Assembly: GCA_018822665.1 (NCBI GenBank)
Contig: JAHJJX010000024.1
Coordinates: 1-55,490 of the forward strand
DNA: 55,490 nucleotides
Reading direction: 5' to 3'
Origin: a bacterium
Lineage (GTDB): Bacteria; Campylobacterota; Campylobacteria; Campylobacterales; Sulfurimonadaceae
Below the pieces are notes generated by a model that did no database searches, was not told the origin of the DNA, and saw only the letters and a program-made list of their open reading frames with translations. The position numbers were made by a program, and so were the translations under genes. Shown here piece by piece: positions 1-55,490 of this stretch (positions within the stretch are counted from its first letter, which is position 1; every line of letters begins with the position of its first letter).

Positions 1-142
1 AACAAAATGGAATATGTCTAGTATCAGAAATTGGTTTGAGATTTATCCTCAGCTTAGTATATTTTTTAGTGAAATTATGTCAAAATATACCAAGTGATTA
101 ATGGATAAGAGGTGGGTTTACACAGTTTATTTTACGGCCTCC
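1..142 (+). mobile_element. Right end of an IS256-family (Mutator-type) insertion sequence, cut by the window start
   Basis: The window opens inside the 3' end of a transposase gene. Just after it, read inward from about 142, the sequence contains ACTGTGTAAACCC, which resembles terminal inverted repeats of IS256-family elements. The outer tip is near 137-142 but cannot be fixed because the left end is outside the window and no target duplication can be compared. Confidence 0.55.
2..97 (+). CDS. C-terminal fragment of an IS256-family transposase (partial)
   Basis: A reading frame open from the window edge ends at TGA 95-97 and encodes about 31 residues. It contains KWNM..IRNWFEI followed by QLSIFF, the pattern W-x-I-x-N-W then Q-L-x-I-x-F seen at the C-terminus of Mutator/IS256 transposases, which cut and paste DNA with a DDE active site lying upstream of this fragment. 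The catalytic part is not visible, so activity cannot be judged. A TGA is followed in the same frame by 27 further codons up to a TAA, which I take as non-coding element end. Confidence 0.5.
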   Translation, partial: TKWNMSSIRNWFEIYPQLSIFFSEIMSKYTK

Positions 143-171
143 ATAGCTTATACAATTTTATTCAAAACTAA

Positions 172-264
172 CTACACAGAATAAAAATTCTCAGCATCAA
201 GTACTTGACTTGTCATTGTGTTTATAATTTCACTTAGTATCTCTATATTCTCTCTATCTTGCAT
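172..264 (-). CDS. Possible 30-residue ORF, unrecognised
   Basis: An ATG at 262-264 opens a 30-codon frame ending in TAG at 172-174, directly downstream of the 280-615 gene and on the same strand. The peptide begins MQDRENIEIL and is acidic and helical in look. There is no clear Shine-Dalgarno. It may be a short third gene of this group or a remnant left beside the insertion sequence. I do not recognise it. Confidence 0.2.
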   Translation of the reverse strand: MQDRENIEILSEIINTMTSQVLDAENFYSV

Positions 265-279
265 TTTAGAAACCTAGTC

Positions 280-615
280 TCATAATACTGGCATTGTAAT
301 TACAGGTTCAGCAGAAGTATTTTCTCTTGCAATAATTTTTATCTCATTAGCTATTAAAGACGCAAACTCGTAGCCGTAAGTGCCAATAATAAATTTTGCT
401 ACATCTTCAGGGGATAAATTCATATTGACATCATGAACAGGCTCTTGTTTCACGTGTGCTTTTTCTTCTTCTAAAGTCCACTCTTCTTTTCTATCATGGG
501 TATCACTTTCTATATGCCTTTCGTTTAACCAGTGTTCTACTATTTCAAGTAGTTCTTGATTATGTACCTTGCCTTCAGATATATTTTCATGTATTGATTT
601 TTCTAGCCAGATCAA
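280..615 (-). CDS. Hypothetical acidic protein, second gene after the EVE-like gene
   Basis: Encodes 111 residues, unrecognised. The first half is rich in Glu, His and Lys (a charged helical stretch around residues 25-60). The second half, from about residue 66, has a hydrophobic run with GTYGYEFASLIANEI. No signal peptide or membrane segment is seen. The frame starts with TTG at 613-615, which overlaps the TGA stop of the upstream EVE-like gene, so the two are translationally coupled. Alternatively this is the C-terminal part of the same protein separated by a frameshift. Sequence cannot decide between these. It lies next to an insertion sequence in an accessory region. Confidence 0.5.
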   Translation of the reverse strand: MIWLEKSIHENISEGKVHNQELLEIVEHWLNERHIESDTHDRKEEWTLEEEKAHVKQEPVHDVNMNLSPEDVAKFIIGTYGYEFASLIANEIKIIARENTSAEPVITMPVL

Positions 616-1334
616 ATACTTATTGTATCATCAGGTAAATTGCTTTCTTTTTCATGATATAGAATATACGCTAATGACTCTCCTTCAAGTTTCCTTTTGC
701 CTTGAATGTTCCCATTAATACCATGTTTTTGGAGTTTTTCAATTCTTAATAAATCATTGTCTATGAACTCTATAAGCTTTAATCTAAAATATTTTTCACG
801 AGTACGCAAGCCTTCTGTCTTGTTAAACTGTCCATCATTACCCAAAAGTTCTGTTTCATCAAAATCACTTTTAGTTACTTCTGTTTTAATAGCGATTCTT
901 TGCTCAGGCTGAGTTATGTATATATAAACAATATCGCCAACATTAATGTGATTATTAGATGCATTTCCCCAATCTACTTCAGATAAGGTTTTAAATGCTT
1001 CTATAAAATCGTATACATCTGGGTTACTGCTTATAATCCAGTATTTTCGTTCCTCTTTAAAACCTATGGTATTTAATAATACTTGAGCTTTTTCTTTTAC
1101 CTTTATCTCAAGCCTTTGAGACCCTATGATATTTCTTAATGCGGATACTTCCAACCCCTTAATAAATATTTGCCTTCCATCGCTGGCTTTTGTATCACAA
1201 GAAGCTGGTGACAAACCTTCTTTTTTTAATGTATTTATTAAAATTTGTCTATCAATATTTAAATCTCTAAATAGTTCATAATAATCTATAAAACATTTTT
1301 TGCCAACAGATCTTAAATAGTCATCTACAGTCAT
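612..1334 (-). CDS. EVE/PUA-like domain protein without a visible nuclease
   Basis: About 240 residues. Residues 97-235 look like an EVE-type PUA-fold domain: it opens with KYWIISSNPDVYDF, continues with a Trp-containing turn, then VGDIVYIYIT and a basic region. EVE domains bind modified cytosines in DNA and are often fused to HNH or McrBC-type endonucleases in modification-dependent restriction. Here no HNH or PD-D/ExK motif follows. The N-terminal 90 residues are helical and unrecognised. ATG 1332-1334 is preferred because AGAGGTG lies 5 nt upstream; a TTG one codon earlier is possible. The position beside an IS end and the overlap with 280-615 suggest a horizontally acquired, perhaps decayed, defence gene. 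Confidence 0.6.
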   Translation of the reverse strand: MTVDDYLRSVGKKCFIDYYELFRDLNIDRQILINTLKKEGLSPASCDTKASDGRQIFIKGLEVSALRNIIGSQRLEIKVKEKAQVLLNTIGFKEERKYWIISSNPDVYDFIEAFKTLSEVDWGNASNNHINVGDIVYIYITQPEQRIAIKTEVTKSDFDETELLGNDGQFNKTEGLRTREKYFRLKLIEFIDNDLLRIEKLQKHGINGNIQGKRKLEGESLAYILYHEKESNLPDDTISI

Positions 1335-1490
1335 CAATCACCTCTATATTTTCATAAATCAATATATTTTCATATATTTAGCAAAACTATTATTAGCACT
1401 CTCTTCTAATAAAATTGAATTTCTCGGCAGCCGTTTCACAGCCACATCTCTTATAAACACTTAAAAATCAATCCATTTAAGCAATTTAGC

Positions 1491-1496
1491 TATAAT
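1491..1496 (+). promoter_or_regulatory. -10 box of uvrB, start-proximal
   Basis: TATAAT sits only 7 nt before the uvrB ATG at 1504. A normal start of transcription 6-8 nt downstream would give an mRNA beginning at or next to the start codon. No Shine-Dalgarno is present. Confidence 0.6.
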
Positions 1497-1503
1497 TCCA
1501 CCA

Positions 1504-3486
1504 ATGAAAAATAAACCAAATTTTAAAGTAAATACTCCTTATGAACCTGCTGGAGATCAGCCTACTGCAATCAAAGAACTCACTGAGTCTATTCTAAAAG
1601 GGAATCGTTACCAAACACTAGAAGGTGTAACAGGAAGCGGTAAAACCTACACTATGGCGAAGGTTATTGAAAATGTGAAGATGCCGACCATCATCATGAC
1701 GCATAACAAGACCTTAGCAGCACAGCTCTACAGCGAGTTTCGTCAATTCTTTCCAGACAATCATGTCGAGTACTTTGTGTCGTATTATGATTATTATCAG
1801 CCGGAGGCTTACATTCCCCGTCAAGACTTATTTATAGAAAAAGACAGTGCTATCAATGACGAGCTGGAGAGAATGCGCCTCTCTTGCACCGCTAATCTTC
1901 TCTCTTACGATGATGTTATCGTCATCGCTTCTGTTTCTGCGAACTATGGGCTTGGTGATCCAGAAGAGTATGAAAACATGGTTCAGTCTGTAGCCGTTGG
2001 CGATACGATTACGCAGAAAAAACTTCTGCTTCGTTTAGTTGAGATGGGATACAGCAGAAACGATAGCTATTTTGACAGCGGACACATCCGAGTCAACGGT
2101 GAAACGCTGGATATTTATCCGCCCTACTTTGAGCAAGAAGCAATTCGTATCGAATTTTTTGGAGATGAGATTGAGGCCATCTATACCATTGACATTATTG
2201 ACAATAAGCGATTGGAAGACCACAAGCAGTTTACCGTCTATGCTACCTCTCAGTTTAGTGTTTCTCAGGGAAAAATGGCCGTGGCTATCAAGCGAATCGA
2301 AGAAGAACTTGATGAAAGACTTGCCTATTTTCAGGCGGAAGGAAAACTTGTTGAATATCAAAGATTAAAACAAAGGGTGGAGTTCGACCTTGAGATGCTT
2401 CAGACTACCGGAATGTGCAAAGGTGTAGAAAATTATTCCAGACTTCTGACAAATAAAAAACCGGGGGAAGCTCCTTATACTTTACTGGATTACTTTGAGC
2501 TTCATCATAAAGACTACTTAGTCATCGTTGATGAATCTCATGTTTCTCTTCCCCAATATCGCGGAATGTATGCGGGAGACAGAGCAAGAAAAGAGGTTTT
2601 GGTAGATTATGGGTTCAGGCTTCCAAGTGCGCTTGACAACCGCCCCCTCAAAGCAGAAGAGTACATTAACAAAGCTCCTCACTACCTCTTTGTTTCTGCA
2701 ACTCCAGCTCCATACGAACTAGAAATGTCAAGTGTGACTGCACATCAAATCATCCGCCCTACAGGACTGCTTGACCCCATTTTAGAGATAAAACCCTCGG
2801 GCAACCAAGTAGAAGATATTCATGATGAGATTAAAAAAATAACTCTTAATGATGAAAGAGTTCTTATTACCGTTCTTACAAAAAAGATGGCAGAAGCACT
2901 GACAAAATATCTTGCTGATTTAGGCATAAAAGTTCAATATATGCATTCGGATATTGATACCATAGAAAGAAATCAGATTATTCGCTCTTTGCGTCTTGGA
3001 GAATTCGATGTTCTCATTGGAATCAATCTTTTGCGTGAAGGGCTTGACTTGCCGGAAGTAAGCTTGGTAGCTATCTTAGATGCCGATAAAGAGGGATTTT
3101 TAAGAAGTGAGACCGCTTTAGTTCAAACCATAGGCCGCGGTGCCAGAAACTCCCGCGGCAGAGTTATTTTATATGCAAATAAAATCACAGGTTCCATGCA
3201 AAGAGCCATAGACAAAACTACCGCAAGAAGAGAGATTCAAGTAGCGCATAATAAAAAGTATAATATTACTCCCACAACTACAAAACGTTCTCTTGATGAG
3301 AATCTAAAGGTGGAAGACCATGGAGATCTTTACCAAAAATATAAAAAAATGGATAAAATGCCGGCATCAGAGAGAAAAGCAATCACAAAAGAGCTGAGTC
3401 TTAAAATGAAGCAAACGGCAAAAGAATTAAACTTTGAAGAAGCGGCTCGACTTCGCGATGAAATTACAAAAATAAAACAACTATAG
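1504..3486 (+). CDS. uvrB: Excinuclease ABC subunit B
   Basis: 660 residues, the usual length for UvrB, the helicase-like damage-verification subunit of nucleotide excision repair that takes DNA from UvrA2 and recruits UvrC. The Walker A motif GVTGSGKT lies near residues 41-48. The beta-hairpin region ([15 protein letters not shown]), DESH, the helicase motif around [14 protein letters not shown], and a C-terminal UVR motif ([11 protein letters not shown]) that contacts UvrC are all present. ATG at 1504 is the natural start with TATAAT 7 nt upstream. A DedA-like gene follows after 7 nt, probably in the same transcript. This is the longest gene in the first part of the window without the GGCATGTGG repeat. 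Confidence 0.97.
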
Positions 3487-3493
3487 GAAAAAC

Positions 3494-4060
3494 ATGGAAG
3501 ATACTTTTAGCAATTTGGCCACTTACGGCTATATAGGACTTTTTTTATACTCGCTTGGCGGAGGCTTTATAGCTCTTATAGGAGCTGGGGTACTTTCATT
3601 TATGGGGAAAATGGACTTAAGCTTGTCTATTTTCATCGCATTTGTCGCAAATGCTCTAGGGGATGTTTTACTATTTTACATGGCAAGATATCAAAAAAGC
3701 ATGATGATGGACGGATTGCGAAAACATAGAAGAAAACTGGCACTTTCACATATTATGATGAAAAAATACGGTTCATGGATTATTTTATTTCAAAAATTTG
3801 TCTATGGAATCAAAACACTTATTCCCATTGCAATAGGACTTACTAAATACGATTTTCAAAAATTTGCAATTTTGAATGTTTTAAGTGCAGGAGTTTGGGC
3901 GTTGGTATTTGGTCTTGGCAGTTACTATTCCGGAAATATATTAGTCAAAGCTGCCGAAGCTATCGGCGATAAACCTTGGATTGCACCTATTGTGCTTGTA
4001 GTGATGGGTGGAAGTTTATGGCTTTATTTAACAATGGCCACAAAGAAAAAAATAAAATAA
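3494..4060 (+). CDS. DedA-family inner-membrane protein
   Basis: 188 residues with four to five hydrophobic segments (about residues 10-35, 42-62, 95-118, 125-150, 160-182). DedA/SNARE-associated proteins are lipid scramblase-like membrane proteins (several flip undecaprenyl phosphate or phosphatidylethanolamine) needed for envelope integrity. The internal G-x2-IPI-AIG pattern (LIPIAIGLTKYDF) and the F-x3-G-Y segment fit the family. It begins 7 nt after uvrB and ends exactly one base before an inverted repeat shared with convergent pckA. Which lipid it moves cannot be read from sequence. Confidence 0.8.
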   Translation: MEDTFSNLATYGYIGLFLYSLGGGFIALIGAGVLSFMGKMDLSLSIFIAFVANALGDVLLFYMARYQKSMMMDGLRKHRRKLALSHIMMKKYGSWIILFQKFVYGIKTLIPIAIGLTKYDFQKFAILNVLSAGVWALVFGLGSYYSGNILVKAAEAIGDKPWIAPIVLVVMGGSLWLYLTMATKKKIK

Positions 4061-4092
4061 CCTTGGCATGTGGAAAGTTCCACATGCCAAGG
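4061..4092. terminator. Perfect inverted pair of GGCATGTGG motifs acting as a shared terminator
   Basis: CCTTGGCATGTGGAA (4061-4075) and its exact complement (4078-4092) form a 15-bp stem with a 2-nt centre between convergent dedA-like and pckA genes. On the minus strand it is followed by a T-rich run, giving pckA a good intrinsic terminator. The plus side has a weaker T tract. Both arms carry the full repeat consensus (4065-4073 and 4080-4088). Confidence 0.85.
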
Positions 4093-4101
4093 AAAAGTTT
4101 C

Positions 4102-5688
4102 TTAGCTTTCTATTTTAGGTCCGGCTGCGGTAAAATCAAATTCATAATTTTCGCTCTGGTATTTTTGAAAATTATTAATAAACATCTGAGCCAATTTATC
4201 TCTTGCTTTGTCATAAGCTTCTTTATCTTCCCAAGCTTCTCTTGGAAAAAGTACCTTAGGATTCACATCTCCGAGGGTATTAGGAACACTTAATCTAAAC
4301 GTTTTGGTAGTTCTAAATTCACTTTTATTTATAGTACCATCAAGCACGGCATTAATACATGCTCGCGTGTCTTTTATGCTCATACGCTTGCCAACACCGT
4401 AAGCACCGCCCGTCCAGCCGGTATTTACAAGATAAACATTCACATTATGTTTATCGATTTTTTCTCCAAGAAGTTTCGCGTAAACAGTTGGATGCAGCGG
4501 TAAAAAAGCTTCGCCGAAACATGAAGAGAATGTTGCAACAGGCTCAGTAATTCCACGTTCTGTTCCGGCAACTTTTGCTGTATATCCGCTCAAAAAGTAA
4601 TACATCGCCTGCTCTTTAGTAAGCTTAGAGACAGGAGGAAGAACTCCAAAAGCATCGGCAGTAAGGAAAATAATATTCTCAGGATGCCCGGCACTCAAAC
4701 TTGGCTCATGATTTTCAATATGTTCTATCGGGTAAGAAACACGCGTGTTCTCTGTTTTAGAACTGTTCTCGTAATCTACCTCACCCTCATCATACATCAC
4801 TACATTCTCAAGAAGTGCGCCTTTTTTAATGGCTCCATAAATTTCCGGTTCACTTTTAGCATCAAGGTTGATTACTTTTGCGTAACATCCCCCCTCAAAG
4901 TTAAATACGCCGTGGTTATCCCAGCCATGCTCATCGTCCCCGATGAGTCTTCTGTGAGGGTCAGTAGAAAGAGTTGTTTTACCCGTTCCGCTTAACCCGA
5001 AGAAAAGTGCTGTATCTCCTCTTTGTCCAACATTTGCAGAACAATGCATTGCAAGTTTGCCTTCAAGCGGTAACCAGTAGTTCATCATTGAAAAAATACC
5101 TTTTTTCATCTCGCCGCCGTACCATGTTCCACCGATGATAGCCATATTGTTTTCTATATCAAAAAGAACAAATACTTCGGAGTGAAGTCCGTGCTCCTTC
5201 CATTTCTTATTTATTGCTTTGCACGCATTCAAAACAGTAAACTGAGGTTTAAAAACTTCCAACTCTGAAGATGTCGGACGAATAAACATGTTTTTAACAA
5301 AATGAGACTGCCAAGCAATTTCAGATACAAAACGAACAGATTTTTTTGAAGCTGCACTTGCACCGCAAAATACATCGGTTACATATAAATCTTTGTTTGA
5401 TAATTGTTTTTGCGTAAGCTCTAAAAGCTCTGCAAATATACTTGCATCCACCTTTTGATTTACATCTCCCCACGCTATATATTTGTTCGACGGATCAGCA
5501 TCAACAAAATATTTATCTTTAGGACTACGACCCGTAAAAATACCGGTATCTACAGCTGTCGCACCTTTTTTAGTAACAGCACACTCGCCATTTTCAAGTT
5601 CATGCTGAATCAGCTCATCATAACTCAAGTTATGATAAACCTTAGCAACATTTTCTAGTCCTAATTCTTTTAACTCAGTTAAGTTCAT
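4102..5688 (-). CDS. pckA: Phosphoenolpyruvate carboxykinase (ATP)
   Basis: 528 residues, typical of the ATP-dependent enzyme that interconverts oxaloacetate + ATP and phosphoenolpyruvate + CO2 + ADP, linking the TCA cycle to gluconeogenesis in the cytoplasm. The phosphate-binding loop [11 protein letters not shown] and the following metal site LIGDDEHGW lie near residues 230-256. The substrate-site segment GRSPKDK near residue 54 and the RMSIKDTRA region are present. ATG 5686-5688 has AGAAGG about 7 nt upstream. A start-distal TATAGT lies at 5753-5758. With gap-pgk-tpiA elsewhere in the window it fits a gluconeogenic autotroph. Confidence 0.96.
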
Positions 5689-5752
5689 AATTTACCTTCT
5701 GGTACATTTGATTAAAATGTTTAAAACATAATCGTGAGTGAAATTATCGCTC

Positions 5753-5758
5753 ACTATA
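5753..5758 (-). promoter_or_regulatory. Probable -10 box of pckA
   Basis: On the minus strand AGGTATAGTGAG contains TATAGT, about 65 nt before the pckA start codon. An AT-rich stretch lies upstream as expected for Campylobacterota promoters. There is no clear -35. Confidence 0.4.
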
Positions 5759-5873
5759 CCTAAATTAAAAGTAAATATTTTTCGTTATTTCTTTATTTTT
5801 ACTACAAAAGAACATGAATATTTTTTAAATTTTTTTATAATCAATAAGAAGCAGTTTTTAAGGAGTTGTCGTG

Positions 5874-5879
5874 TAGAAT
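5874..5879 (+). promoter_or_regulatory. Possible -10 box of tRNA-Val
   Basis: TGTAGAAT (extended -10 form) ends 13 nt before the tRNA. An alternative TATAAT lies at 5836-5841. Confidence 0.35.
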
Positions 5880-5892
5880 TGCGGAGTTTTTT

Positions 5893-5967
5893 GGTCGCGT
5901 AACTCAGCGGTAGAGTGCCACCTCGACAAGGTGGAGGTCAACAGTTCAAATCTGTTCGTGACCACCA
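5893..5967 (+). tRNA. tRNA-Val (anticodon GAC) with C at position 33
   Basis: A 75-nt cloverleaf with encoded CCA. The acceptor stem GGTCGCG/CGTGACC has one G-T pair, the D stem is ACTC/GAGT, the anticodon stem is CCACC/GGTGG, and the T stem is AACAG/CTGTT with loop TTCAAAT. The anticodon GAC is at 5925-5927, reading GUC and GUU valine codons. Position 33, almost always U, is C here (loop TCGACAA), and base pair 10-25 is A-T in place of the usual G-C. Stems are otherwise intact. It stands alone between pckA and an outer-membrane protein gene. Confidence 0.92.
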
Positions 5968-5993
5968 TTAAAACCTCGCAGAGTTCCTTCAGC

Positions 5994-6578
5994 TTAGTCC
6001 ATTTTATATTTAAAAATTATACTCGCATACCCAGAAACAATTGTGTCAAATTTATAAGTAACATTAGATATAACATTTTCAGCCTGTATGCTCATGACTC
6101 TCGCACCAAGTTCTAAATCAGCCATTTCCCCTAAATGAATATTAAATCCTGCATCGCCTCCGACATAAGGGTCTGAGATTGTTCTAGAAGTTGTTCCCCC
6201 ATCTATAAATCTCATATTTGCTATGCCTGTATTCACCCCAAGATAAAAATTCATCATAGATGAAAAGTTAAACATATACTGAAGTTCTGCTCCTAAAGTA
6301 GTAGCATAATCAAAATCTTGAGCATCATAATAACGGGCACTCAAAAAGAGTCTGTAATTCTCTGATTGTGCACCTATTTTAATACCTGCATGACCAAAAT
6401 TATACTTCGTTATTCGTGCTGCCGCCGGCGGTGCATTTCTTTCAACATCAAAAGTATTGTAACCCCCTTCAAAACCTAACAAAGAGTATGTGTCAAACTT
6501 ATAATCAGAAATCTCGGCCGACCACGCCGACCCTGCCAGCAATGTAGTCAATAAAACTTTAGTTAACGTATTTTTCAT
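5994..6578 (-). CDS. Small outer-membrane beta-barrel protein
   Basis: 194 residues. Residues 1-21 form a clear Sec signal peptide (MKNTLTKVLL...SAWSA with cleavage after A). The mature part alternates aromatic and polar residues in short strands with GGYNTFDV, FLSARYYDAQDF and YLGVNTGI, typical of an eight-stranded OmpA/porin-like barrel. The C-terminus ends IIFKYKMD and lacks a terminal Phe, though a Y-K near the end may serve. It follows the lipoprotein gene by 33 nt on the same strand, so both may be exported products of one transcript. No substrate can be inferred. Confidence 0.7.
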   Translation of the reverse strand: MKNTLTKVLLTTLLAGSAWSAEISDYKFDTYSLLGFEGGYNTFDVERNAPPAAARITKYNFGHAGIKIGAQSENYRLFLSARYYDAQDFDYATTLGAELQYMFNFSSMMNFYLGVNTGIANMRFIDGGTTSRTISDPYVGGDAGFNIHLGEMADLELGARVMSIQAENVISNVTYKFDTIVSGYASIIFKYKMD

Positions 6579-6611
6579 TTATATTTTTCCTTTTAAAATT
6601 TTAGCTATCGA

Positions 6612-9374
6612 CTAATTAAACTCTCGCACAAGAAGAAGATTCTCTAAAGAAATAGTTCCTCCTGATGTAGGGGAAGATATTGTAATATCCACATAAGCTC
6701 TGCCCTCAAGCTTAACACCATTTGAATCAACTCCGCACTCTTCTATTCCAAACGACATAGAATCCTGAATTTGATGTACTACCGCACCATCAGCAACTAC
6801 TTTTACCGTATACGTAAATCTGGAATTTCTAAGAGGCTCTACCGTGTCATTCCAGGTAATATACAACCGATGCGTTTCATAAGAAGCACCTTTATTAAAA
6901 GAGGAACTTGTTGCGACGAGACCGCTTCCTCTAAAAGTATGTTTGATTGCTTCTCCAAATCTCACTTTTTGGTCGATACTATTTTGCTGTCCGACTAAAT
7001 TTGCCATAATGACAACATCTTTAGCGGCTAAATAATAGTCATAACTTATTTCAACTTCGGCAATACCGATAGAATTAAATGTTGAGCCATTTGGAAAGCT
7101 TGCGACAGACACCCATTCTTGCCCTGATTTACAAGGGTCTTGTCTGTAGTTATTGCCGATTGCGAAACCTAGATTTTCTGTTTTAACTCCATCAAATTGA
7201 TTTTCTAAAACCAATTCATAATTGTCAGTAGCGTTCACGTGAGTAAAATCAAAGAAGCCTGTTGCATCATAAACATACCCTTCCCCAAACAAAGCCAACT
7301 TGTAGTTTAGCGCATCTGTTGCGGCAAATTCTGCTCCATCAAACACAATGGCATTCGCAGCGGCTCCTGAGCCTGTATCAAGTGATGTAAAAGTCAAACT
7401 GCCATTCGTATAGTTTGTCCCTCCGTTTTGCACCAAAACATAATCCACACCATATTTCACTGTGGCATAAGCATACGCATCTACACCATCTCCTGTGAAT
7501 ACTATGCTTGGTGAAACGTAACCGTAACCTCCGCTAGTAATTGTAACGGAAGCTATGCTGTACACGAGTGTTCCCGATGCAACAGCCGCAGAATCAGCCG
7601 AGCCTCCTGTTATGCTTAAATTTCCCGAAACATAACCGGAGCCGCTGTTTAAGAGTCGTATCTCTTTAAGTTTATAGCCTATAATTGCAGTAAATGCGGC
7701 ATTCTTGCCCCCAGTGGTTGTTCCATCGATACCCATATCCGTGTACCCGGAACCTTTACTTAAAATATTTACGCTTAGGATTGCTCCGCCTGCATCCACA
7801 TCAGAAACCTTGACAATGGTACCCGTACCATCACCTGAAACAGGAAGTTCATCTCCGATTGCATAACCGGTTCCCGCCTTGTCTATCGTTACACTTTTGA
7901 GAGAGCCGCTTCCTTCAAGCACTGCTTCTGCTAAAAATCCCGTACCGCCACCTGTTGGCGTTACAGTTGGAACAGTTATGTAACCTTGTCCTGCATTATC
8001 TAGCGATATTGCACTAAAACTTCCCGTAGAAGTAAGGATTGTTTTACCGACAAAACCAAATCCTTTGCCCTCAGCAACAACCGTAGGAGCTTTTGTATAT
8101 TGGCTTCCACCGTCCACTATTGTGACATTTGTTATACTTCCTGTTTTTGCGAGCACAGCATTTGCTTTAAATGCTCCGTCTCCGCCTGCGTAACTCACAA
8201 GAGGCGCAGTACTGTAACCACTGCCAAAACTGCTCATCTGCACCTTCGTTACCACACCGCTTTTTACTTTAAATTTGCCCGACTCAAGGGTTCCGGCAAT
8301 CGAAGAGTCTGCTCTATGGTACATATATCCCAATTGTCCCGAGGTATCACTTGCGTATCCTGAAATCATTGCAACAGAAACAACAGGACTCGTATTGACG
8401 TTATTGTTATACTCATCCGTAAGGGCTATGCTCATCTTTTCTTTAAATTTTGAAGTATTCTTATCATTGGCCGTTGAAACATAACTTATACTCATTGCCG
8501 TCGGAGGACCTGAAAAGATAACAAGATTAAATACTTCGTTTAAAGTCACTGTTTTTGCGTTTGAATCCGTAAAAATCGCAGTAACCGTGATAGGTAAAAT
8601 ACCAGACTTGCTATTTGTTTTTACGTTTAAAGAAACATTGTTTTTCGCTAAAAAAGTAAGTTCATCTCCAATATTTCCAAAAGTATCTTCTATATCTGCT
8701 AATTGAGGGTCGTTGAGTTTGACTTTTATAGATGTCATCTTCGCAGAATCAACTTGATTTCCGTTATTATCTTCCACATAAAAAGACATCTGTATGCTGC
8801 TGTTTAAATTCATACTCAAATCTACGGATGATGAAGTTTGTTTCAAGGCATAATCGGTCAAGACCTGTTGATTGATGAGAGGATTATAAGTAAACGTAAA
8901 GTTTTTATTTGTTGCAGGAGTGGAAGTAAGATAAAATCCAAAAACGGTGCTTATATCTCCCGCATCTACCCTTGCCTGCAAATCTTTGGGTGCCGTATAA
9001 CTAAAAATTGCCTTCCCGTTTACAATATTGACTTTGGTGCTTGCAAAACTACCTACATCCACACCTGTTTTTACTTTATCCGGATATGCGATTGAGATAC
9101 TTCCTTCCGTATAAGGTGAATTATCCGCCGCAAAAACCAATACTTCAACACTCACGACTTCACTGTTGACAGTAAGCTCTTTTGTAAAGAGTCCGCCCGA
9201 AAAGCTAATACTGACACTCCCGTTTACATCAACCGTATTATCTGTTTCTGTTGTACCCGTGGTGTTGTTTTCTATGGCAGTATCGGCAGCGGTTTCGCTA
9301 TTATTGCTCTGACATCCGGACAATAACAACGATAACGCTAAAAAGAGAGGGAAGAATAAATTTTTCAACTTCAT
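6612..9374 (-). CDS. Large surface lipoprotein with Ig-like domains and eight GSGY repeats
   Basis: About 920 residues from ATG 9372-9374, which has AAGGTG upstream. A start 15 codons earlier at 9417-9419 also has a possible ribosome site. The leader MKLKNLFFPLFLALSLLLSGC ends in a lipobox (LSGC), so the mature protein carries an N-terminal lipid on Cys. A Ser/Thr/Asn/Glu-rich linker follows, then about 330 residues of beta-rich, Ig-like sequence. Next come eight imperfect repeats of about 38 residues with the core SVTI..GSGY..AP.V (residues about 390-695 counting from the earlier start), then a C-terminal beta-rich region with two Cys. It is probably displayed at the outer membrane. Function unknown; adhesion is only a guess. 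Confidence 0.7.
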   Translation of the reverse strand: MKLKNLFFPLFLALSLLLSGCQSNNSETAADTAIENNTTGTTETDNTVDVNGSVSISFSGGLFTKELTVNSEVVSVEVLVFAADNSPYTEGSISIAYPDKVKTGVDVGSFASTKVNIVNGKAIFSYTAPKDLQARVDAGDISTVFGFYLTSTPATNKNFTFTYNPLINQQVLTDYALKQTSSSVDLSMNLNSSIQMSFYVEDNNGNQVDSAKMTSIKVKLNDPQLADIEDTFGNIGDELTFLAKNNVSLNVKTNSKSGILPITVTAIFTDSNAKTVTLNEVFNLVIFSGPPTAMSISYVSTANDKNTSKFKEKMSIALTDEYNNNVNTSPVVSVAMISGYASDTSGQLGYMYHRADSSIAGTLESGKFKVKSGVVTKVQMSSFGSGYSTAPLVSYAGGDGAFKANAVLAKTGSITNVTIVDGGSQYTKAPTVVAEGKGFGFVGKTILTSTGSFSAISLDNAGQGYITVPTVTPTGGGTGFLAEAVLEGSGSLKSVTIDKAGTGYAIGDELPVSGDGTGTIVKVSDVDAGGAILSVNILSKGSGYTDMGIDGTTTGGKNAAFTAIIGYKLKEIRLLNSGSGYVSGNLSITGGSADSAAVASGTLVYSIASVTITSGGYGYVSPSIVFTGDGVDAYAYATVKYGVDYVLVQNGGTNYTNGSLTFTSLDTGSGAAANAIVFDGAEFAATDALNYKLALFGEGYVYDATGFFDFTHVNATDNYELVLENQFDGVKTENLGFAIGNNYRQDPCKSGQEWVSVASFPNGSTFNSIGIAEVEISYDYYLAAKDVVIMANLVGQQNSIDQKVRFGEAIKHTFRGSGLVATSSSFNKGASYETHRLYITWNDTVEPLRNSRFTYTVKVVADGAVVHQIQDSMSFGIEECGVDSNGVKLEGRAYVDITISSPTSGGTISLENLLLVREFN
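7335..8252 (-). repeat. Eight in-frame repeats of about 38 codons
   Basis: Each unit has a strand (SVTI or similar), G-(S/T/Q/Y)-G-Y, a short loop often with AP or VP, then a Gly-rich stretch and an Ala-rich strand. Unit starts read VTKVQM, ITNVTI, FSAISL, LKSVTI, ILSVNI, LKEIRL, IASVTI and VDYVLV. Units have diverged strongly in both protein and DNA, so they are old repeats. Confidence 0.75.
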
Positions 9375-9446
9375 TAAAGACACCTTATTAAGAAATATTA
9401 TTTTTTGTAGAAAGTTCATTATACCTTCTGTGTTTTGAAGGAAACT

Positions 9447-10625
9447 TTAAAGCACATCGCTTATATCGACAATATTAATTTTTGCATTAATATTATCGGC
9501 ACAGGCAACACCGCTGCTAAATGCCCATTGAAAATTATAACCGCCGAGCTCACCCGTAACATCAACCACTTCACCTATAAAATATAAATTTTCCACATGC
9601 CAAGATTCTAATGTTTTTGGATTTAATTCTTCTGCATAAAGACCGCCGCGGCTTACCTCCGCCTTGGTAAAACCAAAATTTCCGGCCGGTGCAAACTCAT
9701 AGTTGTGAATTTTTAAAAGATTTTCTTTGGCATGCGGAGTTATTTTTTTACACTCAACATCTTCCACGTTTAAAGCTTCTAAAAGAGACTTAGACAATCT
9801 TCTAGGCAATGGTATAACGGAGCTGAGAAGTTTTTTACTTCCTTTGATAAGCGTAAGGATATTATTATTGGGCAAGAAATCTATACATATATTTCCCTTT
9901 TGCCAATAAAGAGATGCACTTAAAACTGCCGGTCCGCTTATCCCCTTGTGTGCAAAAAGCATCTCCTCTTTTAAGATTTTATCATTCACTTTTATATGTA
10001 CATACGCGCTCAGTCCGCTTAATTCTTTCATCCAAAACTGCTCTTTTTGAAGTGTCATTCCTACAAGGGCGGGTGAAAACTCTTTCACCTTTAAGTCAAA
10101 ACTTTTAGCAATATCCAGCCCTATTTCACTTGCTCCCAAAGTTTTAAAACTTTTTCCTCCCGTAGCGATAACTACTCTTTTGGATTTTAAAATTCCTTTT
10201 GAAGTTTTTGTCTCAAAAATATCATCACGCTTTTTAACTTCAAAAATCTCTCTGTTTAAAAGCATTTCCACATGCCGCGTTTTTTTCTTTAAAACATCAA
10301 TAATCTCATCCGCACTCTCTTTGCAAAAGTAGTAACGATTTTTTCGTATAAGAGGTTCTACCCCGTTTTTTTGTAAAAAATGAAGCAAATCATCTTTTGA
10401 AAAAGTACAAAGGACACTGGATATAAGTTCTTTATCCCCCTCAAAATTATCCACGCTGACATCGGTGTTGGTAATATTGCATTTTCCGCCACCGGAAATT
10501 TTTAATTTTTTGCACACATTCTCATTTACATCCACAATTCCCACATGCCACTTTTTATTCAAAGAAGAAGCGCACATCAAGCCGCTTGCACCCGCACCCA
10601 AAATTAAAACATCATATATTTTCAT
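9447..10625 (-). CDS. HI0933/YhiN-family flavoprotein (FAD-dependent oxidoreductase)
   Basis: About 392 residues. The N-terminus MKIYDVLILGAGASGLMCA is a Rossmann dinucleotide-binding motif (GxGxxG). GGGKCNITN near residue 50, VVIATGGKSFKTLG near 160, and the C-terminal VDVTGELGGYNFQWAFSSG are hallmarks of this family of NAD(P)/FAD proteins, whose substrate is unknown. I place the start at ATG 10623-10625: a TATAAT box lies only 6 nt upstream, so the earlier in-frame ATG at 10640 would be outside the mRNA. Three GGCATGTGG copies lie in this gene, read as WHVE, RHVE and WHVG. It is divergent from rimO. Confidence 0.85.
   Translation of the reverse strand: MKIYDVLILGAGASGLMCASSLNKKWHVGIVDVNENVCKKLKISGGGKCNITNTDVSVDNFEGDKELISSVLCTFSKDDLLHFLQKNGVEPLIRKNRYYFCKESADEIIDVLKKKTRHVEMLLNREIFEVKKRDDIFETKTSKGILKSKRVVIATGGKSFKTLGASEIGLDIAKSFDLKVKEFSPALVGMTLQKEQFWMKELSGLSAYVHIKVNDKILKEEMLFAHKGISGPAVLSASLYWQKGNICIDFLPNNNILTLIKGSKKLLSSVIPLPRRLSKSLLEALNVEDVECKKITPHAKENLLKIHNYEFAPAGNFGFTKAEVSRGGLYAEELNPKTLESWHVENLYFIGEVVDVTGELGGYNFQWAFSSGVACADNINAKINIVDISDVL
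9593..9601 (-). repeat. GGCATGTGG motif
   Basis: Exact copy in the HI0933-like gene, extended form CTTGGCATGTGGAA; read as WHVE. Confidence 0.85.
10268..10276 (-). repeat. GGCATGTGG motif
   Basis: Exact copy in the HI0933-like gene, followed by AAA; read as RHVE. Confidence 0.85.
10541..10549 (-). repeat. GGCATGTGG motif
   Basis: Exact copy in the HI0933-like gene. It is the only copy not followed by A (G instead); read as WHVG. Confidence 0.8.
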
Positions 10626-10631
10626 ACTTGT

Positions 10632-10637
10632 ATTATA
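10632..10637 (-). promoter_or_regulatory. -10 box of the HI0933-like gene
   Basis: TGTATAAT on the minus strand ends 6 nt before ATG 10623-10625. This predicts a leaderless mRNA and decides the start. It lies back to back with the rimO -10. Confidence 0.6.
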
Positions 10638-10644
10638 CATTAGA

Positions 10645-10650
10645 TATAAT
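10645..10650 (+). promoter_or_regulatory. -10 box of rimO-tilS
   Basis: TATAAT, giving a leader of about 27 nt before ATG 10684. Only 7 bp separate it from the opposing -10 of the flavoprotein gene, so the two promoters should compete. Confidence 0.6.
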
Positions 10651-10683
10651 ACGATTCAAATTTATAAAAAGATTGGTTAAAAC

Positions 10684-11997
10684 ATGAGCAATAAACTCCA
10701 CATAGTATCTCTAGGATGTACAAAAAACCTTGTAGACACAGAAGTAATGATGGGAAAACTTCAAAACTTTGAGCTGACAGACGCTCAAGAAGAGGCAGAT
10801 GTAATCATAGTCAATACATGTGGATTTATAGATGCCGCAAAACAAGAATCCATCAACACAGTGCTGAACCTGCATGAAGCCAGAAAAGAGGATTCTGTTT
10901 TAGTGATGGCCGGATGTTTAAGTGAACGCTATAAAGTAGAGCTTGCAAAAGATATGCCCGAGGTGGACATCTTTACAGGCGTCGGCGATTATGACAGAAT
11001 TGATGAACTTTTGCTTGAGAAAAAAAGCCGTTTTTCAGAAAAGGTTTTTTTGATTGACGGGGCACAAAGAGTTGTGACAGGTTCAACATACCATGCGTAC
11101 ATTAAACTCTCAGAAGGTTGCAACCAGACCTGCAGTTTTTGCGCCATTCCATCTTTTAAAGGAAAACTAAACTCAAGAAATTTGGATTCTATCGCAAAAG
11201 AGGTTGAAGGTTTGGTCAAAAAAGGCTACTTTGACTTTAGCTTTGTTTCACAAGACAGCAGTTCATACCTAAGAGATCAAAATATCAAAGACGGGTTAAG
11301 TCTTCTCATTCAAAGAATAGAGCTGATTGAGGGTGTCAAAAGTGCTCGAATTTTATACCTTTACCCTTCAACCACTTCCATGCAGCTTCTCAAAAACATC
11401 GCAAAAAGTGAAATTTTTCACAACTATTTTGACATGCCGATTCAACACATCAATAACGATATGCTTCAAATGATGAAGCGCGGTTTCGGCAAAGAAAAAA
11501 CACTTGAATTGCTTCACTTTATGAGAAGTTTGCCAAATTCATTTGTGAGAACAAGCTTTATCGTCGGACATCCTCAAGAAACGAAAGAGATGTTTGAAGA
11601 GATGTGTGAGTTTGCCTCCGATTTCGGATTTGACCGTATCAATGTTTTTTCATACTCAGATGAAGAAACAACTCCCGCCTATGATATGAAAGATAAAATA
11701 TCGGCAAAAACAATAGCCAAAAGAGCGCAGATTCTTGGAGATATTGCTTCTCAATGCACACAAAAATCTCTTGAAAATGAACTTGGCAAAGAGATAGAAC
11801 TTGTCATAGACGGACAAAGCGACGAACATGAATATCTCTTGAGTGCAAGAAAGCTTCTGTGGGCGCCGGAGATAGATGGTGAAATTTATGTTAACGACAA
11901 AGTCAAAGAGGAGGAGCTGGAGTTTGGAGTTATTTATAAAGCCAAAGTAACAGACCTTATCGGCAACATCTTAACCGCAACAGTAGATAATGCTTGA
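10684..11997 (+). CDS. rimO: Ribosomal protein S12 methylthiotransferase RimO
   Basis: 437 residues. RimO is a radical-SAM enzyme that adds a methylthio group to an aspartate of ribosomal protein S12. The N-terminal UPF0004 domain has three Cys (SLGCTKN, NTCGF, AGCLSER) for one [4Fe-4S] cluster. The radical-SAM triad is CNQTCSFC near residues 147-154. A TRAM domain closes the protein. SEGCNQTCSFCAIPSFKGK with PSFKG, where MiaB has PKTRG, separates RimO from MiaB, which is encoded at 16954. ATG follows a TATAAT at 10645. It overlaps tilS by 8 nt. Confidence 0.95.
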   Translation: MSNKLHIVSLGCTKNLVDTEVMMGKLQNFELTDAQEEADVIIVNTCGFIDAAKQESINTVLNLHEARKEDSVLVMAGCLSERYKVELAKDMPEVDIFTGVGDYDRIDELLLEKKSRFSEKVFLIDGAQRVVTGSTYHAYIKLSEGCNQTCSFCAIPSFKGKLNSRNLDSIAKEVEGLVKKGYFDFSFVSQDSSSYLRDQNIKDGLSLLIQRIELIEGVKSARILYLYPSTTSMQLLKNIAKSEIFHNYFDMPIQHINNDMLQMMKRGFGKEKTLELLHFMRSLPNSFVRTSFIVGHPQETKEMFEEMCEFASDFGFDRINVFSYSDEETTPAYDMKDKISAKTIAKRAQILGDIASQCTQKSLENELGKEIELVIDGQSDEHEYLLSARKLLWAPEIDGEIYVNDKVKEEELEFGVIYKAKVTDLIGNILTATVDNA

Positions 11998-12991
11998 AAA
12001 CTCCTCTTTATCTAAACTAAAAGATAAAAAAAACCTTTTAGCATTTTCCGGAGGGGCAGATTCTACTGCCCTTTTTTTCTTGCTTTTAAAAAATAAAATA
12101 CACTTTGACATAGCCATTGTAAATTACGGTATTCGAGAACAAAGCAAAAAAGAGGTGCAATACGCAAAACAACTCGCCTCAACACACAATCTCCAATGCC
12201 ACCTGTTGAATGCGCCAAAAATAGATAAAAACTTTGAATCAAGCGCTCGAGAGATTCGGTATAATTTTTTTGAAGAGCTCATCATTGCACATGGTTATGA
12301 AAATCTTATAACGGCGCATCATCTTGGGGACAGATTTGAGTGGATGCTTATGCAGTTTTGCAAAGGCGCGGGCTGTGCTGAAATCGCCGGAATGCAAGAG
12401 GAGCAAAAAAGAGGATTTTACACACTCATCCGTCCTTTATTAAAATTAGACAAAAAAGAACTTTTACACTTTTTACATTCTCAAAACAAACACTATTTTG
12501 AAGATGAAACAAATCTGGATGAAGATATCAAACGAAACTCTTTTCGACACAATTATTCCATTCCTCTTCTAGATAAATACCTCAGCGGAATTAAAAAAAG
12601 TTTTGATTATCTCGACGAGGACAAAGAGAGTTTAATTCAAGAGATTGAGATAAAAAGTATCCATGCCTTTGCATATTTTAAACGCTCAAAAAATCAAAGA
12701 ACAGATATTTTTACAATCGATAAGTATCTAAAATCAAAATTCCACATGCCCACAGCCAAAGAAAGAGAACTTCTAAAAACGAAAGATACCTGCATCTTGG
12801 GGAGAAAATTTGTAGTGAATCAAAATACACAATATGTATTTATCATGCCCTTTTTGCACGAGAATCTCCACATGCCAAAAGAGTTTAAAGAAGAGTGCAG
12901 AGTATTAAAAATAGAGCCTAAGCTGCGTGCTTATCTCTACCAAGACAAGGATGCTTTTTTAAAAATAAAACAATTACTTCGTGCTGTTTAA
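11990..12991 (+). CDS. tilS: tRNA(Ile)-lysidine synthase
   Basis: 333 residues, short for the family and with a reduced C-terminus as in other Campylobacterota. TilS attaches lysine to C34 of tRNA-Ile(CAU) with ATP so that it reads AUA. The PP-loop LLAFSGGADSTALF lies near residues 16-29. NYGIREQSKKEV, TAHHLGDRFEW and RPLLKLDKKEL are further family motifs. The start overlaps the end of rimO by 8 nt. Its last 18 bases overlap the end of the convergent pilO-like gene. Two CCACATGCC copies are read here as HMP. Confidence 0.93.
   Translation: MLENSSLSKLKDKKNLLAFSGGADSTALFFLLLKNKIHFDIAIVNYGIREQSKKEVQYAKQLASTHNLQCHLLNAPKIDKNFESSAREIRYNFFEELIIAHGYENLITAHHLGDRFEWMLMQFCKGAGCAEIAGMQEEQKRGFYTLIRPLLKLDKKELLHFLHSQNKHYFEDETNLDEDIKRNSFRHNYSIPLLDKYLSGIKKSFDYLDEDKESLIQEIEIKSIHAFAYFKRSKNQRTDIFTIDKYLKSKFHMPTAKERELLKTKDTCILGRKFVVNQNTQYVFIMPFLHENLHMPKEFKEECRVLKIEPKLRAYLYQDKDAFLKIKQLLRAV
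12742..12750 (-). repeat. GGCATGTGG motif
   Basis: Exact copy antisense to tilS; coding strand reads FHMP. Confidence 0.85.
12868..12876 (-). repeat. GGCATGTGG motif
   Basis: Exact copy antisense to tilS, in TTTTGGCATGTGGAG form; coding strand reads LHMP. Confidence 0.85.
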
Positions 12992-13513
12992 ATCATTTTT
13001 TATGCTGTAAACTTTCATCGTAAAAGAAGATTTAATCATCTCGGCATCCCTTTTAAAATTTATTGGAAAATTAATTCCTATAATCCAATCGCTTTTATTG
13101 ATGGCATCTAAAAAGTCGTAAAAACTTTTTGGAGAGTTTATGTGTGATGTCGTGTTTACTTCATAGACCTCAAATTCATCTTCATCAACACTTTTTACCT
13201 GTGGAGAAAGTGTTAAAGAATTAAAATAACTGTGGTGCTGTTTTTCAAATCTCTCTGCATTAAATGAATTATCAAAAGCATTAATAATATGCCTGTTGTC
13301 TGCTTGGAGTTTTTTAAGAATCTCAAGCGTTTCATCGTTAAACTCTTGATATCTTCCTAAATCACGATTCTCTTTTTTCATTTCTAGTCTTTGTTCTCTA
13401 TACTCTTTACCCTTTGGTATTAAGATTAAAAAAGAAAAAAACACTACAAAAACAAGTAAAAACATAGATAAAATTAAAAGATAAATATTTTGACGGGAAA
13501 TATTAATGTTCAC
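12974..13513 (-). CDS. PilO-like inner-membrane component of a type IV pilus / type II secretion / transformation apparatus
   Basis: About 179 residues from GTG 13511-13513, chosen because AAGGA lies 8 nt upstream; an ATG at 13532-13534 is the alternative. One membrane segment (IYLLILSMFLLVFVVFFSFL) is followed by a coiled-coil heptad region (residues 45-85) and a small C-terminal alpha/beta domain, the PilO arrangement. Direct homology is weak, so the call rests on topology and on being third in a PilM-PilN-PilO-like operon. In Campylobacter, equivalent membrane proteins are part of the Cts transformation system. The 3' end overlaps tilS on the other strand. Confidence 0.55.
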   Translation of the reverse strand: MNINISRQNIYLLILSMFLLVFVVFFSFLILIPKGKEYREQRLEMKKENRDLGRYQEFNDETLEILKKLQADNRHIINAFDNSFNAERFEKQHHSYFNSLTLSPQVKSVDEDEFEVYEVNTTSHINSPKSFYDFLDAINKSDWIIGINFPINFKRDAEMIKSSFTMKVYSIKNDLNSTK

Positions 13514-14030
13514 TGTTTTGTTCCTTGTCTTCATCTATATAATTTGTTGAAACAAATCGCAACCATCCATTTTTATCAGGATAAAAACTACTGTATGTTC
13601 TATGAAAAATTGAACGAAGCGGAGCTTGCAGCATAAAATTATACACATCCTGATTCGGCGTTATTCCATAAAGAATAAGCCCATTTTCAAGTAATTTTGC
13701 TTCAGATAAAGTAATTCGTTGCGGTACTAAATCAAATAAATTGGAAAGAGACTCTTTCAAAACAATATTTTTTGTGTAAATTCTTTCACTCAGAGCGCTC
13801 TCTTTTTCTATAAAGGCTATCTGATTTTTCATCGTATAAATGCTTATATTTAAATCTGACCTTTCTTGCAAAATATTTTGCTTATCTTGTTCGTATCGGT
13901 AGCCTTTGAAAAATAAAAAAGAATACGTCAAAAATAACATAAGCAAAGTAATAGTAAAAAATATAAACAGCAATTGCATTTCAGGGGAAAAGGCGCTCTT
14001 TTTTCTCGGGCTTATAAAGCTGTATTTCAT
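13503..14030 (-). CDS. PilN-like inner-membrane protein
   Basis: 175 residues. A short basic cytoplasmic start (MKYSFISPRKKSAFSPE) precedes one membrane segment (residues 19-41), then a coiled coil (45-85) and a ferredoxin-like C-terminal domain. The segment SLSNLFDLVPQRITLSEAKLLENGLILYG matches the PilN family pattern L-x-P-x-x-I-x-L followed by an L-x-G strand. The short N-terminal tail is the part that docks into PilM in known systems. The ATG overlaps the PilM-like stop (ATGA) and it overlaps the PilO-like gene at the other end, so the three are one unit. Confidence 0.65.
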   Translation of the reverse strand: MKYSFISPRKKSAFSPEMQLLFIFFTITLLMLFLTYSFLFFKGYRYEQDKQNILQERSDLNISIYTMKNQIAFIEKESALSERIYTKNIVLKESLSNLFDLVPQRITLSEAKLLENGLILYGITPNQDVYNFMLQAPLRSIFHRTYSSFYPDKNGWLRFVSTNYIDEDKEQNSEH

Positions 14031-15043
14031 TGTAACTCTGCCTTTGCCAATTCACAGACTTCCACCACCAGATTTATATGTCTGATGTAAACATTCAAAA
14101 ACATCTCTTCTTCTAAGTAACGCTTAAAATCACTACTGACCCCCACACTATCAGCAACATACGCCGATTCTACGAACTTACTGTTAAACTTTTTATCTTT
14201 ATAAAACTTATTTATAGAGCTTTGAACCAGTAAAAATCTTTGATAATCTTCATTAAAATTTGATATTTCTTTATTATCCGGTTCTTCTTCATTCTGCTGA
14301 AGCTCTTCTTCCATATCCTGCGTTTCTGAAAACTCGTCTATCTCATCAATAGAATCCAAATCTTCAATGTCACCAAAATCATCCAATCCCCCGATATCAT
14401 CATCCACATCGACATCTTCTAAATCTATGCCTATATCCAAATGAAGGTCGACCTCATCAACCATACTATTTTCTATCGTCATCTCTTCAGAATCTTTATG
14501 CGGTTCCATATTGAGGTGTTGCGCATATAATAATTTTGAATTTTCAAAAATGCTCAGGGACATATAATTATCTTCTATCAAAATAAATATTGCTAAATGC
14601 GTATCTATTTTATCTTTAAAAAAATGAGCCAAAGCAACGAAGGGTGAAAAAACAAAATCTATCCCTACTTTTGCATAATTTTTTTGCATTGTTTGTAAAT
14701 CAAATTTGGATGTATAATAAGCCCATTTACCTCCGTAGCAAAGATGCTTTAAAGAACTCATCTCCTTATAAAGACTCATCTCTTGGCTTGAACACGTCGG
14801 AATAGCGCCCTGAGATACCGAAGTATCTAAAATAGCTATGTAGTAGTAAGGGGTTTCTTTTATGTACGATTCTATAAAACTGTGCATGTTAGAATCAAGG
14901 CTTATTGTTTCAAAACTCTTTTCAAGTCTCTCCAGCACACCTTTTTTGTCAAGCAACTCAATATATACAACACTTGACGAACGTCCCACAACAATGCTTA
15001 CAAACACTTTGAGATATAAAGATTCAAAAAGCTTCTCTAGCAC
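14027..15043 (-). CDS. PilM-like cytoplasmic protein with an acidic insertion
   Basis: About 338 residues. I start it at GTG 15041-15043, which overlaps the xerH stop as TAGTG; the longer frame to 15061 would run back into xerH. The first half (LEKLFESLYLKVFV) and YIAILDTSV resemble an actin-like fold as in PilM, but the nucleotide motifs are weak. Residues about 195-270 are an Asp/Glu-dominated low-complexity stretch with no place in ordinary PilM. The order M-N-O supports the role: a cytoplasmic ring component that holds PilN and links the motor ATPase to the membrane platform. Confidence 0.5.
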   Translation of the reverse strand: MLEKLFESLYLKVFVSIVVGRSSSVVYIELLDKKGVLERLEKSFETISLDSNMHSFIESYIKETPYYYIAILDTSVSQGAIPTCSSQEMSLYKEMSSLKHLCYGGKWAYYTSKFDLQTMQKNYAKVGIDFVFSPFVALAHFFKDKIDTHLAIFILIEDNYMSLSIFENSKLLYAQHLNMEPHKDSEEMTIENSMVDEVDLHLDIGIDLEDVDVDDDIGGLDDFGDIEDLDSIDEIDEFSETQDMEEELQQNEEEPDNKEISNFNEDYQRFLLVQSSINKFYKDKKFNSKFVESAYVADSVGVSSDFKRYLEEEMFLNVYIRHINLVVEVCELAKAELQ

Positions 15044-15951
15044 TATGCATCTCCATCGCAAAGAGGATGTGCTTTGTTGTAATTTTGTTGTTTCAATGCA
15101 CTGCCTAATTTTGTATATATTTGTGTTGTTGCCATCGACGAATGACCAAGGAGCTCACTCACATCAGAGATTCTAGCACTATTATTTAATAGTGCCGTCG
15201 CATACGAGTGGCGAAGCTGATGCGGAGTAACTTTAATAGCAACTCTTTTAAACACTTTAGTAACGATATATCTTAAACTATTTTCGCTTAATTTTTCGCC
15301 TTTTTTTTCAAAAAGAAATTTTTTCGGTGATTTTTGAATTAAATATTGTTCCAGCAATACGCGGGTTGAATGCAGAAGAGGGACATCTCTTTGTTTCTTT
15401 CCTTTACCCAAAACTCTTACCCATTCTTCGGATATATCCGCAAGCTCCAAAGAGGCAAGTTCCGATATTCTCAGCCCCAAAGTATAAAGAGTAACAACAA
15501 CGAGCCTTTCCTCCAAATCTGCATATTCTATTGCTTCAAGGATATGTTTGTGCGATATAGGTTTGGGCAGGGTTTTAGGCACTTTGATACTCTCATCTGC
15601 TTTTAAAACAACCTTCAGTCCATGTTCGTTTAAATACTGGGCAAAAGATCTTATGGCACTTAGTTTTTTTGAGATTGTTTTGGGATTTAAGGAGGATATT
15701 TTTATACGATAAGGCATAAGATTAAAAAATACATTCGTATCTTCTTCAACAATTTCCACATGCCCTGCGAAGGATGAGAAACTATCCTTTGGATATCCAA
15801 AAGCTTCTTGTAAAGTTTCATCATAACTTTTTATGGTTAAATCAGAGTAAGCCCTTATATCTTCAAGATACTGCAAAAACTCCGATTTGTGTTTATCGAT
15901 TAACTTTTTCAAGTAATTTCTCAAACCCGCTGTGATATTTTGCTGCTTCAT
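15043..15951 (-). CDS. xerH: XerH-type tyrosine recombinase
   Basis: Up to 302 residues. The C-terminal catalytic domain has GLRISEL (Arg), GKGKKQRDVP (Lys), HQLRHSYA (His-x-x-Arg), LGHSSMATTQIYT (His and nucleophilic Tyr), so the active site is complete. XerH is the single recombinase that resolves chromosome dimers at difH in Campylobacterota in place of XerC/XerD. The N-terminus is uncertain: the ATG at 15951 lies 59 nt inside the preceding gene and has no clear ribosome site. A TTG near 15912 would remove most of the overlap. The downstream PilM-like start is embedded in the xerH stop. No difH site was recognised in the window. Confidence 0.85.
   Translation of the reverse strand: MKQQNITAGLRNYLKKLIDKHKSEFLQYLEDIRAYSDLTIKSYDETLQEAFGYPKDSFSSFAGHVEIVEEDTNVFFNLMPYRIKISSLNPKTISKKLSAIRSFAQYLNEHGLKVVLKADESIKVPKTLPKPISHKHILEAIEYADLEERLVVVTLYTLGLRISELASLELADISEEWVRVLGKGKKQRDVPLLHSTRVLLEQYLIQKSPKKFLFEKKGEKLSENSLRYIVTKVFKRVAIKVTPHQLRHSYATALLNNSARISDVSELLGHSSMATTQIYTKLGSALKQQNYNKAHPLCDGDA
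15756..15764 (-). repeat. GGCATGTGG motif
   Basis: Exact copy in xerH, followed by AAA; read as GHVE. Confidence 0.85.
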
Positions 15952-16348
15952 TTACTAAGGTATCATTGGTTATCACGCTCGGTGCTAATTTAACATAGGA
16001 ACTTAGCATAATTTCGCATATTAACTTTATTTTTGCCTTATCCCCATCAGAAATGGTTTCATGGTTTGCAATAGCGTCAATATCTTTTTTATATTTTTTA
16101 GCCATATCTATATATGCGACATATTTTAAAGAGGTAAGAGATTGTGCCATAACGGTTGAAGCCATACGGTTATAAACATCCGAACTAAAGGCCTCTTTGG
16201 ATAATGCCAGCGCTTCTTTATAGTCACCGATTTCGTAATAATACTTTGCTTTGATAGATTTTTCATACGATGGATTAACTAAGAAGTAGATGCCCATTAC
16301 GGCAATGAGGGCGAGTGCGACAAGGGGAAATAACAGCTTATTCTTCAT
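15893..16348 (-). CDS. Small membrane-anchored protein, TPR-like, unknown function
   Basis: 151 residues. A short basic start and one membrane segment (residues 5-24) precede a helical periplasmic or cytoplasmic domain. YYEIGDYKEALALSKEAFSS resembles a tetratricopeptide repeat helix pair. I do not recognise a named family. The ATG overlaps the end of the acyltransferase gene by 11 nt and its 3' end overlaps the possible start of xerH, so it is embedded in the operon. No catalytic motif is seen. Confidence 0.65.
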   Translation of the reverse strand: MKNKLLFPLVALALIAVMGIYFLVNPSYEKSIKAKYYYEIGDYKEALALSKEAFSSDVYNRMASTVMAQSLTSLKYVAYIDMAKKYKKDIDAIANHETISDGDKAKIKLICEIMLSSYVKLAPSVITNDTLVNEAAKYHSGFEKLLEKVNR

Positions 16349-16970
16349 GTTGAAGCAATTCCTTTTTTATTAAGGTTCTTGCTTCTTCTAAGCCCATTTC
16401 ACTTATATCTTTGAGCTCAGAAGCATAGTAGTTTAAAGAACCGAAAGGTTTTGGTATGATAAATTTATCCCATGAATTTAATTGCCAAAATTTTGTAGGC
16501 TTTATCTCCACTAAAACAATTTTGGCTTTTGTTTTTTGAGCCATAACAATTATGCCGTCTGCAACTTCATGCCGAGGACCCTTTGGACCATCTGGAGTAA
16601 TTCCTATGTCATACCCGTCTTTAATGCTTTTTATCCCCTGCATTAATACTCTTGTCGCATTTCTATTTGTCGAACCCGCGATGGTATCAAGCCCGAAATA
16701 CTTTATAGTTTTGGAGATTAAAGCTCCATCAAAATGGCTTGAAATCAACACCTTGGCATGTGGAGCTTTTCTGTAATGGGAGTAAAGATAAGGGAACATT
16801 AAAAGCTCTCCGTGCCAACATGCAAAGATGGTCGGCTCGGTGCTTATAAAATCTGGAGAATGAAAATTTTTTTTATTTGTCAGGTATAAAAACCTTATCA
16901 GCAAAAAACCTATAAAAGGAACAATGGCTAAGGCACTAGAGCGAAGTATTTTTTTAAACAACCACTTCAC
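16338..16970 (-). CDS. DUF374-type lysophospholipid/lauroyl acyltransferase-like protein
   Basis: 210 residues with an N-terminal membrane segment (about residues 12-30). [23 protein letters not shown] and [14 protein letters not shown] are hallmarks of DUF374 proteins, which are distant relatives of LpxL/LpxM acyltransferases. The usual catalytic His-x4-Asp is in the variant form seen in the family. Substrate unproven; lipid A or phospholipid acyl transfer at the inner membrane is likely. It overlaps miaB by 17 nt, the same order as in Helicobacter pylori. Confidence 0.8.
16755..16763 (+). repeat. GGCATGTGG motif
   Basis: Exact copy, CCTTGGCATGTGGAG; coding strand of the acyltransferase reads PHAK. 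Confidence 0.85.
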
Positions 16971-18255
16971 CCGTTAAAACAGTTCTGCCGATAGAAGTAA
17001 TTTTAACATCCCTAAACTCACCCAAAAGTTCATCGGAGCCTTTGACTTTCACCATAATATTATTGTCGCTTCTTCCTGCAACAAAGTTATCTTGAAACAA
17101 ATCTTCAAAATAGACTCTGTAGACATTTCCAAGCAATTTTGCATTGCCCTCGTCTAGCATCTGCGTATGGAGCGATTGAAGTCTCGTAAGTCTCTCAGAG
17201 GCAGTTTCCTCATCCACGATATCACTAAAATGTTCAGCTTCCGTTTGCGGTCTTGGAGAATATTTAAAAGAAAATAATTGCTCAAACTTCACTTCTTTTA
17301 AAACATCCAGAGTGTCTTCAAAGTCTTCATCGCTTTCACCCGGAAATGCAACAATAATATCTGTGCTTATGCTCACTTCTGGGCATACACTTCTCAGCTT
17401 TTTGGCACGATTTAAAAACCACTCTTTAGAGTAGCCTCTTTTCATCTCTTTTAAAACTTTTGTAGAACCGCTTTGCAGCGGCATATGCATAGATTTACAG
17501 ATTTTAGGATTTGCTGCAAATTCTTCTATAAACTCATCATCCATGTGGAAAGGGTGCGGTGAAGTAAAACGGATTCTCTCCACGCCGCCAACCTTGCTGA
17601 TTCGTCTAAGAAGTTCGGTAAAATTCACCTTTTCGTGTTCACCCGAAAAACGGCGACCATAATTGTTCACATTTTGCCCCAAAAGAAAAATCTCTTTGGC
17701 TCCGGCATCCACAGATTTGCGAACTTCGTTTAAAATCAGCGAATCCGGAATAGAAATTTCATCTCCTCGGGTTTTAGGCACAATGCAGAATGTACAAGAT
17801 TTGTCGCAGCCAATGGAAATATTGATGTAAGCCTTATATTTTGATGAACGAAAATCTTTAAATGCAAATTCTGATTCATCATAATTGATATCTATTTCAA
17901 CAGCCTTGTCTTTATGCAAAACTTCGCTTATTTTAGATACATTTCTAGCCCCTAAAACAAAACTGACATAAGGCGCGCGTTTTATTATCTCTTCGCCCAA
18001 ATGAGAAGCTGTGCATCCGCAAACTCCTATTTTAGCATCCGGTTTTTTCTTTTTGTTAAAAATGCCAAGCTCTGAAAAAAGCTTACTCACAGGTTTTTCT
18101 CTTACGGAGCATGTATTTATTAAAATCAGGTCAGCATCCGTCAAATCACCGGTTACTTCGTAACCTTCTTTTTCACTTAACTCAGCAATCATATGCTCAG
18201 TATCGCGGGTGTTCATAGCACAGCCCAAGGTTTCAATAAATAACTTTTTAGACAT
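16954..18255 (-). CDS. miaB: tRNA-2-methylthio-N6-dimethylallyladenosine synthase MiaB
   Basis: 433 residues. MiaB is a radical-SAM enzyme that adds the methylthio group to i6A37 of tRNAs reading U-starting codons. The N-terminal UPF0004 Cys are in [15 protein letters not shown] and CGCTA. The radical-SAM motif is CDKSCTFC followed by IVPKTRG, which is diagnostic for MiaB against RimO. A C-terminal TRAM domain ends the protein. It lies 10 nt after the HP0268-like gene and overlaps the acyltransferase gene, matching the Helicobacter order. Confidence 0.95.
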
Positions 18256-18265
18256 TTTTTAAACT

Positions 18266-18511
18266 CTAGCTTACGATGTGTACTTGGTACATATACTCGC
18301 TGTCCGCAAGACCGTATTTTACTTCACTCATGTAAAAGCTTTTGCCTTTTGCTTCAAAATAATCTTGAAGTTCTAAGAGGTCTTTGTGTGAATTGTCTTT
18401 ATCAAAATAAAAAATAACCTGTCCCTCTTTTTGAACGATTTGTTCAATTTTATCTAATTCAGCTTTTTTAGGTTTTGCACCAATCTCTGTTCTTGCAAAT
18501 TTTAAATCCAT
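18266..18511 (-). CDS. HP0268-family small protein (Smr-like nicking endonuclease family)
   Basis: 81 residues. VIFYFDKDNSHKDLLELQDYFEAKGK and a Y-M-Y-Q-V-H-I ending resemble H. pylori HP0268, which has an Smr-like fold and has been reported to nick DNA. It is adjacent to miaB, exactly as HP0268 is next to HP0269 (miaB). The alignment is from memory of the family, so the nuclease role is inferred. The gene is divergent from nusA and leads a minus-strand operon that may run to the PilO-like gene. Confidence 0.65.
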   Translation of the reverse strand: MDLKFARTEIGAKPKKAELDKIEQIVQKEGQVIFYFDKDNSHKDLLELQDYFEAKGKSFYMSEVKYGLADSEYMYQVHIVS

Positions 18512-18605
18512 TACTTATCCTTATTATTTCTCATTATATAAAAGTCTTGCATTATAGACAAACTCTACTAAAAAATGTATTAAAAGAAATTTTATAGATT
18601 TTAGG

Positions 18606-18611
18606 TATAAT
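18606..18611 (+). promoter_or_regulatory. -10 box of nusA
   Basis: TATAAT in TTAGGTATAATTGC gives a leader of about 70 nt before ATG 18687. AAAGGAT serves as ribosome site. Confidence 0.55.
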
Positions 18612-18686
18612 TGCACCACTCATAAGAAATCTCCCCCCTTTTAAACATTTTATTTTTTATGAAACAACTTTTTCAAAGGATAAATA

Positions 18687-19826
18687 ATGGAAAAAATTTT
18701 AGATATAGTCGAAGCCATAGCGCATGAAAAAGGTCTTGAACCTGAAAAAGTTATAGAAGCATTAAAAACGGCTTTTGTTCAAACTGCCAAAAGAGTAATT
18801 AATAATAAATTTGCATTTGAAGCTGAAGCTGACTTACGTAAAAAAACTATTAAAGTTTTTCAAACAATTACCGTAGTGGCAGATGATGATAAAAAATTAC
18901 AAGACGAAGAAATTGCACCTGCATATATCTCAATCACCGATGCAAGAGAGTATGATGATCAGGTAGAGCTTGATGATCAACTACAAATAGACCACAATTT
19001 GGAAGATTATGGGAGAACTGCGGCGGCTTCTCTTCACCGCGAAATTGAGTACCATGTGCAAAGACTTGTTGAAGATGAAATTTTTAACAAATACAAATCA
19101 AAAATTGGAGCGCTGGTTTCGGGTCGCGTAACGAGAGTCGATCCGCAAAATAATACCTATGTGGAAGTAGATGAGATTCGTGCAATTCTGCCGATGAAAA
19201 GCCGTATAAAAGGTGAATTCTTTAAAGTTGGTGACCATATTAAAGCTGTTGTACGACGTGTTAATATGGACAAAGAAAACGGAATTCAGATAGAACTTTC
19301 CCGTACTTCTCCAAAATTTTTGGAAGAGCTTTTGGCGCTGGAAGTACCTGAAATTTCAGACGGAACGGTTATTGTAGAAAGATCCGCCAGAATTCCGGGT
19401 GAACGTGCAAAAGTAGCACTCATCAGTACGCATCCGCAAGTGGATGCCGTCGGAGCTACGGTTGGTGTAAAAGGGGTTAGAATCAATGCGGTAAGCCAAG
19501 AGCTTATAGGGGAAAATATTGACTGTATTGAGTACACAAATATACCCGAACTCTTTGTCTCCCGTACAATGAGTCCGGCAATTATTTCTCATGTAGAAAT
19601 CGTGAGAAATGCTCTGGGCGAACCTGAAAAAGCAATTATAACGCTTCCGAGTGACCAAAAATCAAAAGCTATCGGAAAAAGCGGAATCAACATCCGCTTG
19701 GCATCTATGCTGACTGGAATGATTATAGAACTTGTTGAGAATGATTCTAAAACTTCCAACAATATGAATGAAGAAACTCAAGAACAAAAAGACGGTGTGG
19801 ATGCACTCGAGGCATTATTTAACTAA
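18687..19826 (+). CDS. nusA: Transcription termination/antitermination protein NusA
   Basis: 379 residues. NusA binds RNA polymerase and modulates pausing, intrinsic termination and antitermination. The N-terminal RNAP-binding domain (1-125), an S1 domain (about 130-200; ALVSGRVTRVDPQNNTYVEV), and KH1/KH2 (205-345; ERSARIPGERAKVAL, GVKGVRI, KSKAIGKSGINIRLA) are all visible. The C-terminal acidic repeats of the E. coli protein are absent, as usual outside Gammaproteobacteria. It is transcribed away from the HP0268-like gene and ends before an inverted repeat shared with the permease gene. Confidence 0.96.
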   Translation: MEKILDIVEAIAHEKGLEPEKVIEALKTAFVQTAKRVINNKFAFEAEADLRKKTIKVFQTITVVADDDKKLQDEEIAPAYISITDAREYDDQVELDDQLQIDHNLEDYGRTAAASLHREIEYHVQRLVEDEIFNKYKSKIGALVSGRVTRVDPQNNTYVEVDEIRAILPMKSRIKGEFFKVGDHIKAVVRRVNMDKENGIQIELSRTSPKFLEELLALEVPEISDGTVIVERSARIPGERAKVALISTHPQVDAVGATVGVKGVRINAVSQELIGENIDCIEYTNIPELFVSRTMSPAIISHVEIVRNALGEPEKAIITLPSDQKSKAIGKSGINIRLASMLTGMIIELVENDSKTSNNMNEETQEQKDGVDALEALFN

Positions 19827-19834
19827 CAATACTG

Positions 19835-19860
19835 TGACATGTGGAACTTTCCACATGCCA
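19835..19860. terminator. Inverted pair of GGCATGTGG-type motifs between convergent nusA and permease gene
   Basis: TGACATGTGGAA (19835-19846) faces TTCCACATGCCA (19849-19860) with a 2-nt centre and one mismatch. The right arm (19851-19859) is an exact motif copy; the left has one change. T-rich sequence flanks are modest. It probably ends both transcripts. Confidence 0.7.
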
Positions 19861-19866
19861 AGAACC

Positions 19867-20826
19867 TCAGCCTCTTTTCATATAGGGATTTAATTTTAAC
19901 AGTATCAAATCCGCAAACATATTCCCCAAAAGTGTGAGAAATGCCGTTATCATTAAAGTTCCCATAATGACCGGATAATCACGACTTAAGGCACTCATAA
20001 AAAACAGTTGTCCCATCCCGTCAATTCCAAAAATGGATTCTAAAATAACACTGCCGCCAATCAATCCCGGAAGAGACAAGCCTAATAGCGTTACAATCGG
20101 AGGGAGAAGATTTGGAATTATATAATAGCGAAGAAGAATTTTTTTGCTGAGTCCCCTCGAGAGCGCAAAAAAGTAATAGTCACTTTTCAATATTTCCAAA
20201 GTGAGTGAGCGTATGTAAATAATCATGCTTCCTAGCCCAACAAATACCATCACGCTCACCGGCAAAATCAAGTGCCAAGCCATGTCTAGATAATAATATA
20301 TCCCTCTTTGAGGTTCAATGGAATGAAGCCCTGCAATAGGAAATAGGTTTAAATTTAATGAAAATACTATTATCAAAAGCAAAGCAAGGTAAAAAGACGG
20401 CATAGAAAAAGAGATAAGAGAAATTTGTCGGATAATATAATCATCCTTTTTTTCGTGGGTTAACGCCGCTCTTATTCCAAGATAAAGAGAAAGGATAAAA
20501 ACACAAATAAGTGCGACGATATTCATTGCAAGCGTTACGGGAATTCTTTTAAAAATCTCACTGCTTACATCTTGTCCGCTTACAAAAGATATTCCAAAAT
20601 TAAAGCTGAAGATATTAACAACCCAGTCAATATACTGCTGCAACAGTGGCTTATCCAACCCATATACAGCTTTTAATGCATGAATAGCCTCTTCTGTCAT
20701 ATTGGGATTTAATTCACCGGCTGCAAAAAAACTGTTTGGTGCGGAATGTATCGCCAAAAATGAAATTACCGAAATAAGCAACAACATAAAGAGAAGATAA
20801 AAAAGTTTTTTTATGAGTACATACAT
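19867..20826 (-). CDS. ABC transporter permease, DppB/OppB type
   Basis: 319 residues from ATG 20824-20826, the start dictated by a TATAAT box 6 nt upstream; a frame open further to 20940 would be untranscribed. An N-terminal membrane helix, a periplasmic loop with AVYGLDKPLLQQYI, and five more helices fit DppB-type permeases. The EAA-like coupling motif is in ALSRGLSKKILLRYYIIPNLLPP, where the ATPase docks. This half of a di/oligopeptide importer needs a DppC partner, two ATPases and a binding protein, none of which lie beside it here. Confidence 0.85.
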   Translation of the reverse strand: MYVLIKKLFYLLFMLLLISVISFLAIHSAPNSFFAAGELNPNMTEEAIHALKAVYGLDKPLLQQYIDWVVNIFSFNFGISFVSGQDVSSEIFKRIPVTLAMNIVALICVFILSLYLGIRAALTHEKKDDYIIRQISLISFSMPSFYLALLLIIVFSLNLNLFPIAGLHSIEPQRGIYYYLDMAWHLILPVSVMVFVGLGSMIIYIRSLTLEILKSDYYFFALSRGLSKKILLRYYIIPNLLPPIVTLLGLSLPGLIGGSVILESIFGIDGMGQLFFMSALSRDYPVIMGTLMITAFLTLLGNMFADLILLKLNPYMKRG

Positions 20827-20832
20827 TCGCGG

Positions 20833-20838
20833 ATTATA
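20833..20838 (-). promoter_or_regulatory. -10 box of the permease gene
   Basis: TATAAT on the minus strand, 6 nt before ATG 20824-20826, with no Shine-Dalgarno: predicted leaderless start. Confidence 0.55.
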
Positions 20839-20978
20839 GCAAAATAAAGAGATGTTTTGCCCATTCAGCATACAAAGAAAGGTTCTCTTTTTTGTATGAA
20901 AAACAGGGGAAATAGAATGGGCAAATCTCTCACTTTCCAAAAAAAAGGAGAAGAAAAATGAGAAATAAATGAAAAAAA

Positions 20979-20998
20979 CATGCCCTAGCTAGAGCATG
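20979..20998 (-). terminator. Intrinsic terminator of the 21014-22168 porin gene
   Basis: Read on the minus strand, CATGCTCTAGCTAGGGCATG is a near-perfect palindrome followed directly by seven T residues. The two non-identical positions can still pair as G-U in one register. Confidence 0.75.
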
Positions 20999-21013
20999 GA
21001 AAAATGAAACTTC

Positions 21014-22168
21014 TTAGAAGTTATATGTTAAATACACTTGAAGCGTATTATATGCATCACCTGCATTATCTTGATCAAATTTTGTATAGATGTAATAAAC
21101 ACCTGCATCTAAAGGACCAAAAGATTTAGCAGCTTCAAAAGTTGCTTCTGTAAATTTATCGTCATTCGCTCCGACTGAAGCCTGAGTAAAGTAAACACCT
21201 GCATCAAATAAATCAGCAACAGGAGCAGTTATGGTTACATTCATTGCATCTGTGGATGCTTGAGAAATAATTCCATAGTACCACCATGCTTCAGTATAGA
21301 GTTTAGACTGACTACCCGCTAAGTTTGCACCTGCACCGGCTGCATCGCCAACTTTAGAATAAGAAACTTTTGCACTAAAAGTATCTTTCATTTCGTACCC
21401 TAACATACCTGCAACTGCTTTACCTGTTGTACTTGACGCATACCAGTCAATAGATGTATATTGAATACCTGCGCTGAAGCCTTCCATTGCAGCATCTGCT
21501 TGTAACCAATACGCTTTTGCAGCATGAGGAGCATCAAAATACCATGCTTGTGCAGTTAAGGGCTTGTATGAATTATTAATAGCACCTATAGCATATGCAC
21601 CGTTGTAAAAACTTTTGAAAGAACTTGTAGTAAAATCATCAAAACCACCGCCTAATGCAGCAGCACTATTGTGTTGACCGACAAATGCACCAACCAAAGT
21701 AGTATCCGGTAGATCTGTATTGATAACTACAGCAGCTTCAAAAGTATTCGGTACAACACTCCAAGTTTCACTAAACACTAAAGGAGTGTCTAATTGCATA
21801 CGACCGATCTTACCTGTTGTATTGCCAGTCGTACCTGCCATCCATGCTTCGCCAAAGAAATAATTATCTTGAACTCCGCCGGTCCATGTAGCTGATACAA
21901 GGTTATTATACAGACCAAGTGTCGTTATTGCATTCAATGTTGCTCCCGCACTTACACCTTCAGTCAAATCAGCTGTAAGACCTAAGTTCAAAGAAGCTTC
22001 ACCTGCAGATGAACTTTGATCAAACAATGATGCACTTGGATTTGCATTCGTATCATCTTGCGTGGAATAAAATAATTTTGCATCACCCGCAACTTTAACA
22101 TTCTCTATTGCAAACGCACTTGAACCAACTAGCAGCGCTGCTACTAAACTCATTTTTACTAATTTCAT
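21014..22168 (-). CDS. OprD-like outer-membrane porin
   Basis: 384 residues from ATG 22166-22168, which has AAGGAG 7 nt upstream; the open frame extends 28 codons further without a ribosome site. A Sec signal peptide (MKLVKMSLVAALLVGSSAFA) is followed by a barrel of alternating strands rich in Gly, Ala and aromatic residues. The C-terminus is TLQVYLTYNF with a terminal Phe for BAM recognition. The protein is acidic, Cys-poor and has its own terminator, suggesting strong expression. Substrate unknown. Confidence 0.8.
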   Translation of the reverse strand: MKLVKMSLVAALLVGSSAFAIENVKVAGDAKLFYSTQDDTNANPSASLFDQSSSAGEASLNLGLTADLTEGVSAGATLNAITTLGLYNNLVSATWTGGVQDNYFFGEAWMAGTTGNTTGKIGRMQLDTPLVFSETWSVVPNTFEAAVVINTDLPDTTLVGAFVGQHNSAAALGGGFDDFTTSSFKSFYNGAYAIGAINNSYKPLTAQAWYFDAPHAAKAYWLQADAAMEGFSAGIQYTSIDWYASSTTGKAVAGMLGYEMKDTFSAKVSYSKVGDAAGAGANLAGSQSKLYTEAWWYYGIISQASTDAMNVTITAPVADLFDAGVYFTQASVGANDDKFTEATFEAAKSFGPLDAGVYYIYTKFDQDNAGDAYNTLQVYLTYNF

Positions 22169-22285
22169 ATATTCTCCTTTATTAGAATGTGCTTTAAACT
22201 CTATCACATTTTGTACGAAAATTGTAACACACTCCAAAAAATATATACTCAATTTATTGATTAAATTTTAATCAGTTTTTTATAC

Positions 22286-22291
22286 TATAAT
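22286..22291 (+). promoter_or_regulatory. -10 box of the 22298 gene
   Basis: TATAAT ends 6 nt before ATG 22298, with no Shine-Dalgarno: predicted leaderless start. Confidence 0.55.
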
Positions 22292-22297
22292 TTCTGC

Positions 22298-22663
22298 ATG
22301 AAAACATTACATATTTTAGCACTATCGCTCATTTTCTTGGTTCCGTTTGTTTTAAGTTCGTCTGAGGATACTATAAGCCCATCGGAAAATAAAGCTCTAA
22401 AGAATATAACGAATACAAAAAAAGAGGAAAAAAAAGGAACTCTGCAAAACAAACTTGATGGCTGGTTAAACAACGACTGGACACCAACTGTTGAAAAAGA
22501 CAAAACTATAAAAGAAAAGTATCAGGACAAAACGAGAGATTTCACCCTGCAAGAGTATGTAGATAAAACAGAGGTGTATATAAAAGAGAGCAACTCCGGC
22601 AAAGAACCTTCTCATCATGAGAAGATAAATTCTTTGCCTGTCATAGGGAAAAAGTCTCAATAA
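22298..22663 (+). CDS. Small exported protein of unknown function
   Basis: 121 residues. Residues 1-20 (MKTLHILALSLIFLVPFVLS) form a signal peptide or a single membrane anchor. The rest is very charged (Lys, Glu, Asp) and probably partly disordered, with WLNNDWTPTVEKD in the middle and TLQEYVDKTEVYIKE as an amphipathic helix. No family is recognised. The TATAAT box 6 nt before the start suggests a leaderless mRNA. It is monocistronic, divergent from the porin gene, and converges on fabI at a shared terminator. Confidence 0.65.
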   Translation: MKTLHILALSLIFLVPFVLSSSEDTISPSENKALKNITNTKKEEKKGTLQNKLDGWLNNDWTPTVEKDKTIKEKYQDKTRDFTLQEYVDKTEVYIKESNSGKEPSHHEKINSLPVIGKKSQ

Positions 22664-22667
22664 GTTA

Positions 22668-22703
22668 TTCATTTAAACAATGCAAGCACCGTGTTTAAAT
22701 GAA
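22668..22703. terminator. Bidirectional terminator between the 22298 gene and fabI
   Basis: TTCATTTAAAC (22668-22678) and its exact complement (22693-22703) form an 11-bp stem with a 14-nt loop, followed by an A/T-rich run on both sides. It does not contain the GGCATGTGG motif. Confidence 0.65.
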
Positions 22704-22714
22704 AAAAGTTTTGT

Positions 22715-23557
<843 letters not shown>

Positions 23558-24265
23558 TTATTTATTGAGTGCTTGCGCATAATTAATCATTGAACAAAAA
23601 TGCTCTGCATAAAGCGCTGCACTTCCGACCAATATACCATCCACATTTTTAAGAGCTAAAACATCCTTGGCATTTGTGACTTTTACGCTTCCGCCATATA
23701 AAAGCGGTGCCTTGGATTTCTTTTTTAATTTTGTATGTAAAACTTCTATATCATTTAAAGTGGGTGTTAATCCGGTGCCGATAGCCCAAACCGGTTCATA
23801 AGCGATAACGAGATTTTCATAATTTAAATCTATCCCTGCATATTGCGTATCCAAATATTTGAGCAGTTCATCTTCACCGGCTTTTCTGATTTCCAAAGGC
23901 TCCCCGATACAGTAAACGATTCTAAAACCAAGATTTTTATAAAAATCAAATTTTTTAGTAATGCTTTCTTGAGTTTCACCTAGAATATGGCGGCGTTCGC
24001 TGTGCCCGATAAGAATAGTTTTTATACCAAACTCTTCGAGATGCTCCAAACCTATCTCCCCTGTATACGCACCATTAAGGACAGGATAAGCATTTTGAGC
24101 ACCGATTGTCAGTTTTCCGGCATGTGGATTCAAGCTTGACATAGCTGGAAAAACTAGAACTTCTTGTGATATATTATTTGCATTTAAAAAACGCTCCACC
24201 TCATCAACATACTTAGAAGTTTGCTTACGTGTCAGATTAGTTTTTAAATTTGCTGCAATTATCAT
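23558..24265 (-). CDS. tpiA: Triosephosphate isomerase
   Basis: 235 residues, the short form found in Campylobacterota (most are about 250). It interconverts dihydroxyacetone phosphate and glyceraldehyde 3-phosphate. The catalytic Lys is in AANLKTN, His in IGHSERR, and Glu in AYEPVWAIGTG. The phosphate-gripping YGGSV and GILVGSAAL close the barrel. It starts 4 nt after the pgk stop codon. Confidence 0.95.
   Translation of the reverse strand: MIIAANLKTNLTRKQTSKYVDEVERFLNANNISQEVLVFPAMSSLNPHAGKLTIGAQNAYPVLNGAYTGEIGLEHLEEFGIKTILIGHSERRHILGETQESITKKFDFYKNLGFRIVYCIGEPLEIRKAGEDELLKYLDTQYAGIDLNYENLVIAYEPVWAIGTGLTPTLNDIEVLHTKLKKKSKAPLLYGGSVKVTNAKDVLALKNVDGILVGSAALYAEHFCSMINYAQALNK
24119..24127 (+). 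repeat. GGCATGTGG motif
   Basis: Exact copy in tpiA, TCCGGCATGTGGATT; coding strand reads PHAG. Confidence 0.85.
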
Positions 24266-24269
24266 TGAA

Positions 24270-25469
24270 TTATGCCTCTTGTACTATAAGCGGTAAAACA
24301 CCAGGTAATATTTTACCCTCCAAAAGCTCCAATGAAGCTCCCCCTCCGGTTGATATAAAAGTCATCTCTTCGTCAAGACCGATTCTCTGGACCAAATCAG
24401 AAGTATCTCCGCCACCCACAACCGTTGTAGCATAGCTATCGGCCACAAAATGGGCTATTTTATTTGAACCTCGTGCAAATTTTTCCATCTCATACACGCC
24501 CATAGGTCCGTTCCAAAGAACAGTCTGTACATCTCCAAGAACTTCTCTGTAAAGTCTCACCGTTGCAGGTCCGATGTCAAGTCCCATCCAGCCATGCGGA
24601 ATCTCTTGAGCCGATACAAGTTTACTCACGGAATCTTCTGAAAATTTTTCAGCCGCTACAACATCCACAGGCAGGTAAAATTTCACACCCAGCTTTTTAG
24701 CCTGATCCATAATATGCTGAGCCTCTTCAAGTAAATCATCTTCAACAAGGGAAGCACCAACATCATAACCCATTTGTTTTAAAAAGGTAAATGCCATTCC
24801 TCCGCCAATAAGAACTTTATCTACACGAGGAAGCAGATTGACAAGCGCTTCAAGTTTGCCGGAAACTTTTGAACCGCCGACAATAGCAGCAAATGGACGC
24901 ACCGGTTTTTCTATAAGTTTTCCAAAAAATTGAATCTCTTTTTGAAGTAAAAAACCGGCCGCTTTATGTGCATTGTCAAAAAGATGTGTCATACCCTCAA
25001 CCGAAGAGTGTGCACGATGGCTTACACCAAAAGCATCATTCACATAAAAATCAGCCATTGAAGCCAATTTTTCAGACAACTCTTTATCATTTTTAGTTTC
25101 TCCGGCTTCGTAGCGCAGGTTTTCCAAAAGTAATACCTGATTCTCTTTTAAAGCATTGGCTTTTGCTATGGCATCATCGCCAATCACGTCTTTTGCTAAA
25201 ATAATTTCTTTTTTTAAAAGCTGGTTTAATCTTCTTGCAACTGGCGAGAGAGAATATTTTGCCATTACCTGCCCATCCGGTCGCCCTAAATGTGAGGCCA
25301 AAATCACAGCACAATTTTGGTCCAAACAATAGTTTATCGTTGCAAGTGCAGAACGTATGCGACGGTCATCAGAAATATTTCCAAACTCATCCATAGGCAC
25401 ATTAAAATCACATCTTATAAAAACTTTTTTACCAAATAAACCTAAATTTTTTATATTTAACAGTTCCAT
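24270..25469 (-). CDS. pgk: Phosphoglycerate kinase
   Basis: 399 residues, usual length. It transfers phosphate between 1,3-bisphosphoglycerate and ADP. The substrate-binding N-terminal RCDFNVPMD and HLGRPDG, the hinge, and the nucleotide-binding [16 protein letters not shown] and GGGDTSDL motifs are all present. It begins 8 nt after gap and is followed by tpiA after 4 nt. Confidence 0.96.
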
Positions 25470-25477
25470 ATTTACCC

Positions 25478-26479
25478 TTATTTACTAATGTGAAGTGCCA
25501 TATCTACGAGTCTCATTGAGTAACCCCATTCATTGTCATACCAAGCCATAACTTTAACCATATTGCCATCAATAACCTGAGTTAAATCTTCAGCAACCAC
25601 AGCACTGTATTCACAACCTACAAAATCCTGAGAAACTCTCATCTCTTTGTCCATTAAAAGCAATCCTTTTAATGTAGTATCTGCCATTTTATTAAATACC
25701 GCAGTAACTTCTTCTTTGGTAGTATTTCTTTTAACAATTACATTTAAATCGACCATTGATACATCCGGCGTCGGTACGCGGATACTTTGTCCGTGAAGTT
25801 TTCCTAGAAGCTGAGGAAGAACCAATCCGATAGCTTTTGCGGCACCGGTAGTTGTCGGAATCATATTGACAGCTCCCGCTCTTGCTCTTCTTTTATCACT
25901 AGAGTGTTTAACATCTAAAATATTTTGGTCATTCGTATAAGAATGGATAGTAGTCATAAGACCTTTTTCAATCCCAAAGGCATCATCAAGAACTCTAGCG
26001 ACAGGGCCAAGACAATTCGTTGTACAAGAAGCGTTTGAAACAATTTTTTGCCCTGCGTAAAGGTGCTCATTTACACCCATAACAAAAGTTGCCGTATTCT
26101 TATCTTTTGCAGGAGCTGAAAAAAGTACTTTTTCAACGCCGTTATTAATATGAACTTGTGCACTTTCCTGAGTTAAAAATACGCCTGTACATTCCAGAAC
26201 CATATCTGCACCTGAATCAGCAAATTTTAAATTTTTTGGGTCACGATCTGAAAAAACTCTCACACTTTTACCTGCTATACTAATATGATTTTCATCAATT
26301 CTTTCAACATCCCCTTTGAAAGTTCCGTGTACAGAATCATTTTTAAGAAGATACAGCATCATATCCATACTCGCCATATCGTTAATAGCAACAAGTTCTA
26401 CATCATCTCTAAAAGCAGCTATGCGAGCTACACAGCGACCAATTCTACCAAATCCATTAATTGCGATTTTTAATGCCAT
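25478..26479 (-). CDS. gap: Glyceraldehyde-3-phosphate dehydrogenase
   Basis: 333 residues. The NAD-binding INGFGRIGR motif is at residues 6-14. The active-site Cys is in [12 protein letters not shown]. Further family motifs are [13 protein letters not shown] and the C-terminal [16 protein letters not shown] lies 6 nt upstream of ATG 26477-26479. It is the first gene of the operon and divergent from nadD. Confidence 0.97.
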
Positions 26480-26534
26480 TATATTTCCTCAAGTTTTAAA
26501 TATATAAAATTGGGTTATTTTACACAAAATTAGT

Positions 26535-26540
26535 TATAAT
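26535..26540 (+). promoter_or_regulatory. -10 box of nadD-rsfS
   Basis: TATAAT ends 10 nt before ATG 26551, so the predicted leader is only about 3-5 nt with no ribosome site. Confidence 0.5.
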
Positions 26541-26550
26541 TCGCATTAAA

Positions 26551-27093
26551 ATGGAAACTATTGCACTTTTTGGTGGTTCTTTTGACCCACCGCATATCGG
26601 TCACGAGGCTATTGTTAGGGCTTTGCTAAATTTTAATGATGTAGAAAAAGTTGTAATTATGCCAACTTTCTTAAATCCGTTTAAATCAAAATCTTATGCT
26701 CCGGCAAAACTTAGGCTTAAATGGCTGAAAGAAATTTTTTCAGATTACGAGAATGTAGAAATTGATAGTTATGAAATCGATTTAAAGAAAAAAGTACCAA
26801 GTATACAAAGTGTACAACATCTCTTAAAAAACTATAAAAAAATTTATCTCTTAATTGGTGCCGACAATGTGAAAACACTTGACACTTGGCACAAATATGC
26901 GGAGCTTAAAGAATTAGTTACTTTTATAGTGGCACCCAGAGACGACATAAAGATACCGAGTGATTTTTTAAAAATAGATCTCAATATAGACACCTCCTCA
27001 ACAAAACTAAGAGAGTGTATGGACATATCAAAACTACAACAAAAATGTGCAATAGAAATAAGTAACTTTTACAAGGAAAACAATGCAAAATAG
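26551..27093 (+). CDS. nadD: Nicotinate-nucleotide adenylyltransferase
   Basis: 180 residues. NadD makes deamido-NAD from nicotinate mononucleotide and ATP. The N-terminal GGSFDPPHIGHEAI contains the HxGH nucleotidyl-transfer motif. LIGADNVKTLDTW is a family signature and DTSSTKLRE is the C-terminal (I/S)SST-x-(I/L)R motif. It has an almost leaderless promoter and overlaps rsfS by 11 nt. The same nadD-rsfS pair occurs in many Campylobacterota. Confidence 0.94.
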   Translation: METIALFGGSFDPPHIGHEAIVRALLNFNDVEKVVIMPTFLNPFKSKSYAPAKLRLKWLKEIFSDYENVEIDSYEIDLKKKVPSIQSVQHLLKNYKKIYLLIGADNVKTLDTWHKYAELKELVTFIVAPRDDIKIPSDFLKIDLNIDTSSTKLRECMDISKLQQKCAIEISNFYKENNAK

Positions 27094-27421
27094 AATAGAA
27101 AGAATCACTGCTATACTGGACAAAAATAAAGCGGAGGGTATAGAAGTTTTTGATTTAAAAGATAAAAACTACTTTGTCGATTTTGCTATTATAGCTTCAT
27201 CGCTCGGGACAAAACATACAATAGCGCTGCTTGATCACTTAAGAAGGGATTTAAAACCGGCTGAACATTTTAATCACGTAGATGAAACCGGCGATTGGGT
27301 TGTTATTGATTTAGGCGACATACTGATTCACATCATGACTCCGGAATACAGAGTAAAGTATGATATGGAAAAATTCTTAAGCGATTTATCCGATGGCAAA
27401 GAGGGCGAAGCTCTTCAATAA
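27083..27421 (+). CDS. rsfS: Ribosomal silencing factor RsfS
   Basis: 112 residues. RsfS binds ribosomal protein L14 and blocks subunit joining when nutrients are short. DLKDKNYFVDFAIIASSLG near the start, HVDETGDWVVIDLGDILIHIMTPEYR in the middle and Y-D-M-E-K-F at the end are the family landmarks. It overlaps nadD by 11 nt and ends 20 nt before an inverted repeat shared with the MltF-like gene. Confidence 0.93.
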   Translation: MQNRIERITAILDKNKAEGIEVFDLKDKNYFVDFAIIASSLGTKHTIALLDHLRRDLKPAEHFNHVDETGDWVVIDLGDILIHIMTPEYRVKYDMEKFLSDLSDGKEGEALQ

Positions 27422-27441
27422 ATTTTTACATGCGTTACCAC

Positions 27442-27470
27442 GGCATATGGAAACTTTATTTCCACATGCC
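27442..27470. terminator. Inverted pair of GGCATGTGG-type motifs between convergent rsfS and MltF-like gene
   Basis: GGCATATGGAAA (27442-27453) faces TTTCCACATGCC (27459-27470) with a 5-nt loop and one mismatch. The right arm (27462-27470) is an exact copy of the motif; the left arm has one change (TA for TG). Confidence 0.7.
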
Positions 27471-27472
27471 TA

Positions 27473-28900
27473 CTACTTTTTAACAAATATATTTCCAAAA
27501 TCTTCCAAATTATTTTCCAAAATATCTTTAAAATTATAAATAGACTCTACATATCTTACAGGTTCACTTCCTCTTGCATACCCATATTTAAGTGTTTTAT
27601 AGTATTTTTTTTGAGAGAGAAGAGGCAGTGCTTTTTTCAAGTCGCTCCACACATTTTTATTTAGCCCCATTTTTTCGGTTAATGCCTGCGCATCATGAAT
27701 ATGCCCCATCCCTATATTGTAGGCTGCCAATGCGAACTTCAGGCGATTTTCACCCAAAACTTCTTCGGGAACAAATTTTATCATCTGATTTAAATGCCTT
27801 GTACCGCCGATGATGCTTTGTTCGGGGTCTAAACGATTTTCTATCCCTAAAAGTTTCGCGGTGTATCGCGTTAGCATCATAAGACCTTTCACTCCCGTGA
27901 AACTTCTCGCTTTTGGATTCCAGTGAGATTCCTGATAAGACATTGCGGCCAAAAGTGTCCACGGAATTTCATATCTTTGCGCGGCATACATAAAAATATC
28001 TTTAAACTCAGGCAATCTTGACTTTATTCTTTTATAAAACATTTTAGTATTATAGTAATCAAAAAAGACGATGTAACCATAATAATGATCTTTTAACTGC
28101 GCCATTATTCCACTTTGATTATAGGTGTTGAACCATGCGTACATATCCGCTTTTAACTCTTTTGAATCAGGAGCCAAAACCCATGCCAACTGTTCTCTCC
28201 CACTCACCGCAAAGGCAGATGTGATTTCTGTGAAATATCTAAGATTAACGGCATAAATATTTGAATCGGCAACGGTGCAATCAATTTCATGTGCTGCGAC
28301 TTGTGCCAACAACTCTTCTGTTGAATGCTCTGCGGTAAAAGTTGCATTGATATCAAAACCGTCTTTTTGCAATGCTCTGATTGTTTCGCTATAACTCGTA
28401 TCTTCCCCCACCGTGATTTTCAATCCGGCCAAGGCTTCCACCTCTCTTGGAAACTTACTGCTGCCAAGCATTCCTCTGTTGCAAATCACCTCTTCCTTCA
28501 CTTCAAAATAGGATGGACCAAAATTAAATATTTTTTTTCTTTTTTTTGTTTTTGCAATAGCTGCGGAGGTAATATGAATAGAGGGATTTTTACTAAGTTC
28601 TATCGCTTCTTTGACGGTCATTGCAGTTGTTATGTTTAAATCAACGTCCAAATGCTCCGCATAAGCATTCAACAGGTCATACTCAAAACCTTGCGGCCCG
28701 TCATTGCCGATATAATACGTTGAGGGAGAGTTTAGCAAGACCACATTCAAGGTTTTATCTCTTTTAATTTTATCCAGCAACGACTGCTGCACAGGTATAA
28801 GTTCTACCGCAGGTGCATATGCCGAACCGCTGAGCCACCCAAATACAAAAAGAGACAATGAAAAAAATGTAAACAATACAATGCTACTGAACCTATTCAT
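27473..28900 (-). CDS. mltF: MltF-type membrane-bound lytic murein transglycosylase
   Basis: 475 residues. A signal anchor (residues 5-25) leads into a solute-binding-protein-like (SBP_bac_3) regulatory domain (about 45-270; [20 protein letters not shown]). A lytic transglycosylase domain follows (about 295-450; [24 protein letters not shown]), whose Glu in QESHW is the catalytic acid. MltF cleaves the MurNAc-GlcNAc bond in peptidoglycan and the SBP domain senses muropeptides. The SLT core also has NIGMGH and [11 protein letters not shown]. It lies 23 nt after the histidine kinase gene, possibly one transcript. Confidence 0.88.
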
Positions 28901-28923
28901 CTTAATAGTTTACATATTAAAAC

Positions 28924-30198
28924 TTATGCGAATATAAAACGATTGACTCCATTATCATATTCATGCGCTAAAACTTGATTATGTGCTTTGAGTATAGAAT
29001 CAACCAAATATAATCCAAGTCCAAAACTATTTTTCGAAGGGTTGTTTTTTGTAAATGGTTCTATATAATACTGCAGCGGATGTAAAATGCATTGCCCTTT
29101 ACTTTCAAAAGAGAGTTCATTGTTTATGATTGCAATACTTACATGGGCATCGGTTGAGTATTTAATCCCATTATCAATCATATTTTTAATAGCAGTTGTA
29201 TAAAGTCTGTAATTTGCAAATATTTTTTCATTTGCATTTACATTGATACTGACACTGCTCCTCTCCACCATAGCCATGTCTATTGCACCATCTATTATAT
29301 CTACCAATCTGTACTCTTTGAAATCGGTTTTATCGTCTATGCTCGTAACTTCTTCAATGAGAGCAAACTCCGTCACTAAAGACTCAAGTCTTCCAAAAAT
29401 AGAACTGAATCTATCTTTTTGCTTTTGAGAATCCAGCATCTGTGTAGCAATTGTTCCTTTTGCTATGGGCGTTTTAAGTTCATGCATAAGATTTCGCAGA
29501 AAAAGGGTTCTTGATTCCAAAAGAGTTCTGATTTTCACCCTTGCGGCTTCAAGCTCATTGGAAATTAAAGCTATCTCATCACTCCCTTTTGTTTTAAACG
29601 ATATGTTTAAATTACCATTTCCAAACATTGCTATTTTTCTTCGAAGGCGGATAAGCGGTCTTAATTTTTGTAGGATTAAAAAAAATGATAAAGATATTAT
29701 GGCGATAATCGTCGTATAAGTATAGAGTATATTCCACGGTCTAAACGGCTTTAATTCTTCATCTTGGATGAGTATGGAACCTGTTGGAGTTTGAATGTAA
29801 AAATAGATATCGTTTTTGTATTCAATCATAGTAGCTCTAAGGTCGTTTACAACTTTTTGTGTGTAAAAACCCTGAGGATTAAACATAAGAGCCTCATCAA
29901 AACTTTTGAATCCCTCTCTTTTTAAAATTTTACCGTTTTGTAAAACGAAACTTTCTTCACGGGAATTTTTTTCTATACGGTATTTATAAAGTGCCAAATT
30001 TGCTTCAAGCATAATTTCAGAGCTGTTTCTATGTTGATGCTCACGGTAGATTTGCGTGATTACCCCGTATTTTGTAAAAATATGTTCTATGTACTGATGT
30101 TTATTTAACTTATAAAATTCCCAAAAAACCAGACTTACGCTCACAAGGGTAACAATAAGGGCAAATAAAACAGTTATTAAAACAGCGTTTTTTCTCAT
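28924..30198 (-). CDS. Two-component sensor histidine kinase, ArsS-like
   Basis: 424 residues. A short N-terminal membrane helix (7-29), a periplasmic sensor of about 120 residues, a second helix (about 155-173), a HAMP linker, then the dimerisation/phospho-acceptor helix with FLRNLMHELKTPI (His in the H-box) and a kinase domain with NMIDNGIKYS (N-box) and FGLGLYLVDS (G-box). The layout resembles HP0165 (ArsS), the acid-response kinase of H. pylori. Orthology is inferred. The ATG overlaps the stop of the regulator gene (ATGA). The stimulus is unknown. Confidence 0.85.
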   Translation of the reverse strand: MRKNAVLITVLFALIVTLVSVSLVFWEFYKLNKHQYIEHIFTKYGVITQIYREHQHRNSSEIMLEANLALYKYRIEKNSREESFVLQNGKILKREGFKSFDEALMFNPQGFYTQKVVNDLRATMIEYKNDIYFYIQTPTGSILIQDEELKPFRPWNILYTYTTIIAIISLSFFLILQKLRPLIRLRRKIAMFGNGNLNISFKTKGSDEIALISNELEAARVKIRTLLESRTLFLRNLMHELKTPIAKGTIATQMLDSQKQKDRFSSIFGRLESLVTEFALIEEVTSIDDKTDFKEYRLVDIIDGAIDMAMVERSSVSINVNANEKIFANYRLYTTAIKNMIDNGIKYSTDAHVSIAIINNELSFESKGQCILHPLQYYIEPFTKNNPSKNSFGLGLYLVDSILKAHNQVLAHEYDNGVNRFIFA

Positions 30199-30857
30199 CG
30201 AAGCAGTTTATACCCAACACCTCTTACCGACTCTATGAGAGATTTATCACCAAGCTTATTACGAATTCTTCCCACCATTACATCTATACTTTTATTGGAT
30301 GAATCTTCGTTGATGGCATTAACGTTATGGATTAAATCTTCACGTGACACCACAAGACCTTGCTTTTGAATCATATAAGAAAGTATCCCGAATTCAGCAT
30401 TTGTTAAATCAATATTTCTGTTTTTATAAGTAATCACCATCGATGACTTATCACATTTAAAATCGCTCTTTGAATCTTCTTTGGCCTCAGCCTTAGCCGC
30501 ATACCTTCTTAAGACAGAGTGGATTCTGGCTTCTAATTCTCTTGGGTCATACGGCTTTGGCAAATAATCATCAGCCCCAAGTTCGAGCGCTTTTACCTTA
30601 TCCGTAACATCGCTTCTAGCAGAAGAGATGATAATGGGAATATCTTGTCTCTCGCGAATCGCTTCGCAAACTTCCAGTCCGTCCATACCCGGTAATGTTA
30701 AATCTAAAATCACCAAATCAAAAGGCTCTAACTTCAATATACTTACAGCTTTAAAAGGGTCGTCTTCTGTGACAACCTCAAACTCAAACTGCACAAGATA
30801 CTCTGTCAATATCTCCGCTAGTTCCAAGTCATCTTCAATCATTAATATTTTTTTCAT
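30195..30857 (-). CDS. OmpR-family response regulator, ArsR-like
   Basis: About 220 residues from ATG 30855-30857; a TTG six codons earlier is the alternative. The receiver domain has MIEDD near the start, the phospho-acceptor Asp in VILDLTLPG, and the conserved Lys in DYLPKPYDP. The C-terminal winged helix (Trans_reg_C) ends in VRGVGYKLLR. It is transcribed first and overlaps the kinase gene by 4 nt. Together they resemble HP0166-HP0165 of H. pylori. Feo genes lie directly upstream on the same strand but 49 bp separate them. Confidence 0.9.
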   Translation of the reverse strand: MKKILMIEDDLELAEILTEYLVQFEFEVVTEDDPFKAVSILKLEPFDLVILDLTLPGMDGLEVCEAIRERQDIPIIISSARSDVTDKVKALELGADDYLPKPYDPRELEARIHSVLRRYAAKAEAKEDSKSDFKCDKSSMVITYKNRNIDLTNAEFGILSYMIQKQGLVVSREDLIHNVNAINEDSSNKSIDVMVGRIRNKLGDKSLIESVRGVGYKLLR

Positions 30858-30906
30858 AAAGCAGAGTTTAACCAATATGAACTAATAAGTAGTTAATACA
30901 CTCCGC

Positions 30907-33045
30907 TCAAGAAACTAATTTTGCAATGTTATATGCAAGAAAAGATAACATATATGCGCTTACCGAAGTAAATGCCAAAAGATAAAAGAAATATTTGATT
31001 CCTCCTGCCTCTCGGGTGAACACTATGGAAGCCGCCAGACACGGAAGATAAATCATAATGACAACTATAAATGCCACCGCAGAAGCAAAAGGGATATTTT
31101 TTGAAATCACTTCTTTTAATGAACTGTTTTCTTCATCGACGCTGTCTCCCAAAGAGTAAAGGACACCCAAAGTTGAAACGACCACCTCTTTTGCTGCAAG
31201 TCCCGTTTGCAGGGCTACACTCATTTTCCAGTCAAAGCCAAGCGGTTCAAACAGAGGTACCGAAAATTTACCTATCATTCCCAAATAACTCTGTTCCAGA
31301 TGGGCTTGTGCTAATTTATTTGTTAAAATCATTTTATCTTTTTCACTGATGGCATTTTCTATTTTTGTTGCGTACTCTGTTTTTAGCTCTAAATTATGTG
31401 GATAATTACTTAAAAACCAAACCAGCATCGAAGCGGCCGCTATAAAAGTACCGGCTTTTTTCAGATACATCCATGTTTTTGTCATTACTGTATGCCAAAT
31501 AAGTTTCATGGACGGCAGTCTATACTTTGGCATCTCCATAACAAAAGGCTCATCTTTGCCCTTAAATGCCGTAAGCTTTAAGACTTTGGCGGCTATAAGT
31601 CCTAAGAGAGCCCCTGTAATATAAATAGAAAATAGAATATTTCCTGCCATATCGGCAGAGAAAAATGCGCCTGCAAAAAGTACGTAAACCGGAAGCCTCG
31701 CTCCGCAGCTCATAAAACCAATAATAAAAAGAGTTAAGAGTCTGTCTCTGTCATTTTTAAGTATTCTCGCACTCATATAAGCAGGAATTGAACATCCAAA
31801 ACCGGTGACCAAGGGGATAAAGGATTGTCCATGGAGTCCAAATTTATGAAAAAATCCATCAAGTAAAAATGCGACTCTCGACATATATCCCGTACTCTCA
31901 AGCAGTGCAATTCCTATAAAAAGTATCATAATATTGGGAACAAAAAGAATAACTGCTCCCACACCCGCTATAACACCATTCACAATAAGAGAACGGATAT
32001 CTTCATTGGGTATTGTAGCGCCTATCGTATCTCCAAACCAGCCAAAGAAACCGTCTATCCATTCCATCGGTATAGAGCCTATCTCAAAAGTAAGCTGAAA
32101 TAAACTCCACATAAAAAACAAAAAGATAGGAATTCCAAAAACCGGATGAATCAATACAGAATCTATTTTTTCAGTTAATGATTTTTTTTCTTCCTGCTTT
32201 TCTTGTTTTAAAACTTCGGTAACGATTCCTCTGTTAAATGAAGCATACTCTTCTGCAAAAGACTCTTTGATATCATCGCTGTTATGATGAAGTTCCACAT
32301 GCCGCGATGCATCAATGAGAATTGGTTGAAGTTCTGTCCATAGAGGATTATCATGAAGTTTCGCATAGGTTTTTTTATTGTTTTTTAAAAGATTGATAGC
32401 CACATTTCTGTATGAATTTATTGCTTCATATTTATGTTTTTCTAAATAAGAAGCAATAATAGAAATCTCTTCTTCCACGGCTTCGCTAAAAATCAGTTTC
32501 GATTCCTGATTTGGAGATTCATGCTGCATTATCAGCGCTTCTAAAAGACTTTGTATTCCAAGTTTTGTCACGGCGGAAACTTTCACACATGGGATGCCCA
32601 GCAGCTGCGACATATAATCAGCATCTATCTCTATCCCCTCTTTTTGCGCTTCATCAGTCATATTTAAGGCGATAACCATTTTTTTGCTCATACTCATAAG
32701 CTCTGCGCTGAGTTGAAGATTTTTTTCCAAGTTTGTAGAATCTATAACATTGATAATAAGGTCATAACTCTCGGCACACAAGTAGTCATGTGTGACTCTC
32801 TCTTCGATTGTGTAATCCGTAAAAGCATAGGTTCCGGGCAAATCGACAACCGTAAAGTGGTAGTTTTTATAATCAAACAGCACCTCAGATTTTTCAACCG
32901 TCACACCTGTAAAATTTCCTACATGCAAATGCGCATTGGAGATGGAATTTATCAGCATACTCTTGCCGACATTGGGCTGTCCGACTAAAGCTATTTTTAT
33001 ATGGTTCGCTATTACCGGACACGCTTTTCCCGTCATATCTCTCAT
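30907..33045 (-). CDS. feoB: Ferrous iron transport protein B
   Basis: 712 residues. The N-terminal GTPase domain has G1 GQPNVGKS, G3 DLPGTYAF and G4 NMTDE. A helical GDI-like region follows, then a polytopic membrane domain with two Gate motifs, including SFIPLVTGFGCSIPAYMSAR near residue 405 and the Cys-containing PCLAAS near the end. FeoB moves Fe2+ across the inner membrane. Its ATG overlaps the feoA stop (ATGA). A Fur-box-like palindrome upstream of feoA fits iron repression. One motif copy is read as RHVE. Confidence 0.97.
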   Translation of the reverse strand: MRDMTGKACPVIANHIKIALVGQPNVGKSMLINSISNAHLHVGNFTGVTVEKSEVLFDYKNYHFTVVDLPGTYAFTDYTIEERVTHDYLCAESYDLIINVIDSTNLEKNLQLSAELMSMSKKMVIALNMTDEAQKEGIEIDADYMSQLLGIPCVKVSAVTKLGIQSLLEALIMQHESPNQESKLIFSEAVEEEISIIASYLEKHKYEAINSYRNVAINLLKNNKKTYAKLHDNPLWTELQPILIDASRHVELHHNSDDIKESFAEEYASFNRGIVTEVLKQEKQEEKKSLTEKIDSVLIHPVFGIPIFLFFMWSLFQLTFEIGSIPMEWIDGFFGWFGDTIGATIPNEDIRSLIVNGVIAGVGAVILFVPNIMILFIGIALLESTGYMSRVAFLLDGFFHKFGLHGQSFIPLVTGFGCSIPAYMSARILKNDRDRLLTLFIIGFMSCGARLPVYVLFAGAFFSADMAGNILFSIYITGALLGLIAAKVLKLTAFKGKDEPFVMEMPKYRLPSMKLIWHTVMTKTWMYLKKAGTFIAAASMLVWFLSNYPHNLELKTEYATKIENAISEKDKMILTNKLAQAHLEQSYLGMIGKFSVPLFEPLGFDWKMSVALQTGLAAKEVVVSTLGVLYSLGDSVDEENSSLKEVISKNIPFASAVAFIVVIMIYLPCLAASIVFTREAGGIKYFFYLLAFTSVSAYMLSFLAYNIAKLVS
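32295..32303 (-). repeat. GGCATGTGG motif
   Basis: Exact copy in feoB, CGGCATGTGGAAC; read as RHVE. Confidence 0.85.
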
Positions 33046-33269
33046 AAGATTTCCACCTCTATCAGTTTTGCTTCTTTATCTCTGAGTGCTACTCTCATTT
33101 TTCCAACCTTTACTTCTATCGTACTTTTTCCAGGAGCATGCTCGAGTACTTCTATTATTGCTTCTTTCATTATTCCAAAAGAGATAAGTCTTTGTTTCAA
33201 CACCGAATCGGCATTGAGTTTTAAAACTTTTGCTTTCGAACCTTTTTTACAATCTATTAATGTATGCAT
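33042..33269 (-). CDS. feoA: Ferrous iron transport protein A
   Basis: 75 residues, an SH3-like fold protein that supports FeoB. VLKQRLISFGIMKEAIIEVL and the final KMRVALRDKEAKLIEVE strand pattern match the family. It is co-transcribed with feoB by a 4-nt overlap. The promoter region carries a Fur-box-like inverted repeat about 34-50 bp upstream of the ATG. Confidence 0.92.
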   Translation of the reverse strand: MHTLIDCKKGSKAKVLKLNADSVLKQRLISFGIMKEAIIEVLEHAPGKSTIEVKVGKMRVALRDKEAKLIEVEIL

Positions 33270-33302
33270 TAGCTATTCTTTATTATTGATTTGTTTTTTA
33301 TA

Positions 33303-33319
33303 ATGATAATAAATATCAT
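33303..33319 (-). promoter_or_regulatory. Fur-box-like palindrome upstream of feoA
   Basis: ATGATAATAAATATCAT: inverted half-sites ATGATA and TATCAT spaced by 5 nt, about 34-50 bp before the feoA start. It resembles Fur sites of Campylobacterota. Confidence 0.6.
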
Positions 33320-33335
33320 ATTAATACTTGGTTAA

Positions 33336-34634
33336 TTAAAAAGAATAATTAACCCTAAAAAGAGTTCTATCAAAAATATTATCATTAAACGAAGAGTTAT
33401 AATTGGTATAAATACCCTCGACGTACCATTTTTTTCCGGCTTTGTAAGTGAGGATAATATTTTTTTCTTTAATTTTCTCTTTCTCTGCGTAAAGTTCCCC
33501 ATAGACAAGCTCTACCATGTAACCCTTGAGTTGATTCACGCCTGTTTTTTTGAGATTGTACCCCGCTCCTATCCGAAATGCCTCAAGGTCATCCCCTGGA
33601 ACAGCTTCAGATATGACGGAAATACTCGCTTCATCGAGTGAAGTATAATAAGGTCCGCCGCCAAAACCATCCGTAATATAGTTTCCATCATCTACTATAG
33701 CTCCATTATAAGACACTCCCAAAAACATCCCTTTATAATGAAGTATTGACATAGCCCCTAAGACATCGCCGCCGATATTTGAGTTATTTAATTCTTGTAT
33801 ATGACTCGCTTGGAGTCCATAATCTATATGAAAACTCTCCCCGTCTACAAAATAGATTCCGATTACTTCTGCATAAGCAATCGCACTCATGTTGTCAATA
33901 TAGCTGTACCAAACCGATACTTCACTATTTTTTGCATACTCATACGTCAAAGAGACTATGGCCATCCCCGCACTCTGCGGATATAAATCTTTAAAAACAT
34001 CTTGAGAAAGTGTATTTTGAGAATCATATCCCGCCCATCTATTGAGTGCAATAATCTGCGTTGTAAGCTTATTGGTATAGTCAATATTTAAATATGCACC
34101 CTCAAAAGTGTTTGCCGCCATGCGTATATCATCGCTGTTGGCATAAGGCGTCTCCACCTTAACCCGTCCGACTTTGAGTTGAAATAAATCACTTGTATAA
34201 TCCAAACTTGCTTCAGCCAAATATGCAAATGAGTCTTGATTAAGATTTACAAAATCACTGTTGATGTCTTTTTTCTCAGGACTTAGAAACTCAAGAGTTT
34301 GCGATATATACGCAGAGAGATGAAGACCAAAACCATAATAATAAGCTGTATTGAACCCAAGCTCTCCACCCATGGCACTTGCACTTTTTTTTGTTTTTGT
34401 CGGTGTCGGTGCAATAGATCTGACATTATCTATATATGCGAGCCTCAGCTGCCCAAAAGCATCCGCATAGTTAAACATCTCATCAAAATCATTTGCTTTT
34501 TTAGGCAACTCTTTTACTGTTTCAAATCTTCCTGAGACTTTAGAATGAATTACTCCCCTTTGTTTCATGTCTTTTAGACTTTTCTCTATAGCTGTCGGTG
34601 GGTTCTCCTCCATCGGCAAGGCCGCATCTATCAT
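33336..34634 (-). CDS. Porin-like beta-barrel protein, first of a tandem pair, no visible signal peptide
   Basis: 432 residues. Its barrel (from about residue 55, GQLRLAYIDN) has alternating strands with many aromatics and ends in FRVNYSF, a typical BAM-recognised C-terminus. About half its residues match the paralogue at 34694, including ANSDDIRMAANTFEG and GFGGGPYYTSLDEA. The start ATG 34632-34634 has GAGGAAG about 7 nt upstream and a stop codon directly before it in frame, so the start MIDAALPMEENP is firm and there is no Sec leader. It looks OprD-like. A Fur-like site lies upstream. Confidence 0.7.
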   Translation of the reverse strand: MIDAALPMEENPPTAIEKSLKDMKQRGVIHSKVSGRFETVKELPKKANDFDEMFNYADAFGQLRLAYIDNVRSIAPTPTKTKKSASAMGGELGFNTAYYYGFGLHLSAYISQTLEFLSPEKKDINSDFVNLNQDSFAYLAEASLDYTSDLFQLKVGRVKVETPYANSDDIRMAANTFEGAYLNIDYTNKLTTQIIALNRWAGYDSQNTLSQDVFKDLYPQSAGMAIVSLTYEYAKNSEVSVWYSYIDNMSAIAYAEVIGIYFVDGESFHIDYGLQASHIQELNNSNIGGDVLGAMSILHYKGMFLGVSYNGAIVDDGNYITDGFGGGPYYTSLDEASISVISEAVPGDDLEAFRIGAGYNLKKTGVNQLKGYMVELVYGELYAEKEKIKEKNIILTYKAGKKWYVEGIYTNYNSSFNDNIFDRTLFRVNYSF

Positions 34635-34660
34635 TCATCTTCCTCGTATAGTTTATTTGT

Positions 34661-34678
34661 ATAGTAATAAATATCATG
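34661..34678 (-). promoter_or_regulatory. Degenerate Fur-box-like site upstream of the first porin paralogue
   Basis: ATAGTAATAAATATCATG shares the right half ATAAATATCAT with the feoA site; the left half is altered. Located 27-44 bp before the porin start. Confidence 0.4.
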
Positions 34679-34693
34679 TTAATAGCTGATAAA

Positions 34694-35998
34694 TCAGAAG
34701 CTATAATCAAGTCTTACTAGAGTTCTGTCAAAAGTATTTTTATTGCCTGATGATTTATAGTCGGTATACGTAGCTTCAAAATTCCATCTCTGATTCAAAG
34801 GATAGGTCATTATGATATCTTTTTCTTCAATCATCCCCTCATCATTACGCAATTCACCATACACAAATTCTACCATCAAACCTTCTAAAGTGCTACTTTT
34901 AAATTCAACTCCCGTTGCAATTTTAAAAGATTCTGCATCACTCCCCGGCAATGCCTCTGAAATTGCAGAGAGTGTAGCTTCATCAAGCGAGGTATAATAA
35001 GGTCCTCCTCCAAATCCGTTTGTAATATACTTTCCATCCTCCACTAAAGCTTTGTTGTACGCTCCCGCAAGAAAAAATCCTTTATAGTGCAAGATGGACA
35101 TTGCGCCAAAAACATTCCCGTCTACATTGGAATTATTCAACTCTTGAAAATTACTATATTGCGCTCCGTAATCCAAATGAAAATCGTCCCCATCGATAAA
35201 ATAAATTCCTATAATTTCAGCATACGTTATCTGGCTCATCTTGTCTATATAGTTATACCAAAGGCTCATTTCACTATTTTTGGCATACTCATAGGTAAGG
35301 GATATGCCGGTCATTCCAAAACTCTCTTCGCTCACTAAGTTTTTAAACTCATTTTGAAACGCACCCGCCAATTCATCCTGTGAGTCGTATCCTGCCCATT
35401 TATTTAAGTAAAACACTTGTGTTTTAAATTCCGGCATATATTCAATCTTTGCCCATGCCCCTTCAAATGTATTGGCTGCCATACGAATGTCATCACTGTT
35501 TGCATAAGGCGTTTCAACTAAGATACGGCCGATTTTTGTTTGCATCTGTTCATGATTATAATTTATGCTTGCCTGAGAGATATACGCAAACGAATCAACA
35601 TTTCTTCCAAAAAAATCTTCATTCGTATCTTCTCTTCGAGGATTTAAAAAATGGACATTTTGAGATACGTTTGTGATGGCAGTCACTCCAAATCCATGAT
35701 ATTCAGCTGTTTTTATACCAAGTTCTCCACCAAAAGCAGTAGCACTTTTTTCTTCTTTATTTGGCAGTGCACTGATTTTATGGGCACTGTTTATATAGGC
35801 CAGTCTTAACTTTCCGAAAAAATCGGCATAATCAAACAGCTCATCAAAATTATTTGCCTCTTGGGGCAATTTTTGAACTATCTCATATTTTCCAGCGACT
35901 TTAGAGTGAATCAAACCCATTTGTTCAATAGCCTCTCTTTGTTCTATAGCTTTTGGTGAGCTGAGTTGCGCATCTGCTAAATAAATTCCATCAAACAT
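34694..35998 (-). CDS. Porin-like beta-barrel protein, second of the tandem pair, no visible signal peptide
   Basis: 434 residues, paralogue of the 33336 gene with identical layout: a 50-residue soluble-looking start containing IHSKVAGKYEIV, then FDELFDYADFFGKLRLAYI and the barrel, ending TLVRLDYSF. AAGGAAG lies 8 nt before ATG 35998. In-frame codons upstream run into TAA within 21 nt, so no leader was missed in this frame. MFDGIYLADAQLSS is not a signal peptide. Two Fur-box-like palindromes lie upstream. An iron-related outer-membrane role is inferred from those sites and from feoAB next door. Confidence 0.7.
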   Translation of the reverse strand: MFDGIYLADAQLSSPKAIEQREAIEQMGLIHSKVAGKYEIVQKLPQEANNFDELFDYADFFGKLRLAYINSAHKISALPNKEEKSATAFGGELGIKTAEYHGFGVTAITNVSQNVHFLNPRREDTNEDFFGRNVDSFAYISQASINYNHEQMQTKIGRILVETPYANSDDIRMAANTFEGAWAKIEYMPEFKTQVFYLNKWAGYDSQDELAGAFQNEFKNLVSEESFGMTGISLTYEYAKNSEMSLWYNYIDKMSQITYAEIIGIYFIDGDDFHLDYGAQYSNFQELNNSNVDGNVFGAMSILHYKGFFLAGAYNKALVEDGKYITNGFGGGPYYTSLDEATLSAISEALPGSDAESFKIATGVEFKSSTLEGLMVEFVYGELRNDEGMIEEKDIIMTYPLNQRWNFEATYTDYKSSGNKNTFDRTLVRLDYSF

Positions 35999-36048
35999 TT
36001 TCTTTTCTTCCTTGTTTTATTTCTTAATTGAACTTTATATTTCAGAAA

Positions 36049-36063
36049 TGATAACTATTATCA
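36049..36063. promoter_or_regulatory. Perfect Fur-box-like palindrome upstream of the second porin paralogue
   Basis: TGATAA-CTA-TTATCA is a perfect 6-3-6 inverted repeat 51-65 bp before the porin start. Confidence 0.6.
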
Positions 36064-36081
36064 ACTTATAATTGTCTTATA

Positions 36082-36098
36082 TTGATAATAAATATCAT
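36082..36098. promoter_or_regulatory. Second Fur-box-like palindrome between the porin and pssA
   Basis: TTGATAATAAATATCAT matches the feoA site (33303-33319) at 16 of 17 positions. It sits between divergent porin and pssA promoters, upstream of the pssA -10 at 36138. Confidence 0.6.
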
Positions 36099-36137
36099 TT
36101 TATCTTTGACTTTTATTTTTTCTCTTTTTTTATTCGA

Positions 36138-36143
36138 TATAAT
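36138..36143 (+). promoter_or_regulatory. -10 box of pssA
   Basis: TATAAT in CGATATAATTTC, with AAGGTT as ribosome site before ATG 36166. It shows that translation starts at 36166 and not at the earlier in-frame ATG 36082. Confidence 0.55.
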
Positions 36144-36165
36144 TTCAATAAAAATAAGGTTATCC

Positions 36166-36723
36166 ATGAAATTTTTATTTACACCCTCTTCCCACTTTAA
36201 TCTGGCAAACCTTTTTACATTTGTAAACATTACGGCTGGGCTTATGGCCACGTATTTTATTACTCAAAATAATTTCTTTCTTGCCATAATTTTAGCTTGG
36301 ATTGGTGGTGCATTTGATATATTTGATGGGAAAATTGCCAGAAAATATAAACTTTCAAATGAATTCGGTGTTCAATTAGACAGTTTTGCAGATTTTTTGA
36401 GTTTTGTTTTAGTCCCTGTCTTTTTAATATTTCAAGCAGTTTATGTAGCTTCTTTGTCCGGCATGTGGATTATTGCGGCGGCAATAGTGAGTATTTATTA
36501 TGTTATTTCAGGATTGAGAAGACTTATTCATTTTAATCTGCATGCGCAAGTCGGTGAAGTTTCCAAATACTTTACGGGTGTTCCAACACCCCTTGGCGCG
36601 ATTTTACTTTGGCTGGTTTATCTCGCCAATGCATACGAATTTTTATCGGTTGCACTTGTTATGGCTTTAATGGCCATCATCGGATGGACTTTGAATTCTA
36701 AACTCAAAGTTCCGCATCCATAA
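36166..36723 (+). CDS. pssA: CDP-diacylglycerol-serine O-phosphatidyltransferase
   Basis: 185 residues from ATG 36166. It makes phosphatidylserine from CDP-diacylglycerol and serine, the step before phosphatidylethanolamine. The CDP-alcohol phosphotransferase motif D-G-x2-A-R-x8-G-x3-D-x3-D is complete (DGKIARKYKLSNEFGVQLD, then SFAD). About six membrane segments follow. The short type II form with PTPLGAILLWL fits PssA. Transcribed divergently from the porin pair across two Fur-like sites. One motif copy is read as GMW. Confidence 0.88.
   Translation: MKFLFTPSSHFNLANLFTFVNITAGLMATYFITQNNFFLAIILAWIGGAFDIFDGKIARKYKLSNEFGVQLDSFADFLSFVLVPVFLIFQAVYVASLSGMWIIAAAIVSIYYVISGLRRLIHFNLHAQVGEVSKYFTGVPTPLGAILLWLVYLANAYEFLSVALVMALMAIIGWTLNSKLKVPHP
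36460..36468 (+). repeat. GGCATGTGG motif
   Basis: Exact copy in pssA, TCCGGCATGTGGATT, same flanks as the tpiA copy; read as SGMWI. Confidence 0.85.
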
Positions 36724-36738
36724 AAAATTTTAAGTGAG

Positions 36739-37128
36739 TTACTTGGAGTTTACGGCGTATTTTCCGCTTCCAAGAAAAAAGATAACAATAGAAAGTATCA
36801 GATAAAACATTGGAAGCTCAATCACAGGCGCTCCGTGTTTCCCTAAAGTAAAAAGTGAGTTTCCATAAGCCAAAAAGATAGCCATAACCATATTGATGGC
36901 CAAAAATAAAGATGCGATTCTTGCATAAAGCCCCAATAAAATAAAAAGAGGAACAATCACCTCGCCTACATAAACGCCATAAGCCAAAAACTCCGGAAGC
37001 CCCGCATTTTTAGTTAAATGTTTTACTCCGCTTATTCCGTTGACTATTTTGTCAACACCGTGAAAAAGCATCATTATTCCGACGCTTAATCTTAAAATCA
37101 ATTTTGCTATATCATGATATAAAAACAT
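36739..37128 (-). CDS. DoxX-family membrane protein
   Basis: 129 residues, four membrane helices. HDIAKLILRLSVGIMMLFHGVDK at the start, then NAGLPEFLAYGVYVGEVIVP and a Gly-rich GLYARIASLFLAINM are typical of DoxX/SURF4-like proteins, an inner-membrane family tied to redox and sulfur metabolism in some organisms. Function here is unknown. GGGGAAAG precedes ATG 37128. It lies 9 nt after the 37138 gene, so they form an operon. Confidence 0.8.
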   Translation of the reverse strand: MFLYHDIAKLILRLSVGIMMLFHGVDKIVNGISGVKHLTKNAGLPEFLAYGVYVGEVIVPLFILLGLYARIASLFLAINMVMAIFLAYGNSLFTLGKHGAPVIELPMFYLILSIVIFFLGSGKYAVNSK

Positions 37129-37137
37129 TTCTTTCCC

Positions 37138-37326
37138 CTACTGCTTCATTCTAAATCTGCACGTTCCAACCGTAATTACCTTCGCGTTGTCAATCGCTTC
37201 TTTTACATACCCTAGCGTTCCTTTTGGGTCGGCATCGCCTACCTCTTCTTCTATAATTTTTAAAAGGTCCTCTTCTTTTGTATCTGTCCAAGTTTTTTCA
37301 TAGGTATATTGTGTTTGTATAATCAT
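37138..37326 (-). CDS. Small hypothetical protein upstream of DoxX
   Basis: 62 residues, soluble, acidic, ending CRFRMKQ. AGAGGTG stands 8 nt before ATG 37326. The pattern KVITVGTCRFRM suggests a small alpha/beta fold, but no family is recognised. It is co-transcribed with the DoxX-family gene after a 9-nt gap. Confidence 0.6.
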   Translation of the reverse strand: MIIQTQYTYEKTWTDTKEEDLLKIIEEEVGDADPKGTLGYVKEAIDNAKVITVGTCRFRMKQ

Positions 37327-37378
37327 AAACTTTCACCTCTGTTTTTCACACTGAAATAGTGTTTTTATTTAAAACTTG

Positions 37379-37384
37379 TATAAT
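37379..37384 (+). promoter_or_regulatory. -10 box of the 37414 response regulator
   Basis: TTGTATAAT, an extended -10, gives a short leader before ATG 37414 with AGGTG 7-8 nt upstream of it. Confidence 0.55.
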
Positions 37385-37413
37385 ATCTAAAAAATAGATT
37401 TCAGGTGTTAAAG

Positions 37414-38100
37414 ATGAAAGATATGTTGAAAAATTTCACCATCCTTTATGTAGAAGATGATGAGATGGTTCGCAAAAATGCCTCAGAGTATTTAAGCAGA
37501 GTTTCAAAAAAAGTGCTCGAAGCAAGAGATGGAAAAGAAGCCGTCGGCATGTGGAAAAAGTACAAACCCGATATTATCATTACAGATATAAACATGCCTA
37601 AATTAAACGGGTTGGACATGGCAAGCTACATCAGAGCAAATGACAAAGATGTACAAATCATCATTGCAACAGCCTACTCCGATACAGAATATTTGCTTCG
37701 TGCGGTGGAACTTCAACTCGTCAAATACATCATAAAACCTGTGACAAAAGAAAAGCTGATAACTGCTTTGGAGAAATCTATGGAACATATGAAAGATAAA
37801 AGCAAATTCAATTTGCAACTCTCTTTCACATGCCGATACAACGCGTATGAAAAAATTATTTATGAAAATGGCAATGAGATTAAACTCACAAAAAACGAAC
37901 TCTTATTTTTGGACCTTCTCGCACACCATCGTTCAAGAGTTGTCACTTACGAAGAGATAGAAAATGCGATTTGGGCGAATGAGGGGATGAGTCAGGATGC
38001 AATCCGTTCACTTGTACGCGGGTTGAGAAAAAAAGTACCCGATAATGCAATAGAAAACATATCGGGAGTAGGATATAAACTACTAATTTATACAGAATAA
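37414..38100 (+). CDS. OmpR-family response regulator, orphan
   Basis: About 228 residues from ATG 37414; a GTG three codons earlier is embedded in the ribosome site. The receiver has YVEDDEMV, phospho-acceptor Asp in IIITDINMPKLNG, and KPVTKEKL with the conserved Lys. The C-terminal winged helix ends in SGVGYKLLIYTE. No sensor kinase gene lies next to it, so it may pair with the kinase at 44439 or another elsewhere. One motif copy is read as VGMWKK. Confidence 0.9.
   Translation: MKDMLKNFTILYVEDDEMVRKNASEYLSRVSKKVLEARDGKEAVGMWKKYKPDIIITDINMPKLNGLDMASYIRANDKDVQIIIATAYSDTEYLLRAVELQLVKYIIKPVTKEKLITALEKSMEHMKDKSKFNLQLSFTCRYNAYEKIIYENGNEIKLTKNELLFLDLLAHHRSRVVTYEEIENAIWANEGMSQDAIRSLVRGLRKKVPDNAIENISGVGYKLLIYTE
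37546..37554 (+). repeat. GGCATGTGG motif
   Basis: Exact copy in the response regulator, TCGGCATGTGGAAA; read as GMWK. A one-mismatch copy (TCACATGCC) lies further on near 37827. Confidence 0.85.
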
Positions 38101-38146
38101 GCCTTACAAATTTCAAACCTTGATGCTATTATAATAATGTATGCCC

Positions 38147-38152
38147 TATAAT
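38147..38152 (+). promoter_or_regulatory. -10 box of the NifX-like gene
   Basis: TATAAT in CCCTATAATTCG, about 33 nt before ATG 38185. CGGAG serves as ribosome site. Confidence 0.5.
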
Positions 38153-38184
38153 TCGCAGTGAAAAAATAATATTCGGAGATTATA

Positions 38185-38583
38185 ATGAAAGTAGCTGTTC
38201 CCGTAAAAGATGATAGTTTAACCTTTTTCTCAAACGCAGGTCATGCACCCTTTTTTGCAATTTTTAGCGTTAAAGGCGGAGGTATGTTTAAATCATTCAG
38301 CTTGGAGGTTCTTGTAAAAAATCCAAAAGTGGATTCCGATGAAGAGCATCACCATGATGATGAAGCACATACATGCAATCATGACGAAAATGACACACAA
38401 CATGTGCAAAAACATACTCTTATGGCTGAAGCCATCCAAGATTGTGACTATATTGTTATCAAAAAAGCGTGTAAAAACACTGTCAAATCTATGAATGATT
38501 TTGGAATAAAAATCAAAAAATATAACTCTGATTCAAGCGAAGCTAAAAAAATTCTTTCAGAAATGTCGAGTCAATTGATATAA
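38185..38583 (+). CDS. NifX/NafY-like (dinitrogenase iron-molybdenum cofactor) domain protein with His-rich insert
   Basis: 132 residues. The start MKVAVPVKDDSLTFFSNAGHAPFFAIF and the end KNTVKSMNDFGIKIKKY with ALAEAIQDCDYIVIKK-like strands match the DUF/NifB-NifX cofactor-binding fold, which binds metal clusters. Between them (about residues 52-76) lies a His/Asp/Glu-rich insert with HHHDDEAH and TCNHDEND that probably binds metal ions. It converges on the Cus/Czc-type efflux operon, which suggests a role in metal sensing, storage or chaperoning. That link is inference. Confidence 0.7.
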   Translation: MKVAVPVKDDSLTFFSNAGHAPFFAIFSVKGGGMFKSFSLEVLVKNPKVDSDEEHHHDDEAHTCNHDENDTQHVQKHTLMAEAIQDCDYIVIKKACKNTVKSMNDFGIKIKKYNSDSSEAKKILSEMSSQLI

Positions 38584-38611
38584 AAAGAGGATAGAATCGC
38601 GAAAATATCTA

Positions 38612-38643
38612 CCCGCTCTTCAAAAAAAAATTTTGAGAACGGG
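38612..38643. terminator. Imperfect hairpin between the NifX-like gene and the RND operon
   Basis: CCCGCTCTTCAAAA pairs imperfectly with TTTTGAGAACGGG across an A-rich centre, between convergent genes. T runs inside and beside it make a bidirectional terminator plausible. Confidence 0.45.
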
Positions 38644-38656
38644 CCTTTAAAAAAAA

Positions 38657-41600
38657 TCAATCCGATTTTTTTAATACAAACCTATGATACAAAATAGGCA
38701 AGAGTACCAAAGTTAAAAAAGTAGATGAAACAAGTCCGTTTATAATAACAATGGCGAGAGGTTTTTGTATCTCCGAACCCGGACCTGTTGCAAAAAGCAT
38801 AGGAAGAAGTCCAAGGGCTGCTATAAAAGCCGTCATAAGAACGGGACGAAGTCTTCGTATCGAACCCAATATTACAAGCTCAAAAGAATCTTTTACCGTG
38901 TGTTTTAGAAAATTAAAATAATTCACCATCACGACTCCATTAAGAACGGCAATCCCCATCAAAGCAATAAACCCCACCGTTGCGGGAACGCTCATATATT
39001 CACCCGTAAAATAAAGTCCAAAAACACCGCCGATAAGGGCAAATGGAATATTAAGCAAAACCAAAAATGCCTGTAAAGAGGACTTGAAGGTCATCAGCAA
39101 TAAGATAAAAACCAAACCTATACTCAGAGGAATAATAAAAGAAAGTTTTTTCGCGGCTCTTTGCTGGTTTTGATATTCTCCGGCAAAATCTATAAAATAT
39201 CCCTGAGGCAATTCTACGCCTTGTGTTATTTTAACTTTTAACTCATCCACAAAACTGACCAAGTCACGACCGACAACATTTGTCTGAACTAAACTTTTTC
39301 TCATGCCGTTTTCATGGTCTATCTGCACAGGTCCTTGTGTCATCCTAAACTCAACCAACTCATTTAATTCAATACTGTTTCCGTCTGCTAAAATATACTG
39401 CAGGTTAATACTTTTATGCATACTTGTTTGCAACTCTTTGGAGCCTTTTATCATAAGAGGAATTCTTCTTAAATCTTCTTGAATAATTCCAACTTCAACC
39501 CCGTTGATAGCGCTTTGCAGGTACGAAGCAAGCGCATCTCTCGCAACGCCGTATCGGGCCATTGCCTCATCCTTAAAGAAAATTTCCCAGTATGCAACAC
39601 CCTCATTTGCTTTTTTGTAAACATCACTGCTCCCTTGTGTGTCTTCTGTGATTTTTGCAATCTTTTTTGCAATCTCCTCAAGTTTTTGGGAATCTTCCCC
39701 GTAAATATTAACAACAATATCGCCGCGTGAACCGCTGAGCATCTCAGAAATTCTCATCGCAATTGGCTGGGTAAATCCATATTCAATCCCGACAAATTCA
39801 TCTAACACGACACGAAATTGATCTAGCAGCCATGCATTTGAAGGAACTCTCCACGCATCTTTTGGCTTTAACACCAAAAAGGTATCCGTATCATTCAAAC
39901 CCATTGGGTCAAGCCCTATCTCATCACTCCCGCCACGGGCAACAATAGAGATAATTTCCGGAACTTCCCGAAGAAGGGCTTGTTGTATTTTCAAGTCAAT
40001 ATCTCTACTCGCTTCAAGTGAGATAGAGGGATTCTTTTCTATTCCAATAATGACATTTCCCTCATCGAGTGTCGGCATAAAAGTTTTACCGACCTGCAAG
40101 TAAACGCCAACCGCCAATATCCATAAAATACCGGCAATGATAAAAACAAGTTTTTGACGGGCAAGCGTCCATTTTAAAATTTTCTCATACCTATTTTCCA
40201 AAAATACCATCAAAGGAACGTTGGCATGTGGAACCTGTTTTAAAACATAAAAACTCACTACGGGTATAAATGTAAGAGCCAAAACCAAAGAAGATGTTAA
40301 TGCAAATACTATACTCAAAGCAACGGGAACGAACAGTTTTCCTTCCAGACCCTCTAAAGTCAAAAGAGGCAAGAAAAATATAATAATTATCAAAATACCG
40401 GTAAAAATAGGACTTGCAACCTCTTTTGCAGCTCTTGTGACAAGCGCTAGTTTGGGTTCGTTTTTATATTTCTCATCATGCAGGTACGCACTGATATTTT
40501 CAACCATAACAACACCTGCATCCACTAGCATACCTATGGCAATTGCCAAACCGCCCAAACTCATAAGATTTGCGGTAATTCCGAAATAACCCATGGCAAT
40601 AAATGTCATCATAGCCGCAAAAGGCAAGATAATGGCTACACTAAAAGCAGAAGCAAAGTTTCCTAAAAATATAAAAAGAACGATGACAATTAATACCAAA
40701 GCTTCTAAAAGTGCTTTAGAAACTGTGTTAATTGCTTTTGAAACCAAATCTGAACGGTCATAAAATATATTGAGCGTTGTCCCTTTTGGCAAATCTTTTT
40801 CTATTTTTGAAAGTTCAGCTTTTACCCTTTGCAACACACCGGATGTATCTACCCCTTTTCTTGAGAGTATCAAACCTTGAACGGCTTCATCTTTTCCATC
40901 TTTTGTAACAAAGCCTGCGCGTGTCAATGAACCGATTTGCACAGCGGCAATGTCCAAGATTCTTATATCTCTTCCCTCTTCATGTTTTATGATGAGTTTT
41001 GAGATATCCAGTGTATCTTTAAGCCTTCCTTCACAACGGATAAATAAACTCTGCTCACCCAAAGAGAGTCTGCCTATCCCGTCATTTTGGTTATTTCGGA
41101 CTAAGGTGTCTTTGAGCATTTCCATGTTGATTTGATACTGCTTCATCTTCGCAAAATCCGGAACTATCTCATAGGTTTTTACATAACCGCCTAAGGCATT
41201 TGTTTCTGCAACACCGTCTATTCCTCTGATTCTTTTATTGATGACCCAGTCAAGTAAAGTTCTCTTTTGCATCAAATCCAAAGTATCAGACTCGATAGTA
41301 AACATTAAAACTTCACCAAGAGGCGTTGTAATAGGAGCCAAACCGCCCGAAACATTTGAAGGAAGCGTATCTGTCACCTCGCTCAATCTTTGGGCAACCT
41401 GCTGTCTCGCCCAGTAAATATCCACTCCATCCTCAAAATCAATGGTGATGTCACATAAACCGTATTTGGATATGGAACGGACTATGGTTTGATTTGGGAT
41501 ACTCTGCATGTTTTGCTCTATCGGAATCGTTACACGCGATTCTATCTCTGCAGGTGTCATCCCAGGTGATTTTAAAATCAACTTTACTTGCGTAGGTGCT

Positions 41601-41725
41601 ACATCAGGATAAGCATCCACGGGGAGTTTCATCATTGATGATGCTCCAAAAAACAATATAACCATCGCTACCAAAAGGACAAGAACTCTTTGAGAAAGTG
41701 CGAATTGTACGAGTTTTTCACTCAT
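38657..41725 (-). CDS. Heavy-metal efflux RND permease, CusA/CzcA family
   Basis: 1,022 residues from ATG 41723-41725, chosen over an earlier in-frame start because it overlaps the adaptor stop as ATGAGTGA. Twelve membrane helices and two large periplasmic loops make the trimeric pump that drives metal ions from periplasm or cytoplasm to the outside using protons. The TM4 segment GGLAIAIGMLVDAGVVMVEN has AIAIG before the VD, as in the CusA (Cu+/Ag+) group, and lacks the Asp of divalent-ion CzcA types. Copper or silver is therefore the better guess. The motif copy is read as PHAN. Confidence 0.9.
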   Translation of the reverse strand: MSEKLVQFALSQRVLVLLVAMVILFFGASSMMKLPVDAYPDVAPTQVKLILKSPGMTPAEIESRVTIPIEQNMQSIPNQTIVRSISKYGLCDITIDFEDGVDIYWARQQVAQRLSEVTDTLPSNVSGGLAPITTPLGEVLMFTIESDTLDLMQKRTLLDWVINKRIRGIDGVAETNALGGYVKTYEIVPDFAKMKQYQINMEMLKDTLVRNNQNDGIGRLSLGEQSLFIRCEGRLKDTLDISKLIIKHEEGRDIRILDIAAVQIGSLTRAGFVTKDGKDEAVQGLILSRKGVDTSGVLQRVKAELSKIEKDLPKGTTLNIFYDRSDLVSKAINTVSKALLEALVLIVIVLFIFLGNFASAFSVAIILPFAAMMTFIAMGYFGITANLMSLGGLAIAIGMLVDAGVVMVENISAYLHDEKYKNEPKLALVTRAAKEVASPIFTGILIIIIFFLPLLTLEGLEGKLFVPVALSIVFALTSSLVLALTFIPVVSFYVLKQVPHANVPLMVFLENRYEKILKWTLARQKLVFIIAGILWILAVGVYLQVGKTFMPTLDEGNVIIGIEKNPSISLEASRDIDLKIQQALLREVPEIISIVARGGSDEIGLDPMGLNDTDTFLVLKPKDAWRVPSNAWLLDQFRVVLDEFVGIEYGFTQPIAMRISEMLSGSRGDIVVNIYGEDSQKLEEIAKKIAKITEDTQGSSDVYKKANEGVAYWEIFFKDEAMARYGVARDALASYLQSAINGVEVGIIQEDLRRIPLMIKGSKELQTSMHKSINLQYILADGNSIELNELVEFRMTQGPVQIDHENGMRKSLVQTNVVGRDLVSFVDELKVKITQGVELPQGYFIDFAGEYQNQQRAAKKLSFIIPLSIGLVFILLLMTFKSSLQAFLVLLNIPFALIGGVFGLYFTGEYMSVPATVGFIALMGIAVLNGVVMVNYFNFLKHTVKDSFELVILGSIRRLRPVLMTAFIAALGLLPMLFATGPGSEIQKPLAIVIINGLVSSTFLTLVLLPILYHRFVLKKSD
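40223..40231 (+). repeat. GGCATGTGG motif
   Basis: Exact copy, GTTGGCATGTGGAAC; coding strand of the RND gene reads VPHAN. Confidence 0.85.
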
Positions 41726-42782
41726 TTTCACTCTCCATAGCACTCAAGAGTGCCGAAGTTGAACTCACGGCGACTTCATCCGTTTCTTTTAAATCAGCTT
41801 TTATAATGTAACAAACGGGACCCTCGCTGATAATTTTTACACCCTGTACCTCAAAACCCTCGGCAACTTTTTTGAATATATAGGCATTATTTTCATTAAA
41901 GACCAAGGCGCTTTTTTTGATTTTAAATGCCCCGCTAATATTTTTTGAGATAACGACCTGATAGATTCTGTTTATCATGATATCGGTGCCGTTATCTATC
42001 AAAGCTCTTACCTGAACCGACTGCGAACTACTGTTTACCACATTGCCTATGGCTGTAATTTTTGCCGTGTAGGTGGAAAAACTGCATATATCTCCAAGGG
42101 AAATATCTTCTATAATATTTACAGGAACACTCAGTTCAATAAATCTTTTCCCATCTGCATTCATCTCTATAATACTGCGCCCCGTGCTGATGACTTCGCC
42201 GATATTTGCTTCAATCTTATGAATAACACCATCTCTTGGAGCAAAAATATGTATCTCTGCAATTGGCAGGTGAGTTGTTTGAATTTTTGCTAGCATGGAC
42301 GTGTCAAAGCCGCTGGAGAGGAGCTGATTCGCACCAAGTTTCACTCTCAAATCACTGTTTTGTTTATCTTTTTGTGAAATTAAAAGTTTTTTGGAGGAGA
42401 TGATTCCATCGGATTGGAGCCTTAAATCTCTTTCATAATCTTTATCTATATTTTGACTCGTTATGAGCGCTTCTATATATTCTTTTTGAAGATTCAACAG
42501 CGCATTACTGCGTAGCGTTAAAAGTTTTTGCCCCTTTTTTATGGAATCAAACTTTCTGACAAATATATTTTCAACAACAGATTCAAGATTGGAACTGATT
42601 GAAATAACATCTTTTTTATCTAAAACGACTACACCATTGTATGGGCTAAGAGAGATTGTCTCCATCTTCGTGACTTCTTGGGTTTTGATGCCTAAATCAA
42701 CTTGCTGTTTTTGTGAAACTTTTATTATATTTCCGCCAAAAAGGGCAATTGCACATGCTAATATACTTATGAATATTTTCAT
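41718..42782 (-). CDS. Periplasmic adaptor (membrane fusion protein) of the metal efflux pump
   Basis: 354 residues from ATG 42780-42782, with GGAG 7 nt upstream. A signal peptide or N-terminal anchor (MKIFISILACAIALFGG) leads into the barrel-sandwich and alpha-hairpin region (PYNGVVVL, FAPRDGVIHKIEANIGEV). A beta-barrel and membrane-proximal domain follow. It bridges the RND pump and TolC-like channel. There is no CusB-type Met-rich start. The stop overlaps the pump gene and the start nearly touches the outer-membrane gene, so the three form one operon. Confidence 0.86.
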   Translation of the reverse strand: MKIFISILACAIALFGGNIIKVSQKQQVDLGIKTQEVTKMETISLSPYNGVVVLDKKDVISISSNLESVVENIFVRKFDSIKKGQKLLTLRSNALLNLQKEYIEALITSQNIDKDYERDLRLQSDGIISSKKLLISQKDKQNSDLRVKLGANQLLSSGFDTSMLAKIQTTHLPIAEIHIFAPRDGVIHKIEANIGEVISTGRSIIEMNADGKRFIELSVPVNIIEDISLGDICSFSTYTAKITAIGNVVNSSSQSVQVRALIDNGTDIMINRIYQVVISKNISGAFKIKKSALVFNENNAYIFKKVAEGFEVQGVKIISEGPVCYIIKADLKETDEVAVSSTSALLSAMESENE

Positions 42783-42783
42783 T

Positions 42784-43965
42784 TTATTCTCCAAATTCTA
42801 AATCAGCTGTTTTGTATAGTTCAAAAAGCTCATAATAGTATGTTTTTTTAATTTCTAACATTTCTAATAGGTTAAGAGAGTAAGAGCGCGCGGCATCAAG
42901 ATACTCCAGCATCGTTCCTTCACCCTCAACCAAAGCTGATTTCGAGAGTTTTACCAACGCTTCATTGAGTGGCAATACCTCATCTTCGAGCAGTTTCATT
43001 TCATCATACAGCGCTTCTAATTTTAGAACAAGTGCGCCAGAGGCATTTTTTATTTCAGCTTCTATGGAAGCTTTTTCATTCGAATAGGCCGAACTTAAAA
43101 AAAGCTGTTCTGCTTTTAGTTTTTCTTTTTCGCTTGTCACTCCGCCCAAAGGTATACTTAAGCCCAGCGTATATCTTTGCGTATCTAATTCTTGCTCATA
43201 CAAAAGCTCATACCCGAGTGATGTGATGAGAGAATCATGCATCGCATAAAATGCCTTTGATGAATTTTGCTTGTAGGTTATTGTTTTGAGTTCATCATGT
43301 TCACTGATTGGAGTGAGTTCCACATGCCTCACAGGAAGAAGCAAATCTTGACAACTGATGGTATCGATAAGAAGATTGTCAACACTCTTTTGCAAACTTG
43401 AAAACTGTTCCAGATAAGCCCTTTTATATGTGTTTACGCTCTGATGCAACTTTGCTAAATCCAACTTGCTAAAAAGTAAATCTTTTTTAGATATTTCACC
43501 CAGTTCGTACGCTTTTTGCAGTTGAGCAAATCTTTTGCCCTCCTCTTCAAAAAGTTCTTTTGCCTTGTCTTGCATCTCTTTAGCGATACACGCGCTGTGA
43601 TATTTTGAAGCAATATCCAAAGTGATTAAATGCAGCTCATGCATTGTTTCTTGCTGTATTGCCTGAGTGAATTCTTTCACTCCCTTCTCTTTGGAAGATA
43701 TTGAAAACGGGTGGTTAATATCTTGGGAAATTCCCATCGAATACTCTGCTCCGTCTTGTGTGCTATCTTTGGCATGCGAGACACTCAGACCGAGATTTGG
43801 AGATTTGTAGGTAGCAAAAAGCTCATTTTGTGCGATTTTAGATTCTTTTTTGTCTAAAATCGCTTTTGTTTTATTGCTTACTTTTGATGACTCAATAATT
43901 TCCGACAAATTATATGCATAAAGATTAAGAGATATTAAAAGAGATAAAATTAGTGTTATTTTCAT
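42784..43965 (-). CDS. TolC-family outer-membrane efflux channel
   Basis: 393 residues. A short signal peptide (MKITLILSLLISLNLYA) is followed by a long helical tunnel with SVSHAKDSTQ and heptad coiled coil in residues 110-200 and 270-350 (LKLEALYDEMKLLEDEVLPL). It forms the trimeric outer-membrane exit duct of the CBA pump. Somewhat short for the family. It leads the outer-membrane/adaptor/pump order as in czcCBA. One motif copy is read as RHVE. Confidence 0.85.
   Translation of the reverse strand: MKITLILSLLISLNLYAYNLSEIIESSKVSNKTKAILDKKESKIAQNELFATYKSPNLGLSVSHAKDSTQDGAEYSMGISQDINHPFSISSKEKGVKEFTQAIQQETMHELHLITLDIASKYHSACIAKEMQDKAKELFEEEGKRFAQLQKAYELGEISKKDLLFSKLDLAKLHQSVNTYKRAYLEQFSSLQKSVDNLLIDTISCQDLLLPVRHVELTPISEHDELKTITYKQNSSKAFYAMHDSLITSLGYELLYEQELDTQRYTLGLSIPLGGVTSEKEKLKAEQLFLSSAYSNEKASIEAEIKNASGALVLKLEALYDEMKLLEDEVLPLNEALVKLSKSALVEGEGTMLEYLDAARSYSLNLLEMLEIKKTYYYELFELYKTADLEFGE
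43320..43328 (-). repeat. GGCATGTGG motif
   Basis: Exact copy in the TolC-like gene, AGGCATGTGGAAC; read as RHVE. Confidence 0.85.
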
Positions 43966-44042
43966 TATAAACCTTTTTTTAGAATAAATAGATAGAAATA
44001 TAGATGCCGCGAAAACTACGGCTCTATTGAATATAAAAAGGG

Positions 44043-44366
44043 TCAGCTTAGAGGCGGTCGCTGAGGAACTAGGTTGATATGGGAAATTAAGCCTATTTGT
44101 GTATCGAATTGATTTATTTCAGGAAGTATTGCGATGAGAGGAAGAGGTTCGTTTAAATGCGTTGCCAATAAAACATGGATACATTCGTGCACTTGAGAGG
44201 CTACGTTGAAGCCGCAATTTTCTGATGGGGCAGAGGTATTTGCCTCGGAGCCGGCAAGCTCACACACAATTTGTGTATCCGCCTTGACTATGACATAATC
44301 ATGCATAATAAAAAATGCGAATGTAAATAATAAAACCGAAAGTATAATATTTTTAAATGATTTCAT
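44043..44366 (-). CDS. Small exported protein upstream of the metal efflux operon (CzcI/CopI-like in position)
   Basis: 107 residues. Residues 1-30 form a membrane segment or signal peptide; the exported part has four Cys/His-bearing stretches (IVCELAG, NCGFNV, HECIHVLLATH) and ends QRPPLS. Small proteins with a C-terminal R-P-P tail occur directly upstream of Czc/Cus operons in other bacteria. No homology can be proved here. A TATACT box lies 7 nt before the start with no ribosome site. It is probably the first gene of the operon, 77 nt from the channel gene. Confidence 0.55.
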   Translation of the reverse strand: MKSFKNIILSVLLFTFAFFIMHDYVIVKADTQIVCELAGSEANTSAPSENCGFNVASQVHECIHVLLATHLNEPLPLIAILPEINQFDTQIGLISHINLVPQRPPLS

Positions 44367-44373
44367 CTTCGGC

Positions 44374-44379
44374 AGTATA
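44374..44379 (-). promoter_or_regulatory. Possible -10 box of the metal efflux operon
   Basis: TATACT on the minus strand ends 7 nt before ATG 44364-44366; again a start-proximal -10 with no Shine-Dalgarno. Confidence 0.4.
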
Positions 44380-44438
44380 TATCAAAAAAGATAACCCAAA
44401 ACTAAAAATATACAATTAAAAATATTCACTCTTCATCG

Positions 44439-46298
44439 CTAAAGTTCTATGATAAAACAAACACCCTCTTTTGTATTTGCTACCGTAAGTTTGCCATTGA
44501 GATGCTCTTCAATAATCATCTTGGACATATACAAGCCGAGCCCCGTACCGCTTTTTTTATCTTTGGTTGAGAAATAGGGTTCAAATATTTTATCTTTTAT
44601 CTTCTCATCTATCCCCCCTCCGTTATCGCAAACCTTTACTATGAGTTTATCTTCTTGGCATGTGGAAGTGATAGTTATTTTTGGATTTTTTACTTTATTT
44701 TGAACTAAAACATCTTTTGAATTTTTAATCAAATTGAGTATCACCTGCATAAATTCATTGTTATAAATATGCGTTAAATCTCTGCCGCTCGAATAAAGCT
44801 CTATCTCAATTCCATCATTTTCCAGAGATTTGCTGATAAGCCCTACGCTTTTCTTAATTGCATCACTCACCAAAACAAACTGCTTTTCTTTCTCAGGTCG
44901 AAAATAATTTCTAAAGTCATCAATAGTAACCGACATAAATTCTAAAAGGTCCGTTCCCTCTTTTATCTTTATATTGAGATACTCTTTGTTTAATTCTTTG
45001 TAGTCATACGCCGAATCAATATTCATAAAAATATAAGACATCTGATTAAGAGGCTGTCTCCATTGATGGGCAATCATACTCAGCATATCTCCCATTTCAG
45101 CCATTTTTGACTTTTGTATTAGTATCTTGTCTTTTTGTCTGTGGGATTCAAGTTCATCAAAGACTCTTTGTTCTAGCGATTCGTTAAGTCTTTGAAGTTC
45201 ATCGGTTCTTTTTTGTACCTCTTGCTGATAATGCTTAAAAATCTGATTTATTTTTCTTGAAAGAAGAAGGGAAAGAATGACAATAAAGATAACAATTCCC
45301 GCGGATGATTTCATAATAAACAAAAGCTCGTCATCAAGCACTTTTTCCAAATCTTGTTGTTTTTTTAGTTCTTGATTGTTCATGGCAGATACATCAAAAC
45401 CATACACCAGATGCCAGTCAAACGGTTTGTAATATTCACTGTAATAGTAATACCCGTCTACTTTATCCTTATACCATTTTGCCTCTTGGAGCAGATTTTT
45501 ACTAATAACATCCAAATATTCACTCCCAAGCTTTTCACCCATTTTTGATGACAAAAAGATAGCTTTTTTATTATCATACAGCCCCATAAAATCCGATTCG
45601 TCAAGCGGTATTCTCTGAACCATCTCTAAAAGAGATTTTTTTAAATCCTCCTGTTTTTGTACAATATGCATGCTTGAGCCGATAAACCAACCAAACATAC
45701 GGAGGTCTTTCACCAAAATAATCTCTCTCGTTTTGGATTTTTTCGAACGACTGTAAATAAATCCTTCACTTTTTTTTCTGACAATTTGAAGTTCTTCAAG
45801 TATAATCGCCCTTCCGTCGGCATCTTCATAATTAATTAAAGGTTTTGTATCTGTTTGCTGTTTTGCATTAAGAATACTGTTTCCTTTATAGTCTGTCAAA
45901 AAAATACAATTATTATAATTGCTGCACGGGGTCAATTGAAGTACGTCTATTATTTGTTCTTGTATCTCTTTGTGCGTTTTTTTCCCTTTATACTTTTCAT
46001 AGATAAATCGTGCGCTTTCATACGCCATATTTACCCTTGTCTGCAACTCTTTTTTCGTTTCTTCTTCCACGCGCGAATTTCTATAATCAAACAAAAGATT
46101 CAGTTGCTTCACCCAAACCTCACTCTTTGCTTTTTTTGAATCTACATGTTCGTCTATGGCCCGCTCTTTTGCCGAATGATAATAATTTGTAACTTTTTCA
46201 AGGTAAAAACTGCTTATAACAAAACTGACAATCAAAACGAGAGAAAGGGGTATAAATACTATAAAATACGGTATATATTTGTTGTCAATCGGCTTCAT
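44439..46298 (-). CDS. Sensor histidine kinase with a periplasmic Cache-like domain
   Basis: 619 residues from ATG 46296-46298 (AGAGG upstream). A first membrane helix (about residues 9-32) precedes a long periplasmic sensor (35-330) with NNCIFLTDYKGN, a predicted double Cache fold, then a second helix (about 335-355), coiled coil, H-box with MLSMIAHQWRQPLNQM, N-box NLIKNSKDVL, and G-boxes DNGGGID and GTGLGLYMSK. The HWRQPLN H-box is common in Campylobacterota sensors. The 5' end overlaps rmuC. No regulator gene is adjacent. Ligand unknown. Confidence 0.86.
   Translation of the reverse strand: MKPIDNKYIPYFIVFIPLSLVLIVSFVISSFYLEKVTNYYHSAKERAIDEHVDSKKAKSEVWVKQLNLLFDYRNSRVEEETKKELQTRVNMAYESARFIYEKYKGKKTHKEIQEQIIDVLQLTPCSNYNNCIFLTDYKGNSILNAKQQTDTKPLINYEDADGRAIILEELQIVRKKSEGFIYSRSKKSKTREIILVKDLRMFGWFIGSSMHIVQKQEDLKKSLLEMVQRIPLDESDFMGLYDNKKAIFLSSKMGEKLGSEYLDVISKNLLQEAKWYKDKVDGYYYYSEYYKPFDWHLVYGFDVSAMNNQELKKQQDLEKVLDDELLFIMKSSAGIVIFIVILSLLLSRKINQIFKHYQQEVQKRTDELQRLNESLEQRVFDELESHRQKDKILIQKSKMAEMGDMLSMIAHQWRQPLNQMSYIFMNIDSAYDYKELNKEYLNIKIKEGTDLLEFMSVTIDDFRNYFRPEKEKQFVLVSDAIKKSVGLISKSLENDGIEIELYSSGRDLTHIYNNEFMQVILNLIKNSKDVLVQNKVKNPKITITSTCQEDKLIVKVCDNGGGIDEKIKDKIFEPYFSTKDKKSGTGLGLYMSKMIIEEHLNGKLTVANTKEGVCFIIEL
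44657..44665 (+). repeat. GGCATGTGG motif
   Basis: Exact copy, CTTGGCATGTGGAAG; coding strand of the kinase reads TSTCQE, a unique frame for the motif. Confidence 0.85.
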
Positions 46299-47550
46299 AA
46301 TCATCCTCTTCACTTGAAATAGATAAAACTTTTTTAGGTTTCAACCCCAATTCTTTCATATTTTCTGCCCTTTTTATCACGCTGCCACGTCCTAGCTTCA
46401 GTCTTTTCATTGCATTATCATAAGAGTTGAGTGTTTTATGGAGATTGGTTCCTATGTTTTGCATCTCCTCTACAAACAAGGTTAGCTTGTCATACATTGC
46501 CTCTGCTTCATCTGCTATTTTTTTAGCATGCTCTTCTTGTCTTTGCGTTCTCCAGATATGTTCTATAGTCCGAAGAGTAACAAGCAAAGTCGATGGAGAA
46601 ACAACTAAAATATTACTTTCAAAGGCTCTTTTAAAAAACTCGCCGTCTTCTTGAAGCGCCAATAAAAACGCTCCTTCTATTGGCATAAACAAGAGCACAA
46701 AATCAAGGGTATTTACCCCATCAAGTTTTTCATATTTTTTGTCGCTAAGCCCTTTAATATGTCCGGATATGCTTAGAAGATGTTCTTTAAGAGCAAGACT
46801 CTTGGCATGTGGACTTTCCCCGCTCATAAACTTCTCATAAGCAACCAGAGATACTTTTGAATCGATAATAATATCTCTGTTTTGGGGCATGTGGATGATG
46901 ACATCCGGACGATACGTTTTGCCGTCTTGCGATTGAAGTGAGGTTTGACTTACATACTCGACACCTTGTCTCAAACCTGATTCTTCCAAAATTCTTTCTA
47001 AAACTATCTCTCCCCAATTCCCTTGGGTTTTATTGTCACCCTTGAGGGCATTGGTAAGATTAAGCGCATCTTGAGAGAGTTGTTCATTCATCATTTTTAG
47101 TCTGGAGAGTTCATCTTTTAGAAGGTGTCTCTCCTTGGATTCTGTAAAAAACTGTTCTTTTGATTGGGTGGAAAAATTTGTTATTTGCTCACGAAATGGC
47201 TTAAGAAGCATTTCAAACTGCTCTTTATGTGTATGATTAAACTGCTTGGATTTATCTTCAAATATCTTATTTGCCAACAATGAAAACTCGCGTGAGAGTT
47301 CCTCTTTTGTATCTTGAAGTACATTTAATTTTTCTTTTGAGGATTTCGCCTCCTCTTCATAACGTGTTTTCAAAATCGCATATTCCAAACGAAAATGATT
47401 TTTTTCATTTTCCAATTCCACATGCCGTGCTTTTAACGCATCGTTTTCAAAAAGTACACTCCGACTGATATCTCTTTGCTTTAAATACACCATCAATAAA
47501 ACCAAAATAACTATAAAACTAAAAATCAAAGATATTAAATATATTTCCAC
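46285..47550 (-). CDS. rmuC: DNA recombination protein RmuC
   Basis: 421 residues. RmuC-family proteins (DUF195) restrain inverted-repeat rearrangements and carry a PD-(D/E)XK-like nuclease fold. An N-terminal membrane helix (5-23) and a long coiled coil (30-165) precede the core with NWGEIVLERILEESGL, YRPDVIIHMP, and SKVSLVAYE. The start is GTG 47548-47550 with GAGG 8-9 nt upstream; an overlapping ATG 2 nt earlier is out of frame. Four exact motif copies lie in this gene, one across its start codon. Confidence 0.9.
   Translation of the reverse strand: MEIYLISLIFSFIVILVLLMVYLKQRDISRSVLFENDALKARHVELENEKNHFRLEYAILKTRYEEEAKSSKEKLNVLQDTKEELSREFSLLANKIFEDKSKQFNHTHKEQFEMLLKPFREQITNFSTQSKEQFFTESKERHLLKDELSRLKMMNEQLSQDALNLTNALKGDNKTQGNWGEIVLERILEESGLRQGVEYVSQTSLQSQDGKTYRPDVIIHMPQNRDIIIDSKVSLVAYEKFMSGESPHAKSLALKEHLLSISGHIKGLSDKKYEKLDGVNTLDFVLLFMPIEGAFLLALQEDGEFFKRAFESNILVVSPSTLLVTLRTIEHIWRTQRQEEHAKKIADEAEAMYDKLTLFVEEMQNIGTNLHKTLNSYDNAMKRLKLGRGSVIKRAENMKELGLKPKKVLSISSEEDDYEAD
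46804..46812 (+). repeat. GGCATGTGG motif
   Basis: Exact copy, CTTGGCATGTGGACT; coding strand of rmuC reads SPHAK. Confidence 0.85.
46886..46894 (+). repeat. GGCATGTGG motif
   Basis: Exact copy, GGGGCATGTGGATG; coding strand of rmuC reads IHMPQ. Confidence 0.85.
47418..47426 (-). repeat. GGCATGTGG motif
   Basis: Exact copy in rmuC, CGGCATGTGGAAT; read as RHVE. Confidence 0.85.
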
Positions 47551-47555
47551 ATGCC
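47547..47555 (-). repeat. GGCATGTGG motif across the rmuC start codon
   Basis: Exact copy, ATTGGCATGTGGAAA. The GTG of the motif is the rmuC start codon. Confidence 0.85.
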
Positions 47556-47576
47556 AATCCTCAATACGTTACAAAA

Positions 47577-47582
47577 ATTATA
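47577..47582 (-). promoter_or_regulatory. -10 box of rmuC
   Basis: TTGTATAAT on the minus strand (extended -10 type), giving a leader of about 20 nt that includes GAGG. Confidence 0.55.
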
Positions 47583-47721
47583 CAACATTAGTTTTATTTA
47601 TCTATTAATATGACAAATTGAAATTTATTTGAATTTTCAATATTTCTTCCCATTTGAAGCATTATAAACTTAAGTAATTTTAAATATAGTTTCTTTAACT
47701 TTAAGTTTTGTTTTATTTAGC

Positions 47722-47727
47722 TATAAT
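47722..47727 (+). promoter_or_regulatory. -10 box of the DEAD-box helicase gene
   Basis: TATAAT in AGCTATAATTCC, about 60 nt before ATG 47789, leaving a leader that contains the 47762-47787 hairpin. Confidence 0.6.
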
Positions 47728-47761
47728 TCCACACAAATTAAAAGTAAAAGATTAGGCATTG

Positions 47762-47787
47762 TTTTGCCTTCTTTTCACAAGGCAAAA
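47762..47787 (+). promoter_or_regulatory. Hairpin sequestering the ribosome binding site of the DEAD-box helicase gene
   Basis: TTTTGCCTT (47762-47770) and AAGGCAAAA (47779-47787) form a perfect 9-bp stem with an 8-nt loop. The Shine-Dalgarno AAGG (47779-47782) is wholly inside the stem, and the ATG at 47789 follows one base later. This could regulate translation by temperature, by a trans factor, or by the helicase itself. Confidence 0.65.
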
Positions 47788-47788
47788 G

Positions 47789-49363
47789 ATGCAAGATAAT
47801 GCACAACAACATGAAGAAAAATTAATCACATTTGATGATTTAGGTTTAAAAAAAGAGATACTTCAAAGTGTCAAATATGCTGGCTTTACAGTTCCAAGCC
47901 CAATTCAGGCAGAAGCAATCCCAATCATTCTACAAGGCAGGGACATCGTTGGTCAAGCACATACAGGAACAGGAAAAACTGCTGCTTTTGGACTTCCGGC
48001 ACTTAACAAGATGAATTTAAAAGGCGGGATTGAGCTTTTAGTTATTACTCCGACTCGTGAACTTGCTACTCAGGTAAGTGATGAGCTTTTTAAATACGGC
48101 AGAAATTTAAATATTAAAACTGTAACTATTTTTGGCGGAAGTTCATACACGCGTCAAATCGATTTAATCAAAAGAGGCGCAAGTGTCGTTGTTGCTACAC
48201 CGGGGCGTCTTTTAGATATCTTGAAAAAAGGTATGATTAAAGATTTTGCACCAAGCATGGTAGTTTTGGATGAAGCGGATGAGATGCTTGACATGGGATT
48301 TTTGGATGATATTAATGAGATTTTTTCATATCTTCCGACAAATCGTCAAACATTGCTTTTCTCGGCAACAATGCCTCAACCTATTAAAATACTCGCAGAA
48401 AGAATTTTAGTGAATCCTGCTTTTATCTCTATTACTAAAGGTGAAACAACAAATTCAGATATTGAGCAATCTTATTATGTTATTGAAGAAAGTGAAAGAG
48501 ATGATGCAATCATCCGTTTAATGGATTCAGAAGACACAGAAAAATCAATAGTATTTTGTAGAACAAAAAGTGAAGTTGACAGACTTGCGAACGTGCTTTC
48601 AAATGCAGGCTACCTAGCAAACGGTCTTCATGGAGATATGGAGCAAAGACAAAGAGAAACAGTTATCAAAGGTTTCAAAAGCAATAATGTGCAAGTTTTA
48701 GTTGCAACAGATGTTGCCGCTCGCGGAATCCACGTAAATAACATCTCTCACGTTTTCAACTACCATATTCCGTTTGATCCGGAATCTTACGTTCACCGTA
48801 TCGGAAGAACAGGACGTGCGGGGACGAAAGGAAAAGCTATTACGCTTTTAACTCCTCTAGAGTTTAAAGAACTTCAGCGCATCAAATCAAAAGTTGGCAC
48901 CACAATGGCGCATGCTTTTGTTCCAAGTAAAAACGATTTACGTAAAAATAACTTGGAAAACATAGTAAATAAAATTGAAGAGCAACATATTTATGATGAA
49001 GCGCATCTTGTTCTTGATATGCTTCGTGAAGATATTGATGAAGAGCAGATGAAATATAAACTTATCTCTATGATTTTAGATAAACAAGAGATAAAAGGAC
49101 CAAACTCCATCGGTATTCCTGCTGAAAGATTAGCAGCTATTTTAGAAAGAGCCGGAAACAGAAGAGATACACGAGGCAAAGGCGGAAGCTACAAAGGAAA
49201 TAGAAATCGTTCTAGTTCAGGCAGCGGAAGCAGAGACAGAAGCCGTTCGGGCGGAGCAAGCAGTGCCGGAAGCCGTGATGGCGGAGCAAGCCGTGATAGA
49301 AATTCAAGCGGTAGTAGAGAAAGAAGCTCAAGAAGCGGTTCTTTTCGCGGCACTAAAGACTAA
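47789..49363 (+). CDS. DEAD-box ATP-dependent RNA helicase
   Basis: 524 residues from ATG 47789 (AAGG upstream in the hairpin). All core motifs are present: Q motif with GFTVPSPIQ, motif I AHTGTGKT, PTRELATQ, DEAD, SAT, and HRIGRTGR. A RhlE/CsdA-like extension (365-465) leads to a low-complexity tail (about 470-524) of Ser, Arg and Gly with SRDRSRSGG and RERSSRSG, likely RNA-binding and disordered. DEAD-box helicases with such tails remodel rRNA and mRNA structure, often in the cold. A specific name (DeaD, RhlE or CshA) is not claimed. Confidence 0.93.
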   Translation: MQDNAQQHEEKLITFDDLGLKKEILQSVKYAGFTVPSPIQAEAIPIILQGRDIVGQAHTGTGKTAAFGLPALNKMNLKGGIELLVITPTRELATQVSDELFKYGRNLNIKTVTIFGGSSYTRQIDLIKRGASVVVATPGRLLDILKKGMIKDFAPSMVVLDEADEMLDMGFLDDINEIFSYLPTNRQTLLFSATMPQPIKILAERILVNPAFISITKGETTNSDIEQSYYVIEESERDDAIIRLMDSEDTEKSIVFCRTKSEVDRLANVLSNAGYLANGLHGDMEQRQRETVIKGFKSNNVQVLVATDVAARGIHVNNISHVFNYHIPFDPESYVHRIGRTGRAGTKGKAITLLTPLEFKELQRIKSKVGTTMAHAFVPSKNDLRKNNLENIVNKIEEQHIYDEAHLVLDMLREDIDEEQMKYKLISMILDKQEIKGPNSIGIPAERLAAILERAGNRRDTRGKGGSYKGNRNRSSSGSGSRDRSRSGGASSAGSRDGGASRDRNSSGSRERSSRSGSFRGTKD

Positions 49364-49371
49364 TCAAAAAC

Positions 49372-49395
49372 TATAGCAATCTTTTGATTGCTATA
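49372..49395 (+). terminator. Hairpin after the DEAD-box helicase gene
   Basis: TATAGCAATC (49372-49381) and GATTGCTATA (49386-49395) form a perfect 10-bp stem with a TTTT loop just after the stop codon. The following T tract is weak. The 150 bp after it show no gene. Confidence 0.55.
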
Positions 49396-49555
49396 TAACT
49401 CTTCATAACAGATGTAAAGTATGCTGTTTTAATAAATTTCACACCTCTGTCCTACTCACTTCAAACAATTCTTATAATCTCTCTTCAATCTTTTATTTAT
49501 AAAATTAGATTATAATAATCCAAACGAAGTATTTAAAATAAAAAAGGTGTTCAAG

Positions 49556-49927
49556 ATGCTTATTTATGAAGATCATCATATATATATAGAAAAACAAGAG
49601 AGTGAAGTTCCGTGGCTAAAAATTTTTACAAAAGAGCCGTACAAAGAGCTGGGTGATGTTCCAAAGGAAATAAGAACAAGACTTTGGGAGGTATATGACA
49701 TTATTGAGTATGAAATGAAACACTACTATAATCCAAAAAAAATCAATATGGCTTCATTCGCAAATATTCTTCCAAGAGTTCATATACATGTCATGGCCAG
49801 ATTTGAGAATGACAGTTATTTTCCAAATACGATGTGGGGAGAAAAATTAAGAGACTCTAACTTACATCTGCCAAATGAAAATAATTTTCATAAAAGAGTA
49901 TTCAACGCTTTAAACTCACAGCATTAA
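49556..49927 (+). CDS. HIT-family (histidine triad-like) protein with an incomplete triad
   Basis: 123 residues from ATG 49556, which has AAGG about 9 nt upstream; a GTG three codons earlier is in the ribosome site. PRVHIHVMARFENDSYFPNTMWGE near residue 85 resembles the HIT motif H-x-H-x-H, but the third His is Met, so the usual nucleotide-hydrolase/transferase chemistry may be altered. WLKIFTKEPYKELGDVP is typical of the Campylobacterota HIT-like group. Monocistronic, convergent with fabH. Confidence 0.7.
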   Translation: MLIYEDHHIYIEKQESEVPWLKIFTKEPYKELGDVPKEIRTRLWEVYDIIEYEMKHYYNPKKINMASFANILPRVHIHVMARFENDSYFPNTMWGEKLRDSNLHLPNENNFHKRVFNALNSQH

Positions 49928-49972
49928 TTCTTGTATTTGGCATTACATTCAACGAGATGAAGGGAAGTTTTT

Positions 49973-49996
49973 CCAGATTCCAGTAAAGAAATCTGG
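49973..49996 (+). terminator. Terminator of the HIT-like gene
   Basis: CCAGATT (49973-49979) and AATCTGG (49990-49996) form a 7-bp stem followed on the plus strand by a T-rich run. The minus side, for fabH, is less convincing. Confidence 0.5.
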
Positions 49997-50003
49997 GAAG
50001 ATT

Positions 50004-51002
50004 TTATTTTAAAGGTGAAAAGGGAACTAAAGCACTTCCCCAGGTAAGCCCGCCGCCAAAGGCATCTAAGAGCATAAGTTCTCCAGATTTTAGTAATCCG
50101 TTTTCATATATCTCATTCATTGCCATTGGTATAGACGCACCTGAAGTGTTTCCAAATTTTCCAACCGTAAGAACAACCTGTTCATCTTTCATTTTAAGAG
50201 CATCACCCACGGCTTTAATAATTCTATAATTTGCTTGGTGTGGAATAAAATGGTTGATTTCAGAACTTTCAATTTTATTTGCTTCAAGTATTTCAACAAC
50301 ATCTTTTGTTAAAGTTCTCACAGCAACTTTAAAAGTTTCATTTCCCTTCATTTGCATAAAGCAGCTTCCGGCTTCCTGATCAAGAGAATCATGTGCAGAA
50401 CCGCTTCCGCCGTTTGGGGTCATTAATAAATCTGCATACGTACCGTCGGCTCCGGTATGAACATCTATAATCGCTTCATTTTTGTTTTCTGTCGCACTTA
50501 TTATCGCAGCGCCGGCCCCATCTCCAAATAAAATGCAAGTGCCTCTGTCTGTATAGTCGGTGATGGCAGATAATTTTTCAGCCCCGACGATAAGGATATT
50601 CTTTTTCATTCCGGATTCAATAAATGCTTTTGCTATAGAAAGAATATAAACAAATCCTGTACATGCAGCAGAAATATCAAATGCCGTTACATTGCCAAGA
50701 CCTAACTTATTGGAGATAATAGTTGCAGTGGATGGCATGCAAAAATAATCAGGTGAGATAGTTGCACAAATAACCATGTCAATTTCACTTTTATCTAAAC
50801 CGCTTCTCTCTATGGCTTTTTTAGAAGCTTCGACACCCATATCGCTGGTTGTTTCATTTTTTGCAGCAATACGTCTTTCTTTTATGCCTGTTCTTTTTGT
50901 TATCCACTCATCCGAAGTATCCACCATTTTTGATAATTCATCATTGGTTAGAATTTTTTTAGGAGCATACGCACCAATAGAACGAAAAGCCGCGTAAGCC
51001 AT
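50004..51002 (-). CDS. fabH: Beta-ketoacyl-ACP synthase III
   Basis: 332 residues. FabH condenses acetyl-CoA with malonyl-ACP to start fatty-acid synthesis. The catalytic triad is in AACTGFVY (Cys), [10 protein letters not shown] (His) and GNTSGASIP (Asn). The start overlaps the plsX stop as TAATG. It is last in the ndk-yceD-rpmF-plsX-fabH run, the common bacterial rpmF-plsX-fabH order. Confidence 0.96.
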
Positions 51003-52000
51003 TAATTTTCCTTTTGCTTCAACTTCTCAAGTCTTGAAACTATATGTCCATTCACACCGGTATTCACATATTTTATAGCTTGATAAATCGCATTTTCTAT
51101 CGCGGTAGAGTTACTTTTACCGTGACTCACGATAACACAGCCTTTAATTCCGATAAGTGGCGCTCCGCCTATTTCGGCATAATCAATCTGTTTTTTAAGA
51201 AGCTTAAATACTTTTCTCATTAAAAGCGCTCCGGTAATTGCAACGGGAGATTTTCTAATATAATCTTTGATAAGCTGGCTAATTGTAGAAGCGACACCTT
51301 CTGATGCTTTTAAAACTAAATTTCCAACAAAGCCGTCACAGGTAATAACATCACAGCTTCCATTAAAAATATCACTGCCCTCTACATTACCCTTAAAGCC
51401 TTTATAATTTTTTAGCATTTTATGTGCGGCTTTGGTTACTTCATTGCCTTTAGAATCTTCTTCCCCATTAGCTAAAATACCTATACTCGGACTGCTTATT
51501 TTTAAAAGGTCCTCTGCATAACATCCGCCCATTACGGCAAATTGTACTAAGTGCTCAGGTTTAGAGTCAACATTTGCCCCTACATCCAAAACTATAGAAC
51601 GGCGCCCTGTTTTTGTCGGCATAAGCGTAACGAGTGCCGGCCTTAAAACATGTTCAAGTCGACCGAGTCTAAGAGTGGCAAGTGTCATCGTAGCACCGCT
51701 GTGTCCAGCTGAAACTATGCCATTGGCCTCACCATTTTTAACTAAGTCTATTGCTTTATAAATACTGCTTTCTTTTCTCTTGACAGCATCCGTAGCAGCA
51801 TCTGACATAGATATAACATCATCCGCTTCAACAATTAAAATCTTATCTCTATAACTTTTTGGTAACAGAGGTAAAATTTCTGATTTTCTACCCACTAATA
51901 TAGGTATAAACGATGTTTTTTTAAGCGCCTGAAGACAACCTTTTACAATTGGCTCAGGACCGAAGTCCCCGCCCATCGCATCAATAGCAATTTTAACCAT
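51002..52000 (-). CDS. plsX: Phosphate acyltransferase PlsX
   Basis: 332 residues. PlsX converts acyl-ACP to acyl-phosphate for PlsY in phospholipid synthesis and associates with the membrane. [16 protein letters not shown] at the start, [10 protein letters not shown] and [15 protein letters not shown] are family marks. It follows rpmF after 3 nt and overlaps fabH by 1 nt. Confidence 0.96.
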
Positions 52001-52003
52001 TGA

Positions 52004-52153
52004 TTATTTATACTCACCAGTTGTTTGATTAATATGGTGAGGAAGCTTGTATGTTCCGTCTTTGTCTTTAACCGGTTTAGCTAAAGTAATTTTGTAGTGA
52101 GTTCTTCTCTTTGCTGAACGTGAGTGAGACACTCTTCTTTTAGGTACTGCCAT
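52004..52153 (-). CDS. rpmF: 50S ribosomal protein L32
   Basis: 49 residues, a short gene that simple length cut-offs miss. It starts [20 protein letters not shown], which is the L32 N-terminus, and has the basic [13 protein letters not shown] core. There is no zinc-binding Cys quartet, so this is the zinc-independent form. It lies 2 nt after the YceD-like gene and 3 nt before plsX. Confidence 0.95.
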
Positions 52154-52155
52154 AA

Positions 52156-52521
52156 TTAATTCCTTTCTTTTGTTTTACAATCATCGCAACTAAAATAGTC
52201 GCTTTTAATAAGCTCAATTTCTGAATTCAAAAGCTCTTCTAAATCTATTTGGGAATCTAAAGACTCTACAACATCCAAAGATGCTTCTTCTTTATCTTCA
52301 TAAACGCCGTCTGAAATGAAAAATTCTATATCTTCATCCACAGGCAGTTCAAAATCTTTAGTACAAAGGTCACACTCGATATCAAGGAGGCCACTGAGAT
52401 TTGCTTTTAACAAAATCAACTTGTTGCCATGATACTGTAAATAACCTTTAAAAGCTACCTTATCAGATTTGAGTTCAAAATCTAACGGTGTATTGCCTAC
52501 TTTTCTAAGCGAAATTTTCAT
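52156..52521 (-). CDS. YceD/DUF177 family protein
   Basis: 121 residues. The mid part [30 protein letters not shown] contains the DUF177 pattern with C-x2-C, and the C-terminus has another C-x2-C (SCDDCK). YceD is needed for 23S rRNA production or processing in several bacteria, and the gene nearly always precedes rpmF, as here. The exact mechanism is unclear. It starts 9 nt after ndk. Confidence 0.85.
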
Positions 52522-52530
52522 AAAAAATGA

Positions 52531-52944
52531 TTACGAAATTTCTCTTCCAGAGAAAAAGAATGCAATTTCAACAGCTGCATTTTCTACAGAGTCACTTCCG
52601 TGAACTGCATTTGCATCTATATTTTCTGCAAAGTCAGCACGAATCGTGCCTGCTTCAGCTTCTTTAGGATTAGTAGCACCCATCAATTTGCGATTTTTCG
52701 ACATAGCATCTTCGCCTTCTAATACTGAAACAACTACCGGACCGCTAATCATAAAATCAACTAAATCATTAAAGAAAGGTCTCTCAGAGTGTACTGCATA
52801 AAAAGCTTCTGCATCCATACGGGACAGTTGAAGTTTTTTGCTAGCTGCTATTTTAAGACCATTGCTTTCAAAACGATCTAAAATTTTACCGATAACGCCC
52901 TTCGCTACAGCGTCTGGCTTTATAATTGATAGTGTGCGTTCCAT
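52531..52944 (-). CDS. ndk: Nucleoside diphosphate kinase
   Basis: 137 residues from ATG 52942-52944, which has AGGAG 6 nt upstream; the frame extends 15 codons further without a ribosome site. It transfers the gamma phosphate from ATP to other nucleoside diphosphates through a phospho-His. The active-site His is in [20 protein letters not shown] is the standard start. It leads into yceD-rpmF-plsX-fabH. Confidence 0.96.
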
Positions 52945-53076
52945 CAAATCTCCTGATATATATAAAAAATAGAATGGAATTGTACCCAAAATAAATTGTA
53001 TTTATGTTTAAAAAGAAAAAAATAAATTACTCTAAGAGATTTTTGTGAAGTTATTTTATACGAAGCTGTGTGAGGA

Positions 53077-53097
53077 TAACCTCCGAAACGGAGGTTA
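53077..53097. terminator. Short perfect hairpin between the ferredoxin gene and ndk
   Basis: TAACCTCCG (53077-53085) and CGGAGGTTA (53089-53097) with an AAA loop. No clear T tract follows on either strand, so it may be a processing or pausing hairpin. Confidence 0.4.
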
Positions 53098-53101
53098 AAA
53101 A

Positions 53102-53461
53102 TTAGTCTATAACGTTTGCGCGATTTTTACGAGCGTCATCACCAATATCAGATCTAAACGGCATTTCAGCATCTGCATCATCCATTACATAGTTTTTTCC
53201 ATCTACATAATTTGCACCGGCAAAGAAGTCTTTATGGTCTGCGGTAAATGGCATATCCCAAGTTATACAACCTTCAGTTGGACATGCAGTGGCACATGCC
53301 GGCTCATCATGATGATCAACACACTCTACGCATTTATCCGGATATACATAATAAATTTCTTCACCAGACGGGTTATCGTCCTCATCAACAATCGCCTCTA
53401 CTGGGCATTCATCGATACAAGCACCACAGTTAATACATGTGTCATTAATAAATACTGCCAT
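53102..53461 (-). CDS. 2[4Fe-4S] ferredoxin
   Basis: 119 residues. The first cluster motif C-x2-C-x2-C-x3-C-P is at residues 9-20 (CINCGACIDECP); the second is the longer-spaced C-x2-C-x8-C-x3-C (about residues 44-60), as in the YfhL/Allochromatium type. A 50-residue acidic C-terminal extension follows. Such ferredoxins carry electrons for pyruvate/2-oxoglutarate oxidoreductases in the reverse TCA cycle of this group. Monocistronic. A one-mismatch GCACATGCC in the coding region is not counted as a repeat. Confidence 0.9.
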   Translation of the reverse strand: MAVFINDTCINCGACIDECPVEAIVDEDDNPSGEEIYYVYPDKCVECVDHHDEPACATACPTEGCITWDMPFTADHKDFFAGANYVDGKNYVMDDADAEMPFRSDIGDDARKNRANVID

Positions 53462-53658
53462 TTTTTTCTCCTCTTTTTTTTATTTAGATAACTATAACAG
53501 AAGATTTTTAAAGGTAGCTAAAAATTGTTTTATAAAAATAAAAATGTCTCTAATGGTTACAATTATTACAGCTAAAAGTATTCGAAACAAAGGGGTTTTA
53601 AAAATTATTATAAATAATATTTACGAGGGAGAGTACCGTCGTAAATATAGAGTAAAAA

Positions 53659-54816
53659 TTATAAGCCTAAATACTCTTTGATTTCATCCGCTCTGTCTGT
53701 TTTTTCCCAAGTAAAATCTTCGTCTTCTCTTCCGAAATGACCATACGCAGCTGTTTTTCTGTAGATTGGGCGTAGTAAATTAAGTGAAGTTATAATGCCT
53801 TTTGGCGATAAATCAAAAAGTTTTTTCACACACTCTTCAATTTTTTCTTCATCTACCTTTCCTGTGTTATGCGTATCTACCATGATTGAAACAGGATGGG
53901 CAACACCTATCGCATAAGCCACCTGAATCGTTGCTCTATCACACGCACCCGATGCCACAAGATTTTTTGCAACATGACGCGCTGCATAGGCCGCGCTTCT
54001 ATCCACTTTTGTTGGGTCTTTTCCTGAAAAAGCGCCACCGCCATGCGGGCAACTTCCTCCATAAGTATCCACGATTATTTTTCTGCCTGTAAGTCCTGCA
54101 TCCCCTTGAGGACCGCCGATTACAAATTTTCCTGTCGGGTTTATATGAAAAACTACATTTTCACTCATTAATTCTGCGGGGATTACTTTCCTGATAACCT
54201 CATTAATCACATCTTCATGAATTTTTTCTTGAGAAACATCGGGAGCATGTTGTGTTGATACAACAACGGTCTCAACCGAAATCGGCTTGCCGTCAATATA
54301 TTTGACACTGATTTGAGCTTTGCCATCAGGACGAAGGTAAGGAATTATTCCGTCTTTACGAACTTCTGCCAACCTCTGCGTCAGGCGGTGTGCCAAATAA
54401 ATCGGCAAAGGCATAAGTACATCTGTTTCGCGACACGCGTACCCAAACATTAAACCCTGATCACCGGCACCAATTTCACCATTGGCTCTATCAACACCTT
54501 GATTAATATCGGGAGATTGTTCACCTATTCCATTTAGCACTGCAGCAGAGCGATAATCAAACCCATAGGTTGCATCCGTATATCCAATCTCTTGAATAAC
54601 TTTTCTTGCAATCTCTTGCATAGGGGCATAAGCCGTTGTTTTCAGTTCGCCTGCAATTACACAAAAACCATTCGATACCAATGTTTCACACGCAACACGT
54701 GCATTTGTATCATGCTCAATAATATAATCCAAAATTGCATCACTGATTTGATCTGCCATCTTATCAGGGTGCCCTTCTGTTACAGACTCTGAAGTAAATA
54801 TATCCTCTTTAGTCAT
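53659..54816 (-). CDS. metK: S-adenosylmethionine synthase
   Basis: 385 residues. MetK makes S-adenosylmethionine from methionine and ATP. Motifs include [28 protein letters not shown], and a Gly-rich [16 protein letters not shown] loop. The start ATG 54814-54816 has AAGGA about 8 nt upstream. The last two leader bases and the start codon AT belong to an inverted repeat, described separately. Its product feeds the radical-SAM enzymes RimO and MiaB in this window. 197 bp between ferredoxin and metK hold no gene. Confidence 0.97.
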
Positions 54817-54860
54817 CGATTTTCCTTATTGAAGTACAGAGTCCTGCTCCGTAAATCGAT
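54815..54860 (-). promoter_or_regulatory. Structured metK leader that can occlude the start codon
   Basis: On the minus-strand RNA AUCGAUUU (54853-54860) can pair with AAAUCGAU (54815-54822), whose last two bases are the start of AUG. Inside it UACGGAG (54847-54853) pairs with CUCUGUA (54835-54841) around a CAGGA loop with one G-U pair. A further GUAUAU/AUAUAC pair lies upstream. It does not match a riboswitch class I know. Confidence 0.45.
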
Positions 54861-55015
54861 GGAAGTATATCCAAGTAATAATAAATATACTTTGATGATT
54901 ATTTGATTGATATTCATAAAAGTGAATTTTTTATTATCATGCTTGATTGGCGTAATCCTACAAAGAGCCTAAGGAAAATCGCATAGGATTTAAAGAAGTG
55001 GTAATATATTTCAAG

Positions 55016-55021
55016 TATAAT
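55016..55021 (+). promoter_or_regulatory. Possible -10 box of the transglutaminase-like gene
   Basis: TATAAT in CAAGTATAATGT, about 52 nt before ATG 55074. Confidence 0.4.
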
Positions 55022-55073
55022 GTTTATTATTGCTAGACTATGGCTGTGTAACACTTCTAAAAGGACTCGAGAT

Positions 55074-55490
55074 ATGTGGTTATATACAAGTTGTAATTTT
55101 ACATTTGATATTGCGGTGCCGACACCTTTTGTGTTGATGATGAGACCCCATAGTGATATAAATCAATGGATTGCATTTGAAGAGTATGAGATTGTACCCA
55201 GTGTGCCGGTTTTTGAATTTACAGACATATATGGCAACCTGTGTCAAAGACTGATTGCTCCGCCTGGCAAATTTTCCATCCATACAGCAGCAAAAGTTAT
55301 GACATCAGATACTATAGACCAAGCTTCTGGAGTACCTTTTATCGAAATTCAAAATCTACCTGATTCTATACTTATATACCTTTTGCCAAGTCGTTATTGT
55401 GAAGCAGATCGTTTTAGCAATATGGCAACAGAAATTACATCAGGTGTACTTTTGGGCTATGATCAGGTAGTCGCCATAACAGCATGGTTA
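55074..55490 (+). CDS. Transglutaminase-like family protein, N-terminal part (cut by window end)
   Basis: 139 codons are open to the window edge from ATG 55074, with AGGA about 8 nt upstream. MWLYTSCNFTFDIAVPTPFVL, then PVFEFTDIYGNLCQRLIAPPG and LIYLLPSRYCEADR resemble the Bact_transglu_N domain and linker that precede a Cys-His-Asp transglutaminase/protease core. The catalytic core would begin just beyond the window, so activity is not shown. The last residues DQVVAITAWL fit the linker before the C-x-D core. Confidence 0.7.
   Translation, partial: MWLYTSCNFTFDIAVPTPFVLMMRPHSDINQWIAFEEYEIVPSVPVFEFTDIYGNLCQRLIAPPGKFSIHTAAKVMTSDTIDQASGVPFIEIQNLPDSILIYLLPSRYCEADRFSNMATEITSGVLLGYDQVVAITAWL

What the first reader, a model, noticed from the sequence alone, without database searches (positions are those of the whole stretch)
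4061..4092. Motif pair used as a perfect transcription terminator
Between convergent genes two full consensus copies face each other: a 15-bp perfect stem, 2-nt centre, T-rich minus-strand tail. In Haemophilus and Neisseria, inverted pairs of uptake sequences also serve as terminators. Two further convergent pairs (19835-19860 and 27442-27470) use the same device.
Basis: partly seen in the sequence, partly recalled or inferred. Interest (0 to 1): 0.6.

Follow-up and report, generated by a model that had tools for sequence, protein, structure and literature searches.

The report
Uptake-signal-like motif pair, Sulfurimonas
The perfect hairpin between two genes is made of two copies of a short word repeated about 860 times in this Sulfurimonas genome; the word behaves like a self-recognition tag for DNA uptake, a device reported so far in two other bacterial families, while its role as a transcription terminator is only partly supported.

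Summary
In detail: window 4061-4092 is a perfect 15-bp inverted repeat of GGCATGTGGA. The word occurs 859 times in this 2.5-Mb Sulfurimonas genome (reversed control 2), mostly singly and inside genes.

The terminator reading is partly supported. Inverted pairs are about 18-fold over chance, favour convergent gene ends, and (small numbers) outlast single copies in a lineage where the word decays. As a class they show no U-tract excess and no orientation preference. The T-rich tail at 4061 is the lysine codons of the DedA-like gene; no relative read has the full pair there.

The larger finding is the word. Nineteen of 135 genus genomes carry it (31-1302 copies); others carry words sharing a CATGT centre (TACATGTAGA, AGCATGTGGA, TACATGTAAA). 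In two sister species with comEC split or undetected, copies are scrambled in numbers fitting neutral erosion from about 1300. This suggests an uptake-signal system in Campylobacterota, beside those of Neisseriaceae and Pasteurellaceae. Uptake is untested, the comEC link is one evolutionary event, some species with few copies keep comEC, and three incomplete genomes with these words show no comEC.

The parts
4061..4092 (.). Inverted pair of full motif copies between the DedA-like gene and pckA; 15-bp stem, 2-nt centre; T-rich tail on the minus strand only
4037..4060 (-). T-rich stretch after the hairpin on the minus strand; it is the antisense of the DedA-like C-terminal codons ATKKKIK-stop
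19835..19860 (.). Inverted pair after nusA, one arm imperfect (GACATGTGGA); no T-rich tail on the nusA strand; minus strand passes the consensus terminator scan weakly
27442..27470 (.). Inverted pair between rsfS and mltF, one arm imperfect (GGCATATGGA)
9592..9601 (-). single motif copy inside a gene (9447-10640)
10267..10276 (-). single motif copy inside a gene (9447-10640)
12741..12750 (-). single motif copy inside a gene (11990-12991)
12867..12876 (-). single motif copy inside a gene (11990-12991)
15755..15764 (-). single motif copy inside the recombinase gene (15043-15951)
16755..16764 (+). single motif copy inside a gene (16338-16970)
24119..24128 (+). single motif copy inside a gene (23558-24265)
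32294..32303 (-). single motif copy inside a gene (30907-33045)
36460..36469 (+). single motif copy inside a gene (36082-36723)
37546..37555 (+). single motif copy inside a gene (37405-38100)
40223..40232 (+). single motif copy inside a gene (38657-41743)
43319..43328 (-). single motif copy inside a gene (42784-43965)
44657..44666 (+). single motif copy inside a gene (44439-46313)
46804..46813 (+). single motif copy inside a gene (46285-47550)
46886..46895 (+). single motif copy inside a gene (46285-47550)
47417..47426 (-). single motif copy inside a gene (46285-47550)
47546..47555 (-). single motif copy counted as intergenic; it straddles the start of 46285-47550

Best explanation
The pair is a by-product of a genome-wide DNA uptake signal. 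GGCATGTGGA is a self-recognition word for natural transformation in this Sulfurimonas lineage: DNA carrying it would be imported preferentially through ComEC, and recombination of imported DNA would keep about 860 copies fresh (inferred). Opposed copies that land close together between genes form stable hairpins, which are kept at gene 3' ends for a secondary role, such as an mRNA 3' barrier or a Rho-assisted end. Only occasionally, as on the pckA strand at 4061, does one become a classic U-tract terminator by borrowing T-rich neighbouring DNA. Shown here: the counts, related words in other genomes, 3'-end placement, no U-tract excess, scrambled copies in the two species where comEC is split or undetected, and better survival of pairs in one of them. 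Inferred: uptake specificity, the receptor, and the hairpin's action on transcripts.
For: 859 copies, control 2, strand-balanced 422/437. Consensus about 16 bp with unrelated flanks. Intragenic 42 sense / 41 antisense; neighbouring copies (more than 60 bp apart) 60 same-strand vs 44 opposite, p 0.14. 19 of 135 genus genomes have 31-1302 copies, the rest 13 or fewer. Related words: TACATGTAGA with 100 or more matches in 12 of 135; AGCATGTGGA, 14 in 76 kb of G399; TACATGTAAA with 80-2330 matches in 16 of 17 f10 genomes. The two near-palindromes match on both strands of one site, so sites are fewer than matches (30 sites for 43 matches in 200 kb of G300). Of the 19, only G412 (88) has clearly raised TACATGTAGA; next G342, 12. 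Natural knock-out: G413 and G351 are sisters (100/100) and group with G322+G350, which have about 1300 copies. In G351 comEC is split by about 8.1 kb; in G413, 99% complete, there is no match at E<=10. They have 183 and 141 exact copies with 494 and 448 one-mismatch copies, spread over positions in the stretches read. From 1300 copies neutral erosion predicts 396 and 351 one-mismatch copies; about 419 and 373 remain after a background of 75 that I chose within 53-116 seen in 15 non-carriers. Exact pairs left in G413: 2 in 220 kb against 0.05-0.08 expected.
Against: No uptake or transformation experiment and no receptor. ComEC is in 78 of 79 good genus genomes with or without the word, so one evolutionary event links loss and erosion. 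Three incomplete genomes with these words show no ComEC match: G339 (314 GGCATGTGGA, 71% complete), G343 and G361 (202 and 204 TACATGTAGA matches, 89% and 78%); gaps could explain this but it was not shown. In f10, G061 (7) and G146 (80) have few TACATGTAAA matches yet keep ComEC. G404, G392, G315 and G412 have few exact and many one-mismatch copies yet keep ComEC; other words or decay, not resolved. A site-by-site comparison did not discriminate: in the intact relative G289 only 2 of 5 aligned own-genome sites are exact. Two of the words are near-palindromes, unlike known DUS/USS, and may not be the same system. Much of the sequence is from draft or metagenome assemblies.
Confidence: 0.65

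Rival explanations
1. The pair is first of all an intrinsic (Rho-independent) terminator: RNA polymerase pauses at the hairpin and releases at the U-tract.
For: Strong hairpin on both strands. The minus strands of 4061 and 19835 are the first two of 20 terminator-like sites listed in window 1-20000. Pairs favour gene 3' ends and outlast singles in G413.
Against: No U-tract excess as a class: T after / A before 0.69 / 0.62 per 5 nt at 13 convergent pairs; 2.71 T per 8 vs background 2.75. No orientation bias. At 4061 the tail is coding sequence of the DedA-like gene and no relative read has the full pair; G322 has an imperfect pair about 60 nt further on.
Confidence: 0.2
2. The word is a highly-iterated-palindrome-like sequence maintained through a solitary DNA methyltransferase acting on the CATG centre (compare cyanobacterial HIP1), not through uptake.
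For: All words found share a CATGT centre; TTTACATGTAAA and TCTACATGTAGA are palindromes, in coding sequence at 10 of 17 TTACATGTAA sites in G056 and 28 of 30 TACATGTAGA sites in G300. In C. jejuni, uptake depends on methylated RAATTY (PMC10046745, passages).
Against: In the window's lineage the word is asymmetric and about 12-16 bp long, more than a methylase site needs. Erosion where comEC is split or undetected is not predicted. Methyltransferase genes were not searched.
Confidence: 0.17
3. A repair or segregation signal (Chi, KOPS or matS type) or a dispersed REP-type repeat.
For: High copy number, spread along all non-masked sample stretches, median gap 1401 bp.
Against: No significant strand run (60 vs 44 neighbours, p 0.14), balanced sense/antisense, no repeat unit beyond about 16 bp, 83 of 133 exact copies inside genes.
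Confidence: 0.05

Closest known systems
DNA uptake sequence (DUS) of Neisseriaceae
   Same: Hundreds to thousands of copies of a 10-12 bp word, clade-specific dialects sharing a short core, inverted pairs at gene ends (PMC3630211, PMC2397512, PMC1852404; passages read)
   Different: Different word and different phylum; hairpins here lack A/T tails and orientation bias; some of the related words are palindromic; receptor and uptake untested
Uptake signal sequence (USS) of Pasteurellaceae
   Same: Core word in high copy number, more than one dialect (PMC12616744, passages); core plus weaker flanks here
   Different: No long A/T-rich extension here; different core; receptor unknown
Methylation-dependent uptake in Campylobacter jejuni (RAATTY)
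   Same: Same class (recalled); self-DNA recognition in transformation (PMC10046745, passages)
   Different: There a 6-bp methylated site is needed; here a long word is overrepresented
HIP1 of cyanobacteria
   Same: Overrepresented palindrome, like TTTACATGTAAA and TCTACATGTAGA (PMC4390886: start of abstract in listings; a term search of its text for six terms on Campylobacterota and TACATGTA found nothing)
   Different: The window's word is not palindromic; a link to a methyltransferase was not tested

Membership tests
DUS/USS-type uptake signal | Short word in hundreds to thousands of genomic copies on both strands | tested here: met
   859 copies, 422/437, control 2
DUS/USS-type uptake signal | Copies in coding and intergenic DNA, no longer repeat unit | tested here: met
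   83 of 133 exact sample copies in coding; flanks random
DUS/USS-type uptake signal | Frequent close inverted pairs at gene ends | tested here: met
   21 + 19 exact pairs genome-wide; 7 of 10 placeable sample pairs convergent at up to 1 mismatch; 13 convergent among the 30 of 40 exact pairs read; 8 inverted and 0 direct pairs in the sample
DUS/USS-type uptake signal | Dialects with a conserved core that follow the phylogeny | tested here: inconclusive
   Words share CATGT; in a 30-row pckA tree GG and TA labels need 2 changes each against shuffled means of 5.3 and 5.2, with 15 rows in neither group; one gene, partial sampling
DUS/USS-type uptake signal | Natural transformation machinery present | tested here: inconclusive
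   Only ComEC tested: 421-codon open frame in the own genome; pilus, ComEA and DprA not tested
DUS/USS-type uptake signal | Word decays when transformation is lost | tested here: inconclusive
   Seen in G413 and G351, a single event; low counts with ComEC present in others and three incomplete carriers without a ComEC match
DUS/USS-type uptake signal | Tagged DNA is bound or taken up preferentially | not testable with these tools
   needs an uptake or transformation assay
DUS/USS-type uptake signal | Specific receptor (ComP-like minor pilin) | not tested
Rho-independent terminator | Stable RNA hairpin just after a gene | tested here: met
   distances
Rho-independent terminator | U-tract after the hairpin | tested here: not met
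   Met on the minus strand at 4061 and weakly at 19835; not met for the class
Rho-independent terminator | RNA 3' ends at the site | not testable with these tools
   no transcript data
Highly iterated palindrome (HIP1-like) | Palindromic word | tested here: not met
   GGCATGTGGA is asymmetric; TTTACATGTAAA of other genomes is palindromic
Chi/KOPS-type polar signal | Strand polarity along the replichore | tested here: not met
   neighbouring copies 60 same / 44 opposite, p 0.14; a local test only, contigs not ordered

The most novel reading that the evidence does not exclude
Campylobacterota evolved their own self-recognition code for DNA uptake, independently of Neisseriaceae and Pasteurellaceae. 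Its words share a CATGT centre and range from palindromes (TTTACATGTAAA, with about 2,000 strand matches to TACATGTAAA, roughly half as many sites, in several genomes of one family; TCTACATGTAGA) to asymmetric words (AGCATGTGGA, GGCATGTGGA) within one genus. Where comEC was lost the word erodes neutrally, while hairpin pairs at gene ends are kept for a separate role.
Probability: 0.55. Interest if true: 0.85.

Novelty: new variant of a known kind. Interest (0 to 1): 0.72.

Why it matters
[quoted passage not shown] Another lineage, with four related words inside one genus and a natural comEC knock-out, would allow comparative study of how uptake codes arise, change and decay, and would predict barriers to gene exchange among Sulfurimonas, widespread sulfur oxidisers (recalled). 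It could also separate two roles that are confounded in Neisseria: the word as an uptake tag, and the hairpin pair as a gene-end element that outlives the tag.

Tried and rejected
A first home-made gene caller covered only 49% of the sample and was replaced (90.4% coding); numbers are not used. Three short own-genome contigs came back entirely as N (7,969 bases); they add nothing to counts but stand in the 403,459-base denominator. REP/MITE: rejected because flanks are unrelated. Chi/KOPS: rejected for lack of local polarity. Terminator conserved at this locus: rejected from the pckA 3' ends of 30 loci, one without and one with little downstream sequence; G322 has an imperfect pair about 60 nt further on. 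A dialect explanation for low counts in G413 and G351: rejected because mismatches are spread over positions, whereas G399 shows one dominant word. Direct comparison of orthologous motif sites was uninformative: 5 alignments from G322/G350 to G413/G351, some duplicates, 0 exact, identity near that of the flanks; from the own genome 2 of 17 exact in G413 (duplicates included), 0 of 6 in G351, and in intact controls 2 of 5 in G289 and 0 of 2 in G322. Rfam at gathering thresholds gave only a tRNA. A link of low copy number to ComEC loss in family f10 was looked for and not found. On rechecking I lowered the main confidence from 0.70 to 0.65 and the novel case from 0.60 to 0.55, mainly for three incomplete genomes with these words and no ComEC match.

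Full report
OBSERVATION. Window 4061-4092 is CCTTGGCATGTGGAA-AG-TTCCACATGCCAAGG, a perfect 15-bp inverted repeat directly after the stop codon of a DedA-like gene (NCBIfam matches below cut-off) and 9 nt from the convergent pckA stop. The region folds at -28.9 and -28.3 kcal/mol on the two strands.

THE WORD. GGCATGTGGA occurs 21 times in the window and 859 times in the 2,507,095-base genome, 422 forward and 437 reverse, against 2 for the reversed pattern. From 133 copies in my own-genome sample (window plus 20 stretches, 403,459 bases of which 7,969 read N) the consensus is tCTtGGCATGTGGAAnTt, with no shared sequence beyond. With a home-made gene caller (90.4% coding), 83 of 133 exact copies lie in genes, 42 sense and 41 antisense. 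Of the 133, 32 lie within 60 nt downstream of a gene end (random 5.4%, p 9e-13), and 6 within 60 nt upstream of a gene start (random 5.6%).

ORGANISM. nusA (window 18687-19826) is up to 88% identical to records most of which are titled Sulfurimonas (80 best of 344 kept). I place the window in Sulfurimonas on that basis; the own genome itself is unnamed.

PAIRS. Genome-wide there are 21 tail-to-tail and 19 head-to-head exact pairs with a 0-14 nt gap, about 1.1 of each expected by chance (arithmetic). In the sample there are 8 inverted and 0 direct pairs with such gaps. With up to one mismatch per arm and gaps up to 20 nt there are 11 pairs; one lies at an edge, and of the other 10, 7 are convergent, 2 tandem, 1 divergent and 0 coding, against 10 convergent of 33 intergenic non-edge single copies (Fisher p 0.034). 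The result depends somewhat on the threshold: exact arms give 5 convergent of 7 placeable, two mismatches give 8 of 14 with 3 in coding. Of the 40 exact genome-wide pairs I read 30 (15 of each kind): 13 convergent, 11 tandem, 2 divergent, 4 overlapping the edge of a called gene.

TERMINATOR TEST. Kingsford and colleagues reported A-tail 3.33 and T-tail 3.18 per 5 nt for tail-to-tail uptake-sequence hairpins in N. meningitidis, and a preferred orientation (PMC1852404, passages). Here the 13 convergent pairs have 0.62 and 0.69, below the 1.74 and 1.73 expected from intergenic composition; these 5 nt partly belong to the extended stem. Counting 8 nt after the extended stem, those 13 pairs have 5 or more T at 4 of 26 strand-ends, all four on the listed minus strand. 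At gene ends of the sample, motif hairpins have 2.71 T (3 of 17 gene ends with 5 or more; both ends of a convergent pair count), other hairpins 3.32 (4 of 19), background 2.75 (15% with 5 or more). So the class lacks a U-tract excess and has no orientation bias. But the T-rich tail at 4061 is the antisense of the codons for ATKKKIK-stop. Among 30 pckA loci (one without and one with little downstream sequence) only the own genome has the full pair; G289 has a one-mismatch copy (AGCATGTGGA); G322 has an imperfect pair (1 and 2 mismatches) about 60 nt further on; G337 and G350 show none by eye, although T-rich stretches stand there in several relatives. After nusA, the own pair has counterparts in 4 of 80 named loci (L032, L034, L036, L052; one locus had almost no downstream sequence); other relatives show, by eye, different inverted repeats or none.

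DISTRIBUTION AND RELATED WORDS. In 298 genomes of the class only the own genome and G289 carry the word in number; all others have 11 or fewer. In 135 genus genomes 19 have 31-1302 copies, the rest 13 or fewer. k-mer scans of stretches from relatives found related words: TACATGTAGA, TTACATGTAA / TACATGTAAA and AGCATGTGGA. TACATGTAGA has 100 or more strand matches in 12 of 135 genus genomes. TACATGTAAA has 80-2330 strand matches in 16 of 17 genomes of family f10 and 45-424 in six other genomes, 20 or fewer in the remaining ones of 298. Sites that are full palindromes match on both strands, so sites are fewer than matches: 30 sites for 43 matches in 200 kb of G300, and in 40 kb of G056 29 matches with 14 full TTTACATGTAAA palindromes. 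All words found share CATGT. Stretches of G398, G397, G304, G307, G060, G133, G191, G134, G074, G047 and G122 showed no such word, some in small samples; G287 had a raised count only in the whole-genome search (22 vs 5 for TACATGTAGA). I did not prove that the palindromic words belong to the same system.

NATURAL KNOCK-OUT. ComEC (PF03772) is found in 123 of 135 genus genomes, 78 of 79 good ones. The good exception is G413; a comEC protein search at E<=10 finds nothing there, and in its sister G351 finds two pieces about 8.1 kb apart (residues 1-172 and 164-416). A pckA tree (30 rows) groups G413+G351 with 100/100 support, and with G322+G350 (100/100), which have 1298 and 1302 copies. G413 and G351 have 183 and 141 exact copies but 494 and 448 one-mismatch copies, against 270 one-mismatch copies for 859 exact in the own genome and 53-116 in the 15 non-carriers given (34 of 135 genomes given). 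In the stretches read the mismatches are spread over positions. Starting from 1300 copies, neutral erosion predicts 396 and 351 one-mismatch copies; 419 and 373 are seen after subtracting 75, a value I chose within the non-carrier range; with 1000 or 1600 starting copies the predictions are 339/305 and 443/388. This fits a word kept fresh by transformation. Against a simple rule: G404, G392, G315 and G412 also have few exact and many one-mismatch copies but keep ComEC matches; in f10 G061 and G146 have few TACATGTAAA matches with ComEC present; and the incomplete genomes G339, G343 and G361 carry 314, 202 and 204 matches of one of the words without a ComEC match (71%, 89% and 78% complete).

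PAIRS OUTLIVE SINGLES. In 220 kb of G413, 5 of 13 exact copies sit in inverted pairs, against 19 of 133 in the own-genome sample (p 0.041), and 2 exact pairs remain where 0.05-0.08 are expected (P 0.001-0.003). One of them is convergent, 14 nt after a gene end; the other lies at the edge of a stretch, 14 nt from a gene. In G351 one pair carries matching changes on both arms and keeps a perfect stem; none of its 9 exact copies is in a pair. Numbers are small, but they suggest that the hairpin has its own value apart from the tag, which favours a gene-end role without the classic U-tract.

LITERATURE. A 2025 paper calls Neisseriaceae and Pasteurellaceae the only families known to use such words (PMC12616744, passages); inverted pairs are described as terminators there (PMC2397512, PMC3630211, passages). 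My searches for this word and its relatives, and for uptake sequences with Sulfurimonas, Sulfurospirillum or Campylobacterota, showed no description in the rows listed: 20 of 40, 20 of 54, 15 of 30, 0 found, 12 of 198, 10 of 225, 0 found; a term search inside PMC4390886 found nothing. Lists were capped and the library lacks most subscription papers, so novelty is provisional.

CONCLUSION. The best reading is an uptake-signal-type word in Campylobacterota (0.65), whose close inverted pairs are kept at gene ends for a secondary role. Uptake, receptor and transcript ends remain to be tested.

Noticed in passing
G351 locus L268 (3353-4117) and upstream: comEC is split by about 8.1 kb; the part of the insert that I hold encodes a radical SAM protein with a weak B12-binding match and a uracil-DNA glycosylase-like protein. 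The rest of the insert was not read.
   Followed up: partly
L147-L150 (G287): Top repeated words look like a CRISPR repeat array; not checked with a CRISPR tool.
   Followed up: no
L143-L146, L273-L279 (G413); L045, L048, L053, L096: A longer dispersed repeat with CAACCCCCTAAAG is frequent in G413 and also lies after nusA in several named relatives.
   Followed up: no
L290-L292 (G315); L051, L067, L071: Another dispersed repeat with CTCGCAATGAC, also seen after nusA in relatives.
   Followed up: no
L243-L246, L155-L158 (G398, G397, G304): Words around TAGATGCTA / CAGATGCTA are several-fold enriched in three Sulfurimonas without the CATGT words; possibly another dispersed word.
   Followed up: no
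window 15043-15951: Tyrosine recombinase gene (phage integrase family) that itself contains a motif copy.
   Followed up: no
window 5893-5967: tRNA-Val (GAC).
   Followed up: no
window 5994-9419: Two genes, 194 and 935 aa: the first has no NCBIfam or Pfam match, the second only a weak Pfam match below cut-off and was not scanned against NCBIfam.
   Followed up: no
G000 sample (window, L111-L130): 9-mers GACACTGAC / GACACAGAC about 30-fold enriched, perhaps one repetitive gene.
   Followed up: no
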